A DNA stretch of 47,461 nt from the NCBI RefSeq assembly GCF_003946885.1, contig NZ_RWKQ01000038.1, forward strand, positions 1 to 47,461, read 5' to 3'. The translations under genes were made by a program, and so were the position numbers. Below the pieces are notes generated by a model. It saw only the letters and a program-made list of their open reading frames with translations, ran no database searches and was not told where the DNA came from. Shown piece by piece: positions 1-47,461 of this stretch (within the stretch, counting starts at the first letter, position 1; the number at the start of each line of letters is the position of its first letter). Origin of the DNA: Specibacter cremeus (lineage in GTDB: Bacteria; Actinomycetota; Actinomycetes; Actinomycetales; Micrococcaceae).

Positions 1-149
1 TCTCTTCCATAGCACGAGACTACCGAAAATTCACGGCAAAACAGACCTAATTTCTATGCGAGCCCTTAACGAAGTAGTCGCTGCTGTTTGGTGCAGCCGC
101 CTTCTGAAAGTGACGATTGACCGCCGCGACTGGCCCGGGGCAGCGTCGG
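1..149. other. Intergenic, no gene seen
   Basis: Left edge of the window, downstream of the histidine kinase gene. The first 80 bases are richer in A and T than the rest of the region. No convincing coding frame, RNA or terminator stem is visible. Confidence 0.5.
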
Positions 150-1271
150 TCAGCCGGTGGGGACGCGCAGGCTGAACCGGCACCCGCCGTCGACGTTGGC
201 CACCTCCACGCTCCCCTGGTGCGCCCGCACGATCCCGGCCACCAGGCTCAGGCCGACGCCCGCCCCGCTGAATCGCGACCCGGTCCGGCCCGAGTCCTTT
301 TGCCAGCCCGGCGTGAACATCCTGGCCCTGTCCGCCTCGGCGATGCCGCCGCAGCCGTCCTGCACATCCACCGTGGCCCACCCCGCACCCGACCGGACGG
401 AGATGCCCACGGTGCTTCCGGGCGGGCTGTACAGGATGCCGTTGAGGATCACGTTGCGGATGGCGCGGCCCAGGGAGGCCCCGTCGACGGCAACAAGGGT
501 GGACTGCACGCCGTCGCCGTTGATGCCGATGCCACGGCCGGCGGCCAGCGGGACAAGATCGGCTATGGCATCGCTGACCAGGTCGTTCAGGTCTAGCTGC
601 TGGCGGTTGAGCACCATCGTCCCGGCCTGGATCCTGGACAGTTCCAACAGGTCATTGACCAGCACGGCCATCCGGTCCGCCTGGGCGATGATGCGCCGGT
701 GGTAGCCGGAGACGTCATCGGCCACGCCGTCCTCCAGCGCCTCCGCCATGGCGCGCATGCTGGCCAGCGGGGTGCGCAGGTCGTGGGAGACCCAGGCCAC
801 CAGTTCGCGCCGCGCCTGCTCGACGGCCAACTCGCGCCGGCGGGATTCCTCAAGCTTCTCGCTGGTCGCCTTGAGCTCGGCGGCGAGCGCCGCCAGCTCC
901 GAACTCATCGTCCCGGCCGGCGCCACCGTCTCGCCCCGCCCGATCCGTGCCGCCGCACCGACCAGCCGGTTCGTGTTCCGGGCCACGCCAATGCCCAGGG
1001 CCAGGGCCACCGCCACAGCCACCACGGAGGCGATGGCCAGGATGTACCACATGACCTGGACGTCATGGGCGGAGAGGAACATGGCGTTGAACGCGCCCAC
1101 CATTCCGGCGACCAACACGCCCAGGGTGCCCACGACCACAAGGAGGATCTGCACCACGATGGACGTCCGGCGCAGCAGGCGCTGCAACACCACGGTCACC
1201 AGGCCGATGATCACGGCCCACATGAGCACCACCCGGATGATGGTGAAAAGGTCGCTAGCGCTCACCGGCAC
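150..1271 (-). CDS. Sensor histidine kinase
   Basis: Membrane sensor kinase of 373 aa, partner of the response regulator encoded just upstream. Three hydrophobic segments (about residues 10-30, 38-62 and 72-96) are followed by a HAMP-like linker and a coiled region (110-155). The HisKA motif VSHDLRTP carries the predicted phospho-accepting His163. The ATPase part has an N-box-like stretch around NVILNG and a G box near SGAGVGLSLV. The D-box reads QDGCGGI instead of the usual DNGPGI, a small departure from the family. There is little extracytoplasmic sequence, so it may sense a membrane or intramembrane signal; that is inference. The start is a GTG that overlaps the regulator's stop region by 17 bases, indicating translational coupling. 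Confidence 0.93.
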   Translation of the reverse strand: MPVSASDLFTIIRVVLMWAVIIGLVTVVLQRLLRRTSIVVQILLVVVGTLGVLVAGMVGAFNAMFLSAHDVQVMWYILAIASVVAVAVALALGIGVARNTNRLVGAAARIGRGETVAPAGTMSSELAALAAELKATSEKLEESRRRELAVEQARRELVAWVSHDLRTPLASMRAMAEALEDGVADDVSGYHRRIIAQADRMAVLVNDLLELSRIQAGTMVLNRQQLDLNDLVSDAIADLVPLAAGRGIGINGDGVQSTLVAVDGASLGRAIRNVILNGILYSPPGSTVGISVRSGAGWATVDVQDGCGGIAEADRARMFTPGWQKDSGRTGSRFSGAGVGLSLVAGIVRAHQGSVEVANVDGGCRFSLRVPTG

Positions 1272-1983
1272 CCGCCTGCGTGCCGTCGTCGAACCTGTAC
1301 CCCACGCCCCACACGGTTTTCAGCAGCACGGGTGCCGTGGGCACGTCCTCGATCTTCTCCCGCAGCCGGCGCACGTGCACGGTGACGGTGGACAGGTCCC
1401 CGAAATCCCACCCCCAGACGGCCTTGATGAGCACATCCCGGCTGAAAACCTGGTTGGGGCGGCGGAGAAAAAACGCGAGCAGATCAAATTCGCGGGCCGT
1501 CAGGGACAACGGCACGCCCCGGTGCCGCACCTCGCGGGACGCCGGGTTGAGCTCGAAGCCGGCCAGCTCCACGGGTTGCTCCGGGGCATAGTCCCTGAGA
1601 CTGCGGCGCAGCACGGACTTCACCCGGAGCACCAGCTCGCGGGGCGAGAACGGCTTGGTCACATAGTCGTCCGCCCCCATTTCCAGGCCCAGGATCCGGT
1701 CCTCCTCGGTGCCCAGGGCGGTGAGCATGATGATGGGCATGGTCTGCGTCTGGCGGATGCGCCGGCACACCTCCGCCCCGTCCAGCCCGGGCAGCAGGCG
1801 ATCAAGGATGATCAAGTCGGGGGTGCGGGTCAACGCCAGGTGCAGGGCCGTGAATCCGTCGGCCGCCAAGTCCACCTGCAGGCCGGCCTGGACCAGGTAG
1901 TCGCGCACCACATGGGCGATGGTTGCCTCGTCCTCGACCAGCAGGACGCGCCTGTTGCCGATCTCCCGGTCCTGGGCCGCCAT
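1255..1983 (-). CDS. OmpR-family response regulator
   Basis: Two-component response regulator of 242 aa that would be phosphorylated by the adjacent kinase and bind DNA. The receiver domain (about 12-125) shows the acidic pair in VLLVEDE, the phospho-acceptor Asp61 in LIILDRLLPG, Thr88 and Lys110 in YVTKPFSP. The C-terminal winged helix (about 140-235) is OmpR/PhoB type, with RREFDLLAFF-like and VHVRRLREKIE segments. The frame stays open far upstream, but the ATG at 1983 is chosen because a GGGAGG ribosome site lies about 7 bases before it and the receiver domain begins just after it. It is divergent from the glycosyltransferase operon at 2110, which makes that operon a likely target. Confidence 0.95.
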   Translation of the reverse strand: MAAQDREIGNRRVLLVEDEATIAHVVRDYLVQAGLQVDLAADGFTALHLALTRTPDLIILDRLLPGLDGAEVCRRIRQTQTMPIIMLTALGTEEDRILGLEMGADDYVTKPFSPRELVLRVKSVLRRSLRDYAPEQPVELAGFELNPASREVRHRGVPLSLTAREFDLLAFFLRRPNQVFSRDVLIKAVWGWDFGDLSTVTVHVRRLREKIEDVPTAPVLLKTVWGVGYRFDDGTQAGAGER

Positions 1984-2056
1984 GTTCACCCTCCCAGCAT
2001 AGGTTTCAAGACCGGCGGGCGGCTGGGAATCCGGCCACCGGACGCATTTGTCCCGG

Positions 2057-2066
2057 TTCCGTAAGG
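2057..2066 (+). promoter_or_regulatory. TTCCGTAAGG element, candidate regulator site
   Basis: TTCCGTAAGG lies in the 126-bp gap between the divergent response regulator and glycosyltransferase genes. Nearly the same ten bases (TTTCGTAAGG) recur on the other strand in the divergent promoter region at 5926-5935. Such a pair beside a two-component system suggests a binding half-site; binding itself is inference. Confidence 0.35.
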
Positions 2067-2109
2067 ATTTGGCCCGGCCAGGCGCCGGTGCAGACTCTAC
2101 CGTCGAAGC

Positions 2110-2838
2110 ATGAAGGAAACGACCGGCGGCACCGCCCCTCTGGTGGACGTGGTGCTGCCCTGCCTGGACGAGGCCGGCGCCCTCCCCCGAGTGCTGGCCG
2201 CCCTGCCTGCGGGCTTCCGCGCCATCGTGGTGGACAACGGCTCGACGGACGGATCGGGTGAGCTGGCCGCGCAACTCGGGGCCGTCGTCGTGCGTGAGCC
2301 CCGCCGCGGCTTCGGCGCCGCCGCCCATGCCGGCCTGCTCGCGGCGACCGCCGACTACGTGGCCTTCTGCGATTGCGACGGTTCGCTGGACCCGGCCGGG
2401 CTGGTGCCGATGCTGGCCTTGGTGGAATCCGGGCGGGCGGACCTGGTGCTCGGGGCCCGGAAGCCGCGGCGCGGGGCGTGGCCCGCCCATGCCCGTGTGG
2501 CGAACGCCTGGCTGGCCTGGCGGCTGCGCAGAATGACGGGGGTGCCGTTGACCGACCTGGGGCCGCTGCGGCTGGCCCGCCGCGGCGCACTGCTGTCCCT
2601 GGACCTGCGGGACAGGCGCAGCGGCTACCCGCTGGAAATGTTCCTGGCGGCACACCGGGCCGGCTGGCGGGTCACCGAAATCCCCGTCCCCTATCTGCCC
2701 CGGACGGGCCGGTCCAAGGTGACCGGAACGGTTCGCGGGACGCTGACCGCGGTGAAGGACATGTCGGCACAGCTGGCGGCCGCCCGGTCGCGCACGCCCG
2801 CCGGCTCCCCGCCGGCCGCGCCGGGGGCCGGGCCATGA
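2110..2838 (+). CDS. Family 2 glycosyltransferase
   Basis: Cytoplasmic glycosyltransferase of 242 aa with a GT-A fold of the DPM1/polyprenol-phosphate-sugar-synthase style. N-terminal nucleotide-binding strands include VDVVLPCLDEAG and the VDNGSTDGS motif (41-49). The metal-binding DxD is DCD at 88-90. TDLGPLRL (148-155), SGYPLEM and a late PYLPRTGRSKV segment are typical of the group. No C-terminal membrane helices are present. It is the first gene of a tightly overlapping operon with the DUF2064 and methyltransferase genes (ATGA overlaps). The acceptor is unknown. The GT-C glycosyltransferase at 5994 uses lipid-linked sugars as a family, so the two could act in sequence; that is inference. 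Confidence 0.88.
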   Translation: MKETTGGTAPLVDVVLPCLDEAGALPRVLAALPAGFRAIVVDNGSTDGSGELAAQLGAVVVREPRRGFGAAAHAGLLAATADYVAFCDCDGSLDPAGLVPMLALVESGRADLVLGARKPRRGAWPAHARVANAWLAWRLRRMTGVPLTDLGPLRLARRGALLSLDLRDRRSGYPLEMFLAAHRAGWRVTEIPVPYLPRTGRSKVTGTVRGTLTAVKDMSAQLAAARSRTPAGSPPAAPGAGP

Positions 2839-3494
2839 ACCTGAGCATCGCGGTGATTGCCAAGGAGTGCCGGCCGGGCAGGGTGAAGACGCGGCTCACC
2901 CCACCGCTCACCGCGGTCCAGGCGGCAACGCTGGCCCAGGCCAGCCTCAGCCAGACCCTGAGGACGGTGCGCGCCGTGGACGCCGACCGCCGACTGCTGG
3001 TGTTCGAGGGGATGCCGCGGCCGTGCGACGCGGAGGGTTTTGAGGTGTTCGCCCAGGCCGGCGGCGGGCTGGATGAACGGCTGGCCGCGGTGTGCCGGCT
3101 GACCGCGGGGCCGCTGCTCATCCTGGGCATGGACACCCCGCAGTTCACGCCCGGACTCCTGGCCGAGCTGGTCGCCGATTGGCGGCAACCCCGGCCACGG
3201 TTTCCCGCCTGGCTGGGCCCCGCGCGCGACGGCGGCTTCTGGGCCCTGGGCCTGCACCGCCCGGATGGCGCACTGATCCGCGGTGTCCCCATGTCCACGG
3301 CCGGCACCGGCGATGAGCAGGGGCGCCGGCTGGCCGCCGCCGGTCTTGCCGTGGGGAGGCTGCCGGCGCTGACCGATGTGGACACCTTCGACGACGCCCT
3401 CCGGGTGGCCGCCGCGTGTCCGGGCAGCGAGTTCGGCAGGGCGGTCCGGGCGTTGTCACTGCCCGCCCGCCGGGGCACGGCGGTGCCACTATGA
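2835..3494 (+). CDS. DUF2064 / TIGR04282-type glycosyltransferase
   Basis: Protein of 219 aa in the DUF2064 (TIGR04282) nucleotide-sugar-transferase-like family. PGRVKTRLTP (14-23) resembles the nucleotide-binding loop of MobA-like folds. GMDTPQ (98-103) supplies the acidic residue expected at the metal site, and DGGFWALGL (132-140) is a family signature. The start is the ATG that overlaps the previous stop as ATGA. Some family members act in arsenosugar synthesis, but no arsenic methyltransferase or radical-SAM gene lies nearby, so that role is not supported here. It is co-transcribed with a GT2 enzyme and a methyltransferase. Confidence 0.85.
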   Translation: MNLSIAVIAKECRPGRVKTRLTPPLTAVQAATLAQASLSQTLRTVRAVDADRRLLVFEGMPRPCDAEGFEVFAQAGGGLDERLAAVCRLTAGPLLILGMDTPQFTPGLLAELVADWRQPRPRFPAWLGPARDGGFWALGLHRPDGALIRGVPMSTAGTGDEQGRRLAAAGLAVGRLPALTDVDTFDDALRVAAACPGSEFGRAVRALSLPARRGTAVPL

Positions 3495-4222
3495 GCGCCC
3501 CGGCAGTGTCAACCGTGGCGGTGTCAACCGTGGCCGGGTCCGGGGCGCACGGGCGCACGGGGTTTTTCGGCCAAGGCGGCCTGGAACCCTATGAGCGCAC
3601 GCTGTTGCGGGGCCTGGGCCGCATCACCCTTCATGCCGTGGACGGCGGCATCGCCCCGGACTCCGACGCCACATATTTCAGCGTCCGGGACTGGTGCGCG
3701 CCCGCCACGGCGTGCGAATTCGACCTGCTCGCCACCCTGGCCGGGCCGCTGCTTGATGTGGGCTGCGGCCCGGGCCGGATGCTGGTCGCCGCCGCCCGGG
3801 CCGGGATCGCGGCGGTGGGTGTGGATCCAAGCGCGGTGGCCGTGGGGCTGGCCCGGGCCCGGGGCGCCAGGGCATTGCGGCAGTCGGTCTTTGCGCCCCT
3901 GCCCCATGAGGGCGGATGGGGTGCGGCATTGTTGCTGGACGGCAACATCGGCATCGGCGGCAACGCCACCGTGCTGCTGGCCAGGCTGGCCGCGCTGCTG
4001 GCACCTGCCGGCCGCGTCGTCGTGGAGGCCGATCCGCTGCCCACCCTCGACGTGAGCTTTTCCGCCGTGCTCGAGGACGCCCCCGGCCATGCCAGCGAGC
4101 CGTTCCCGTGGGCGCTGGTGGGCGCCGACGCCCTGGCCGGCCACGCGGGCAGGGCGGGTCTGGCGGTTGCCGGAACCAGGCACGTTCAGGGGCGCGTCTT
4201 CGTCACCTTGCGCCGGCCGTGA
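3491..4222 (+). CDS. Class I SAM-dependent methyltransferase
   Basis: Methyltransferase of 243 aa with SAM motif I LLDVGCGPG at about 87-95 and the acidic end of strand 2 in VGVDPS. The substrate is not evident. The frame is open 75 bases further upstream, but the ATG at 3491 overlaps the preceding stop (ATGA) and is the natural coupled start. The N-terminus has a duplicated VSTVAVSTVAG stretch before the conserved part. It is the third gene of the GT2-DUF2064 operon, so a small-molecule or lipid-sugar intermediate is a reasonable target. Its last 37 bases overlap the end of the convergent membrane protein gene. Confidence 0.85.
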   Translation: MSAPAVSTVAVSTVAGSGAHGRTGFFGQGGLEPYERTLLRGLGRITLHAVDGGIAPDSDATYFSVRDWCAPATACEFDLLATLAGPLLDVGCGPGRMLVAAARAGIAAVGVDPSAVAVGLARARGARALRQSVFAPLPHEGGWGAALLLDGNIGIGGNATVLLARLAALLAPAGRVVVEADPLPTLDVSFSAVLEDAPGHASEPFPWALVGADALAGHAGRAGLAVAGTRHVQGRVFVTLRRP

Positions 4223-4674
4223 AGTCCGACGGCGGCCACCCCGGCGGCCGCCGCGAGCGCCAGTCCCAGCCACATCAGGAGCAGGGAGGCGCCATAGGCG
4301 CCCTGCAGGATGGTGCGGTTGACCGCGCTGGCCGGACCCTCCGGTTGCAGGACCGCCCGGGCGCCAAGCAGCGGTGCCACGATCAGGGTCATGACGCAAC
4401 CGCACACAAGTGCCCCGCGAATGATGGCCTGTTGCAGCGCGCCGAGGCCATGGGTGATCCTCTTCAGTCCACGACCGGCGACGGTCGTCAACGGCACCAG
4501 CACGCCGTCGTGGAGCAGCAGCGCGACGCCGAGCCAGGCAATAAGGCCGGCCAACTGGTCCGCCGGAAGGTGGGTGACCAGCTCCCACAATCCGTAGCCG
4601 ATGCCCACCGTGCCGAGCAGTCCCAGCGCCAGCCGGGCCGCCGTCGTCGTGCGGGGCGATCGTGTGGCGCGCAT
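4186..4674 (-). CDS. Four-helix membrane protein of unknown function
   Basis: Integral membrane protein of 162 aa with about four hydrophobic segments separated by short charged loops. No catalytic motif was recognised. The start at 4674 overlaps the upstream molybdopterin oxidoreductase stop (ATGA), so the two are translated together. It could be an accessory or membrane partner for the molybdenum enzyme; that is inferred only from coupling. A longer start ten codons upstream is possible but would lie inside the neighbour. Confidence 0.8.
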   Translation of the reverse strand: MRATRSPRTTTAARLALGLLGTVGIGYGLWELVTHLPADQLAGLIAWLGVALLLHDGVLVPLTTVAGRGLKRITHGLGALQQAIIRGALVCGCVMTLIVAPLLGARAVLQPEGPASAVNRTILQGAYGASLLLMWLGLALAAAAGVAAVGLHGRRKVTKTRP

Positions 4675-5882
4675 CAGCCCAGCACCTCGATCCGGCGAAC
4701 CCATTTCGTCTGCAACACGCCCGGCCGGCCGGGCGCCATGACCCGGGCCGGATAGCCATGGTCCAGGTCCAGCGGGGCCCCGTTGAGTTCCAGTGCGAGC
4801 AGGGTCAGGTCGTCCCGGCTGTACGCGGCGGGCAGCGTGGACGCCGCATAGTTGCCGTGCTGTTCCAGGCTGTGGACCCGCGCGTCCGAGTCCGCCGGGG
4901 CACCCACGGTGGCCAGCAGGTCACGGATGCGAACACCACGCCAGAGAGCGTCCTGGCTCCAGCCCTCCACGCAGGCGATGGGCAGTTCGCTGGTGTGCTG
5001 GGGCAGGGCCCGGAGCCGGGCCAGGGAAAACGTCTCCTGCCGCTGCCGGTAGGTCACGGTCAGCGTCCAGCCGGTCGCGAGCGCCGTCGTGGCCACCCCG
5101 GCCTCGGCCGCCGTCCGGGTGACGGGGAGGCGTTGCGGGCCGGTGCCCTGGCGGCGGGGGGCAAACACGTTGAACCCGGCCAGCCCACCGAACGACTGCC
5201 CCGCGGTGGTCAGCACGGCGGCGCCGGTGGCGGCGGCCACCGCCGCCAACAGGGCGCGGCGGTTCCAGCCGGGGGACGCGGCACCCGCTGGCTCCGCCGG
5301 CATGCCGTTCGGCCGGCCGGCCGGTGCCGGGTCGGCGGATTCCGCCGGGCCCCGACGCCAGTGCGCGGCGATCACCGGTAGTTTGATGGCCACGTGCAAT
5401 GCCAGTGAGGAGACGATCACCCAGGCCAGCCAGTAGTGGACGGTCTTGAAGGGGAAGGGCCACGGGTACCATTCGAAGGTGTTGACGAGCCCGATGCCCA
5501 CCTCGACCAGCGACGACGCCACCAGTAGGGCGATCGAGGCCCGCTCCAGTGCGTGGAGGACCGAGCGGATGGGCGGCCAGCGCAGCAACTCGGGGAAAAC
5601 GGACCACAGCTTGGCCAGCAGGAGCGGGATCGACCCGATTCCGGTGGCCACATGCACGCCCTGGGTGAGCCGGTACAGCCAGACCGGGCGCGGCAGGAGC
5701 ACCATCCAGGCCGGCGGCTGCTGCAGAAGGTGGCTGTACAGCCCCGTGAGGAAGCAGATGACGAACGCCGCGCCGAGCCAGCGGCCCAGGATCACCGTGA
5801 GGCGTCTGCCGCGCAGGGGCGAGGCGGATGCCGCACCGAGCGCATCCATCCGGGCCTGCAGTTTCGTGGTCAATCGGTCCAT
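4674..5882 (-). CDS. Membrane-anchored molybdopterin-dependent oxidoreductase
   Basis: Fusion protein of 402 aa. The N-terminal half (about 28-178) has four hydrophobic helices with regularly placed histidines (H51, H77, H110, H149, H163), resembling a b-type cytochrome or b561-like anchor. A twin-arginine-like RRALLAAVAAATGAAVL segment (208-224) follows, then a sulfite-oxidase-type molybdopterin domain (about 255-402). Cys304 in PIACVEGWS is the expected molybdenum ligand. The substrate is unknown. The arrangement suggests an extracytoplasmic oxidoreductase that exchanges electrons with the membrane through the helical part. Haem binding is inferred only from histidine placement. It is divergent from the GT-C gene and coupled to the small membrane protein downstream. 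Confidence 0.88.
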   Translation of the reverse strand: MDRLTTKLQARMDALGAASASPLRGRRLTVILGRWLGAAFVICFLTGLYSHLLQQPPAWMVLLPRPVWLYRLTQGVHVATGIGSIPLLLAKLWSVFPELLRWPPIRSVLHALERASIALLVASSLVEVGIGLVNTFEWYPWPFPFKTVHYWLAWVIVSSLALHVAIKLPVIAAHWRRGPAESADPAPAGRPNGMPAEPAGAASPGWNRRALLAAVAAATGAAVLTTAGQSFGGLAGFNVFAPRRQGTGPQRLPVTRTAAEAGVATTALATGWTLTVTYRQRQETFSLARLRALPQHTSELPIACVEGWSQDALWRGVRIRDLLATVGAPADSDARVHSLEQHGNYAASTLPAAYSRDDLTLLALELNGAPLDLDHGYPARVMAPGRPGVLQTKWVRRIEVLG

Positions 5883-5925
5883 GGATTCAGCACACCACCG
5901 GCAGCGGAACCGCGCCCGCCCCAGA

Positions 5926-5935
5926 CCTTACGAAA
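5926..5935 (-). promoter_or_regulatory. TTTCGTAAGG element, second copy
   Basis: On the minus strand this reads TTTCGTAAGG, matching the element at 2057-2066 in nine of ten bases. It sits in the divergent region between the molybdenum enzyme (start 5882) and the GT-C gene (start 5994). It may link these genes to the two-component system at the left end. Confidence 0.35.
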
Positions 5936-5993
5936 GCCGAACGAATTGCGCCCCGGGGGTCCGCCCGGGCGCTGCGGGGGGCAGTATCGACGT

Positions 5994-7439
5994 GTGAGGA
6001 ATGCGCCGCACGGCCCCGTGCCGTCCCCCCGTGGCCCGCTGGGGCGCGCACCCGTGACGGCCATCGTGACGACGTCCCTGTTGGTGGTGGGGTTGGCCGG
6101 CATCATTTACGTGACGGTCGCCGGGCAGGCACACGGCGGATGGGCGCCGCTGTCCGGCATGCTGGCGGCCTGGGCCGTCTTCGTGGCTGCCGCGCTTGCC
6201 GCCCGACGGCTGCCGGCACGGCATGCGGGCACGTTTGTCTTGCTCGGATCCCTGCTCCTGGGCGGCGTCGCGACATCCGCGCCGCCGGTGATCAGCAGCG
6301 ACTCGGCCCGCTACGCGTGGGACGGGATGGTCCAAAAAGCGGGGATCTCGCCGTACGCGTACGTCCCCGCCGACCAGGCCCTGGAGTCCCTGCGGCCGGG
6401 CTGGCTGTTCCACGAACCGGCCCCCGGAGAGAATTGCTACACCCATCCGTTCCCCACGGGAACCGTGATAACCACCAACAGTCCCGACGGCAGTCCCCTG
6501 TGCACGGCCATCAACCGGCCGCACGTGCCGACGGTCTACCCGGCCGTGGCCGAATTGTATTTCCTGGCCGTGCGCCTGGCGCCGGGACCGGAGGTCGGGT
6601 TCATCGCGTTCCAACTGGCCGGGCTGGCGATCAGCCTGGGTGTCACGGCCATGCTGCTGCGCTTCCTGCGCCGGGCCGGCCGGCCGGCCCACCAGGCCGT
6701 CTGGTGGGCGTGGTGCCCGCTGGTGGCCTTTGAGGCGGTCAATGGCGCCCACGTGGATGTCCTGGGCGCCGCCCTGGCGGCCGCCTCGGCGCTGCTGCTG
6801 GCCGGGGGGCGCCCCCTGCGCTCCGGGGTGGCCTTCGGCGCCGCGGTGGCGGCCAAGCTCATTCCCGTCATCACCGCCCCGGGCCTGCTGTACCGCAAGC
6901 CCGGGCGCTTTGTCCTGGCCGCCGCCGGCACGTTTGCCGCAGCCTACGCCCCCTATGTGCTGGCCGGCGGTCCGGCGGTGCTCGGGTATCTGCCCGGCTA
7001 CCTCCGGGAGGAGGGGTACGTCGGCGGCGGCACCACGTCCCGGTTCGCCCTGTTGCAGGTGGCATTGCCGGCGCCCTGGGACGTGGTTGCCGGCATCCTG
7101 CTGCTGGCCGGGCTGGCCCTGCATGTTTGGCGCCACACCGGCCCGGCCAACCCGTGGGACGGCCAGGTGCTGATGACCGGTGCCACATTGCTGGTGGCCA
7201 GCCCCGCCTACGAGTGGTACGCCCTGCTGCTGCTGCCGTTTGTGGTCCTCAGCCGCCGGTACGAATACCTGCTCATACCGCCGGTGCTGACGGTGATGTA
7301 CCTGACCGGCGGCCAGCCCTACGCCACCTGGCTGGACCGGTTGTTGCTGGCGGCCGCCGCGCTGCTCATCGCGGCGGCCGCCGTGTGGCGGCGACGCAGG
7401 GCGCGCACCGACGTCGCCGGTCCGCCACTGGCGATCTAG
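5994..7439 (+). CDS. Polytopic GT-C-type glycosyltransferase (mannosyltransferase-like)
   Basis: Membrane protein of 481 aa with about ten to twelve hydrophobic helices. It looks like the GT-C superfamily (GT87/DUF2029 style), whose members transfer sugars from polyprenol-phosphate donors outside the membrane. The first long loop has SDSARYAWDGMVQ followed by a tyrosine- and proline-rich stretch including NRPHVPTVYPAVAEL, which is typical of these enzymes. NGAHVDVLGAAL and KLIPVI follow in the helical part. The frame runs back to 5553, but that would overlap the divergent gene. The GTG at 5994 is preferred, with a GTG at 6054 as an alternative. The polyprenol-phosphate-sugar synthase-like gene at 2110 could supply its donor. 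Confidence 0.82.
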   Translation: MRNAPHGPVPSPRGPLGRAPVTAIVTTSLLVVGLAGIIYVTVAGQAHGGWAPLSGMLAAWAVFVAAALAARRLPARHAGTFVLLGSLLLGGVATSAPPVISSDSARYAWDGMVQKAGISPYAYVPADQALESLRPGWLFHEPAPGENCYTHPFPTGTVITTNSPDGSPLCTAINRPHVPTVYPAVAELYFLAVRLAPGPEVGFIAFQLAGLAISLGVTAMLLRFLRRAGRPAHQAVWWAWCPLVAFEAVNGAHVDVLGAALAAASALLLAGGRPLRSGVAFGAAVAAKLIPVITAPGLLYRKPGRFVLAAAGTFAAAYAPYVLAGGPAVLGYLPGYLREEGYVGGGTTSRFALLQVALPAPWDVVAGILLLAGLALHVWRHTGPANPWDGQVLMTGATLLVASPAYEWYALLLLPFVVLSRRYEYLLIPPVLTVMYLTGGQPYATWLDRLLLAAAALLIAAAAVWRRRRARTDVAGPPLAI

Positions 7440-7440
7440 A

Positions 7441-7599
7441 CGGTGCCGCCCCGCGGACCTGCCAGGCCCGTGGCTGCAAAGACGGGCGGGACGACGGGCC
7501 GGCACCGTCGGGCCAGCTTTTCCCGGATCTGCCGGCGCCTTTGCACCGGCGGAGGACTAAAATGGCCCCGGGATCAATCGTGGCATTCGGAGGACGGGT
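7441..7599. other. Non-coding stretch upstream of the ABM-like relic
   Basis: GC-rich sequence between the GT-C gene and the small reading frame at 7600. One purine-rich GGAGGACTAAAATG looks like a ribosome site and start at about 7551-7564, but the frame that follows has no recognisable protein character. No RNA or clear terminator was seen. Confidence 0.4.
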
Positions 7600-7740
7600 A
7601 TGTTCGCGAGAGTCAGCTCATTCAAGACCGGGCCCGCAACGGCGGCGAATTCGATCCGTAGTGACCCCAGCCGGGAGCAGGGACTGCAGATCAGCCCTGC
7701 CGGGGGATTCGAAGTCACGGCCGGCGCCGCCAAAGACTGA
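7600..7740 (+). pseudogene. Possible truncated ABM-like small protein
   Basis: Reading frame of 46 codons with an excellent ribosome site (GGAGGA, 5-6 bases before the ATG). Its first residues, MFARVSSFKTGP, resemble the opening strand of antibiotic-biosynthesis-monooxygenase-like (dimeric alpha-beta barrel) proteins, which are usually about 100 aa. The rest lacks the core of that fold and ends early, so it may be a decayed remnant, or a genuine small protein. The family link rests only on the N-terminus. Confidence 0.45.
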
Positions 7741-7813
7741 CGGCGCGCTTCCGGCGGCGCGGAAGCTCCATTCATATTCCATACGTTCCAAGAGTGAAAC
7801 CAGAGTGATCAGC

Positions 7814-8422
7814 ATGGCCTGGGAACTAGCAGGCGAATACCTGGAAAACTGCAATTGCGACGTGCTCTGCCCGTGCGTCACATCGTCCCTGCAGGGACCG
7901 GCGGACAACGAGCGGTGCTATGTCCCGCTCGCCATTAACATCACCAGCGGCCAGAACGACGGCGTACGCCTCGACGGCCTCGGCGCCGTCCTGGTGGTGG
8001 ACTCGCCGGCAGTCATGGGTTCGGGCGGCTGGCGGGTCGCCGTCTACGTGGACGAGCGGGCCGACGACGCCCAGCGCCAAGCCCTGGGCGGTATCCTTTC
8101 CGGTGCGCTCGGCGGCCCACCGGCCATGCTGGCGGGGCTGATCTCCGAGCAACTGGGGGTCAAGTTTGTCCCGATTGCCTTTGAGTCCCACGACGACACG
8201 CGCCGGGTGACGGTGCCGGGCATCATGGACTTCGAGGTCACGGGGATCCGTGCCACGGGGGCGGACACCGTCATGCGGCTGACAAACATCTTCCATCCGA
8301 TGGGCGCCGATCTGCCGATTGCGCAAAGCAGCATCGGCACCTTCAATGACCCGGACTACGGCTGGTCCTTCGACAACACGGGCAAGAATGGCCACTACAG
8401 GGACTTCGCCTGGGCGGCGTAG
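7814..8422 (+). CDS. DUF1326 domain protein
   Basis: Protein of 202 aa of the DUF1326 family. The defining N-terminal cysteine cluster is ENCNCDVLCPC (residues 11-21), which could bind a metal. GRAND-type biochemical data for the family are not known to me, so no function is assigned. The start is an ATG at 7814; an in-frame GTG at 7805 is an alternative. It is immediately followed, with overlap, by a DUF2182 membrane protein, the usual partner of DUF1326 genes in actinobacteria and proteobacteria. Confidence 0.9.
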   Translation: MAWELAGEYLENCNCDVLCPCVTSSLQGPADNERCYVPLAINITSGQNDGVRLDGLGAVLVVDSPAVMGSGGWRVAVYVDERADDAQRQALGGILSGALGGPPAMLAGLISEQLGVKFVPIAFESHDDTRRVTVPGIMDFEVTGIRATGADTVMRLTNIFHPMGADLPIAQSSIGTFNDPDYGWSFDNTGKNGHYRDFAWAA

Positions 8423-9248
8423 CGCGCCGGCCGTCTGGTCCACGCTCCTGCTGGCCAGTGCCATGGCGTGGGCCTGGATCGTGGCCTACGCGGCGGCCAT
8501 GCCGGCGCGCATGGGCGCCGGCATGGCCCCGCAGCCCGGCGTGGGTGCCTTTTTGGGCGTCTGGATGTGCATGATGGCCGCCATGATGCTGCCTGCGGTT
8601 GCTCCCGTCGCCACGATCTATGTCCGAACGATAGGTGCCGGTCCGCCCGGTTTGCCGGACGCCGGCCCCGCACCGGCCGGCTCCCGGCCGGCCGGCTCCC
8701 GGCCGGCGGGCGTCCGGCCGGGGGGCGTCCGGCCGGCGGGCGCCTTGCCGGCCGGACGGGCCGTCGGTCTGGTTGTGGGCTACCTGCTGGTGTGGGCGGC
8801 GTACGGGATCATTGCTTTTGCGGCCACCCGGGCCTTTGGCGTGCTCAGCGGACCGTCTGGGTCGGCCGCGCCCTGGATTGATGCCGCGGCCCTCGCGGTG
8901 GCCGGCGTCTACCAGTTCACACCGGCCAAGAACCGTTGCCTCTCGCACTGCCGCTCGCCCCTTGCCGTGCTCCTTCATGTCGGGAACTTCCGGGGCCCGC
9001 TCCGTGATGTCCGTGCGGGCTTCTGGCATGGCGGCTACTGTCTGGGCTGTTGTTGGAGCCTGATGCTGGTTCTGGTGGCCGTGGGCATGATGAACATCGT
9101 CTGGATGGTCCTGCTGGCCGGCGTCGTCTTTGTGGAAAAGACCTGGCGGTACGGCAGGCAATTCAGCTACGCCGTCGGCGGGCTGCTGCTCATCCTGGCG
9201 ATCGCCGTGCCGCTGCAGCCTGCTCTCGTCGGGGTGGCCGGGATGTAG
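8388..9248 (+). CDS. DUF2182 membrane protein
   Basis: Polytopic membrane protein of about 286 aa in the DUF2182 family. The second helix has the family's WMCMMAAMMLPAVAP signature (about 59-73), rich in methionine, and a later CLSHCRSP/GGYCLGCCW cysteine region, suggestive of metal handling. Between the second and third helices is a hydrophilic insert (about 90-125) of repeated GSRPA/GVRPA units encoded by short GC-rich tandem repeats. The start is uncertain: the ATG at 8388 overlaps the DUF1326 gene by 35 bases but keeps the first helix whole, while the ATG at 8463 would shorten it. Confidence 0.88.
   Translation: MATTGTSPGRRSAPAVWSTLLLASAMAWAWIVAYAAAMPARMGAGMAPQPGVGAFLGVWMCMMAAMMLPAVAPVATIYVRTIGAGPPGLPDAGPAPAGSRPAGSRPAGVRPGGVRPAGALPAGRAVGLVVGYLLVWAAYGIIAFAATRAFGVLSGPSGSAAPWIDAAALAVAGVYQFTPAKNRCLSHCRSPLAVLLHVGNFRGPLRDVRAGFWHGGYCLGCCWSLMLVLVAVGMMNIVWMVLLAGVVFVEKTWRYGRQFSYAVGGLLLILAIAVPLQPALVGVAGM
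8670..8762 (+). repeat. Short in-frame GC-rich tandem repeat inside DUF2182 gene
   Basis: Imperfect 15-base units of the type CCGGCCGGCTCCCGG repeat about six times and encode GSRPA, GVRPG and GVRPA pentapeptides. All units are multiples of three, so copy-number change lengthens or shortens the loop without breaking the frame. Confidence 0.75.
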
Positions 9249-9323
9249 GGCCGGCCCCGGCCACCGCTATCCTGTCCCTTGGGTGCGTACCGCCAAGGAT
9301 GCAATACCCCTAGGCTGGACCCC

Positions 9324-9941
9324 ATGGCGCTCATCCACGATGCCGCATTGCGGCCCACCAAACTGGAACTGCTCGCAACCTGGCTGCCCGGCCAGCCCTG
9401 GTTTTCCGGGGACGCGTCCACGCTGGTCCGCGTGGCGTCGTTCCGCTACGACGACCCCGCCGGCGAGGTGGGCATCGAGACCCTGCTGGTGAGGGTCGAC
9501 GGCGGCCCGGTGCTGCAGGTGCCGCTGACGTATCGCGCCGCGCCGCTGCCCGGTGCGGCCCTGATTGGGACCATGGACCACTCCGTCCTGGGTCAGCGGT
9601 GGGCGTACGACGCCTGCACCGATCCGGTCTATGTCGCCGCGCTGGCCGGCGCGCTCCTGGCCGGGGCGCCGCAGGCCGCGCAGGTCAGGGAGATCGACGG
9701 CGAGCTGGTCGCCCTTCCCGAATCCGTCGCCGTGACGGGATCCGGCGAACCGGGGACGCCTGTACCGGTCATCGATGCCGTATCCGCCTCGACGGTTGAC
9801 GGCGTGACAACCGTCAGCGCGGGCGCACTGACCCTGTCCGTGCACCGGCTGCCGCAGGCCGCCGCCGTCGTCGTCCCCCACTCGCTCACCGCGACCACCG
9901 GGGAATCCGGCACGCCGCTGTTGCTGGCGACGGTGGGATAG
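9324..9941 (+). CDS. Maltokinase N-terminal cap-like protein
   Basis: Protein of 205 aa that resembles the N-terminal cap domain of actinobacterial maltokinases (often annotated as 1,4-alpha-glucan branching protein) standing alone without the kinase. Supporting features are the start HDAALRPTKLELLATWLPGQPWF, which is read here in two parts, HDAALRPTKLELLA and TWLPGQPWF. Also seen are the LLVRVDGGPVLQVPLTYR strand and GTMDHSVLGQRWAYDACTDP. Its role is unknown; stand-alone copies are common in actinobacteria. The ATG at 9324 fits the conserved N-terminus. It is monocistronic, with a 75-base gap before it. Confidence 0.8.
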   Translation: MALIHDAALRPTKLELLATWLPGQPWFSGDASTLVRVASFRYDDPAGEVGIETLLVRVDGGPVLQVPLTYRAAPLPGAALIGTMDHSVLGQRWAYDACTDPVYVAALAGALLAGAPQAAQVREIDGELVALPESVAVTGSGEPGTPVPVIDAVSASTVDGVTTVSAGALTLSVHRLPQAAAVVVPHSLTATTGESGTPLLLATVG

Positions 9942-10115
9942 GGCGCCCCGGCGATTAACAGCTGTGTCACAGAACGGCTTTCTATTGTCAAATGGTTGCC
10001 GTGGTGATTGGCTGACCGGTGTAGGCCTTGCTGGGGAGGCCGGAGCGGGCCGCTGACACCGGTGGAGCGTGCTTTCCTGTCCCCCGGAAAACTATCCGGC
10101 TGATGGAGGCATGAC

Positions 10116-11873
10116 ATGAGCGCAGTATCCTCGTCCCAGAATTTCGCCCACGGGTTCCCCACACCCGGACCCCAGGGACCCACGCCGCAGAAAGTGATGG
10201 ACCACGTGTTCTTCCTGTCCGAAGGGGCGTGGAAAACGGCACGTGAGGAACAGCAATTCGACCACATCGTCATTGGCAGCGGGTTCTGCGCCCACGCCTT
10301 CGCCGAACGCACACTGTCGCGGAACCCGCACGCCCGGATCCTGATCATCGAGCGGGGCCCGTTCTTCCTGCCCCAGCACTTCCAGAACCTGCCACTGCCC
10401 TACCGGCAGACCTTGGGCGGGCTCTCCGAAACGTTCCCCTGGACCCTCGCGGCGGCCACGGCCAACCAGCCGGCCGGCAAGATTTCCTGGCAACACGGCA
10501 TGGTCCCGTTTTACGGGGGCCGCAGCATCATGTGGAGCGCCTGGTGCCCCCGCCCCGAGGAGAACGAAATGCGGGGCTGGCCACGGCCCGTCATGGATGC
10601 CGCGCGCGCCCACTTCAAGTCGGCGGAGGATCTGCTGAACGTCATTGCCGCGGACCACATCGATGCCGGGCAATCCCCCGACGCGCTGGCATTGATCAGC
10701 CAGACCCGGCCGGTCTACGGGATCATGCAAAAAGCCCTGCAACAGCGCCTGGCGGACGGCCTGCACAAGATCGACTCCGCAACACGCACCATGCCGGCCC
10801 CGCTGGCCGCGGCGGCCGGCGCCAGCTCGGGCGTGGACTTTGCCAAGTTCTCCACACCGGCCGTGCTGCTGGAACTCGCGGACCGGCAGGCCGCCCTGGC
10901 CGCCCAGGGCAATGGTGCGCCGCTGCAGATTGTCACGGACTGCACGGTTGGACGGATCCTGGCGCAGGACGGCCGGGCCACGGCGCTGGAGACGACCCGC
11001 GGCGTGGTCAATGTGGGCCAGGCCAACCTGGTGCTGGCGATGGGCACCCTGCCGCCGACCACCCTGGTGCTGAACTCCTTCCCGGACACCCCCGGTGCCG
11101 GCGAGACGTTCAGCGCCCATTTCATCACCTCGGTGGTGGCCCGGGTGCCCCGGAAGGACTTCGACTTCGGCGAAAAGCTGGGCGACCTTGAGCTGGCGGC
11201 CATCTACCTGGCCGGCAAGAGCCCGGCGGGCATGCAGTACCACGTGCAGCTCTCCGTCCTCTCGGACCGGCATCCGGATGAGAACGCGCAAAAGTCCGAA
11301 CGTTACGCCCCGGACGTGGTGGCCACCGCCTCCCTCGCCCAGCTGCGGTCCTCGGAGGAGTACTTGGTGTTTGTCTGTGCCGTCCTGGGCGAGCTGGATG
11401 AGGCCAACCCGGAGAACCACCTGTTGCCATCCGGGGGCGCGGATCCGACGTGCAATGTCACGCTGCAGGTCCTGGCCAACGGCACGGACGACGCCACGTG
11501 GGACACCATGGACGAGGGCACCTTCCAGATGCTGGAGCGCGTGCTATCCCCGGGCGGCGCGGGCCGTGTTGAATACTGGCACGGCGACCCGGACACCGGA
11601 AGTTGGGGCGCCGAGCGCCCGAGCATCCCGGAGCGGCGCGTCCCGGGCTTGGTCCATGAAAGTTCGTCGCTGCCGATCGGCGAGGGGGCGGACGCCACGG
11701 TCGGCGTGGACTACCGGCTCAACGGCGTCGGCAACGTCTTCGTCACCGGTGGCGGGCTCTGGCCCACCGGCGGCTCCTGGAACCCCACCATGACGATGGT
11801 GGCGCTGGCCCAGGACCTTGCCGACAACTTGACGGAGGACGGCTTCGGGTCAGGCGCCGGACCCGGTGATTGA
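10116..11873 (+). CDS. GMC-family FAD oxidoreductase
   Basis: Flavoprotein of 585 aa. The FAD-binding GSGFCAHAFAE motif begins at residue 54 (IVIGSGFCAH). A GGRSIMWSAW segment corresponds to the family's second signature region. The C-terminal GMC domain ends with NVFVTGGGLWPTGGSWNP (about 535-555), placing a histidine/asparagine pair near the flavin as in glucose-methanol-choline oxidoreductases. The substrate, probably an alcohol or sugar hydroxyl, cannot be read from sequence. There is no signal peptide. The ATG follows a GATGGAGGC ribosome site by about five bases. No obvious operon partner is present. Confidence 0.85.
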   Translation: MSAVSSSQNFAHGFPTPGPQGPTPQKVMDHVFFLSEGAWKTAREEQQFDHIVIGSGFCAHAFAERTLSRNPHARILIIERGPFFLPQHFQNLPLPYRQTLGGLSETFPWTLAAATANQPAGKISWQHGMVPFYGGRSIMWSAWCPRPEENEMRGWPRPVMDAARAHFKSAEDLLNVIAADHIDAGQSPDALALISQTRPVYGIMQKALQQRLADGLHKIDSATRTMPAPLAAAAGASSGVDFAKFSTPAVLLELADRQAALAAQGNGAPLQIVTDCTVGRILAQDGRATALETTRGVVNVGQANLVLAMGTLPPTTLVLNSFPDTPGAGETFSAHFITSVVARVPRKDFDFGEKLGDLELAAIYLAGKSPAGMQYHVQLSVLSDRHPDENAQKSERYAPDVVATASLAQLRSSEEYLVFVCAVLGELDEANPENHLLPSGGADPTCNVTLQVLANGTDDATWDTMDEGTFQMLERVLSPGGAGRVEYWHGDPDTGSWGAERPSIPERRVPGLVHESSSLPIGEGADATVGVDYRLNGVGNVFVTGGGLWPTGGSWNPTMTMVALAQDLADNLTEDGFGSGAGPGD

Positions 11874-11880
11874 GCCGAAG

Positions 11881-12019
11881 CCACCGGTGATTGAGCCTGC
11901 CGAAATCAGGTCTCGACAAGCTCGACCACCGGTGATTGAGCCTGCCGAAATCAGGTCTCGACAAGCTCGACCACCGGCGATTGAGCCTGCCGAAATCAGG
12001 TCTCGACAAGCTCGACCAC
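11881..12019. repeat. Three tandem 45-bp palindromic repeat units
   Basis: Perfect or near-perfect 45-base period starting at 11881, 11926 and 11971, each with an arm GGTGATTGAGCCTGCCGAAA and a partly complementary arm TCTCGACAAGCTCGACCACC. The array lies between two converging genes and could fold as stem-loops that stop transcription from either side. It belongs to the repeat family also seen near 13256, 18332, 19786, 25508, 31063 and 41381. Confidence 0.9.
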
Positions 12020-12025
12020 CGGCGG

Positions 12026-13147
12026 CTAGATCCCGTTCAGCGCCTCCGCCGTGGCCAACGCAGTGTAACGGGCGGCGTCGGCCATGGCCGCCTCGGGCGA
12101 CCGGGCCACGTCGGCGGCGCTGGCGGCCGCCACGACGCCGTGCCCGGCCAGCTGCTCGGCCGTCACGGCGATGCGCCCGGCAACGACGACGACGGGCAGT
12201 CCCCTCGCGTGCGCGGCGTCGGCCACGCCGATGGGCGCCTTCCCGGACAGTGACTGCTCGTCCATGGAACCCTCGCCGGTGATGACCAGGTCGGCGTCCG
12301 CGAGTGCGGCGTCCAGGTCCACGAGCTCGGCCACGAGGTCGAAGCCGCGCTCGATGGCCGCCTTCGCGTAGGCCGTGAACAGGGCGGGGAAGCCACCGGC
12401 CGCCCCGGCACCGGGCATGTTGATGTCGACGCCGGTGTCCGCCAACACCAGGGCGGCCAGGTGCTTGAGCCCGGCGTCCAGGCGCTGGACGGCGTCGTCG
12501 TCTGCCCCCTTCTGCGGCCCGAACACGTGGGCGGCCCCCGTGATTCCGTACAGCGGGTTGTCCACGTCGACGGCCATGCGGATGCGCACGGCCGCCAGCC
12601 GCGGATCCAGTCCGGAGGCGTCAATGGAGGCGACGTCCTGCAGGGACCCGCCGCCGAGCGGGACCAGGTTCCCGGCCGCGTCCAGCAGCTTCAGCCCGAG
12701 CGCGCGCAGCGCGCCGGTGCCGGCATCGGTCATGGCCGATCCGCCCAGCCCGATGATCAGCTCCGTGGCGCCGGCCTCCAGCGCCGCGGCGATCAGCTGG
12801 CCGGACCCGTACGAGTGGGCGCGCAGGGCGTTCTCCACCGTCGGCTCGCTGAGCAGGTAGCCGCTGGCCTGCGCCGTCTCGATGACGGCCGTGCGTTTGC
12901 CATGACGGTCACCCAGCGCCCAGGCGGCCCCGACCGGCTTCACGATCGGCCCGATGACCGAGTTCAACCGCTCCTCGAAGCCCGCCGCGACGGCCGCCTC
13001 CAGGGTGCCCTCGCCGCCGTCGGCCACGGGCAGGGCGGTGACGACGGCGTCAGGGTAGACGCGCAGGGCGCCCTCGCTCATGGCCGCCGCGGCCTCGACG
13101 CCGGTGAGCGTGCCCTTGAACTTGTCCGGTGCAATCAAGATTCGCAT
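12026..13147 (-). CDS. Glycerate kinase
   Basis: Glycerate 2-kinase family enzyme of 373 aa, phosphorylating glycerate with ATP. It begins with the family signature APDKFKGTLTGVEAA and has the GGEGTLEA segment near residue 45 and the IGLGGSAMTDAGTGAL loop. A late VITGEGSMDEQSLSGK region is also typical of this class (GarK/GlxK). The open frame extends further upstream, but the ATG at 13147 precedes the conserved first strand directly. It ends within the repeat array at 11881-12019. Confidence 0.93.
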   Translation of the reverse strand: MRILIAPDKFKGTLTGVEAAAAMSEGALRVYPDAVVTALPVADGGEGTLEAAVAAGFEERLNSVIGPIVKPVGAAWALGDRHGKRTAVIETAQASGYLLSEPTVENALRAHSYGSGQLIAAALEAGATELIIGLGGSAMTDAGTGALRALGLKLLDAAGNLVPLGGGSLQDVASIDASGLDPRLAAVRIRMAVDVDNPLYGITGAAHVFGPQKGADDDAVQRLDAGLKHLAALVLADTGVDINMPGAGAAGGFPALFTAYAKAAIERGFDLVAELVDLDAALADADLVITGEGSMDEQSLSGKAPIGVADAAHARGLPVVVVAGRIAVTAEQLAGHGVVAAASAADVARSPEAAMADAARYTALATAEALNGI

Positions 13148-13176
13148 GGGTCCATCCTGCCAGCTGTCCGGGCGGG

Positions 13177-13301
13177 TCTCGCTCCCCAGCCGCTCCCCGC
13201 CCTCGCAAGCTCGGTCGGGGCCCCTCGCGGCCGTGGGCCCTGGCTCGAGCACCGGGGTCTCGACAGGCTCGACCACCGGGTCTCGACAGGCTCGACCACC
13301 G
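13177..13301. repeat. Long dispersed repeat plus two TCTCGACAGG units
   Basis: The first 72 bases (13177-13248, beginning TCTCGCTCCCCAGCCGCTCC) match 19727-19798 at 69 of 72 positions. They are followed by two copies of GGTCTCGACAGGCTCGACCA. The block fills the gap between the glycerate kinase and phosphodiesterase genes. Confidence 0.85.
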
Positions 13302-13314
13302 GGCGTGGCCGCCA

Positions 13315-14085
13315 TCACCAATAGCCGCGCTCCCGCATGACGTCGGCGAGCAGGTCGGCGCGGTCGGTCATGACACCGTCCACGCCCAGGTCGAACAGCT
13401 CGCGCATCTCTTGCGGCACGTTGATGGTCCACACGTGCACGGCCAGCCCGTGCCGGTGCGCCCGGACCACGGAGCGCCGCGTCACCAAGGTGATGCCGAA
13501 GCGCCGGCGCGGGATCTGCAACGCGTCGGTGTCCCGCAGGAACCACCGCAGCAGCGGCCGCGGCAGCCACCCGCCGAGCACGAACGCGGCCATCGTGGCA
13601 GTCCCCGCGGAACTGGCCACCGGCCGGGACAGCCGGCGCAGCACCGCCCGGCGCCGCTTGTCGGAGAACGACGCCACGAGTACCCGGTCGTGCAGCCCGA
13701 ACTCCTCGATCGCGGCGGCCAGCGTGGGCACCGAACCGGCGTCCTTCACGTCCAGGTTGAATTTCGTCGCCGGCATGGCCTGGACCAGTTCGGCCAGCGT
13801 GACGATCGGTTCGGTGCCGCCGATGCGGGCCTGAAGGACGACGGCGGCGGGCAGGTCCGCGATCCGGCCCGGAACGCCTGTGGTCCGGAGCAGGGTGTCG
13901 TCGTGGAACAGGATGGCGACGCCGTCGGCTGTCGTGTGCACGTCCGACTCGAGGTGCGTGTAGCCCAACGCCGCCGCGGCCCGGAACGCGGCCAGGGAGT
14001 TCTCCAACCCCTGCGGCGAGAAGCCCCGGTGCGCGAAGGCCAGCGGGATCGGCGAGTCGAGGAACGGCGTGCGGGGCCCGGCCAT
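13315..14085 (-). CDS. Glycerophosphodiester phosphodiesterase
   Basis: Enzyme of 256 aa with a TIM-barrel GDPD domain that hydrolyses glycerophosphodiesters to an alcohol and glycerol-3-phosphate. The catalytic HRG (AHRGFSPQGLENSLAAF), the LESDVH acidic pair and the following FHDDTL histidine are all present. The C-terminal VHVWTIN and GVDGVMTDRAD segments complete the barrel. No signal peptide was seen. The ATG at 14085 is chosen because the domain starts 15 residues later. The gene begins 10 bases after the HAD hydrolase stop, so the two are co-transcribed. Confidence 0.92.
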   Translation of the reverse strand: MAGPRTPFLDSPIPLAFAHRGFSPQGLENSLAAFRAAAALGYTHLESDVHTTADGVAILFHDDTLLRTTGVPGRIADLPAAVVLQARIGGTEPIVTLAELVQAMPATKFNLDVKDAGSVPTLAAAIEEFGLHDRVLVASFSDKRRRAVLRRLSRPVASSAGTATMAAFVLGGWLPRPLLRWFLRDTDALQIPRRRFGITLVTRRSVVRAHRHGLAVHVWTINVPQEMRELFDLGVDGVMTDRADLLADVMRERGYW

Positions 14086-14095
14086 CCGGCGCTCT

Positions 14096-14905
14096 TTACC
14101 CCAGCGCCGCGAGCCGGGCCTCGATGACCTGGGCGACGCCGTCGTCCGCGAAATGCGGCGCCTGCCGGGCGGCGGCCGCGATCGCGTCCGGGTGGCCGCT
14201 GGCCATCGCATAGCCGGTGCCGGCCCACCGCAGCATCTCGATGTCGTTGGGCATGTCGCCGAACGCCACGACGTCCGCGGCGGCGATGCCCCGGGATGCG
14301 GCGAACTCGGCCAGCGTGACGGCCTTGTTCACGCCGAGCGGCCCCATCTCCAGCAGTGCGGCGGCCGGCGCGGAATGCGTGATGGACAGCAGGGGCGCCA
14401 CCTGGGCGTACACCGTGGCGAGGAACTGGTCGGCCGTGCCGTCCCGGGTGACGGCCAGGAACTTCACGATCCCTCCGTCGCCCATGGCCGGCTCCAGCAT
14501 GGGCGCGACGCGCGCCGCGAGGTCCGGGGCGGCCTGGCCGGGTTCCATGAAGCCCGATTCCAGGTGCAGCCCGTCCAGGCTCTCCAGGGCGAAGTACGGC
14601 GCCGGCACCAGCGACCGGATGATGTGCTGTACCCGGTCCACGGTCTCCCACCGCAGCAGGTGGGAGTTGACGACGGTTTCCGTGGCCAGGTCGTACGTGA
14701 CGGCGCCGTTGGAGCAGATGACGGTGCCGGTGTGGCCCATCTGGGCCCGGATCGGTTCCAGCCAGCGCGGCGGCCGGCCCGTGACGAACACGATCTCCAC
14801 CCCGGCGTCGGCGGCGCGGCGGAACGCGGCGACCGTGCGGTCGCTGATCTTCCCGTCGTGGCCGAGGATGGTCCCGTCGATGTCACTGGCAATCAAGCGC
14901 ATCAC
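14096..14905 (-). CDS. Cof-type HAD hydrolase (sugar phosphatase-like)
   Basis: Phosphatase of 269 aa in the Cof/HAD-IIB class. Motif I is DIDGTIL with the nucleophile and acid/base aspartates, motif II is FVTGRPP, and the conserved lysine is in LGVNKAVTL. Motif IV is AFGDMPNDIEML. A cap domain lies between motifs II and III, as expected for sugar or flavin phosphate phosphatases; the substrate is unknown. Two adjacent ATG codons could start it. It heads an operon with the phosphodiesterase. Confidence 0.92.
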   Translation of the reverse strand: MMRLIASDIDGTILGHDGKISDRTVAAFRRAADAGVEIVFVTGRPPRWLEPIRAQMGHTGTVICSNGAVTYDLATETVVNSHLLRWETVDRVQHIIRSLVPAPYFALESLDGLHLESGFMEPGQAAPDLAARVAPMLEPAMGDGGIVKFLAVTRDGTADQFLATVYAQVAPLLSITHSAPAAALLEMGPLGVNKAVTLAEFAASRGIAAADVVAFGDMPNDIEMLRWAGTGYAMASGHPDAIAAAARQAPHFADDGVAQVIEARLAALG

Positions 14906-15084
14906 TCAAGGCTACCCAACCGCGCTGTGCGCCCGGGACGTGCAATCTCCCTGACGGCGCTGGAAATCCCGTCCGCAATTCCGTGGTTGAAACTGGAAGA
15001 GCCGGCCATGGCCGGAAAAGTTGCATTTGCCGGACGCATTTCCAGGATGGCGCAACAATCACGGCGCTTTCCGAGAACCGGTTT

Positions 15085-15516
15085 CTATACGGCCGTGACC
15101 GCCTGATCCGAACCGCAATACTTGCATTTGCTCGCCGCCAACGGAAGGTCATCGGAGAGGCAGGCCGGGCAGGTCTTGGACGGCGCCGGGTCCCCGAAGG
15201 CGACTATGCCGCGGCGTGCCTGGACGGACTTGTACGGAACCACGATCAGGAAGTACACCACCGCCATGAAGATGATGAAGTAGATGATCGCGGAGATGAA
15301 CGACCCAATGTCCAGGTAGGTCGTCTTGTTCCCGGCCGCACCGAGCTGCCAGCCCAAGCCGAGCGTTTGACCGCCCGCGATGGCCGCGATCAGCGGGTTG
15401 ATGACGAAATCGGTGAATGCCTTCACCAAGGTGCTGAAGGCCAGCGCAACGACCAGCCCGACGGCGATCGTGATGACGTCGCCCCGCATCAGAAAGTTCT
15501 TGAATCCCCTAATCAT
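15085..15516 (-). CDS. mscL: Large-conductance mechanosensitive channel with zinc-ribbon tail
   Basis: MscL of 143 aa, the pentameric channel that releases solutes on hypo-osmotic shock. The N-terminal MIRGFKNFLMRGDVITIAVG and first helix, and the second helix around ISAIIYFIIFMAVVYFLIV, are canonical. The C-terminal tail replaces the usual charged helix with a CPAC-x11-CKYC zinc-ribbon-like unit (C116, C119, C131, C134). The ribosome site GGAGGATCTG directly precedes the start. It stands alone. Confidence 0.93.
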   Translation of the reverse strand: MIRGFKNFLMRGDVITIAVGLVVALAFSTLVKAFTDFVINPLIAAIAGGQTLGLGWQLGAAGNKTTYLDIGSFISAIIYFIIFMAVVYFLIVVPYKSVQARRGIVAFGDPAPSKTCPACLSDDLPLAASKCKYCGSDQAVTAV

Positions 15517-15668
15517 CAGATCCTCCGATAATCACCATGCCGACGGCGATGTGCCGCCTATCGTCACGGTAGCCCTGCCCATTGGAAACGGTCAACGGTT
15601 GGAAATGAACATTCGGATGACGATAACCGGAATGCGCTTGAATGCGTTCGGTGGAAGAGGCAGCCCGG

Positions 15669-16205
15669 TTATTTGGCCTCGAAGACGCCGGTCAGCCGGG
15701 CCCGGGCCAGCCCATGGAAGTTCAGGTTGAAGCCGAGCACGGCCGGGGTCGCGTCCGCGCGCACGTCCAGGGCGGCCACGTCCACGGCGTGCACCACGAC
15801 CATGTACCGGTGCGGGCCATCCCCGGCGGGCGGTGCCGAGCCCATGTAACCGGGGTACCCGGCGTCGTTCTTCAGCGTCAGCGCGCCAGCGGGCAGCCCC
15901 TTGGACCCCTTGGAATCGCCGGCGCCCTCGGCCAGCGACGTCACGGTCGCGGGGATGTTGGCGACGACCCAGTGCCAGAAGCCGCTCGCGGTGGGCGCGT
16001 CGGGGTCGAACATGGTCACGGCGAAGCTGCGTGTCCCGGCCGGGAAGCCGCTCCAGGACAGCTGCGGCGACAGGTCACGGCCGTGCCGGTGGGCGCCGGC
16101 GGCCACCTGCGCCGCCGGCATGGTGTCGCCGTCGGCCAGGGACTCGCTGGTGAGCGTGAAGCCGGGCTTCGGTGACAGCAGCGTGTAGGGGTCGTAGTCA
16201 AGCAT
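15669..16205 (-). CDS. YbhB/YbcL family PEBP protein
   Basis: Cytoplasmic phosphatidylethanolamine-binding-protein-like protein of 178 aa. It carries the DPDAP ligand-pocket motif, the FWHWVVANIPATVTSL strand with its histidine, and HRYMVVVHAVD near the C-terminus. Function in bacteria is unclear. The ATG at 16205 gives the normal family length; it overlaps the stop region of the upstream sugar kinase by eight bases, so the two are coupled. Confidence 0.92.
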   Translation of the reverse strand: MLDYDPYTLLSPKPGFTLTSESLADGDTMPAAQVAAGAHRHGRDLSPQLSWSGFPAGTRSFAVTMFDPDAPTASGFWHWVVANIPATVTSLAEGAGDSKGSKGLPAGALTLKNDAGYPGYMGSAPPAGDGPHRYMVVVHAVDVAALDVRADATPAVLGFNLNFHGLARARLTGVFEAK

Positions 16206-17157
16206 GGGTCGTACCTTCCTGCAGTTCGGATCGGGTGGGCGGGTTGGCGCCGGCACGCGAGACCGTGATGGCGGCGGCGCGCGCGGCGTAGCGGATCATG
16301 GCCTCCAGCTTGCCGACGCCCATGGCGCGGAGCTCGGCCCGCCGGTGCGCCCCGTCCAGCTCGGCGTCGACCAGGGCGCCCAGCAGCGCCGCCATGAACG
16401 AGTCGCCGGCGCCCACGGTATCGACGACGGCGGTGCGCGGCACCGGGCAGGCGACCTCGCCGGCCGCGCAGACCGCCCACGGGCCGTCGCCGCCGCGGGT
16501 GACGACGACGACGGCGGGGCCGGCGTCCGTGGGGCCGGTCGCCAGCCAGCGGCGCGCCGATTCCAGCGGGTCGACGCCGGGGTACAGCCAGGCCAGGTCC
16601 TCGTCCGAGGCCTTGACCACGTCGGCGAGCGCCACGAACTTCTCGGCCTGGGCGCGGGCGTGGGCCACGTCGGTGATGATGGACGACCGACAGTTCGGGT
16701 CGTACGTGATGGTGGCGCCCGGGTGGGCGGCCAGGACGGCCTGGAACACCTGGTCGGCGCCCGGGGCCAGCATGGTGGCGATGGATCCGGTGTGCAGCAG
16801 CGTGGTGGCGGCCAGCATGAAATTGGGCCCGCCACTGGCGTCGGGGGCGATCGAGGGAAGCTGCCAGTCCAGGGCGAACTCATACGCGGCGGCGCCGGAT
16901 CCGTCCAGCACGGCGCGGGCCACCGAGGTGGGCAGGTGGTCCGGGACGACGGGGACCAGGACGTCGTACTCGCGCAGGTGGGTGGCCACCATGGTCCCGT
17001 ACGGGTCGGTGCCGTAGCGGCCGAGGAACTGGACGGGGTGGCCGAGCCGGGCCAGCCCGACCGCCACGTTCAGGGGGCTGCCGCCCACGTGCGGCTCCGG
17101 CGCCCGCCCCGGCCGGACCACCTCGTCGATGAGCGCCTCTCCAATGACTGTCAGCAT
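16198..17157 (-). CDS. PfkB-family carbohydrate kinase (fructokinase-like)
   Basis: Sugar kinase of 319 aa. The first PfkB signature is GGSPLNVAVGLARLG (25-39) and the second, with the catalytic aspartate, is DTVGAGDSF near residue 250. VVVTRGGDG precedes it as expected. The early GGSPLNVA pattern is typical of fructokinases, but the sugar cannot be fixed from sequence alone. It overlaps the YbhB gene downstream by eight bases. Confidence 0.9.
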   Translation of the reverse strand: MLTVIGEALIDEVVRPGRAPEPHVGGSPLNVAVGLARLGHPVQFLGRYGTDPYGTMVATHLREYDVLVPVVPDHLPTSVARAVLDGSGAAAYEFALDWQLPSIAPDASGGPNFMLAATTLLHTGSIATMLAPGADQVFQAVLAAHPGATITYDPNCRSSIITDVAHARAQAEKFVALADVVKASDEDLAWLYPGVDPLESARRWLATGPTDAGPAVVVVTRGGDGPWAVCAAGEVACPVPRTAVVDTVGAGDSFMAALLGALVDAELDGAHRRAELRAMGVGKLEAMIRYAARAAAITVSRAGANPPTRSELQEGTTHA

Positions 17158-17235
17158 TGCACCAGCCTACGACGCCGGCGGGCCCGGGCCCCTGGCATGA
17201 CGCGGCGTGGCCGGCAAGTGGGTAGGCTCGAAGCC

Positions 17236-18339
17236 ATGAGCAACTGGGACCTCCTGGACGAGTCGTTGCGCCCCGCCGTGGCCGCAAGCGTGGCCGAATA
17301 CGAACGCATCCGCCCCGCGCTGGAGACAGTGACCGCGGAGATGGAGTCCCGGGTCCGGGCCGTGTTCGACGACGCCGAGGAGAAGCCGCTGTTCGTCACG
17401 AGCCGGACCAAGACGGTGGAGTCGTTCCGGGAGAAGGCCGCGCGCATGGTGGAGCAGACCCCGGGCGCGGTCCCGGCGTTGCAGTTCCCGGACCCGCTGC
17501 GGAACCTCATCGACCTGGTGGGCGTTCGCGTCATCACGACGCTGCTGGGCGAGAATGCGACCGCGGCCAACCTGATCAAGCGCCAGCGCGCCATCTTCGA
17601 CTGCCGCGGCGACCGGGAGAAGGACATCGGCTCGATCGAGTCGGGCACGTACGGGTACTCCAGCCGGCACCTGATCCTGCGCAGCATCCAGAACGACGTC
17701 GTCAAGGCCTACCAGCAGGTCGTGGACCCGGCGGCGAAGCCGAACGGCAGCTACTTCTTCGAGGTGCAGATCCGCACCGTCTTCGCGCACGCGTGGAGCG
17801 AGATCGAGCACGACATCCGCTTCAAGGCGCAGGACCCGCGCGCGTGGAGCCCATACTTCGACCGGCAGTTCACCGCCACGGCCGCCATGCTCGAAACGGT
17901 GGAGGCGGCGTTCTCGGAGCTGCATGAGCGGTATGAGGAGGTGACGAGCTTCTGGGACGAGGACGGCGAGGGCGACGTGCCACTGACACCCAACCGCATC
18001 AAGGCGATCTGGCAGACCCTCCTGCCGCACGTGGACAGGAAGTCCGACGACGACTGGGGCTGGGCGGCCGAGCTGTTGGCGGCGCACGGACTCAAGCGGA
18101 CCATCGAGCTGGCCGGCCTGCTGCAGCCGCAGGCCATCAGCAATGTCCGCAAGGCCCTCGACCACAGGTATTCCCCCGGCCCGGACCGGCTGCTCGACGA
18201 CCTGCTGCTGTGGCGGTTCGGCCAGGCGCACATCGACCTGACCGCCGAGGACGCCGCGGACGAGAACACGCCCCGCCGGGACAGCCTGCACCGCCGGCTG
18301 GCCCAGATGCGCCGCTACCGGGAGGCCAACGGTGATTGA
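17236..18339 (+). CDS. RelA/SpoT-domain alarmone synthetase
   Basis: Protein of 367 aa with a (p)ppGpp synthetase domain (about 50-200) and no hydrolase (HD) domain. Conserved elements are SRTKTVESFREKAARM, LIDLVGVRVI, the GYSSRH nucleotide loop at 140-145 and FEVQIRTVFAHAWSEIEH at 175-192. That last block matches the family's EIQIRT-x-WAEIEH signature. A 160-residue C-terminal region of unknown type follows, making it longer than typical small alarmone synthetases. It would make (p)ppGpp from ATP and GTP/GDP. Its stop codon is formed by the first bases of a dispersed repeat. Confidence 0.87.
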   Translation: MSNWDLLDESLRPAVAASVAEYERIRPALETVTAEMESRVRAVFDDAEEKPLFVTSRTKTVESFREKAARMVEQTPGAVPALQFPDPLRNLIDLVGVRVITTLLGENATAANLIKRQRAIFDCRGDREKDIGSIESGTYGYSSRHLILRSIQNDVVKAYQQVVDPAAKPNGSYFFEVQIRTVFAHAWSEIEHDIRFKAQDPRAWSPYFDRQFTATAAMLETVEAAFSELHERYEEVTSFWDEDGEGDVPLTPNRIKAIWQTLLPHVDRKSDDDWGWAAELLAAHGLKRTIELAGLLQPQAISNVRKALDHRYSPGPDRLLDDLLLWRFGQAHIDLTAEDAADENTPRRDSLHRRLAQMRRYREANGD

Positions 18340-18505
18340 GCTTGTCGGTGATTGAGCCTGTCGAAATCCCGGCCTCGCCGAGCTCGACCGCCGGTGATTG
18401 AGCTTGTCGAAATCACTGGGCATGCCTGGTCTCGACAAGCTCGACCGCCGACGAGCTCGACCACCGGGTCTCGACGAGCTCGACCACCGGCAGGCTCAAC
18501 CAGCC
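18332..18505. repeat. Cluster of degenerate TCTCGACAAGCTCGACC repeats
   Basis: Several head-to-head copies of GGTGATTGAGCTTGTCG and TCTCGACAAGCTCGACC arms, some truncated. The cluster starts at the alarmone synthetase stop codon and ends where the duplicated aldehyde dehydrogenase tail begins. Confidence 0.85.
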
Positions 18506-18663
18506 GGGGCGTCGTTCACGCGCTGCGGCACGCCCAGCGGGTTCGCGTCCTGCAGGGCGCCGGGCAGCAGGCCCCGCCAGTAGTCGGTGGGGGCATCGTC
18601 TTCGACGGCGTCGGGGTCACGGTTGCTCTCGGGATCGGGGATACCGAAGAAGGATCCGATTCG
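18496..18663 (-). pseudogene. Chimeric relic: unknown tail fused to duplicated ALDH 3' end
   Basis: An open stretch of 55 codons without a start. Its last part (18514-18571) copies the 3' end of the semialdehyde dehydrogenase gene at 19929-19986 with one mismatch in 58 bases, encoding LLPGALQDANPLGVPQRVN. In front of it, in the same frame, is an unrelated acidic stretch, FGIPDPESNRDPDAVEDDAP then TDYWRG, bounded upstream by a stop. It looks like a recombination joint, not a working gene. Confidence 0.75.
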
Positions 18664-18696
18664 TCACTTACGCCAACGGCCGCTTCATGGACCTTC

Positions 18697-18801
18697 ATGG
18701 CGACCCACCTATCACGAGCAGCCTTTTCCTCGTCGGTTTCCTTCGGTGAGCACGCATTGACGATCAGCCCGATGACGCCAAGAGGGACGGCTAAGAGTAT
18801 C
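18697..18801 (-). pseudogene. Start-less fragment, possible transporter tail
   Basis: A minus-strand frame following a stop codon reads LAVPLGVIGLIVNACSP then KETDEEKAARDRWVAMKV. A hydrophobic stretch followed by a charged tail like this is typical of the C-terminus of a membrane transporter. It has no good start and shifts frame relative to the relic at 18496-18663, so the two may be parts of one decayed gene. The family was not recognised. Confidence 0.35.
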
Positions 18802-18997
18802 TAGCATCCGCATCCTGCACCTGAATTGTTGTTCGCCGTACATACGATCTCTGTCGTATCCAGCGTCACGGCGGAAGTCGCCCTGCAACCACTGTCGACG
18901 ATCGGCGTCTGGCAGTCAGAAGTATGAGGCACTGATCCTCAACCTGACCCGGCGAATCAGGGAGCGGGGATCCAGTCGTAACATGGCCAGGACGAAA

Positions 18998-19078
18998 GCC
19001 GTGTTCTCCGTGTGGCACAACGTCTCCGGGGCGATCGTCGCCGCATGGCTGGCCCGCAAGCCGCTGCCGGCCGGGTAG
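18998..19078 (+). pseudogene. Relic of bile acid:sodium symporter (BASS) C-terminus
   Basis: This short plus-strand frame ends in AVFSVWHNVSGAIVAAWL and a stop at 19076-19078. FSVWHN-I/V-SG is the hallmark of the last helix of bacterial BASS (ASBT-like) transporters, so this is the final 5-10 percent of such a gene. The sequence before it (from the ATG at 18983) is not BASS-like, so the rest has been lost. Confidence 0.7.
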
Positions 19079-19101
19079 GCATTGCCCGTCGGCCGGCTCG
19101 A

Positions 19102-19368
19102 TCAGCGAGGTTTGTACACATCAGCGCGGTGGTCGATGCGGAGGACTTCGACGACCGCCGTCTCATCGTTGATGGAGTAGATGACCCGGTACGGCCCTCG
19201 ATGAGCCGAATGGTATCCGGCCAGCTCCCGTCTGAGGGCTTTGCCTACACGCCGTGGATTCTTCGAAAGATCGCCGTACATGAACTCAACGATCGCCCGC
19301 ACAATTCTTGGTGGGACGCGTTGCAGGTCCCGGCGAGCAGCCGGCGAAAGGATTATCCCATACGCCAC
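19102..19368 (-). CDS. RelE/ParE-family toxin
   Basis: Type II toxin of 88 aa, coded directly after its antitoxin. The sequence has the RelE pattern: an early LSPAARRDLQRVP helix, then KNPRRVGKALRRELAGY, GPYRVIYSIND and VVEVLRIDHRADVY at the end, with the basic residues expected for ribosome-dependent mRNA cleavage. The GTG at 19368 lies five bases after the antitoxin stop and gives a normal length. The frame is open further upstream inside the antitoxin, but that part is not toxin-like. Confidence 0.9.
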   Translation of the reverse strand: MAYGIILSPAARRDLQRVPPRIVRAIVEFMYGDLSKNPRRVGKALRRELAGYHSAHRGPYRVIYSINDETAVVEVLRIDHRADVYKPR

Positions 19369-19373
19369 CGGCG

Positions 19374-19655
19374 TCAGGAACGGCGTTTGGGAACGCCGAA
19401 TTCGCGCCGGATTTCCGTCTCCGAGATCCCCCGACCCTCGGCAATGTCCCGGCGCGCTTCGCCCAGATCCTGCCGGATGTTCGGTTGTGAAAGCCAGAAA
19501 AGCGTCTCCTGCAAGGATTCCCATTCATCGGTCCCGATGATCACCGCCGCCGGGCGGCCGTTCTTGGTAATCACGACTTCCTCATGAGTCAAGGACGCGG
19601 CATCGACAAGCTCCGAGAGCTTGGCCTTCACGGTGGACAACGGAAGTGTCTGCAT
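19374..19655 (-). CDS. Phd/YefM-family antitoxin
   Basis: Antitoxin of 93 aa. The N-terminal DNA-binding fold reads MQTLPLSTVKAKLSELVD, then VVITKNGRPAAVIIGTDEWESL, both canonical for Phd/YefM. The C-terminal third, with DLGEARRDIAEGR, would wrap the toxin. It is expected to repress its own operon. The pair sits in the repeat-bounded scar between the alarmone synthetase and aldehyde dehydrogenase genes. Confidence 0.93.
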   Translation of the reverse strand: MQTLPLSTVKAKLSELVDAASLTHEEVVITKNGRPAAVIIGTDEWESLQETLFWLSQPNIRQDLGEARRDIAEGRGISETEIRREFGVPKRRS

Positions 19656-19726
19656 GCTTCATTCTAGGTCTGAATTATGGTCACACCTGGGTCTGTTGCT
19701 CACACCTCACCTGCTCAAACAGCGGA

Positions 19727-19918
19727 TCTCGCTCCCCAGCCGCTCCCCACCCTCGCAAGCTCGGGCGGGGCCCCTCGCGGCCGTGGGCCCAGGCTCGACC
19801 ACCGACAGGCTCGATCACCGCTGGGTCTCGACAAGCTCGACCACCGACGGGCTCGATCACCGCTGGGTCTCGACAAGCTCGACCACCGACGGGCTCGATC
19901 GCCGACAAGCTCAATCGG
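19727..19918. repeat. Long dispersed repeat plus 42-bp tandem units
   Basis: Positions 19727-19798 are the second copy of the 72-base block at 13177-13248. They are followed by units of CTGGGTCTCGACAAGCTCGA with a 42-base period (19821, 19863) and shorter arms. The array runs up to the end of the aldehyde dehydrogenase gene and fills nearly all of the 255-base gap downstream of it. Confidence 0.88.
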
Positions 19919-21371
19919 CGAGGGCGCCGTTCACGCGCTGCGGCACGCCCAGCGGGTTCGCGTCCTGCAGGGCGCCCGGCAGCAGGTGCGCGGGCAGGCC
20001 CTGGTAGGCTACCGGGCGCAGGAACCGGCCGATGCTGGCCGTGCCGACCGACGTGCTGGTGGGCGCCGTCGTGGCCGGGTACGGGCCGCCGTGCTGCTGC
20101 GCGTACGTGACCGAGACGCCCGTGGGCCACTGGTTCCACAGCACACGCCCGGCCTTGCGGGCCAGCAGCCGGATCAGCTCGGGTGCGATCGCGTCGTCGT
20201 CCTCGCCGTGGATGGTCGCCGTCAGCTGGCCGTCGATGACCCGGGCCACGGCGAGCAGCTCGTCCTCGTCGCGGTACGTGGCCACGAGCGCCGTCGGCCC
20301 GAAGCACTCCGTGACCAGGCCGTCCGGATCGGCCAGCAGCGCCTCGGCCGTGGTGGCGACGAGCGTCGGGGCGGGCGGGGCGTCCAGGCTGCCGTCCGTG
20401 GAGCCCAGCGGCGCCACCGCGTCATGGGCGAGCAGCCCCTGCAGGACCTCCACGTAGCCGGACTGGATCCGGTCGTTGAGCAGCCGGGCCGGGGCGGGTC
20501 GGTCACTGGAGGCGAGCGCGTCGACCATGCCGGATGCGGCCGGCACCAGCAGGATGCCCGGCTTGGTGCAGAACTGGCCGGCGCCCAGCGTGTAGGAGCC
20601 GATGAATTCATCCACGATCCGCGGGCCGCGGGCCGCGGCGGCCGCCTTCGTCACGAACGTCGGGTTCACGCTGCCGAGCTCGCCGTAGAACGGGATGGGT
20701 TCGGGCCGGGACACGGCCAGGTCGAACAGCGCCCGGCCGCCCGGGATGGAGCCGGTGAAGGACCCAGCCTTCACGCGCGGGTCCAGCAGCGCCTCGCGGC
20801 CGGCCTGGGTGCCGAACACGAGCTGCAGCAATCCGGCGGGTGCGCCAAAAGCGTCCAGCGCCCCGGCCGCGACCCGGCCCACCAGCGCGGACAGCCGCGG
20901 GTGCCCCGAGTGGACCTTCACGATCACGGAGCAGCCGGCGGCGAGCGCGGCGCACGTGTCGCCGCCGGCCACGGAAAACGCGAACGGGAAATTGCTGGCG
21001 GCGAAGTTGAGCACCGGGCCCAGCGGCTCCAGCACGCGGCGGATGTCCGGCCGGGCGCCCATGGGCCAGGCATCGTCGGCGTGGTCGATCCGGGCGTCCA
21101 GGTAGCCGCCGTCGTCGAGCATCTCGGCGAACAGGCGCAGCTGGAACGTGGTGCGCGTCAGCTCGCCGGCGAGCCGGCCGGGCAGCAGGTGGGACTCCTC
21201 GGCGGCGACCGGCAGCAGGTCGGAGGCCGCGGCGTCCAGGGCGTCGGCCACGCCGCGCAGTGCGGCCGCTCGGTCCGCGGCGGGCACCTGCGCCCACGCC
21301 GTGGCGGCGGCGTCGGCGCGGGCCAGGATGGCCTCGAGCTCTTCGGGGGTGGTGGGTTCGGTGGTGTTCAT
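19911..21371 (-). CDS. 2-oxoglutarate semialdehyde dehydrogenase (ALDH family)
   Basis: NAD(P)-dependent aldehyde dehydrogenase of 486 aa, of the KGSA-dehydrogenase type that ends hydroxyproline catabolism by giving 2-oxoglutarate. The cofactor region has ASNFPFAFSVAGGDTCAA (125-142), typical of this subfamily. The general base is Glu231 in FYGELGSVNP and the nucleophile Cys268 in GAGQFCTKPG. The C-terminus reads FLRPVAYQGLP then LLPGALQDANPLGVPQRVN. It starts six bases after the D-hydroxyproline dehydrogenase alpha stop, so it is the last gene of that operon. A copy of its final 58 bases lies at 18514-18571. Confidence 0.9.
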   Translation of the reverse strand: MNTTEPTTPEELEAILARADAAATAWAQVPAADRAAALRGVADALDAAASDLLPVAAEESHLLPGRLAGELTRTTFQLRLFAEMLDDGGYLDARIDHADDAWPMGARPDIRRVLEPLGPVLNFAASNFPFAFSVAGGDTCAALAAGCSVIVKVHSGHPRLSALVGRVAAGALDAFGAPAGLLQLVFGTQAGREALLDPRVKAGSFTGSIPGGRALFDLAVSRPEPIPFYGELGSVNPTFVTKAAAAARGPRIVDEFIGSYTLGAGQFCTKPGILLVPAASGMVDALASSDRPAPARLLNDRIQSGYVEVLQGLLAHDAVAPLGSTDGSLDAPPAPTLVATTAEALLADPDGLVTECFGPTALVATYRDEDELLAVARVIDGQLTATIHGEDDDAIAPELIRLLARKAGRVLWNQWPTGVSVTYAQQHGGPYPATTAPTSTSVGTASIGRFLRPVAYQGLPAHLLPGALQDANPLGVPQRVNGALAD

Positions 21372-21377
21372 GCGGTT

Positions 21378-22850
21378 CTACCCTTCGTGTACGTCGTCAA
21401 AGTCAAGTGCGGCCAGCTGCCCCAGCGTCACGGGCGCCGCCAGCGAACGCTTCGCCATCGAGCGCAGGTCGTCGGCCGACGTCGGCCGGTTCGCGAAGCG
21501 CGCGGCGATCTCGGACACGGCGAAGCCGCAGACGCGGCCCTGGCACCAGCCCATGCCGGGGCGGCCGAACGACTTCAGGGTACGCGCGTCCGCCGCGCCG
21601 AGCTCCGTGTGCGCGTCGCACAGCGCGCCGTGCGTGACCTCCTCGCAGCGGCACACGAGCGTCTCCGGCGTGAGCCAGTCCTGCCAGTTCGCGGGGACCG
21701 GGTTGGCGCGGTGCATGGCGACGGCGAACCTGTGCAGACGCGCCCGGTCACGCTGCAGGGCCCGGATCCGGCCCTCGGAAGCCGGACCGCCCGGCGCCGC
21801 CGCGACGCCCAAGGCCTCTGACACGCACAGCGCGGCCAGCTCGCCCTCGAGCACCGCCATGGGCGCCCCGCCCACGCCGGTCGCCTCGCCGGCGACCGTG
21901 ACGCCGGGCGCGGTGCTGGCCAGCCGGTCGTCGACCACGGCGATCAGCGACCCGTCCACGTCCACGGTGGTCTCGGCGCCGGCGGCGAGCACCAGCTCCA
22001 GTTGCGGCGTGAACCCCCAGCCGAGCGCGACGACGTCGCACGCCACGGTCCGCTGCGTGCCGGCGATCGCGGTGCCGTGCGCGTCCACCCTGGAGAGGGT
22101 CACGGACTCCACCCGGTCGGTGCCGTGGATGGCCGTCACGGCGGTGCGGATCTTGTACGGGATGCGGTGCCGGGCCAGCGCCGTGGCGTATTCGACGCCC
22201 TCGAGCGCCTTCGCCGGGGCACGCACCGCGCCCCCGGCGTTGCGCAGCCAGCCGGTGGGGCTGTTGGCCTCGCAGATCGCGGCGACCTTGACGCCGGCGT
22301 GCGCCAGCCCGGTGGCGACGGGCAGCAGGAACGGCCCGGTGCCGGCGACGACGGCGACGCGCCCGGCCGCGGTCCGGTTGCCCTTGAGCAGCGCCTGGAC
22401 GCCGCCGGCGGCCATGACGCCGGGCAGGTCCCAGCCGGGGATGGGCAGTTGCCGGTCGTAGCCGCCCGGGCACAGGATGACGTGGCGCGCGGTCACGGTG
22501 CCGGCGGCCGGAGCCGGATCCGTTGCCGGGGCCAGTCGAAGCACGACGCCGGCGGGCCGGGCTGGTTCGATCAGCCAGACCTGGGTGCCGCGCAGGTATG
22601 TCAGGGTGCCGGTGGTCTCATGGGCGTACAGGCGGGAGCGCAGGTCGGTGAACTCGCGCCAGCCGTGGTGGCCCTCGCCCTCATCCGGCACCGGGTGGGA
22701 TTCGTCCGGGTGCCGCCAGTACTGGCCGCCCGGCTGCGTGCCGGCGTCGACGAGCGCAACGTTCAATCCGGCGTCGGCGGCGTGCACGGCGGCGGACAGG
22801 CCCGCCGGCCCGGCCCCGACGATGGCGACGTCGCAGGCCAGCGTGGTCAT
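21378..22850 (-). CDS. D-hydroxyproline dehydrogenase alpha-like FAD/NAD(P) oxidoreductase
   Basis: Flavoprotein of 490 aa resembling the HcnB/OoxA-type alpha subunit. Dinucleotide motif VAIVGAGPAGLSAAVHA lies at 8-24, a QPGGQYWR patch follows, and a second Rossmann motif lies near VAVVAGTGPFLLPVA. The C-terminal part has a BFD-like [2Fe-2S] site (VCRCEEVTHG and GMGWCQGRVCG). The subunit would pass electrons from the beta subunit. The ATG at 22850 overlaps the gamma stop (ATGA) and excludes a long, GC-shadow N-terminal extension. Confidence 0.88.
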   Translation of the reverse strand: MTTLACDVAIVGAGPAGLSAAVHAADAGLNVALVDAGTQPGGQYWRHPDESHPVPDEGEGHHGWREFTDLRSRLYAHETTGTLTYLRGTQVWLIEPARPAGVVLRLAPATDPAPAAGTVTARHVILCPGGYDRQLPIPGWDLPGVMAAGGVQALLKGNRTAAGRVAVVAGTGPFLLPVATGLAHAGVKVAAICEANSPTGWLRNAGGAVRAPAKALEGVEYATALARHRIPYKIRTAVTAIHGTDRVESVTLSRVDAHGTAIAGTQRTVACDVVALGWGFTPQLELVLAAGAETTVDVDGSLIAVVDDRLASTAPGVTVAGEATGVGGAPMAVLEGELAALCVSEALGVAAAPGGPASEGRIRALQRDRARLHRFAVAMHRANPVPANWQDWLTPETLVCRCEEVTHGALCDAHTELGAADARTLKSFGRPGMGWCQGRVCGFAVSEIAARFANRPTSADDLRSMAKRSLAAPVTLGQLAALDFDDVHEG

Positions 22851-23113
22851 TCGGGGGCCTCCGTTTCCCGGCCCGACCGCAACTCCATGCCGCCCCGCGC
22901 CGGGGTGAGGCAGGCGCGCTGGTTCGCGACGCCGTCGACCATTATCAGGCAGTCGAAGCACACGCCGATGCCGCAGAACAGCCCGCGCGGGCGGCCCGCG
23001 TTGCGGGTGGTGCGCCAGGCGACGACGCCGGCGTCGGTGAGCGCGGCGCCGACGGTCTGCCCGGGGCGGGCGGACAACGGCGCGCCGTCGAAGGTCAGGC
23101 TGAGCTCAGGCAT
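22847..23113 (-). CDS. (2Fe-2S)-binding subunit, D-hydroxyproline dehydrogenase gamma-like
   Basis: Small protein of 88 aa with a single ferredoxin-like [2Fe-2S] domain. Cysteines 47, 52, 55 and 68 fit the C-x4-C-x2-C-x12-C pattern in LFCGIGVCFDC and QRAC. It matches the small subunit (HcnA-like) of three-subunit D-hydroxyproline or opine-type dehydrogenases. The start at 23113 overlaps the beta subunit by eight bases, and its stop overlaps the alpha start. Confidence 0.88.
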   Translation of the reverse strand: MPELSLTFDGAPLSARPGQTVGAALTDAGVVAWRTTRNAGRPRGLFCGIGVCFDCLIMVDGVANQRACLTPARGGMELRSGRETEAPE

Positions 23114-24266
23114 GGAGGGGCTCCTCGAAACGCTCGGGGACAAACGGGGACAGGTCGAGGGCGGGCTGCGCGCCGGTCAGGGACGCCGCAATGAGCGCCC
23201 CGGTGCCGGCGGCCAGGCCGATGCCGGCGCCCTCGTGCCCGCAGGCGTGCCACAGTCCGGGAGCGCGCGGGTCCGGGCCGATGACGGGCAGGTGGTCCGG
23301 GCAGTACGGGCGGAAGCCGAAGTAGCTGCGCAGCGCCAACACGTCGGACAGGAATGGGAACAGCGCGATCGCCTTGCCCGCCATCTCGGCGAGTACCCGG
23401 GGCGAAAACGTCTTGTCGAAGCCCACGCGTTCGCGGCTGGAGCCGATCAGGATGGTGCCCGAGTCGGTGCCCTCCACGACCGGGGAGGTCTGCAGCCCGG
23501 CGTCGGAACTGGCCACGTTGTCCACGTATTCGGCCGCGTACACCTTGTGGTGGACGGTGACGGGCAGCGGTTCGGTGACCATGACGAAGCCGCGGCGCGG
23601 CAGCACCGGGACGGTGACCCGTGCGAGCGCGGCCACGGCGCCGCCCCACGTACCGGCGGCGTTGACGACGCGGGGCGCCGCGATGATGCCGCGGGTGGTC
23701 TGCACTCCCGTCACGGCGTCGCCGGAGCGGACGAAGCCGGTGACCTGGGTGTCCGGGTGGACGGTGGCGCCAAGCCCGCGGGCCAGCCGGAGCAGGTGCG
23801 CCACGACGAGCATGGGTTGCACCTGGGCGTCCTGCGGGTAAAAGGCGCCGCCGGCCATGGCCGGGAACAGGAGCGGCTCAAGACGCAGCAGGTCCGGCCC
23901 GTCCACGAGCTCCACGTCGATGCCGGCGGCGCGCTGGCGCTCGGCCAGGGCGGCCAGGTTCTCCTGCGTGCCGGGCCTGGCGGAAACCACCAGGCCGCCC
24001 TTGGATTCGAACTCCCACAGCGGCCCGAACTCGGCCAGGTCCGTCCGCCACAGATGCTGCGAGTACTGGGCCAGGGCGAGCTCCGGGCCGGCCTCCTTGT
24101 CGGAGACGAGGATGTTGCCCTCGCAGGCGCTGGACGTGCCGCCGGCGATGGCGCCGCGCTCCACGACCGCCACGCGCAACCCGGCCAGCGCGGCGAAGTA
24201 CGCGCACGCGGCACCCGTGGCACCGGCACCGATGACGACGACGTCCGCGGTCGGGGGAAGACTCAT
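23106..24266 (-). CDS. D-hydroxyproline dehydrogenase beta-like FAD oxidase (DAO family)
   Basis: D-amino-acid-oxidase-type flavoprotein of 386 aa, the catalytic subunit expected to oxidise cis-4-hydroxy-D-proline to the cyclic imine. FAD motif VVVIGAGATGAACAYFAA lies at 9-26 and GGTSSACEGNI follows. The C-terminal GHEGAGIGLAAGTGALIA closes the FAD site. Homology to HcnC-like enzymes and the operon context (gamma, alpha and KGSA dehydrogenase) support the assignment over a generic glycine oxidase. The operator-like site at 24270-24290 begins only four bases before the start codon. Confidence 0.9.
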   Translation of the reverse strand: MSLPPTADVVVIGAGATGAACAYFAALAGLRVAVVERGAIAGGTSSACEGNILVSDKEAGPELALAQYSQHLWRTDLAEFGPLWEFESKGGLVVSARPGTQENLAALAERQRAAGIDVELVDGPDLLRLEPLLFPAMAGGAFYPQDAQVQPMLVVAHLLRLARGLGATVHPDTQVTGFVRSGDAVTGVQTTRGIIAAPRVVNAAGTWGGAVAALARVTVPVLPRRGFVMVTEPLPVTVHHKVYAAEYVDNVASSDAGLQTSPVVEGTDSGTILIGSSRERVGFDKTFSPRVLAEMAGKAIALFPFLSDVLALRSYFGFRPYCPDHLPVIGPDPRAPGLWHACGHEGAGIGLAAGTGALIAASLTGAQPALDLSPFVPERFEEPLHA

Positions 24267-24269
24267 GCT

Positions 24270-24290
24270 AGTAGTATGTCACATGCTACA
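24270..24290. promoter_or_regulatory. GntR-type operator candidate, site A
   Basis: 21-bp near-palindrome with core ATGTCACAT (24276-24284) flanked by AGT and ACA at three-base spacing. Inner arms GTAG and CTAC pair perfectly. It lies directly before the D-hydroxyproline dehydrogenase operon, overlapping the expected ribosome site region, so it could act at promoter or leader. Confidence 0.6.
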
Positions 24291-24318
24291 GAGGGATGAC
24301 AGGGGGCATGGGCGCCAG

Positions 24319-24936
24319 TCACCAGCGGACGTCGATGTGGAGTGGGGAACAGAACTCCGTGAGCCACGTCCGATCCGCCTCCAATTCGAACAGCCTGGCA
24401 AATTCCGGGTCGATGGCGAGGTCCTCCTCTGCAACCCGGTCGCCGAAGAACATGTAGGCCCTGTCCGTGTTGCACTTGCCACTCATCCAGGCAACGCCAT
24501 CGAAGCCGGCTTCATGAGCGGCCACGGCCCATTTCACTGTTTCCGGGTACCGGGTCGCGGTTGTCGTGGTGATGTCGGAGGCCTCGACTCGCAGCGCTTT
24601 CAAACCGGTCCCCATGAAAGACGCCAGGACCAGGGCCCGGGAGACCCGGAGTCGTCCCATGACCTTGTCTTGGTAGTCGCGAGGGGTGAGCACGCCGCCA
24701 TTGGCTGGAATGTCATGCAGCAGCGTCTCGCACACGGCCGCCTCGGGAGTGTCCGCGGCGTAGAGGGCCGGGACCACCGGGGTGCCGAAGAACGCGAACC
24801 GTGTCGGACGGCCCACTCCCGGATTGAAACTGTTCACAGCTCGACCCGAGGCGCCGCTCGCGACTCGGTAGATCAAGGCACCCTCCCGCAGGAGGAATTC
24901 CATCGGCGTGAAGTCGCCGCGGGGTCCGACTACCAC
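24319..24936 (-). CDS. RES-domain toxin
   Basis: RES-family protein of 205 aa; characterised members degrade NAD or ADP-ribosylate cellular targets. Seen here are the conserved Arg24 in LIYRVAS, the LYAADTPEAAVCETLLH segment with Tyr59 and Glu70, and GFDGVAWMS near residue 150. The start is the GTG at 24936, which overlaps the antitoxin stop; an ATG at 24903 would remove 11 residues before the domain. It is paired with an Xre-type antitoxin, the usual partner. Confidence 0.85.
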   Translation of the reverse strand: MVVGPRGDFTPMEFLLREGALIYRVASGASGRAVNSFNPGVGRPTRFAFFGTPVVPALYAADTPEAAVCETLLHDIPANGGVLTPRDYQDKVMGRLRVSRALVLASFMGTGLKALRVEASDITTTTATRYPETVKWAVAAHEAGFDGVAWMSGKCNTDRAYMFFGDRVAEEDLAIDPEFARLFELEADRTWLTEFCSPLHIDVRW

Positions 24937-25445
24937 TGCACCCCGTAGTGGTTTTCGGCCGCTTGGACGACGACGTCCTCCTCATCGAGCAGATCGACCG
25001 GACGCCGGTCGTCCAGTTGGCCCGTTGGCGCGCACAGCCACTGGGCCAGGTCGGCGCTGGGGACGTCCAGACGGTTGGCCATCCGCAAAAGACGGGGGAC
25101 CACGGGGCGCACCGCACGGAGTTCGACGTTGAACTGGAATGCCGGGTACAGGTACGCATTGCGTCGCTTGATGCCCAACAACGTTCCGGCGCGACGTCGA
25201 TCGGTGGCGAAGCTGGACACATTGCCGGACGTTGAGCCGAGCAGGTCACCAACCTCGCGGGCGGAGAGGAACGGGAATTCGGCCTCCATGGCACGCCATG
25301 CGTTCTCCGTTGACTGGACCCCACGGGCCATTTCCGGGGTCACGGGTACGGTCACGGCAGCGGCCGCCGCCCGCAGCGCGGCCAACCCCTGATGGAGGCG
25401 CACAACAGCGTTCTCCAGGTCGTGTTTGCGGGATGCCGCGACCAT
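24930..25445 (-). CDS. Xre/MbcA-ParS-like antitoxin for RES toxin
   Basis: Antitoxin of 171 aa. The middle carries a helix-turn-helix-like region (FLSAREVGDLLGSTSGNVSS then RRRAGTLLGIKR). The C-terminal ADLAQWLCAPTGQLD followed by RPVDLL resembles the Xre/MbcA/ParS toxin-binding domain. The ATG at 25445 is preferred because AGGAG lies seven bases upstream, over an ATG nine codons earlier. It is the first gene of the pair, with a short overlap to the toxin. Two dispersed repeat units lie just upstream. Confidence 0.85.
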   Translation of the reverse strand: MVAASRKHDLENAVVRLHQGLAALRAAAAAVTVPVTPEMARGVQSTENAWRAMEAEFPFLSAREVGDLLGSTSGNVSSFATDRRRAGTLLGIKRRNAYLYPAFQFNVELRAVRPVVPRLLRMANRLDVPSADLAQWLCAPTGQLDDRRPVDLLDEEDVVVQAAENHYGVQW

Positions 25446-25507
25446 GGGATTCTCCTGTCTTTTCTTATGCACTAGCTTAGGCTAAGAACCGTCGGCGCTC
25501 CATGGCA

Positions 25508-25560
25508 GGGGTTTCGACAAGCTCAACCACCGGGGGTCTCGACAAGCTCAACCACCGGGA
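25508..25560. repeat. Two TTTCGACAAGCTCAACCACC repeat units
   Basis: Two directly repeated copies of the dispersed element, GGTTTCGACAAGCTCAACCA and GGTCTCGACAAGCTCAACCA, between the RES/Xre module and the end of the GntR gene. Confidence 0.88.
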
Positions 25561-25561
25561 C

Positions 25562-26269
25562 TCAGTGCTTGGCCCACTCGCCGCGCACGTGGCCGATGTG
25601 CCGGCGCATGAGGTCCTCGGCCTCGGCTGCCTTCCCGGCCTGGATCAGGTCCACCAGCTCCACGTGTTCCAGCGCCGTCTCGCGCAGCCGGCCGGTCTTG
25701 GCCAGCGGTGCCAGGCCCAGCAGCCGGGTATGCGCGCGCAGCTCGGAGATCAGGGCGACCAGCCGCCTGTTGCCGCTGTATTCGAGGACCGCGATGTGGA
25801 ACTTCCGGTCGGCCTCCGTGTAGGGGATGAGATCGCCCGTGGCGGCGAAATCCACGATGTCCTGGGCCATCACGCGCAATCGGGCCAGGCCGTCGTCGTC
25901 AATCCTCCCGGTCACCTCGCGCACGGTGGGCGGCTCGATGAGCAGGCGCAGCGCGGTGATCTCGTCCAGGTCCTCGTCGGAGACCTCGGTGACGCGGAAC
26001 CCCTTGTTCGGCAGCGACACGACCAGGCCCTCCTTCGCCAGGTCCAGCATGGCCTCGCGCACGGGCGTGGGCGAGACGCCGAACCGCTTGCCGAGCATGG
26101 GCGCCGAGTAAACCTCGCCCGGCTGCATCTCGCCGGAGATGACGGCGGCACGCAGCGCCTGGGTCACGGTCTCGCGCAGGCTGGCGCTCTTCTTGACCAC
26201 CGTTAAGCTGGACCCGGTCAGGCTGGACCCTGCCAGATTGGACGCCGCCAGATTGGATGCCGCGTTCAT
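25562..26269 (-). CDS. GntR family regulator (FCD domain), putative hydroxyproline regulator
   Basis: Transcription factor of 235 aa. The winged helix (about 28-95) includes GEMQPGEVYSAPMLGKRFGV and SPTPVREAMLDLAKEGLV. The C-terminal FCD ligand domain (about 97-220) shows the helical pattern with D-x3-H metal-binding residues near DRKFHIAVLEYSGN. The N-terminus has an odd repeat, ASNLA-ASNLA-GSSLT-GSSLT, before the domain. The ATG at 26269 is chosen for its GGAGA ribosome site. Operator-like site B lies 54 bases upstream, so autoregulation is likely. It probably senses a hydroxyproline pathway metabolite; that is inferred from the locus. Confidence 0.9.
   Translation of the reverse strand: MNAASNLAASNLAGSSLTGSSLTVVKKSASLRETVTQALRAAVISGEMQPGEVYSAPMLGKRFGVSPTPVREAMLDLAKEGLVVSLPNKGFRVTEVSDEDLDEITALRLLIEPPTVREVTGRIDDDGLARLRVMAQDIVDFAATGDLIPYTEADRKFHIAVLEYSGNRRLVALISELRAHTRLLGLAPLAKTGRLRETALEHVELVDLIQAGKAAEAEDLMRRHIGHVRGEWAKH
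26208..26259. repeat. 15-base in-frame tandem repeat in GntR gene
   Basis: Units of the type GGCTGGACCCTGCCA and GATTGGACGCCGCCA encode the pentapeptides ASNLA and GSSLT four to five times at the start of the GntR protein. Each unit is a multiple of three and so cannot shift the frame. Confidence 0.7.
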
Positions 26270-26322
26270 TGTGTCTCCATTTCTTGCGGCCCGTGCCCGG
26301 CAGCACTGGATCAACCGATGCG

Positions 26323-26343
26323 TTTACAATATGACATTTTAGT
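26323..26343. promoter_or_regulatory. GntR-type operator candidate, site B
   Basis: On the minus strand the core reads ATGTCATAT, an imperfect match to the site in front of the other hydroxyproline genes. The flanks are weaker (ACT and AAA). It lies 54 bases before the GntR start and overlaps the last base of the cyclodeaminase gene. Confidence 0.45.
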
Positions 26344-27307
26344 CGTTGCCGGGTTTGCCGCGGAGAAAAAGTTCCCGGCCGGACAATTCATAGGCCCGTC
26401 CCGCCACCACGAGGTCCTCCCACGACATGCCCACGCCCGTGTACAGCAGCGGCGCACCGTCCTCGGGCGTGAACCGGCCGTTGACCAGGTCGGCGAGCGT
26501 CGCCAGCCCGCGCTCGCGCCACTGGTCCACGGAGCGTGCCGGGATCAGGTCGCCTGCCTCGCGCAGCGCGGATTCGCGGCCCTCGACGACCACGTCGGCG
26601 CGGCGGGCGAACCCGGGATCGATCTCCCGCGCGTCGAGCCCGTGCGAGCCGATGGCCGCCACGATCGCGTCGTCGCGGACCAGCGCGCCGTCGAACACCG
26701 GCTCGCCGGAGGACGTGGCGCAGACGACGACGTCGGCACCGGTCACGTCGCCCGGCCCACCGACGCGGGCCGCCAGTCCGCGGGCGGCCCAGCGGGCGGC
26801 GAACTCGGCGGCCGCCGCCGGCCGGCGGCCGATGACGATGAGGTCCTCGATGCCGCACACCTCGCTGATGGCCGCCACGTGACGCTCGGCCTGCAGGGAC
26901 GTGCCGAACACGGCCAGCGTGCCGGCGTCGGGCCGGCCGCGCACGGCCAGCAGGTGCTTGAGCGCCAGCGTGGTCACGGCCGGGGTGCGGATCAACGTCA
27001 GCTCGGCCCCGTCCATCGCGGCCAGCGGCGTGAGTGTGTCCCCGTCGAACAGCAGATAGGTGCCCTGGATCTTGGGGTGGCCCTTGGCGGGGTTGCCGGG
27101 GGCGACCGTGGCGACCTTGATGCCGGCGTACCGGGCCGATTGCGCCGGCATGAGCAGGAATTCCCCCGCGGTGAGCGGGCTGAACAGGCGGGGCGGGTCG
27201 AGCTCCGGGTCGAGGCCGCCGCGCAGGGCGTCGTGCAGCGCCTGGACGGCGGCTCGCGGGGACAGCAGCGTGTTGAGGGCTTCCGCGTCGAGGTAGGGCA
27301 GGCTCAT
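26339..27307 (-). CDS. Ornithine cyclodeaminase / mu-crystallin family imine reductase
   Basis: NAD(P)-binding protein of 322 aa of the OCD/mu-crystallin family, whose members include delta-1-pyrroline-2-carboxylate reductases. Cofactor region LAVFGTSLQAERHVAAI and the VIGRRP end of the next strand are visible, with ADVVVCATSSGEPVF downstream. Following the aconitase-X genes, it fits a reductase that turns the imine from cis-3-hydroxyproline into L-proline. That substrate is inferred from context. It overlaps the AcnX small-subunit stop by four bases and is the last gene of the 30973-to-26339 operon. Confidence 0.88.
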   Translation of the reverse strand: MSLPYLDAEALNTLLSPRAAVQALHDALRGGLDPELDPPRLFSPLTAGEFLLMPAQSARYAGIKVATVAPGNPAKGHPKIQGTYLLFDGDTLTPLAAMDGAELTLIRTPAVTTLALKHLLAVRGRPDAGTLAVFGTSLQAERHVAAISEVCGIEDLIVIGRRPAAAAEFAARWAARGLAARVGGPGDVTGADVVVCATSSGEPVFDGALVRDDAIVAAIGSHGLDAREIDPGFARRADVVVEGRESALREAGDLIPARSVDQWRERGLATLADLVNGRFTPEDGAPLLYTGVGMSWEDLVVAGRAYELSGRELFLRGKPGND

Positions 27308-27786
27308 GGGGCTCCTTCCGTGCCGATGATGGCTGTGCAGATGATGGCTTCGTCCGCCGTCGCCTGGACCGTGGCTGTCGCCGGCGCGGCGGCCCGCAAC
27401 CGCTCGAGGACCGGGCCGTCCGCGAGCACGATCGGCAGGCGGGTGCCGTACAGTTCGGCGGCGGCGAGTGCGCCCAGGACGATGATGGCGTCCCGGGCGC
27501 CCAGCACGATGGCCGCCGGCCCGACGCCGGCGCGCAGCTGCTCGGCCAGCACGGACGATGACGAGCTCGATCCCCGGGACGCGTCCATGACCAGGATGCG
27601 GCCCGCCAGCGAGGTGCCGTATTGGGGGTGGTGGGGGTCCGTGATGACGCCCGTCTGCAGGTCCGTGCCGCCCCAGAAGGAGAGCGGCTCGTCCAGCACC
27701 AGCAGCGGGCCCGTGCCGGTGCCCGGTGTCAGTGTCCGGGCGGCCAGTGCCTCGCCGCGGACGGTGTTAGGACCAGTGGGTGTCAT
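27304..27786 (-). CDS. Aconitase X swivel subunit (DUF126)
   Basis: Protein of 160 aa of the DUF126 family, the small swivel-domain partner of aconitase X. SFWGGTDLQTGVITDPHHPQYG and the GRILVMDASRGSSSSSSVLAE loop are the family signatures; the serine-rich loop forms part of the active site in homologues. It overlaps the large-subunit stop by 20 bases, an unusually long overlap, implying strict coupling. Confidence 0.92.
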   Translation of the reverse strand: MTPTGPNTVRGEALAARTLTPGTGTGPLLVLDEPLSFWGGTDLQTGVITDPHHPQYGTSLAGRILVMDASRGSSSSSSVLAEQLRAGVGPAAIVLGARDAIIVLGALAAAELYGTRLPIVLADGPVLERLRAAAPATATVQATADEAIICTAIIGTEGAP

Positions 27787-29041
27787 CGCGGATCACCTCC
27801 CCCGCGCACGCGGAGGCCACGCATTCGCCCAGTGTCCCGAACACGACGTCGACGCCGAGGTTCGCCGGCGCATACCAGGCCCACTTGCCCGACGGCGTCA
27901 TGACGGTGCGCGTGTCCGGGGCCAGGATGGGCGTGATGTAGGTGCACGTGTCGACCACGATCCGGGCGCCGCGCGCCTCGGCCACCTGGACGAAGCCGGC
28001 GTCGCGGGCCCGGGCCAGCACCTCACGGGAGGTGGAGATCCACACCGTGCAGTCCGGGTGGAACGCCGGCGCGTCGGCCAGCGCCTGGGCCAGTTTCTCG
28101 AACTCGGGCAGCGAGAAGTGCGGCGTGCCCAACGCGACGGCGTCGAGCGCGCGGGCACCGGCCGCCGTCGTCAATTCATCGCGGGCGGCGCGCAGCATCG
28201 CGGCGGTGACACGCTCCACCGGCAGCGACTCCGGCGCGGCCGGCGCGTCGGCGAGTGCCTCGGGCGTCACGCCGGCCACGTGGAACAGCGCGACCCCGCC
28301 GGCGGAGGCGGCCGTGGCGCCGAGCGCCTTGAGCTTGTCCTCGTCCACCAGGTCCGGGTCGATCCCGGTCAGCAGCGGGACGCCCGTGCCGGAGCGCCGG
28401 CCCACGACGTCGCCCAGGGCCGCCCAGGCGGCGTCGTGGGCCAGCAGGCTCGCGGACAGCCCCGAGCAGTCCAGCTCGAGGGTGGGCACCCGGTTGGCCG
28501 GCAGGTGCAGCCCGGCCTCGGGCACGCGGCCGGTGATGGCCGCGCAGATGTCGATGAAGTCGCCGTAGCGTTCGGTGCGCGCGCCCAGCACGGAGTTGGC
28601 GAACACGATCGCGTTCGACTCGGCCCAGGCGATGTGCTCGCCGGCGCCCGGGCGCTGCACGGACTGGTACGGCGCACAGGTCCAGGTGGGCTTCGCGCCG
28701 AGCGCCGTGTAGGCGTCCATGAGCGCGCGGGCGGGCACGGCCTCGGTGGGCGGCAGCCGGACCAGGCCCGGGTGCATCAGGTCCAGCGAACTGACGTTCA
28801 GCGTGGTGGGCACGGCCACCGTGGCGCCCAGGTCAACGAGCTTCCGCGCGAAGTCCAGGCCGGCGCGGCCGTGGTACAGGCAGCCGTCGATGTGCGCCCC
28901 GGTGATGGGGATGAGCCGGGTCGCGCCGAGCACGCCGGCCAGCCCCGTGACCAGCCGCATGGCCATGGCCGTCCCGGCGCCGCGCGTGCCGGCGAGCATG
29001 GCGCTCTCCTCGCCGGTGAGCGCCAGCGCCGGGGTGTTCAC
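27767..29041 (-). CDS. Aconitase X catalytic subunit (likely cis-3-hydroxy-L-proline dehydratase)
   Basis: Catalytic subunit of 424 aa of the AcnX (DUF521) family. Type-II AcnX enzymes of bacteria are known to dehydrate cis-3-hydroxy-L-proline. Seen here are GAHIDGCLYHG, a TCAPYQ segment, SNAIVFANSVLGARTERYGD and a late VVDTCTYITPI region that supplies a cluster cysteine. Separate large and small subunits, as here, are the bacterial arrangement. The neighbours (epimerase, imine reductase) support the hydroxyproline role over mevalonate AcnX. Its start overlaps the epimerase stop (ATGA-like, four bases). Confidence 0.9.
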   Translation of the reverse strand: MNTPALALTGEESAMLAGTRGAGTAMAMRLVTGLAGVLGATRLIPITGAHIDGCLYHGRAGLDFARKLVDLGATVAVPTTLNVSSLDLMHPGLVRLPPTEAVPARALMDAYTALGAKPTWTCAPYQSVQRPGAGEHIAWAESNAIVFANSVLGARTERYGDFIDICAAITGRVPEAGLHLPANRVPTLELDCSGLSASLLAHDAAWAALGDVVGRRSGTGVPLLTGIDPDLVDEDKLKALGATAASAGGVALFHVAGVTPEALADAPAAPESLPVERVTAAMLRAARDELTTAAGARALDAVALGTPHFSLPEFEKLAQALADAPAFHPDCTVWISTSREVLARARDAGFVQVAEARGARIVVDTCTYITPILAPDTRTVMTPSGKWAWYAPANLGVDVVFGTLGECVASACAGEVIRDDTHWS

Positions 29042-30039
29042 AGCAGGAACCCGGCCGGGAACGGGTCGTCCGGGTCCAGGTGGTACTGGGCGGTGCCGGT
29101 CACCCAGGCGCGCCCGGTGATGGTCGGTACGACGGCGGGCAGCCCGCCGACGGTGGTTTCCTCGACCAGCCGGCCGATGAACTGGGTGCCGATGTAGGAC
29201 TCATTGACGAAGTCGGTGTCCAGTGCCAGTTCGCCGCGGGCGTGCAGTTGGGCCATGCGGGCGCTGGTGCCGGTGCCGCACGGGGAGCGGTCGAACCAGC
29301 CGGGGTGGATGGCCATGGCGTGGCGGGAATGCTGTGCCGTGGAACCGGGCGCTTTCAGGTAGACGTGGTGGCAGCCGGTGATGTCCGCCCGTTCCGGGTG
29401 CACGGGCAGGTTTTGGGCGTTGATGGCGTCCATGATCCTCAGCCCGGCATCCAGCAGCCGGTCCTTCGCGGCCCGCTCGAACGGCAGGCCCAGGTCCTCC
29501 AGCGCCACGATCGCGTAGAAGTTGCCACCGAATGCCATGTCGTACCCGACGTCGCCGAACCCGTCGACCCGGACTGTCTGGTCCAGGGCCAGCGCGAACG
29601 ACGGCACGTTGCGGATGGTGACGGACTTTGCCGCCCCGTCCCGCACGGCGACGTCGGCCACCACCAGCCCGGCCGGGGTGTCCAGCCGGATGGTGGTGAC
29701 GGGTTCGCGGACCTCCACCATGCCGGTCTCCACCAGCACGGTGGCCACGCCGATGGTGCCGTGCCCGCACATGGGCAGCAGCCCGGAGACCTCGATGAAC
29801 AGCACGCCGTAGTCGGCGTCCGGCCGGGTGGGCGGTTGCAGGATGGCCCCGCTCATGGACGCGTGCCCGCGTGGTTCGTACATGAGCAGCGTGCGCACGT
29901 CGTCGCTGTTGTCTATGAACCACTGGCGCCGCTCGGCCATGGTGGCCCCGGGAATCGTCCCGACGCCGCCGGTGATCACCCGGGTGGGCATCCCCTCGGT
30001 ATGGGACTCGACGGCATGAAACACACGCTTGGAGCGCAT
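29038..30039 (-). CDS. 4-hydroxyproline 2-epimerase (proline racemase family)
   Basis: Cofactor-free epimerase of 333 aa that converts trans-4-hydroxy-L-proline to the cis-4-hydroxy-D form. The two catalytic cysteines are Cys91 in PMCGHGTIG and Cys254 in DRSPCGTGTSA. The N-terminal AVESHTEGMPTRVI is typical. With Cys at both sites, an epimerase or racemase, not a dehydratase, is expected. It overlaps the AcnX start and follows the DapA-like gene by about 28 bases. Confidence 0.92.
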   Translation of the reverse strand: MRSKRVFHAVESHTEGMPTRVITGGVGTIPGATMAERRQWFIDNSDDVRTLLMYEPRGHASMSGAILQPPTRPDADYGVLFIEVSGLLPMCGHGTIGVATVLVETGMVEVREPVTTIRLDTPAGLVVADVAVRDGAAKSVTIRNVPSFALALDQTVRVDGFGDVGYDMAFGGNFYAIVALEDLGLPFERAAKDRLLDAGLRIMDAINAQNLPVHPERADITGCHHVYLKAPGSTAQHSRHAMAIHPGWFDRSPCGTGTSARMAQLHARGELALDTDFVNESYIGTQFIGRLVEETTVGGLPAVVPTITGRAWVTGTAQYHLDPDDPFPAGFLL

Positions 30040-30067
30040 CGTTACTCCTGACCTTGTGTCTGCGAGC

Positions 30068-30973
30068 TTACTTGTAGCCCTTGGCGAGCACGGCCTCGGT
30101 GTCGGCCTTGATGCGCGCGGTCAGCTCCTCGGGCAGCGGCAGGCGCGGCTGGCGGCAGGCGCCGCCCTTGCGCCCGGCGAGGTCCATGGACAGCTTGATG
30201 GACTGCACGAACTCCGTCTTGGAGTCCCAGCGCAGCAGCGGGTGCAGGTCGCGGTAGATCGGCAGCGCCGTGGCGATGTCCTCGGCCTTGCCGCTGGTGG
30301 CCAGCTCGTACAGTGCCACGGTGCTTTGCGGGATGGCGTTCGGGTAGCCGGCGATCCAGCCGACGGCGCCGGCCAGGCCGAGCTCCAGGAGCACGTCGTC
30401 GGAGCCGATGAGGAGGTCAAGTCCCGGGGCCAGTTCGGCGATTTCGTAGGCGCGGCGCACATCGCCGGTGAATTCCTTCACGGCCACGATCAGGCCCTCG
30501 TTGTAGAGGCGGGCCAGCAGGGCCGGGCTGAGGTCAACCTTGGTGTCGTACGGGTTGTTGTAGGCGACGACGGGCAGCCCGGCCTTGGCGACCTCGCGGT
30601 AGTGGGCCACCACCGTCTCGTCGTCGGCCTTGAACGTGTTCGGCGGCAGCGCCAGCACCGACGCGGCGCCGGCGGCCTTGGCCTGCTCGGCCCAGCGGCG
30701 GGCCTCGTCGGCACCGTACGCCGCGACGCCGGGCATGACGGTGAAGCCCTCGGGCGAGGCGGCGACGGCCACCTCGACGACCTTGGCGCGCTCCTCGTCG
30801 GTGAGCGTCTGGTACTCGCCAAGGGAACCGTTCGGGCACACGCCGTCGCAGCCGTTGGCGGCCAGCCAGGCCACGTGCTCGGCGAACGCGTCGTAGTCAA
30901 CGGTCAGGTCGTTGTTGAACGGCAGGGCGGTGGCGACGTGGACGCCGCGCCACGGCTGAGTGCGAGTGGTCAT
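30068..30973 (-). CDS. DapA-family deaminase (delta-1-pyrroline-4-hydroxy-2-carboxylate deaminase)
   Basis: TIM-barrel Schiff-base enzyme of 301 aa. The catalytic lysine is Lys166 in VAVKEFTGD and the conserved tyrosine is Tyr138 in VAYNNPYDT. The GSLGEYQTLT loop replaces the GTTGE of true dihydrodipicolinate synthase. In this setting it fits the deaminase that converts the cyclic imine from D-hydroxyproline to 2-oxoglutarate semialdehyde and ammonia. It is the first gene of the five-gene operon and is preceded by operator-like site C. Confidence 0.9.
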   Translation of the reverse strand: MTTRTQPWRGVHVATALPFNNDLTVDYDAFAEHVAWLAANGCDGVCPNGSLGEYQTLTDEERAKVVEVAVAASPEGFTVMPGVAAYGADEARRWAEQAKAAGAASVLALPPNTFKADDETVVAHYREVAKAGLPVVAYNNPYDTKVDLSPALLARLYNEGLIVAVKEFTGDVRRAYEIAELAPGLDLLIGSDDVLLELGLAGAVGWIAGYPNAIPQSTVALYELATSGKAEDIATALPIYRDLHPLLRWDSKTEFVQSIKLSMDLAGRKGGACRQPRLPLPEELTARIKADTEAVLAKGYK

Positions 30974-31033
30974 GTCATGCTCCTTTGGATGCGTGTGTGG
31001 CGGTCGGGACCGCGGGTATGGGGAAAGTCTACC

Positions 31034-31054
31034 AGTGCAATGTCACATGTTACT
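31034..31054. promoter_or_regulatory. GntR-type operator candidate, site C
   Basis: 21-bp site with core ATGTCACAT and flanks AGT and ACT at three-base spacing, 61 to 81 bases before the DapA-like gene. The left half GTGCAATGTCACA is identical to that of site D. Confidence 0.6.
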
Positions 31055-31062
31055 AGGGGTGA

Positions 31063-31091
31063 TTTCGACAGGCTCAATCACCGGGATGCTC
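31063..31091. repeat. Short copy of dispersed repeat
   Basis: TTTCGACAGGCTCAATCACC followed by a second half-unit GGGATGCTCAATCACCGGG, between the Xaa-Pro peptidase stop and operator site C. Could serve as a transcription end for the peptidase operon. Confidence 0.8.
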
Positions 31092-31093
31092 AA

Positions 31094-32557
31094 TCACCGG
31101 GACGCCATCCAGCGCTCCACGCCGGCCGCATCGATGGGCAACGCGTCGGAGAGCACCTCGGAGCCGGTGGGCGTGACCAGGATGTCGTCCTCCAGTCGCA
31201 CGCCGATGCCGCGCAGCTCCGGCGGCACCATGAGATCGTGTTCGTGGAAGTACAGGCCCGGCTCCACGGTCAGCACCATGCCGGCGGCCATCTGGGCCCC
31301 TTGGTAATGCTCATAGTGCGACTTCGCGCAGTCGTGCACGTCCAGGCCCAGGTGGTGGCCGATCCCGCACACGAGGAACCGGCGGTGGTGCTGTCCCTGC
31401 GGGGACAGCGCCTCGTCCACGGAGACCGGCAGCAGGCCCCAGTCGTGCAGCCCGGTGGCGATGACCTCCATGGCGGCTTGGTGGAAGTCGGTGAACGCGC
31501 GCCCGGGAGCGACGGCCGCCAGGCCGGCCCGGTGCGCCTTCTCGACGAGGTCGTGGACCTGGCGCTGGACCGGGGAGAACGTGCCCGACGCCGGAAACGT
31601 GCGCGTGACGTCGGCCGTGTAAAAGCTGTTCGTCTCCACGCCCATGTCGAGCAGCAGCAGCTCGTCGGCCAGCACGGGCCCGTCGCAGCGCACCCAGTGC
31701 AGCGTGGGCGCGTGCTTGCCGCTGCCGACGATCGTCGCGTAGCCCACACCGTTGCCGTGGCTGCGCGCGTGCCGGTCGAACGTGCCCTGCAGCCACCGCT
31801 CCCCCGGCCCGGCGATGGCGGTGGGGATCTCGCGGACGACGGCGGCGAAGCCCGCCACGGTGTGGTCCACGGCCTCGCGCAGCTGGGCGATCTCCCAGTC
31901 GTCCTTGATCATGCGCAGCGTCGACAGGGCGCTGGCCAACCCGCCGTCGGCGGCCAGCGCGTGCCGGCGGACAAGCTCGGCGTCGGGCCTGCCGGCGACC
32001 AGCGCGGGACCTCCGGCCGCGCGCGCGGCGTTCGTCACGCCGTCGTCCAAGCCGGCCAGCGGCTTGACCGCCAGGCCCAGCGCGCCGGCCCAGTCGTCGA
32101 AGCCTGGGGCCGAGCCCACCCACAGTTCGCCGTGGGCGGCGTCGGCGAAGAACGCCGGCTCGCCCGGGTAGGCCGGGGCGGGGATGTACAGGACGGCGTC
32201 GTGCCCGCCGGACGCCGGGGTCATGACGAGCACGGCACCCTCGATCGCGGCGCCGGTCAGCCAGTAGAAGTCCGAGTCGGGGCGGAAGTCGTAGTAGGTG
32301 TCGTTGGCGCGCACGGGCGCGGTGCCGGCGCCGATGACCAGCACCTGGCCGGCGAAGTCCGCCGACAGCCTCGCGCGGTGCGCGGCCGCGGCCGCGGCGG
32401 CACCGGCGACGACCGGCGGGGTCCGGTCCGGGATGCCCCAGCCCTGCCCCATGAACTCGTTGAACGCCGGCAGCTGGGCCAGCCGGGGCAGCCGTGGGTC
32501 AGGGTTCGCCGGCGCCGGCATGGACGGGGTGGCGGGCGTGAACGTTGTCTCAGTCAT
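31094..32557 (-). CDS. Xaa-Pro aminopeptidase (M24 family)
   Basis: Aminopeptidase P-type metallopeptidase of 487 aa that removes an N-terminal residue in front of proline or hydroxyproline. An N-terminal AMP_N domain (about 35-215) is followed by the pita-bread domain. Metal ligands fit Asp304 (LLLDMGVETN), Asp316 (ADVTRTF), a histidine in GHHLGLDVHD, Glu432 (VEPGLYF) and Glu456 (RLEDDIL). No signal peptide, so it acts in the cytoplasm on imported peptides. The ATG at 32557 overlaps the iminopeptidase stop by eight bases. Confidence 0.92.
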   Translation of the reverse strand: MTETTFTPATPSMPAPANPDPRLPRLAQLPAFNEFMGQGWGIPDRTPPVVAGAAAAAAAHRARLSADFAGQVLVIGAGTAPVRANDTYYDFRPDSDFYWLTGAAIEGAVLVMTPASGGHDAVLYIPAPAYPGEPAFFADAAHGELWVGSAPGFDDWAGALGLAVKPLAGLDDGVTNAARAAGGPALVAGRPDAELVRRHALAADGGLASALSTLRMIKDDWEIAQLREAVDHTVAGFAAVVREIPTAIAGPGERWLQGTFDRHARSHGNGVGYATIVGSGKHAPTLHWVRCDGPVLADELLLLDMGVETNSFYTADVTRTFPASGTFSPVQRQVHDLVEKAHRAGLAAVAPGRAFTDFHQAAMEVIATGLHDWGLLPVSVDEALSPQGQHHRRFLVCGIGHHLGLDVHDCAKSHYEHYQGAQMAAGMVLTVEPGLYFHEHDLMVPPELRGIGVRLEDDILVTPTGSEVLSDALPIDAAGVERWMASR

Positions 32558-33848
32558 TGGTTTTTCCTCCGCCCAATTGGGCAATCGTGTTGTGCAGGCG
32601 GGCGAACACCTTGTCATCGCCGATGCCGTCGTGCTCGTATTCGTTGGTGACCCAGGCGTGGGCGTTGCCGACGGCGGCCGCCGTGTCCAGTTGCAGCCCC
32701 GCGTCGACGTACATGTCGTCGTAGTAGACGGCGGCGGCCAGCGGCACGTCGTTGGCGGCCAGCCTGTCCGTGTCGTACAGGGGGCTGGCGGTGCCGCGGC
32801 GGGCCAGTTCATGGACGGCGCCGGCGAACGGGCGCAGCCCGCGGATCTCCTCGAACATCCACGGGAACATCATCTCCCCGGTGAACAGCAGCGGCCGGGC
32901 CGTCTCGGCGAACTGCGGGTGGTTGGCGCGCTCGGCCTGGGCCGCCCAGGCCGTGGGCCCGTTGTCGCCGTGGGCGTAGATGCTCTCCTGCAGCGCGGCG
33001 AACAGCGGATTGTCCGCGAAGGAGCTGCGGGCCAGCACCTGGGCCAGGAACGTGTCGGTGGGCTCGTCGCCGGTCTCGTCGAAGGCCTCGTCGAGCAGCC
33101 AGTGCATCCGCTCAAAGCCCGGCTTCATGCCGAAGTCGATGCCGAGCGTCTGCAGCCGGCGCACGGTGAGGGTGTCGCCGTCGGGCAGCAGCACGTCCCC
33201 GGCGGCGAGCCGGTCCGCCAGCCGGCCAACCAGGTCGACGTCGGCCGGGTACCGGTCGTAGTACAGCTTGTTCTTGCCCTCGGTGCGAGGGAACGTGCGG
33301 CGGTACACCTCGGCCGCCTCGGGGCGGATGCTGGCCAGCCCACCGGTCACATAGCAGGCGGACAGCCCCTCCGGCGCCCGGGACAGGTACGTCAGGGTCA
33401 GGAACCCGCCGTAGCTTTGGCCCAGCGTGGACCAGCGGCGCCCGCCGTACAGGGTCTTGCGCAGGTGCTCGGCGTCGGCCACGATCGAGTCGGCCCGGAA
33501 GTGGGACAGGTAGTCGGCCCCGGCGGCCGCGTCGAAGCGGGAGATCGCGCGGGCGTCGACGCGCGTGCTGCGCCCGGTGCCGCGCTGGTCCAGCAATAGC
33601 ACCCGGTACGTTTTCAGCGCCTGGCCGACCCAGCCGTCCGGGCCCACCGGGCGCGGGCCCTTGCCTCCCGGACCGCCCTGCAGGAAGACGAGCACCGGCA
33701 GGTCCTCGCCGCGCCGCGCCGGGTCCACGAGTTCCCGGGCGAACACGGAAATGGTCTCCGGGTTCGCGTCGTCGAACCAGTCCAGCGGCACCGTGACCCG
33801 GTGGTCGGTCACCGCCATCCCGGGAATGATGTATTGGCTCACAATCAC
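32550..33848 (-). CDS. Prolyl iminopeptidase-like alpha/beta hydrolase
   Basis: Serine peptidase of 432 aa (S33 type) that releases N-terminal proline, and by extension hydroxyproline, from peptides. LQGGPGG (57-63) forms the oxyanion region, DQRGTGRS (87-94) is diagnostic, and the nucleophile is Ser145 in GQSYGG. Acid and histidine come late, near NAHAWVTNEYEHDG. The GTG start overlaps the ATPase stop (GTGA). It lacks a signal peptide. Confidence 0.9.
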   Translation of the reverse strand: MIVSQYIIPGMAVTDHRVTVPLDWFDDANPETISVFARELVDPARRGEDLPVLVFLQGGPGGKGPRPVGPDGWVGQALKTYRVLLLDQRGTGRSTRVDARAISRFDAAAGADYLSHFRADSIVADAEHLRKTLYGGRRWSTLGQSYGGFLTLTYLSRAPEGLSACYVTGGLASIRPEAAEVYRRTFPRTEGKNKLYYDRYPADVDLVGRLADRLAAGDVLLPDGDTLTVRRLQTLGIDFGMKPGFERMHWLLDEAFDETGDEPTDTFLAQVLARSSFADNPLFAALQESIYAHGDNGPTAWAAQAERANHPQFAETARPLLFTGEMMFPWMFEEIRGLRPFAGAVHELARRGTASPLYDTDRLAANDVPLAAAVYYDDMYVDAGLQLDTAAAVGNAHAWVTNEYEHDGIGDDKVFARLHNTIAQLGGGKTND

Positions 33849-34702
33849 GTCAGTGCTGCCCTCTCTCGCTGTTCATTCACGCGCCGGCGCGCTTCCCACT
33901 CCGGATTGATGGTGGGGATGGCCGCCAACAAGGACCGAGTATATGGCTGTGTTGGGTTGTCGAAGATCTCGTCCCGGGTGCCCGATTCCACCACGGCGCC
34001 ACGGTTCATGACCACCACGTCGTGGGCGATCTGCCGGACCACCGCGAGGTCGTGCGCGATGAAGATGATCGAGTACCCGTCCTCGGCCTGCAGGCTCTTG
34101 AACAGGTTTATCACCTGCGCCTGAACGGAGACGTCGAGGGCTGACACGGCCTCATCGCAAATGAGCAGCTTCGGCTTGACGGCGAGCGCCCGGGCGATGC
34201 CGATGCGCTGCGCCTGGCCGCCGGAGAACTGGGACGGGTAGCGGCCGCTGTGGTCCGGGTTCAGTCCCACCCGTTCCATCAGCCCCTTGACGAGTTGCCG
34301 CTTGCCGCCCGGGACGCCCATGCCCTGGTAGTCCAGCGGTGCCGTGATGATGCGGTCCACGGTGTGCCGGGGGTTCAGCGAGGAGAACGGGTCTTGGAAC
34401 ACGACCTGCACCTGGCTGCGGAAGTGCTTGAGCGCCGCGCCGGTGCCGTGCGTGACATCCTCGCCGTCGAGCAGGACGCTGCCGCCGTCGGCGGGCATGA
34501 GCCGGGCCACCATGCGCGCGGTGGTCGACTTCCCGGACCCGGATTCGCCGACGACGGCGACGGTGCGGGCGCGCCCGACGGCGAAGCTGACGTCGTCCAC
34601 GGCCCGGAACGCGCGCTTCTTGCCCGACAGGACACCACCGGTGTTGGTGGTGAATTCCTTGACCAGGTTCCGGGCCTCGAGCAGCGGTTCGCCCGCGCTC
34701 AT
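33845..34702 (-). CDS. Peptide ABC transporter ATPase (OppF/DppF-like)
   Basis: ATP-binding subunit of 285 aa. Walker A is GESGSGKST, the signature is FSGGQAQR, and Walker B is LLICDEAVSAL. The C-terminal oligopeptide-ABC extension with THPYTRSLL-like PTQPYTRSLLAAIP is present. It overlaps both neighbours by four bases and would energise uptake together with the next ATPase. Confidence 0.94.
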   Translation of the reverse strand: MSAGEPLLEARNLVKEFTTNTGGVLSGKKRAFRAVDDVSFAVGRARTVAVVGESGSGKSTTARMVARLMPADGGSVLLDGEDVTHGTGAALKHFRSQVQVVFQDPFSSLNPRHTVDRIITAPLDYQGMGVPGGKRQLVKGLMERVGLNPDHSGRYPSQFSGGQAQRIGIARALAVKPKLLICDEAVSALDVSVQAQVINLFKSLQAEDGYSIIFIAHDLAVVRQIAHDVVVMNRGAVVESGTRDEIFDNPTQPYTRSLLAAIPTINPEWEARRRVNEQRERAALT

Positions 34703-35571
34703 CGGGTGGCCCCCGTCCGGAAGTCGCCGACCATCTTGAGTTCCTCCAGGTCGTCGTCGAGGCGCGGGATGGCGGCCAGTAGCGCCCGCGTGTAGTCGTG
34801 TTGTGGGGCCGAGAAGATCTGCTCGGTGCTGCCGGCCTCCACCTGCACGCCGCCGTTCATCACCACCACGTCCTGCGCCACCTGGCTGACCACGGCCAGG
34901 TCGTGGGTGATGAAGATCATGCCGGTGCCCGTCTCGGCCTGCAGGTCGGCCATGAGTTCGAGGATCTGCGCCTGGACGGTGACGTCAAGGGCCGTGGTGG
35001 GTTCGTCGGCGATGACCAGGTCCGGCTCGCAGCACAGCGCAATCGCAATCATGATGCGCTGGCGCATGCCGCCGGAGAACTGGTGCGGGTAGTGGTCGAT
35101 CCGCAGGTGCGGGTCTTTGATGCGCACCCGGTCCAGGGCCTCGATCGCCACGGCCCGCGCGGCCTTGCGGCTGACGTTGTGGTGCGCCCGGTACGCCTCG
35201 GTGATCTGCAGGCCCACGGTGTAGTAGGGGTTCAGCGAGGACAGCGGGTCCTGGAAGACCATGGCCATGCTGTTGCCGCGCAACTTGCGCAGGGCGGCGT
35301 CGGACTTGCCCAGGATTTCCACGCCATCGAGCCGGATGCTGCCGGACGCAGTGGCACCCTTGGGCAGCAGCCCCATGACGGCCAGGCTGGTCATGGACTT
35401 GCCCGAGCCGGACTCCCCCACGATGCCCAGCGTCTGGCGCCGGTCCACCGTGAAGGACAGGTCCCTGACCACGTCCACGTCGCCGCGGGGCGTGCCGAAC
35501 GTGACGGTGAGCCCGCGCACCTCAAGCAGCGCACCGCCGTCGTCCCTTGCTTTCGACTCTGTTCGGTTCAT
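34699..35571 (-). CDS. Peptide ABC transporter ATPase (OppD/DppD-like)
   Basis: ATP-binding subunit of 290 aa. Walker [10 protein letters not shown], signature FSGGMRQR, Walker [12 protein letters not shown], and the C-terminal [14 protein letters not shown] segment are visible. The start at 35571 overlaps the permease stop (ATGA); the long upstream extension of the frame is only a shadow of the permease. Confidence 0.94.
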
Positions 35572-36563
35572 CAGGATTTCACCCTCACTCGCGGGTCGAG
35601 CACCGCGTACAACAGGTCGACGACGACGTTCGCCACGACCACGAAGAAGGCGGCCATCAGGGTCACGGCCATGATGACCGGCTGGTCGTTCTTGCCGATC
35701 GAATCGGCGGCCAGCTTGCCGACACCGTTGAGGCCGAACACCGTCTCGGTGATCAGCGCCCCGCCGAGCAGCCCGGCGAAGTCCATGCCGAACAGCGTCA
35801 CGATGGGCGTCAGGGACGGGCGCAGGGCGTGCCGGCGCAGGACCAGCAAACTCGGCAGGCCCTTGGCTCGGGCCGTGCGCATGAAGTTCTCGCCCAGCGT
35901 GTCCAGCACATTCGCCCGGGTCAGCCGGGCGTACATGGACGCGTAGCCGAACGCGAGTACCGTCCACGGCATGATGTAGGACTGGAACCAGAAGAGCGGG
36001 TCCTCGCCGAAGTCCGGCGTGGACGGGAACGGCAGGACCTGCAGCTGGACCACCAGTACGTACTGCAGCACCAGGGCGATGAAGTAGTTGGGCAGCGAGA
36101 TGCCGCCCAGGGCGAACATCATGGCGCCCTTGTCCCACCAGGTGCCCGCCTTGATGGCGCTGACCAGACCCGCGGAGATGCCTATCAACAACCACAGCAC
36201 GGCGGCGCCTACGGCCACGGTGACGCTGACCGGGAGCCGGGCGGTGATCATGTCCACCACGGACTGGTTGGTCTGGAAGCTGAAGCCCAGGCACGGGGCG
36301 GCGCAGTGGATGGCGGCGGCACCCTCACCGTAGGTCCGGCCGGCGAAGATCCCGGACAGGAACTGCCAGAACTGGGCCAGGAAGGGCTGGTTCACGCCCA
36401 GCTGTTCGCGGATCTGGTCGATCCGTGCCGGGTTGCACGTCTTGCCGCAGATCATCACGGCCGGGTCCGGGGAGAGCAGGAAGAAGATGCAGAACGTCAG
36501 GAAGCTGACAAGGAACAGGATGACGGCGACGCCGAGCAGCCGCCGGAGAATGTAGCCGGGCAT
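35571..36563 (-). CDS. Peptide ABC transporter permease (DppB-like)
   Basis: Permease of 330 aa with six predicted helices. It opens with GYILRRLLGVAVILFLVS, and the EAA-type loop reads around RAKGLPSLLVLRRHALRPSL. A large early loop carries CGKTCNPARIDQIREQLGVNQP, common in DppB. It is coupled to the DppC and ATPase genes by one- to four-base overlaps. Confidence 0.93.
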   Translation of the reverse strand: MPGYILRRLLGVAVILFLVSFLTFCIFFLLSPDPAVMICGKTCNPARIDQIREQLGVNQPFLAQFWQFLSGIFAGRTYGEGAAAIHCAAPCLGFSFQTNQSVVDMITARLPVSVTVAVGAAVLWLLIGISAGLVSAIKAGTWWDKGAMMFALGGISLPNYFIALVLQYVLVVQLQVLPFPSTPDFGEDPLFWFQSYIMPWTVLAFGYASMYARLTRANVLDTLGENFMRTARAKGLPSLLVLRRHALRPSLTPIVTLFGMDFAGLLGGALITETVFGLNGVGKLAADSIGKNDQPVIMAVTLMAAFFVVVANVVVDLLYAVLDPRVRVKS

Positions 36564-37522
36564 CAGCGCGCCTCACCGGTGTCAATGGCCTTGCTCAGGT
36601 GATCCCCGAACACGGTGAACGAGAGCACCGTGAGGAACAGGAACAGGCCGGGTACGAAGAAATACATGGGATCGGTGGCGTACCAGGGCACGGCCGAGGC
36701 GATCATCTGGCCCCACGAGGCCGTGGGCGGGGTGACGCCGACGCCCAGGAAAGACAGCCCCGCCTCCGTGCCGATGTAGCCGGGCACCGACAGCGTGGCC
36801 ATGACGATGATGGTGCCGGTCAGGTTGGGCAGCACCTCGCGGAACACGATGCGCACCCTGGAGGCCCCTGACGCGTAGGCGGCCTCGACGAACTCACGGT
36901 TCTTGAGGGACATCGTTTGGCCGCGCACCACGCGGGCCATGTACGGCCAGCCGAAGACGCTCAACACCACGACCAGCAGGAACGGACGGTTCCCGGCCGG
37001 CAGTGCGGAGAGCAGGGCGATCATGAAGATCAGTGACGGGAAGGCCATGAGGAAATCCATCAGGCGTGAGATCACCTGGTCCACCCAGCCACCGTAGAAC
37101 CCGGCCAGCGTGCCCAGGACGACGCCGATGAAGGTGGTCAGCAGCGTGGCGCTGACGGAGATCAGCAAGGAGACCTGGGCGCCGAAGGCGATGCGGGCAA
37201 AAATGTCGCGCCCGCTTTGCGGCTCCACCCCGAACCAGTGGGTGGGGCCGATGCCGCCGAGCGGGCCGTTGGGAATGCCGCCCAGGTCCGCGTTGACTGC
37301 GGAGGGGTCGTATTCGTACGGTCCCCAGCCGGAGAGGTGCGTCAGCAGGGGCGCGGCGATCGCCATGATCGTGATCAGGGCGATGAAGCCGGCGCTGAAC
37401 AGCACCGCCGGTGATTTCCGCATGGTTCGGATGACGCGGCGGGCCGAGGAAGGGCCGCCGCCAGAGAACGGCGACCCCTTTTCCTCGGTCTCGACGGCCA
37501 ATTGTGTTGGCATCGTGGTCAT
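36563..37522 (-). CDS. Peptide ABC transporter permease (DppC-like)
   Basis: Permease of 319 aa. The N-terminal tail is cytoplasmic, followed by a first helix, a large loop with HWFGVEPQSGRDIFARIAFG (typical HPFGTDxxGRD-like pattern), and five more helices. The EAA loop reads ASGASRVRIVFREVLPN. It follows the binding-protein stop by eight bases. Confidence 0.93.
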   Translation of the reverse strand: MTTMPTQLAVETEEKGSPFSGGGPSSARRVIRTMRKSPAVLFSAGFIALITIMAIAAPLLTHLSGWGPYEYDPSAVNADLGGIPNGPLGGIGPTHWFGVEPQSGRDIFARIAFGAQVSLLISVSATLLTTFIGVVLGTLAGFYGGWVDQVISRLMDFLMAFPSLIFMIALLSALPAGNRPFLLVVVLSVFGWPYMARVVRGQTMSLKNREFVEAAYASGASRVRIVFREVLPNLTGTIIVMATLSVPGYIGTEAGLSFLGVGVTPPTASWGQMIASAVPWYATDPMYFFVPGLFLFLTVLSFTVFGDHLSKAIDTGEAR

Positions 37523-37530
37523 GTGGGGAA

Positions 37531-39216
37531 CTACTTGGCCGCGTTGGCCAGTCCGACGGTGACAAGGTCGACGCCGCCGTTGAAACCGATAACGCTCTTG
37601 CCGATGTTGCTACCGGTCAGCTGCAGGCCGTTTTGGTAGACCAGCGGGACCAAGGGGGCGAGCTTCATAATCTGTTCGTCCAAGTCGCCGTACGCCTTGT
37701 TGGCGGCGTCGACGTCAGTCATGGCGGCGATGGTGGCCATCTGCTTGTTGACGGCCGGGTCGTTGAGCTGGGCCAGGTTGGAGTTGCCCTTGTCGGTGAT
37801 GTTTTTGCCCTCGAGAATTGGCGGCAGGAACGTGGCTCCCGAGGCCCAGTCCGGGCACCAACCCGTGATGGCGGCGTCATGTTGCTGCGAGCGGGTGCCG
37901 ATGACCTCGTAGAACGTGGACGAGTCGATGACGTTCAGCTTCACGGTGATGCCGATCTTGGCCAGCGACTGCTGGATGGCCTGGGACTGTGCCTGGATCA
38001 TCGGCGTCCCGCGCGTATCCAGGGTCATGTCGAAGCCGTTGGACAGACCGGCCTCCGCCAAGAGGGCCTTGGCCTTTTCAATGTCGCCCTTGTTGCCGGT
38101 GCTCGGGTACAGGTCGAAGTCCTTGCGGCCCAGCAGCGACGGCACCATGATGGTGTTCGCGATCGTGGCCAGCTGGCTGCCGCCGCTGGCGGTCTGCACG
38201 GAGGACTTGTCGATGGCGTAGTTGATGGCCTGGCGGACCCGGACGTCGGACATGTGCGGCTTGGTGGTGTTCATGCCCATGTACGTGGTGCAGATGGCCG
38301 TGGTCTTCACGGCCCGGTCCTGGATCTGCGGGGTCTGCACGCGGGAGACGTTGGCCGGTTGCAGCGAGCCGCCGGAGATGGCGTCCTTGTCGCCGGACTG
38401 GTCGGCCAGCATGCGCTCGTCGATCGTGGCCCCGTCCAGGCCGAACGTGAAATCAAGGTTGTCCGGGTAGGCCTTGCGGACGGTGTCAGTAGCGGCGCTC
38501 CAGTTCGTGTTCCTGGCGAGCTTCAGCTCGCTGCCCCGGTTGTAGCTGACCACCTTGTACGGGCCGGAGGCGATCGGCTTGGCGTCGAAGGCGGTCCCGG
38601 CGCCACTGCCCACGGGGAACGGCACAAAGGAGTTCTGCCCCACCACGGAGCCGAAGTCGGCGAACGGCTGGTTCAGGTGGAAGACGATCGTCTTGTCGTC
38701 GGGTGTCTGGATCGGGGCAAAGTCCTTGCCCTTGTCCGCGTACGGGCCCTTGTAGCCGGACCCGTCATCGAGCAGCGTGCGGGCGTACGGGGAGCCGATG
38801 CCCAGGGCCGGGTCGAAGGAACGCTCAACACCGAACTTCACGTCCTTGCTGGTGATGGGCGTGCCGTCCTCGAACTTCACGCCGTCCTTGAGCGTGAACG
38901 TCCACGTCTTGCCGCCGTCGGAGGATTTCCCCATGTCGGTGGCGAGGTCGGGCACCATCTCGGAGGTTTTGCCGGCCACCGTGGAGTTGGTGGTGAGCGT
39001 GCGATAGATCAGGCGGTAGAAGTTGTTCACGCCGCCGTCAAAGCCCATGGCCGGGTCCAGGTGGGAGTAGTCGGCGTTCAGCAGGACGCTGACGGTGCCG
39101 CCCTTCTGCGGTTCACCGGTTTTGGCGCCGGCGCCGACCTTGGCCCCGCCGCCACAGGCGGTGAGTGCAAGCGACGCGGACAGCACCACGCCAAGAACAA
39201 TGTGTTTCGTCTTCAT
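37531..39216 (-). CDS. Peptide ABC transporter substrate-binding lipoprotein
   Basis: Extracytoplasmic solute-binding protein of 561 aa (SBP family 5). The signal peptide ends in the lipobox LTAC, so it is lipid-anchored. The domain begins at KGGTVSVLLNADYSHLDPA and has the KTWTFTLKDGVKFEDG signature and the DVRVRQAINYAID block. Of three candidate starts, the ATG at 39216 is favoured because GAAAG lies about ten bases upstream. A GTG at 39246 would add ten residues. It follows the GH127 gene, so the captured ligand may be glycosylated Hyp peptides; that is inference. Confidence 0.92.
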   Translation of the reverse strand: MKTKHIVLGVVLSASLALTACGGGAKVGAGAKTGEPQKGGTVSVLLNADYSHLDPAMGFDGGVNNFYRLIYRTLTTNSTVAGKTSEMVPDLATDMGKSSDGGKTWTFTLKDGVKFEDGTPITSKDVKFGVERSFDPALGIGSPYARTLLDDGSGYKGPYADKGKDFAPIQTPDDKTIVFHLNQPFADFGSVVGQNSFVPFPVGSGAGTAFDAKPIASGPYKVVSYNRGSELKLARNTNWSAATDTVRKAYPDNLDFTFGLDGATIDERMLADQSGDKDAISGGSLQPANVSRVQTPQIQDRAVKTTAICTTYMGMNTTKPHMSDVRVRQAINYAIDKSSVQTASGGSQLATIANTIMVPSLLGRKDFDLYPSTGNKGDIEKAKALLAEAGLSNGFDMTLDTRGTPMIQAQSQAIQQSLAKIGITVKLNVIDSSTFYEVIGTRSQQHDAAITGWCPDWASGATFLPPILEGKNITDKGNSNLAQLNDPAVNKQMATIAAMTDVDAANKAYGDLDEQIMKLAPLVPLVYQNGLQLTGSNIGKSVIGFNGGVDLVTVGLANAAK

Positions 39217-39267
39217 CTGCATTCGCTTTCGTTGCTGGAACTTCACGGATCTGGCGGGAAATTCGGT

Positions 39268-41211
39268 TTAGGCCGTGCGCAGCCACACGCGCATGGTTTC
39301 GGCCCGGCGGTTGCCCCACAGGAAGTAGGGCACAAGCGTTGCCGTTTGGGCCTCGGTCACCTCCCGGACGGTCTCGGTCCACAGCGGGTACAGCTCGGCG
39401 GCCGGTGCGGCGGCCGCGCGCACCGGCAGGGAGAGGACGACGACGTCGCCCGTCCCGGGCACGATGCCCCGGGTTTGTTCGTGGGCCAGCGCCGGCGCCC
39501 CGGGCTCGAGGATGAGGTCGTCGACGCCGGCGGCGTTGTCCTGCTGCTCGGCACAGTAGACCAGCGGGCCGCGGGCGATTGCGACGCTGCCGCGCGTCGC
39601 ATCCAGGTGCGGATGAGAGATGTGAGCGCGCACAACCATGGGCAGCACCAGATCGACCGTGTCGCCTGCCTGCCAGATCCGGCGCAGTTCCGCCCAGCCC
39701 GGTGCGGCGCGTACGGCCGGGGCGCCGTTGATGCTGACCGTGGCCCCGGCCGCCCAGGCCGGGACACGGAAGGCCAGCGTGAACTCCTCGTGCGGGGCGT
39801 CGCGGACCACGGCGCGCACGTTTCCGTCCCACGGGTAATCGGCCCGCAGGTCCACGGCGAACGGTCCGGCCGTAATGGACGCCGCCGCGTAGTTGGCGAC
39901 GTGCAGCGAGTCGGCGGTTGTGGCGGCGACGTAGTCCTGCAGTTCGGACATCCAGCGGATCACGTTCGGCGGGCAGCACGGGCAGCCGAACCAGGACCGG
40001 CGCAGCGCCTCGCCCCCGGTCTCGGCCCCGCTGCGCTGTTCGTGGTCGGGGCGGCGCTGCAGCGGGTTGTCGTAGAAGAACTTCGTGCCATCCACCGAGA
40101 GGCCGACGGCGTAGGCGTTGTAGAGGACGTTCTCGAACACGTCCACGTATTTGGCCTCGCCGGTGGCCAGGAACATGCGCCAACCCCACTGCATGATGGA
40201 GATGGCCGCGCACGTTTCGCTGTAGGAGCGGTCGGACGGCAGCTCGAAGCGGTCGCCGATGGCCTCGTCCGAGTGCCGGCTTCCGAGCCCGCCGGTGATG
40301 TAGAGCTTGCTGGCCACCATGTCGTCCCACAGCCGAACGAGTGCGGCGAGCAGGCCGGCGTCGTTGGTTTCCACGGCGACGTCGGTGGCACCGGCGGCCA
40401 GGTAGCCCATCCGCACGGCGTGTCCGGTCACGGACGGCAGCTCGCGCAGCGGCTGGCCGTCCTGGAAGTACTCCGCCGGGAACAGGGTCAACGCGACCAG
40501 GCCCCGGCCGCGGCGGTCCACGAACAGTTTCGCCAGCGTCAGGTGGTCCCGGTTGCCGGTTTCGCGGTACAGCTCCACGAGCGCCATCTCGACTTCGGGG
40601 TGTCCGCACACCTGGTCGCGGCCGGCGGGGCCGAATTCGCGGTAGGCGTTGTCGGCGAACGCGCTCGCGACCTTGAGGAGACGGTCGTCGCCGAGCTGGC
40701 GGTTGGCGGCGACGGCGGCCTGGATGAGGTGGCCCAGGTTGTACAGCTCGTGGCCCCAGGACAGGTCGCTCCAGGCGTCCTTCCCGTTGCGCATGTTCTG
40801 GTAGTACGAGTTCAGGTAACCGTCGCCGGCCTGGGCGGCGGCGATGAGTTCGACCGATTCCTCGTAGAATGCCCGGACCTCGGGTTGCTCGCCGCGGGCC
40901 AGCTCATAGGCCAGGCCCTCGAGGGTCTTGTAGATGTCGGTGTCGAGGAACGGGTAGCGGCCCCGGTACTCCTCGTCGGTGCCGTCTCTTGCGATGCGGA
41001 AGTTCTCCAGGTTGCCGGCCCCGCGCAGTTCGGTGAGCGAATGCGGGATGGTGGCCGTCCGGTTGCGCTCCTGCCAGCGGGCCAGCAGGCCGCCGGTCAG
41101 CCGGACGTCCGAGGCGCCGAGGGACCGCAGCGCGCCGGCCCCCGGGACGACGGCGTTGGCGCGAAGCGCGGAACCGTGCGGCTGGTGGACGGTGGTGTTC
41201 CCAGAAGTCAT
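39268..41211 (-). CDS. GH127 beta-L-arabinofuranosidase (DUF1680)
   Basis: Glycoside hydrolase of 647 aa. GH127 enzymes such as HypBA1 of Bifidobacterium longum remove beta-L-arabinofuranose from hydroxyproline-linked arabino-oligosaccharides. The zinc/cysteine active site is fully present: Glu316, Glu332 and Cys334 in SETCAAIS, and Cys410, Cys412 and Cys413 in FGCPCCPPNVIRW. GHPEVEMALVELYRETG (203-219) is another signature. No signal peptide is seen, so it acts inside the cell. The ATG at 41211 or a GTG at 41223 could start it. It is first in the operon leading into the peptide transporter. Operator-like site D lies just upstream. Confidence 0.92.
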   Translation of the reverse strand: MTSGNTTVHQPHGSALRANAVVPGAGALRSLGASDVRLTGGLLARWQERNRTATIPHSLTELRGAGNLENFRIARDGTDEEYRGRYPFLDTDIYKTLEGLAYELARGEQPEVRAFYEESVELIAAAQAGDGYLNSYYQNMRNGKDAWSDLSWGHELYNLGHLIQAAVAANRQLGDDRLLKVASAFADNAYREFGPAGRDQVCGHPEVEMALVELYRETGNRDHLTLAKLFVDRRGRGLVALTLFPAEYFQDGQPLRELPSVTGHAVRMGYLAAGATDVAVETNDAGLLAALVRLWDDMVASKLYITGGLGSRHSDEAIGDRFELPSDRSYSETCAAISIMQWGWRMFLATGEAKYVDVFENVLYNAYAVGLSVDGTKFFYDNPLQRRPDHEQRSGAETGGEALRRSWFGCPCCPPNVIRWMSELQDYVAATTADSLHVANYAAASITAGPFAVDLRADYPWDGNVRAVVRDAPHEEFTLAFRVPAWAAGATVSINGAPAVRAAPGWAELRRIWQAGDTVDLVLPMVVRAHISHPHLDATRGSVAIARGPLVYCAEQQDNAAGVDDLILEPGAPALAHEQTRGIVPGTGDVVVLSLPVRAAAAPAAELYPLWTETVREVTEAQTATLVPYFLWGNRRAETMRVWLRTA

Positions 41212-41230
41212 GTTAACGATCACAATCTCT

Positions 41231-41251
41231 TGTACGGTGTGACATTGCACA
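41231..41251. promoter_or_regulatory. GntR-type operator candidate, site D
   Basis: On the minus strand TGT and ACA flanks surround the core ATGTCACAC. GTGCAATGTCACA is shared exactly with site C. It lies about 20 bases before the GH127 ATG, and 8 before the alternative GTG, in promoter position for the whole arabinosidase-transporter-peptidase operon. Confidence 0.6.
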
Positions 41252-41328
41252 GAAGTTTATGGCACATTCGCCCCCGGCACAAGGGGTTCGTGTTGCCTGC
41301 GCCACTCCCGCCCCCGCCTCCCCAACTG

Positions 41329-41379
41329 TGACGCGGTAACTGCAGCGGGCAAGCGCGTTCCAGTGCAGTTACCGCGTCA
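41329..41379. terminator. Perfect 16-bp inverted repeat, possible terminator or REP
   Basis: TGACGCGGTAACTGCA (41329-41344) and its exact reverse complement (41364-41379) flank a 19-base loop. It lies downstream of the racemase-family gene and upstream of the arabinosidase promoter. No U-tract follows on either strand, so an intrinsic terminator is not certain; a REP-like element or protein-binding palindrome is equally possible. Confidence 0.5.
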
Positions 41380-41380
41380 T

Positions 41381-41404
41381 GGTTTCGACAAGCTCAACCA
41401 CCGG
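41381..41404. repeat. Single copy of dispersed repeat
   Basis: GGTTTCGACAAGCTCAACCA directly abuts the inverted repeat, between it and the end of the racemase-family gene. Rightmost copy in the window. Confidence 0.85.
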
Positions 41405-41409
41405 TGACG

Positions 41410-42429
41410 TCAGCGCAGGACGAAGCCCAGGCCCAGTTCGTCACCGGGGTCGAGGGAGAACGTGCACTCCCCCACCGGGTAAGCGGTGCCCACCACATCG
41501 ACCACCATGCCGTCGGGGCCGCGTTCGGCCACCCGGGCCGTGAAGTGCGAGTCGATGATGGAGAAGTGGTCCAGCACGGCGCCGTCGGCCAGCACGCCGG
41601 CGTCGTCCAGGGCGGCCACCCGGGCCGCGGTGCCGGAGCCGCAGGGCGACCTGTCCACCTGGCCGTCGGCAAAGATGGTCACGTTGCGCTGCGCCAACGC
41701 GCCGTCCATTCCGGGGCGCGCTTCGACGTCCTCGTGGAAGATGGTGCCGTAGATGCCGTCCAGCCGGGGCTCGCTCGGGTGCCTGGCCGCCGGGTGCCCG
41801 GCCAGCGCGGCCTTCACCTGCCGGCCGGCGGCGATCAGCGCGTTCAGGTCCGCAACGTCCACGCGCAGGCCCACGGAGGCGGCCGGCACGGAGGCGTACA
41901 GCGCCCCGCCCCACAGCACGTCCACCACCAGCTCACCGAAGGACGGCGTGGAAACCGGAACGGACCGGGCGGTCACGTACGAGGGCACGTTCCGGAACGT
42001 GACCGCTGAGACCTCCCCGGCCGTCGTCATCACCCTGGCCGTCACCCGGCCCGACGGGACGTCGATCACCACGTCCGTCACGCCGTCGTCTGGGGCCCGC
42101 ACCAGGCCGCTGCGCACCGCCCACGCGCCCAGCGCGATGGTGCCATGCCCGCACGCCGAGGAGAAGCCGTCCTTGTGCCAGAACAGCACGCCGAAATGGG
42201 CGCCGGGATCGTCCGGGGGAACGATGAACCCGCCGTACATGTCGGCGTGCCCGCGCGGTTCGTTCACGAGCAGCCGGCGCAACACGTCGGCGTCCCCGCC
42301 CGGCGCGCGCGTGCGCCGCTCCAGCACCGTGTCCCCCGGGATCTCCACCGGTGGCGCCGGCACGATCCGGAACGGCTCGCCGGCCGTGTGGTAATCGACC
42401 GTGTGCACGGTCCAGTCAGCAACACCCAT
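41410..42429 (-). CDS. Proline racemase family protein (hydroxyproline dehydratase- or epimerase-like)
   Basis: Enzyme of 339 aa. The N-terminal TVDYHTAGEPFRIV and LLVNEPRGHADMYGGFIV resemble trans-3-hydroxy-L-proline dehydratases, but both catalytic positions are cysteine: Cys93 in SACGHGTIAL and Cys263 in DRSPCGSGTAAR. Known dehydratases carry threonine at the second site, so a racemase or epimerase reaction remains possible. It is a single-gene unit with operator-like site E 179 bases upstream. Its start codon abuts the stop of a 21-codon frame (TAAATG). Confidence 0.85.
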   Translation of the reverse strand: MGVADWTVHTVDYHTAGEPFRIVPAPPVEIPGDTVLERRTRAPGGDADVLRRLLVNEPRGHADMYGGFIVPPDDPGAHFGVLFWHKDGFSSACGHGTIALGAWAVRSGLVRAPDDGVTDVVIDVPSGRVTARVMTTAGEVSAVTFRNVPSYVTARSVPVSTPSFGELVVDVLWGGALYASVPAASVGLRVDVADLNALIAAGRQVKAALAGHPAARHPSEPRLDGIYGTIFHEDVEARPGMDGALAQRNVTIFADGQVDRSPCGSGTAARVAALDDAGVLADGAVLDHFSIIDSHFTARVAERGPDGMVVDVVGTAYPVGECTFSLDPGDELGLGFVLR

Positions 42430-42495
42430 TTACGCTCCCAGGTAGGCTTCGACGATGCGGGAATCGGACATCAGCTCGGGCATTCGAAAATTCAT
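42430..42495 (-). pseudogene. Mini-ORF resembling the tail of a branched-chain ABC ATPase
   Basis: A 21-codon frame, MNFRMPELMSDSRIVEAYL then GA, stopping immediately before the racemase start. SRIVEAYLGA is the typical last ten residues of LivF/LivG ATPases. AAAGGA lies at good distance before the ATG, so it may still be translated and couple translation to the racemase. It is either a relic of a lost transporter gene or a leader peptide. Confidence 0.5.
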
Positions 42496-42607
42496 TGTCA
42501 ACATTTCCTTTGACGGGACCGGTTTGACAGGACAAATGTGGCGGGACAACCCACCGGATCTGCACGCCCGGCCCCACGTGGTGTTGGCCGGATCGCATTC
42601 CCGTCTC

Positions 42608-42628
42608 AGTAAAATATGACATATCACC
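42608..42628. promoter_or_regulatory. GntR-type operator candidate, site E
   Basis: On the minus strand the core ATGTCATAT is flanked by GGT and ACT at three-base spacing. It lies upstream of the mini-ORF and racemase-family gene. The central TGATATGTCATAT part is almost palindromic. Confidence 0.5.
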
Positions 42629-42772
42629 TGAATTCGTCAACCATTCCGGGGCCGTCTCAGCCCAATCGAGGCCGACACGGGAACTGCGGTGTGTCCGCCC
42701 GGTCACAGCACGGTTAGTGTGGTGTCATCACATGTGGCGCGCCCTTCCCGGAGGGGTCGGGTCATCATTTGT

Positions 42773-43693
42773 ATGGGGGGATCCTTGGGGAGAAGACTGT
42801 TCGGCGAGATCTCGCCGCTGACGTACAAGATCGCGGTGCAGCGGCAGATCGCGCTGCGCACGGTACGGGATCTGGTGGCCGGGACCCGGTTCGCCACCTC
42901 CCGCGGCCATGATCGGCTGCCGGTCACCGTGTACCGGCACAAATCGCTCATCCGCCGCAAGCTCGGCAACGTGGACGCGGAGTTGCAGGAGAACAAGGCC
43001 GTCAGCCTGGCCATCGCGGCACCCCACATCGACGGCGTGCTGGTCCGTCCGGGCGAGACGTTCTCCTTCTGGCACCTGGTCGGCAGATGCACGGCCCGCA
43101 AGGGGTATCGGATGGGCCTGACGATCAACCACAGCGGCCCGGACTCCGGGATTGGCGGCGGCATGTGCCAGTTCACCAACCTGTTGCACTGGATGGTGCT
43201 GCACAGCCCGCTGGAGATCGTGGAACACCACCACCATGGCGAGATCGACCTGTTCCCCGACTTCAACCGGCAGATCCCGTTCGGCACCGGCACCTCGATC
43301 GTGTACAACTACCTGGACTACCGGGTCCGCAACACCACGGAGAACACCTTCCAGTTCTCCGTCCATCTCACCGATGAGCACCTGTGCGGGGAACTGCGCG
43401 CCGCCGAGCCGCTGCCGGTGAAATACCATGTGAAGGAACAGGACGCCCACTTCCAGGCGGTGGGGCCCGACGTCTACCGGCGCAACCGGATCTACCGCAG
43501 CGTGCGGGACAGGCGCACGGGCAACGAACTGGGCCGTGAACTCGTCGTGGAAAACAATGCCCGCGTACTGTATGACCACGGCCTCATCAAGACCCCGATA
43601 CGGCCGGCGGCCGACACCACGCTCGTGGCCGAGTCAGACCGAACGCTGCCCGTCGGACCGTACGCTCGGGCTGACATGCACGGTTCGGTCTGA
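42773..43693 (+). CDS. VanW family protein
   Basis: Protein of 306 aa with a VanW domain covering about residues 70-230. Typical features are PHIDGVLVRPGETFSFW, the GIGGGMCQFTNLL cysteine motif, SPLEIVEHHHHGEID and FGTGTSIVYNYLDYRVRN. The family's biochemical role is unknown. Two in-frame upstream ATGs exist; the ATG at 42773 is closest to the conserved part. It stands divergent from the racemase-family gene. Confidence 0.87.
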   Translation: MGGSLGRRLFGEISPLTYKIAVQRQIALRTVRDLVAGTRFATSRGHDRLPVTVYRHKSLIRRKLGNVDAELQENKAVSLAIAAPHIDGVLVRPGETFSFWHLVGRCTARKGYRMGLTINHSGPDSGIGGGMCQFTNLLHWMVLHSPLEIVEHHHHGEIDLFPDFNRQIPFGTGTSIVYNYLDYRVRNTTENTFQFSVHLTDEHLCGELRAAEPLPVKYHVKEQDAHFQAVGPDVYRRNRIYRSVRDRRTGNELGRELVVENNARVLYDHGLIKTPIRPAADTTLVAESDRTLPVGPYARADMHGSV

Positions 43694-43738
43694 CTCGCGG
43701 GTTCCCCCGGCAAAGTCCGCCCGGTCTAGACTGCGGCC

Positions 43739-44734
43739 ATGGCGCACGCACTGATGAAGGCCGCGTACATCCGGCGGCTCGGCGGACCGGAGACGATCGA
43801 GTACAGCGGGCTGCCCACCCCGGGACCACCCGGTCCGGACACGGTCCTGGTCCGGGTCGCCGCGACGGCCGTCAACCACGTGGACACGTACGTGCGCGGC
43901 GGGCGCTTCGCCACCGAATTGCACTTCCCGCAGGTGGTGGGCCGGGACCTGGTGGGCGTCGTGGAACAGGCCGGCGCCGGCTTTCGTGTGGGCGATGCCG
44001 TGTGGTCCAACTCGATGGGCTACGCCGGGCGGCCGGGCGCGGCGGCGGAATTCGTCGCCGTCCCGGCGGACAGGTTGTACCCGCTGCCCGCCGGCGTCGA
44101 CCCGGTGCAGGCCGTGGCGGTCCTGCACCCGGGCGCCACCGCCCACCTGGCCCTGCACGGGCACGCCCACATCCAACCCGGCGAGACGGTGTTCGTCGGC
44201 GGCGCGGCCGGCCAGGTCGGTTCGGCCCTCGTGGTGCAGGCCGTGCGGGCCGGGGCCCGGGTCATCGCCTCGGCCAGCGCCGCGGACGGCGACTATTGCC
44301 GCTCGCTGGGTGCCGCCGTCGTCCTTGACTACCGCTCCGAAACGTACGACGACGAGCTGGCCGCCGTGCGCGACGTCACCGGCGGCTCCGGCGTGGACGT
44401 GCACATCGAGACGTCGGGCCGGCACCGGCTGGACCTGGCCGTGGAGCTGCTGGCGCTGCGCGGGCGCATCATCGTGCTGGCCGGTGTCGCCACCGATGCC
44501 GCGCTGCCGGTCGGCAAGCTGTACACGCGCGACGGCGGCATCCTCGGCTTCGCCATCAGCAACGCCACCGTGGCGGAGCTGGCCGGGGCGGCGTCCGCCG
44601 TCAACGCATTGCTGGCGGCCGGGGCGCTGCGGGCCCGGCGCATCGAGCAGCTGCCGCTGCACGCCATGGCCGACGCGCACCGGCGGCTGGAATCCGGTCG
44701 GGTGCACGGTGTCCGGCTGGTGCTGCGCCCCTGA
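43739..44734 (+). CDS. Quinone reductase-like zinc-type alcohol dehydrogenase (MDR family)
   Basis: Medium-chain dehydrogenase/reductase of 331 aa. N-terminal GroES-like fold with VAATAVNHVDTYVRGG, then the cofactor-binding VFVGGAAGQVGSALVVQAV (about 156-174). It has no zinc-ligand cysteines and so belongs to the NADPH:quinone reductase type. The substrate is unknown. Confidence 0.9.
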   Translation: MAHALMKAAYIRRLGGPETIEYSGLPTPGPPGPDTVLVRVAATAVNHVDTYVRGGRFATELHFPQVVGRDLVGVVEQAGAGFRVGDAVWSNSMGYAGRPGAAAEFVAVPADRLYPLPAGVDPVQAVAVLHPGATAHLALHGHAHIQPGETVFVGGAAGQVGSALVVQAVRAGARVIASASAADGDYCRSLGAAVVLDYRSETYDDELAAVRDVTGGSGVDVHIETSGRHRLDLAVELLALRGRIIVLAGVATDAALPVGKLYTRDGGILGFAISNATVAELAGAASAVNALLAAGALRARRIEQLPLHAMADAHRRLESGRVHGVRLVLRP

Positions 44735-44900
44735 CCGCTTGCGACGGGTGGACCGCGACCCCCCCCGAGGTCAGCACACGGTCAAGTGCCCCCATGCGGA
44801 GCGGACACGACTTTCCGGCTCAGTGCTTTGGTCTGCACCAATCTGCGCGCCCAACAGATCAGGGTTACCGTTTGGGTTTCTGTATGAGTATCATCAACAC

Positions 44901-45698
44901 ATGAATGAGCATGAAGTCTATCCCAATGCTCCGCTGGTGTCAGTGTCATTTGAGCTGCGCCATCCCGAGTCCGATACCTTGACCGCCACACAACGAGCTG
45001 CGTTCAGAGACATGTTGCGGGAGCACCTGCCCATGATGCGCTCCCGCCAGGCCACTCAACACACGATCGAAGTCGGGCCGTCCGCCGCAATCCCACAGGT
45101 CCGTACTGAAGAGTTTCCAAAGTACTTCAATCGAAAGAACACAATAGCCGCATCATTTCTGAACGGATCGGTAGTTGTTGAGACTAGTCAATATCCTGGT
45201 TGGAATGAGTTCAGCGACCTCATAGCCCTCGTATGCAACGCACGCCACGAAATCTCTCCGCTTGATGGAGTGGAGCGAGTTGGACTGCGCTATGTTGACG
45301 AGATTCGCATACCTACCGAAGACTCTCCAGAATGGCAAAAATATCTAACGCCATCGGTCCTTGGTCCAGGGCCGGCCGACGTAGACGGCCTTTCCCTTAA
45401 AGAGTGGCAAGGCGTCGCTGCCTACGGTCCCGAGTCGGGAAGGTCTCTGGTCGTCAGATACGGAACCGGCCAAGGCTTCGCCACCGACCCCAACGCCGAG
45501 CTCCGAAGAAAAACAACGCCTTTGCCAGGTCCATTCTTCCTGCTGGACATAGACAGTTTCTGGATTCCCGAACTTGAGGTCCCCGTGTACTCTGATTCAG
45601 CGATCAGAGATATTGCGGAATTGCTCCACAAGCCCGTCCGAGAAAAGTTTGAGCAGTCAATTACTGAACATTTACGAAACGAGGTGCTCCGCAAGTGA
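44901..45698 (+). CDS. TIGR04255-like protein of unknown function
   Basis: Protein of 265 aa. YPNAPLVSVSFELRHPES near the start and GLRYVDEIRIP in the middle resemble the sporadically distributed TIGR04255 family. The function is unknown. The ATG at 44901 opens the conserved part. It is the first gene of a three-gene operon whose base composition is visibly more AT-rich than the rest of the window, suggesting horizontal transfer. Confidence 0.75.
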   Translation: MNEHEVYPNAPLVSVSFELRHPESDTLTATQRAAFRDMLREHLPMMRSRQATQHTIEVGPSAAIPQVRTEEFPKYFNRKNTIAASFLNGSVVVETSQYPGWNEFSDLIALVCNARHEISPLDGVERVGLRYVDEIRIPTEDSPEWQKYLTPSVLGPGPADVDGLSLKEWQGVAAYGPESGRSLVVRYGTGQGFATDPNAELRRKTTPLPGPFFLLDIDSFWIPELEVPVYSDSAIRDIAELLHKPVREKFEQSITEHLRNEVLRK

Positions 45699-46333
45699 CA
45701 CAAACAACACAAACGCCAACGCAATCTCAAGTAACAGTCGATCCAACACTAATTTCGGCCGCGGCACCAACTTACATGGCTGCCTTGCTTAATACCGCCA
45801 CCTCCAGCAACTTAGTCACCCGCGCGACATTACTCGGCGAGGATGTTCGTAGACACCACATTAACAGCCTTGTCCATGAGTGGCAGGTCCGGACTCAACT
45901 ACGTGGTGTGAGTGGAGCTCGTGAGTTGTTGATGCTCATTGCAGACCAAGGCTTCGCATGGAGGGACATTGCCCGAATGATTGGCGTCAGCGTTCCGGCG
46001 GTCCAGAAGTGGCGAAAAGGCGAAAGAGTTTCCGGGGAGAACCGCCGCAAACTGGCTAGCCTTGTGGCCGCCCAAGACCTGATCGCATCGCAATTCAAAG
46101 TCCAAGACATCGAATCGTGGTTTGAGATGCCTATTCTGGACGGTGCCCCCATCACCCCAATTGACTTGTGGGCAGCAAACCAGTCGTTTGTGGTGCTTGA
46201 ATACGCCAGCGGACGCTTGGAACCCGAAGCAGCACTGAACAGTTTCGATCCGACATGGCGCGACGCGTACGATACGGCCTTTGAGACTGTTCGCGGCGAG
46301 GATGGCCACCTGTCCATTCGAATGAAGGACTGA
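45695..46333 (+). CDS. Helix-turn-helix protein, antitoxin-like
   Basis: Protein of 212 aa with a helix-turn-helix in the middle (AWRDIARMIGVSVPAVQKWR, about 88-107). The C-terminal part is WFEMPILDGAPITPIDLWA then LASGR-like YASGRLEPEAAL. It recalls Xre/MbcA/ParS toxin-binding domains. It starts with a GTG that overlaps the previous stop (GTGA) and could regulate the operon. Assignment as an antitoxin is inferred. Confidence 0.75.
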   Translation: MTQTTQTPTQSQVTVDPTLISAAAPTYMAALLNTATSSNLVTRATLLGEDVRRHHINSLVHEWQVRTQLRGVSGARELLMLIADQGFAWRDIARMIGVSVPAVQKWRKGERVSGENRRKLASLVAAQDLIASQFKVQDIESWFEMPILDGAPITPIDLWAANQSFVVLEYASGRLEPEAALNSFDPTWRDAYDTAFETVRGEDGHLSIRMKD

Positions 46334-46339
46334 CCCTTC

Positions 46340-47062
46340 ATGACTTTCCACGACCTTGAGGCGCCTGGATCTGGCAAGGCACCAAACTGGGGTGCACTTT
46401 ACCGAGCGAGGGGCGACGAGGTTTCTGCATCTAGACCCATCTTCACTGGGGATATATTTGAGGATGCATCCTGCATCGGCCCCCAGGGGACAGTCAAGAA
46501 GACGATCCTCATATTGCAGCACCCGTGTGCGCTGCGCACTAATGGTGTAGATCTAGTTTCCCGACTATTGGTGGCCGAGGTGGTTGCCTCTGATTCTCTA
46601 GTTCCTGCCAGCGAGTGGAAGGGACGCTTCAAACAAATGCCGCTACCTGAACTTTACGCACAGCCGGAAGGTCATTTCGTCGCCCACCTGCATGAACCGC
46701 AACTAGTTTTGCCAGAATCGTTGCGCCTAGAGACGAGAATCGCGTGCATGTCCCAAATGGGCGTCAATATCTTACTTCAGCGATGGGTTCATCATAATAG
46801 TCGGGTAATCGTTCCAACATTTGAATATCAGAAAGTCACAAGCGAGCAATTTGAAGAGGCTGACTTAGTGGAAGAATGGTGCGATGAACTCGCCGCCGAT
46901 GAGGCTGAAATTCTCATTGAAACTAGGGCAGCACACGACTGGCTTAGAAGTCCCTCGAATATCGGGGATATGAGTTGGCAGGATCTACTCAAGGATCCAC
47001 AAAGTCGAAGTACGGTTCGAGTCGCCTTGCGGAAGCAAGTCAAAGAACGACTCAAGAACTGA
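46340..47062 (+). CDS. Protein of unknown function
   Basis: Protein of 240 aa in the same operon, six bases after the HTH stop. A hydrophobic strand TVKKTILILQHPCAL near residue 52 and a C-terminal charged helical region are visible, with no motif I recognise. As a partner of an Xre-like protein it could be an effector or toxin; that is speculation. Confidence 0.75.
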   Translation: MTFHDLEAPGSGKAPNWGALYRARGDEVSASRPIFTGDIFEDASCIGPQGTVKKTILILQHPCALRTNGVDLVSRLLVAEVVASDSLVPASEWKGRFKQMPLPELYAQPEGHFVAHLHEPQLVLPESLRLETRIACMSQMGVNILLQRWVHHNSRVIVPTFEYQKVTSEQFEEADLVEEWCDELAADEAEILIETRAAHDWLRSPSNIGDMSWQDLLKDPQSRSTVRVALRKQVKERLKN

Positions 47063-47388
47063 TAACCCTCGACGCCTAGGTCATTCACTAAGTCGTTTCG
47101 CATGGTTCGTTGATTCCTTCAAGAGGGCGCGTGGTGGCCTCATCGGAAAATGAGATCGGGACGATGGAGAATTGATCCGAGCGATTGGAACGTCTATTTA
47201 CGTCTGAACATCAATGTGGGCATAAAAGAAATAATCTGGCTAATCGACTGGCCTTCAGCGCATTAGCATAAGCCGCACGCAGATCACCTTTCAATTTATA
47301 GAAGCACTCGAAACGGCTGTCGGCCCAGCCAGGACGAACCTGTCAGTCGTGACGACCGAAGTCTTTAACCAAAAACGAACGTAACTGG
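47063..47388. other. Intergenic, AT-richer, no gene seen
   Basis: The 326 bases after the operon hold no convincing frame, RNA gene or repeat. They separate the AT-rich operon from the partial gene at the right edge. Confidence 0.55.
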
Positions 47389-47461
47389 TCAGGTGGTGGT
47401 GGGGATCCAGGGTTGGCCGGTGGCGAGTCGGGTGAGTGCGTCGAGTGCCTTGATGCCGTGT
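47389..47461 (-). CDS. 3' end of a gene cut by the window edge, possibly a transposase
   Basis: The last 23 codons of a minus-strand gene read HGIKALDALTRLATGQPWIP followed by three threonines and a stop at 47389. The tail resembles C-termini of actinobacterial transposases, but that is a weak impression. Its return to high GC contrasts with the preceding operon. Confidence 0.4.
   Translation of the reverse strand, partial: HGIKALDALTRLATGQPWIPTTT

Follow-up and report, generated by a model that had tools for sequence, protein, structure and literature searches.

A candidate HypR-controlled cassette for the use of plant arabinosylated hydroxyproline peptides in Specibacter cremeus

Why should an arabinosidase gene stand at the head of a peptide-uptake operon? 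The question is raised by a locus of Specibacter cremeus, contained in a stretch of 47,461 nucleotides that was analysed as a whole and is called the window below. A unit read from position 41211 to 31094 encodes, in this order, a GH127 enzyme, a binding protein of the SBP_bac_5 family, an OppC-type and an OppB-type permease, two ATPases with ABC_tran/oligo_HPY domains, an S33-type hydrolase and an M24 peptidase with an AMP_N domain. In plants, arabinosylated hydroxyproline (Hyp) characterises extensins and also several signalling peptides. A preliminary description had read the locus as a candidate route for the import of such peptides, their de-arabinosylation inside the cell and the catabolism of the Hyp released. 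Domain searches confirmed the gene order on which it built, with GH127 directly upstream of genes for a peptide ABC transporter, an iminopeptidase-like enzyme and an Xaa-Pro peptidase. Its joining of Hyp catabolism to the operon needs qualification: the full set of Hyp pathway genes is present and runs on beyond 31094 to 19911, but most of these genes lie outside 31094..41211, in units that have their own operator-like sites (Table 1). The start of the M24 gene, earlier given as 32812, is corrected to about 32557, and a longer alternative GH127 frame from a GTG at 41250 passes through the operator.

Table 1. Genes and putative operator sites of the GH127/Hyp cluster (positions in the window; functions are predictions).
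Feature	Position	Strand	Remark
Second proline-racemase-family enzyme	41410..42429	-	both catalytic Cys kept
GH127, predicted cytoplasmic beta-L-arabinofuranosidase	39268..41211	-	start ATG 41211
SBP_bac_5 lipoprotein, peptide-type binding protein	37531..39246	-	invariant G-W-C-P-D-W
OppC-type permease	36563..37522	-	profile searches
OppB-type permease	35571..36563	-	profile searches
Opp-type ATPase 1	34699..35541	-	start approximate; open frame extends to 36294
Opp-type ATPase 2	33845..34702	-	
S33 prolyl-aminopeptidase-like enzyme	32550..33848	-	
M24 aminopeptidase P (Xaa-Pro)	31094..32557	-	
DHDPS-family, probable Delta1-pyrroline-4-hydroxy-2-carboxylate deaminase	30068..30973	-	gene set as in SCO6289-6293
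4-hydroxyproline 2-epimerase-like	29038..30039	-	both catalytic Cys kept
Aconitase X, cis-3-Hyp dehydratase-like	27304..29041	-	large subunit 27767-29041, small 27304-27786
Delta1-pyrroline-2-carboxylate reductase-like	26339..27307	-	
GntR/FCD regulator, probable HypR	25562..26314	-	start approximate
D-Hyp dehydrogenase beta-like subunit (DAO family)	23106..24266	-	
D-Hyp dehydrogenase gamma-like subunit (Fer2_4)	22847..23143	-	
D-Hyp dehydrogenase alpha-like subunit (soxA/Fer2_BFD)	21378..22961	-	
Aldehyde dehydrogenase, probable alpha-ketoglutaric semialdehyde dehydrogenase	19911..21371	-	
HypR operator before GH127	41239..41252	-	CTGTGCAATGTCAC; 14/14 match to S. coelicolor HypR logo
HypR box before Hyp-catabolic unit	31036..31046	+	TGCAATGTCAC
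Core before second proline-racemase-family gene	42615..42622	+	TATGACAT
Core before GntR gene	26330..26337	+	TATGACAT
Core before D-Hyp dehydrogenase unit	24276..24283	-	TGTGACAT

Judging from its sequence, the first gene product is predicted to be a cytoplasmic zinc/cysteine exo-beta-L-arabinofuranosidase. It carries the catalytic (PF07944, 305 bits), middle (PF20736) and C-terminal (PF20737) domains of GH127, all above their curated cut-offs, and alignment finds the zinc Cys3-Glu site, the cysteine nucleophile and the glutamate acid/base, invariant in 14 of 14 rows. The active-site residues named earlier (E316, E332, C334, C410, C412 and C413) are exact when counted from the ATG at 41211, and align with E322, E338, C340, C415, C417 and C418 of HypBA1; C410, however, falls outside the zinc site proper, because C415 of HypBA1 is described as a nonconserved extra cysteine (PMC10728902). 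The reported lack of a signal peptide also holds, as there is no hydrophobic leader and the mean hydropathy of 12-residue segments peaks at 1.14 over the first 60 residues, compared with 2.51 in the binding protein. The closest solved structures are annotated as beta-L-arabinofuranosidase (EC 3.2.1.185), at an identity to characterised GH127 enzymes of only about 29-34%. An AlphaFold model (mean pLDDT 74.4) confirmed the fold in a Foldseek search and nothing beyond; residues 317-344 and 392-422 fall below 50, and with the active-site loops this uncertain no argument is drawn from the pocket. HypBA1 of B. longum is reported to act on Ara-Hyp through Ara3-Hyp (PMC6085000).

The importer set is complete by domain and of the Opp/Dpp type, with one SBP_bac_5 protein, two BPD_transp_1 permeases and two ABC_tran/oligo_HPY ATPases. 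The binding protein has a lipobox-like LTACG at its N-terminus, its nearest solved structure is the peptide-binding 2wok (284 bits), and it conserves W-C-x-D at the spacing of Trp416, Cys417 and Asp419 in OppA, where Asp419 binds the amino group of the ligand. Its predicted structure (pLDDT 51.5) was too low in quality for a structure search. The ligand would be a Hyp arabinoside peptide.

By family, the Hyp epimerase, D-Hyp dehydrogenase, Pyr4H2C deaminase and KGSA dehydrogenase are all present, although the Hyp-catabolic genes do not reach the NCBIfam equivalog cut-offs; the top NCBIfam match of the aldehyde dehydrogenase, 2,5-dioxovalerate dehydrogenase, is far under its cut-off. For the second proline-racemase-family enzyme the best NCBIfam match, likewise below cut-off, is trans-3-Hyp dehydratase. 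This assignment was rejected: trans-3-Hyp dehydratases replace the second catalytic cysteine, and since both cysteines are kept here the protein belongs to the racemase/epimerase rather than the dehydratase type. A role of the DHDPS gene as an arabinose-pathway dehydratase is compatible with its sequence, but the context is against it: six of seven congeners without GH127 share with the window the adjacency of this gene to the Hyp epimerase gene, and the genome encodes AraA and AraB at other sites.

The genes had also been placed under one operator set, and this is supported by five TRTGACAT sites before units of the cluster and by the match of the GH127 operator to the published HypR box. The five copies compare with 0.9 expected in the window, none of 100 shuffles reaches five, and every copy stands before a unit of the Hyp/GH127 cluster. 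TRTGACAT was derived from the window itself; the independent test is the match to the published box, whose S. coelicolor logo reads CTNTGC(A/C)ATGTCAC (PMC6608401). The GH127 and Hyp-gene promoters have the 11-mer TGCAATGTCAC in common, and they account for two of its four copies in the 4.3 Mb genome. The window combines an operator at the promoter with a GntR/FCD regulator encoded in the cluster, as in a HypR regulon. In S. coelicolor, Hyp is reported to relieve HypR repression in vivo, with DNA binding in vitro unchanged by Hyp (PMC6608401).

Is the arrangement peculiar to this genome? The order GH127-SBP-permease-permease-ATPase-ATPase is colinear in all 19 loci of one GH127 clade, which spans at least eight genera, Nonomuraea supplying nine of the loci. 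M24 is found in 16 of them and S33 also in 16, one or both being present in 18, whereas S33, M24 or Hyp epimerase occur in none of 20 other GH127 loci, a control set that is actinobacterial only and includes three loci shorter than 13 kb (L078, L093 and L096). The neighbourhood comparison proposed in the preliminary description has thus brought out a clade-specific synteny. Weaker likenesses exist beyond the clade: L079, another GH127 locus, has an Opp-like importer (27-45%) and a DHDPS-like gene (35%), and L036, from Bacteroidales, an M24-like match at 25%. In a tree of 40 rows all 19 members, 17 of which were also in a prior tree, fall into one clade (100/100). Two Bacteroidota loci among the initial 17 (32-34% identity) fall outside it; L036 was kept in the trees as an outsider, and L038, on a short contig, and fragment matches from G020 were left out. 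The motif SRHSDEA marks 19 of 19 clade members and none of 21 others; DHxQRxGAE marks 17 of 19, again against 0 of 21, and is missing from both members that were found after the pattern had been set.

A HypR box with at most one mismatch precedes GH127 at 11 of 17 clade loci, compared with 0 of 20 other GH127 loci and 41 of 4000 random windows, and also in both later-found loci, which brings the total to 13 of 19. HypR control was rejected for the Streptomyces loci L029 and L031, which have no box upstream of GH127; in L029 an XRE-cupin regulator sits in the divergent intergenic region. Hyp-catabolic genes lie within the fetched stretch at 14 of 19 clade loci. A strong Pro_racemase match occurs in 17 of 17 clade genomes; in a phylum sample of 296 genomes, two of those 17 among them, the figure is 23. 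For araA the counts are 17 of 19 and 21 of 296, the same two clade genomes again included; both are raw rates, uncorrected for kinship or genome size. In G441, one of the two later-found loci, a lacI-araBDA-aldose epimerase operon is divergent from GH127 within the cluster itself. Seven congeners lack GH127. In six of them the gene for the racemase directly adjoins that for S33, and it is exactly between these two genes that the cassette lies in the window; in five of these congeners a LIV-type importer flanks the racemase gene, on its far side and not at the cassette position. The cassette has probably spread horizontally.

From these observations we infer the substrates, the transport of the glycosylated form and repression in S. 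cremeus, and think it rather probable that the locus is a HypR-controlled cassette for the use of plant arabinosylated Hyp peptides through import, cytoplasmic de-arabinosylation and Hyp catabolism. The lipoprotein and the Opp-type importer would take up short peptides whose Hyp still carries beta-L-arabinofuranose, and GH127 would remove the arabinose in the cytoplasm, the freed sugar passing to AraBAD where present. On the freed peptides, M24 would open Xaa-Pro/Hyp bonds and S33 would cleave off N-terminal Pro or Hyp. An epimerase would then act on free Hyp, the three-subunit D-Hyp dehydrogenase would oxidise the product, and deamination followed by a further oxidation would lead to 2-oxoglutarate; HypR may keep the units repressed until Hyp or a Hyp metabolite appears. 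The candidate route of the preliminary description is strengthened by the synteny, the HypR operator, the Hyp genes, the arabinose operon of G441 and the position of the cassette between congener neighbours. Against it count the absence of araA from two of 19 clade genomes, one of which (G531) carries the full Hyp cluster, of any Hyp-catabolic gene from five of 19 clade stretches, most of which end about 10 kb from GH127, and of a HypR box before GH127, one mismatch allowed, from six of 19 loci.

The peptidases bear on what exactly is imported. The S33 enzyme, whose nearest solved sequence is Arabidopsis At3g61540 (342 bits), remains below all NCBIfam equivalog cut-offs, and both S33 and M24 also occur in comparison loci with Hyp clusters that have neither GH127 nor Opp, so that their presence is no proof of peptide cargo. 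They might serve the general Hyp pathway, the importer carrying free Ara-Hyp or very short Ara-Hyp conjugates that are set free outside the cell. The G441 cassette, with neither peptidase in the stretch read, would fit such a cargo, as would the reported preference of XeHypBA1 for Ara-Hyp (PMC6085000). We nevertheless regard it as unlikely, and import of free Ara-Hyp as less likely than that of arabinosylated peptides: in 18 of 19 loci the importer genes are followed by genes for peptidases, and the resemblance of the binding protein to 2wok and OppA points to peptides, even if an amino-acid conjugate is still compatible with it. Some family-5 binding proteins bind sugars, and the cargo could accordingly be arabino-oligosaccharides, with the Hyp genes co-regulated and both products derived from one glycoprotein. 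B. longum offers a parallel in an intracellular GH127 supplied by a beta-Ara2-specific importer (PMC7263609). The importer here, however, is Opp-type with oligo_HPY ATPases and shares its own unit with Pro/Hyp peptidases, and no GH121-like partner was found among the scanned cluster genes, which makes a sugar cargo a distinctly poor prospect. Least credible is a GH127 target other than Hyp arabinosides, such as a rhamnogalacturonan-II or arabinan side chain, with the linkage mere hitch-hiking: the family has several substrates and the sole NCBIfam match is the aceric acid hydrolase model NF049879, but its 400 bits fall short of the cut-off of 950, BT1003, which we take to be the aceric acid enzyme, matches less well than Ara127N, BT3674 or HypBA1, and neither the linkage over at least eight genera nor the HypR operator before GH127 in 13 of 19 loci would be expected.

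The preferred reading, uptake of the arabinosylated peptide itself, recombines elements of several known systems. The S. coelicolor HypR regulon SCO6289-6294 likewise comprises a GntR/FadR regulator, the operator TGCAATGTCAC, D-Hyp dehydrogenase alpha/beta/gamma, Pyr4H2C deaminase and Hyp epimerase, and its table of annotated targets lists a collagenase, a multidrug-type ABC protein and a 2-oxoglutarate enzyme without GH127 or a peptide importer (PMC6608401). In two Streptomyces clade loci GH127 is divergent from Hyp genes arranged as in SCO6289-6294. HypAA/HypBA2/HypBA1 of B. longum resemble the present cluster in having an intracellular, ABC importer-fed GH127 for plant Hyp arabinosides (PMC7263609, PMC10850190), but there beta-Ara2 is described as cut from the protein extracellularly, the importer admitting only the sugar (PMC7263609). 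The cluster in the window includes an Opp-type importer and Hyp catabolism instead, and the genes scanned in the window include no GH121 or GH43 partners or sugar importer of the B. longum type. XeHypBA1/2/AA of Xanthomonas euvesicatoria, the BA1 enzyme being GH146 in a later classification, remove Hyp arabinosides stepwise, and the accessible text describes no coupling to Hyp catabolism (PMC6085000). For Latescibacteria (WS3) an in silico study proposed GH127 action on extensin together with sugar and oligopeptide uptake in one organism, but with arabinose itself imported after release, and in the sections at hand no linked GH127-peptide importer-Hyp cluster is described (PMC4454575). The Pseudomonas lhp and Sinorhizobium hyp clusters share the same Hyp pathway steps, with no arabinosidase mentioned in the excerpt covering them (PMC6608401). 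No description of the coupling of GH127, peptide import and Hyp catabolism was found in the literature searched, mainly open-access journals and largely without bioRxiv, as far as the texts could be consulted.

In the described bacterial systems that were found, as far as their accessible accounts go, the sugar is cut off outside, and B. longum imports only the sugar. That Actinobacteria possess a dedicated, HypR-controlled import of intact beta-L-arabinosylated Hyp peptides, with de-arabinosylation shifted from the exterior to the cytoplasm and with arabinose and Hyp channelled from one locus, seems to us to have slightly better than an even chance. Its cargo would be extensin fragments and perhaps also plant signalling peptides decorated in this way. 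If the conjugate is indeed taken in, a niche would be named for these actinobacteria, functions would be assigned to one GH127 subfamily and one Opp-type binding protein, and genes would be at hand with which to test the bacterial removal of plant glycopeptide signals.

The window is the single stretch C32:1-47461; the actinobacterial genome it comes from measures 4.3 Mb and is split into 98 contigs. The window's hydroxyproline (Hyp) and GH127 genes lie in one run. It opens with a proline-racemase-family enzyme, GH127 (a predicted beta-L-arabinofuranosidase), an SBP_bac_5 lipoprotein, two Opp-type permeases and two Opp-type ATPases, followed by an S33 hydrolase, an M24 aminopeptidase P, a DHDPS-family enzyme (the probable deaminase) and a second proline-racemase-family enzyme. 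Large and small subunits of aconitase X, a Delta1-pyrroline-2-carboxylate reductase-like protein, a GntR/FCD regulator, three D-Hyp dehydrogenase-like subunits and an aldehyde dehydrogenase complete it. The preliminary description had the coordinates and residues right but misplaced the M24 start, which is corrected in the table. With its split aconitase X and the reductase-like gene, the cluster probably acts on cis-3-hydroxyproline as well. The run is broken by a RES-domain gene with a weak HEPN-like neighbour, possibly a toxin-antitoxin insertion, and a Phd/YefM antitoxin-family gene lies at its downstream edge.

Positions of the features discussed (window coordinates unless a locus is named)
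Feature	Position	Strand	Remark
Hyp/GH127 gene run	42429 to 19911	-	
M24 aminopeptidase P	~32557	-	corrected start
Split aconitase X	27304-29041	-	two subunits
RES-domain gene and HEPN-like neighbour	24319-25472	-	between GntR and D-Hyp dehydrogenase genes
Phd/YefM antitoxin-family gene	19374-19655	-	
Exact HypR 11-mer	11451-11461	+	in a GMC-oxidoreductase-like gene, distant from the cluster
Locus of G441 with the arabinose operon	L113:1281-18487		operon divergent from the GH127 unit
Sodium:alanine symporter-family gene and MFS gene, G531	L110:6093-9004		
Sodium:alanine symporter-family gene, G441	L113 from 18862		
XRE-cupin regulator, Streptomyces	L029:9246-9917	-	between GH127 unit and D-Hyp dehydrogenase operon

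All three Pfam domains of GH127 are complete, and in a sequence alignment its catalytic residues line up with those of HypBA1, whose roles are taken from the accessible part of PMC10728902. Among solved sequences Geobacillus Ara127N comes closest (372 bits), followed by BT3674 (6ex6; 351), HypBA1 (328) and BT1003 (5mqo; 295). The enzyme has no leader and no export signal, and would remove beta-L-Araf from Hyp. The substrate-binding protein (SBP) is closest to OppA2 of the clavulanate cluster (2wok). Its W-C-P-D motif, invariant in 14/14 sequences, matches the spacing of OppA Trp416-Cys417-x-Asp419 by motif comparison rather than alignment; Asp419 binds the alpha-amino group of the ligand, according to the available text of PMC9967938. 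The importer, Opp-type judging from its sequence, is proposed to carry arabinosylated Hyp peptides, and the complete set of Hyp-pathway families would channel Hyp to 2-oxoglutarate.

The order of the six core genes is conserved. A pattern scan of the genome collection, with only close relatives within reach, gave 15 GH127 loci at 58-64% identity (nine in Nonomuraea, two in Streptomyces and one each in Kribbella, Agromyces, Microbacterium and Planctomonas); a search of 58 relatives added one, G055, making 17 with the window. The order GH127-SBP-permC-permB-ATP-ATP is identical in 17/17, followed by S33, M24 or both. Searching the window's family (295 genomes) yielded two further members from one other genus, G531 and G441, both with the six-gene core and genes for deaminase, epimerase, reductase, GntR, D-Hyp dehydrogenase and aldehyde dehydrogenase; S33 is found in G531 only, and M24 is absent from both loci as read. 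In both, the gene directly upstream of the deaminase belongs to the sodium:alanine symporter family and is possibly a free-Hyp transporter; G531 also has an MFS gene at this place. Overall, the core is present in 19/19 loci, M24 and S33 in 16/19 each and at least one peptidase in 18/19. A Hyp-catabolic gene lies within the fetched stretch in 14/19; none was seen in the stretches of L022, L030, L032, L035 and L069/L070, which end about 10 kb from GH127.

In a tree of 40 rows the 19 GH127 members, 17 of them also in an earlier tree, form one clade (support 100/100). The SRHSDEA motif occurs in 19/19 of them and DHxQRxGAE in 17/19 (missing in G531 and G441), each in 0/21 others. The control set consisted of 20 other actinobacterial GH127 loci with identities of 50% or less, each covered over a maximum of 9 kb to either side. 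None of them shows an S33, M24 or Hyp epimerase gene, although L079 has matches to an Opp-like importer (27-45%) and to a DHDPS-like gene (35%). A Bacteroidales locus (L036) gave an M24-like match at 25%. Strong Pro_racemase matches occur in 17/17 clade genomes versus 23/296 of a phylum sample, raw rates that ignore kinship and genome size; this sample and that used for araA both include the window's genome and G055. The rarity of the cassette (3/295 genomes of the family; 2/296 of the phylum sample at >=60% identity) fits horizontal spread.

Streptomyces coelicolor HypR was footprinted on TACAATGTCAC (Kotowska et al. 2019, PMC6608401); as far as the accessible text of that paper goes, gel shifts confirmed TGCAATGTCAC at SCO6289 and SCO5911/5912, the derived consensus is CTNTGC(A/C)ATGTCAC, HypR is a repressor whose targets are induced in vivo by L-Hyp, Hyp has no effect on its DNA binding in vitro, and deletion of SCO6293 abolishes growth on Hyp. 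The window's GH127 promoter reads CTGTGCAATGTCAC and its deaminase promoter CAGTGCAATGTCAC, the latter with one mismatch to the HypR logo. TGCAATGTCAC occurs four times genome-wide (at these two promoters, inside one gene of the window and once on contig C45) and the variant TGCCATGTCAC twice; the pattern read backwards has zero occurrences. From these boxes, HypR would act as a repressor here as well. With at most one mismatch, a box lies within 320 bp upstream of GH127 in 11/17 clade loci (window, Kribbella and nine Nonomuraea), 0/20 other GH127 loci and 41/4000 randomly placed windows (taken from this stretch and the fetched loci, those with the cassette included). Agromyces and G055 share TAATATGTCAC, with three mismatches and the core retained. 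In the later loci the box before GH127 has one mismatch in G531 and none in G441, where it sits between lacI and GH127, and that before the deaminase one in each. The two Streptomyces loci lack a box by this test; their GH127 unit diverges from dehydrogenase-deaminase-epimerase genes arranged as SCO6289-6293. An XRE-cupin regulator occupies an intergenic position in one Streptomyces locus.

Seven genomes of the window's genus carry the S33 gene at 77-83% identity and gave no GH127 match. Six of their seven fetched stretches contain the Hyp cluster, with a racemase gene directly before S33, and the seventh (L062, G004) only M24 and S33; the six-gene cassette of the window is placed precisely between its racemase and S33 genes. 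On the far side of the racemase gene, G002, G003, G012, G013 and G016 have a five-gene LIV-type amino-acid importer (76-99% identical to that of G013; Pfam-checked in G013 and G016), and G006 an MMPL protein at this position; the window contig gave no LIV importer match. A second Hyp-type locus of G013 (L072), without a GH127 match, pairs a different Opp-type importer (30-53%) with S33, GntR (FCD regulator) and racemase genes and one-mismatch HypR boxes, which suggests that peptide importers recur together with Hyp genes.

Genes for arabinose use stand beside GH127 in G441, where a complete operon of lacI, araB, araD, araA and aldose epimerase is flanked by the GH127 unit and a racemase gene. 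AraA and AraB score above their NCBIfam cut-offs, and Pfam recognises AraD as Aldolase_II. This locus also carries two SBP genes. The fetched stretches of the other clade loci contain neither araA nor araB; on contig C22 of the window's genome, araA and araB are grouped with a lacI gene and one for an aldose epimerase. Genome-wide, araA is present in 17/19 clade genomes versus 21/296 of the phylum sample, again raw rates ignoring kinship and genome size. It was not found in the genomes G531 and G067, an argument against AraA being strictly required.

A literature search for GH127, a peptide importer and Hyp catabolism combined turned up no paper describing the combination. As far as the accessible texts go, Bifidobacterium longum, unlike the system proposed here, imports the sugar alone (PMC7263609), and an in silico study of Latescibacteria assigned GH127 to extensin and listed arabinose import (PMC4454575). 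The individual parts are already known; what appears new is the addition of an arabinosidase and a peptide importer to a Hyp cluster of the HypR type.
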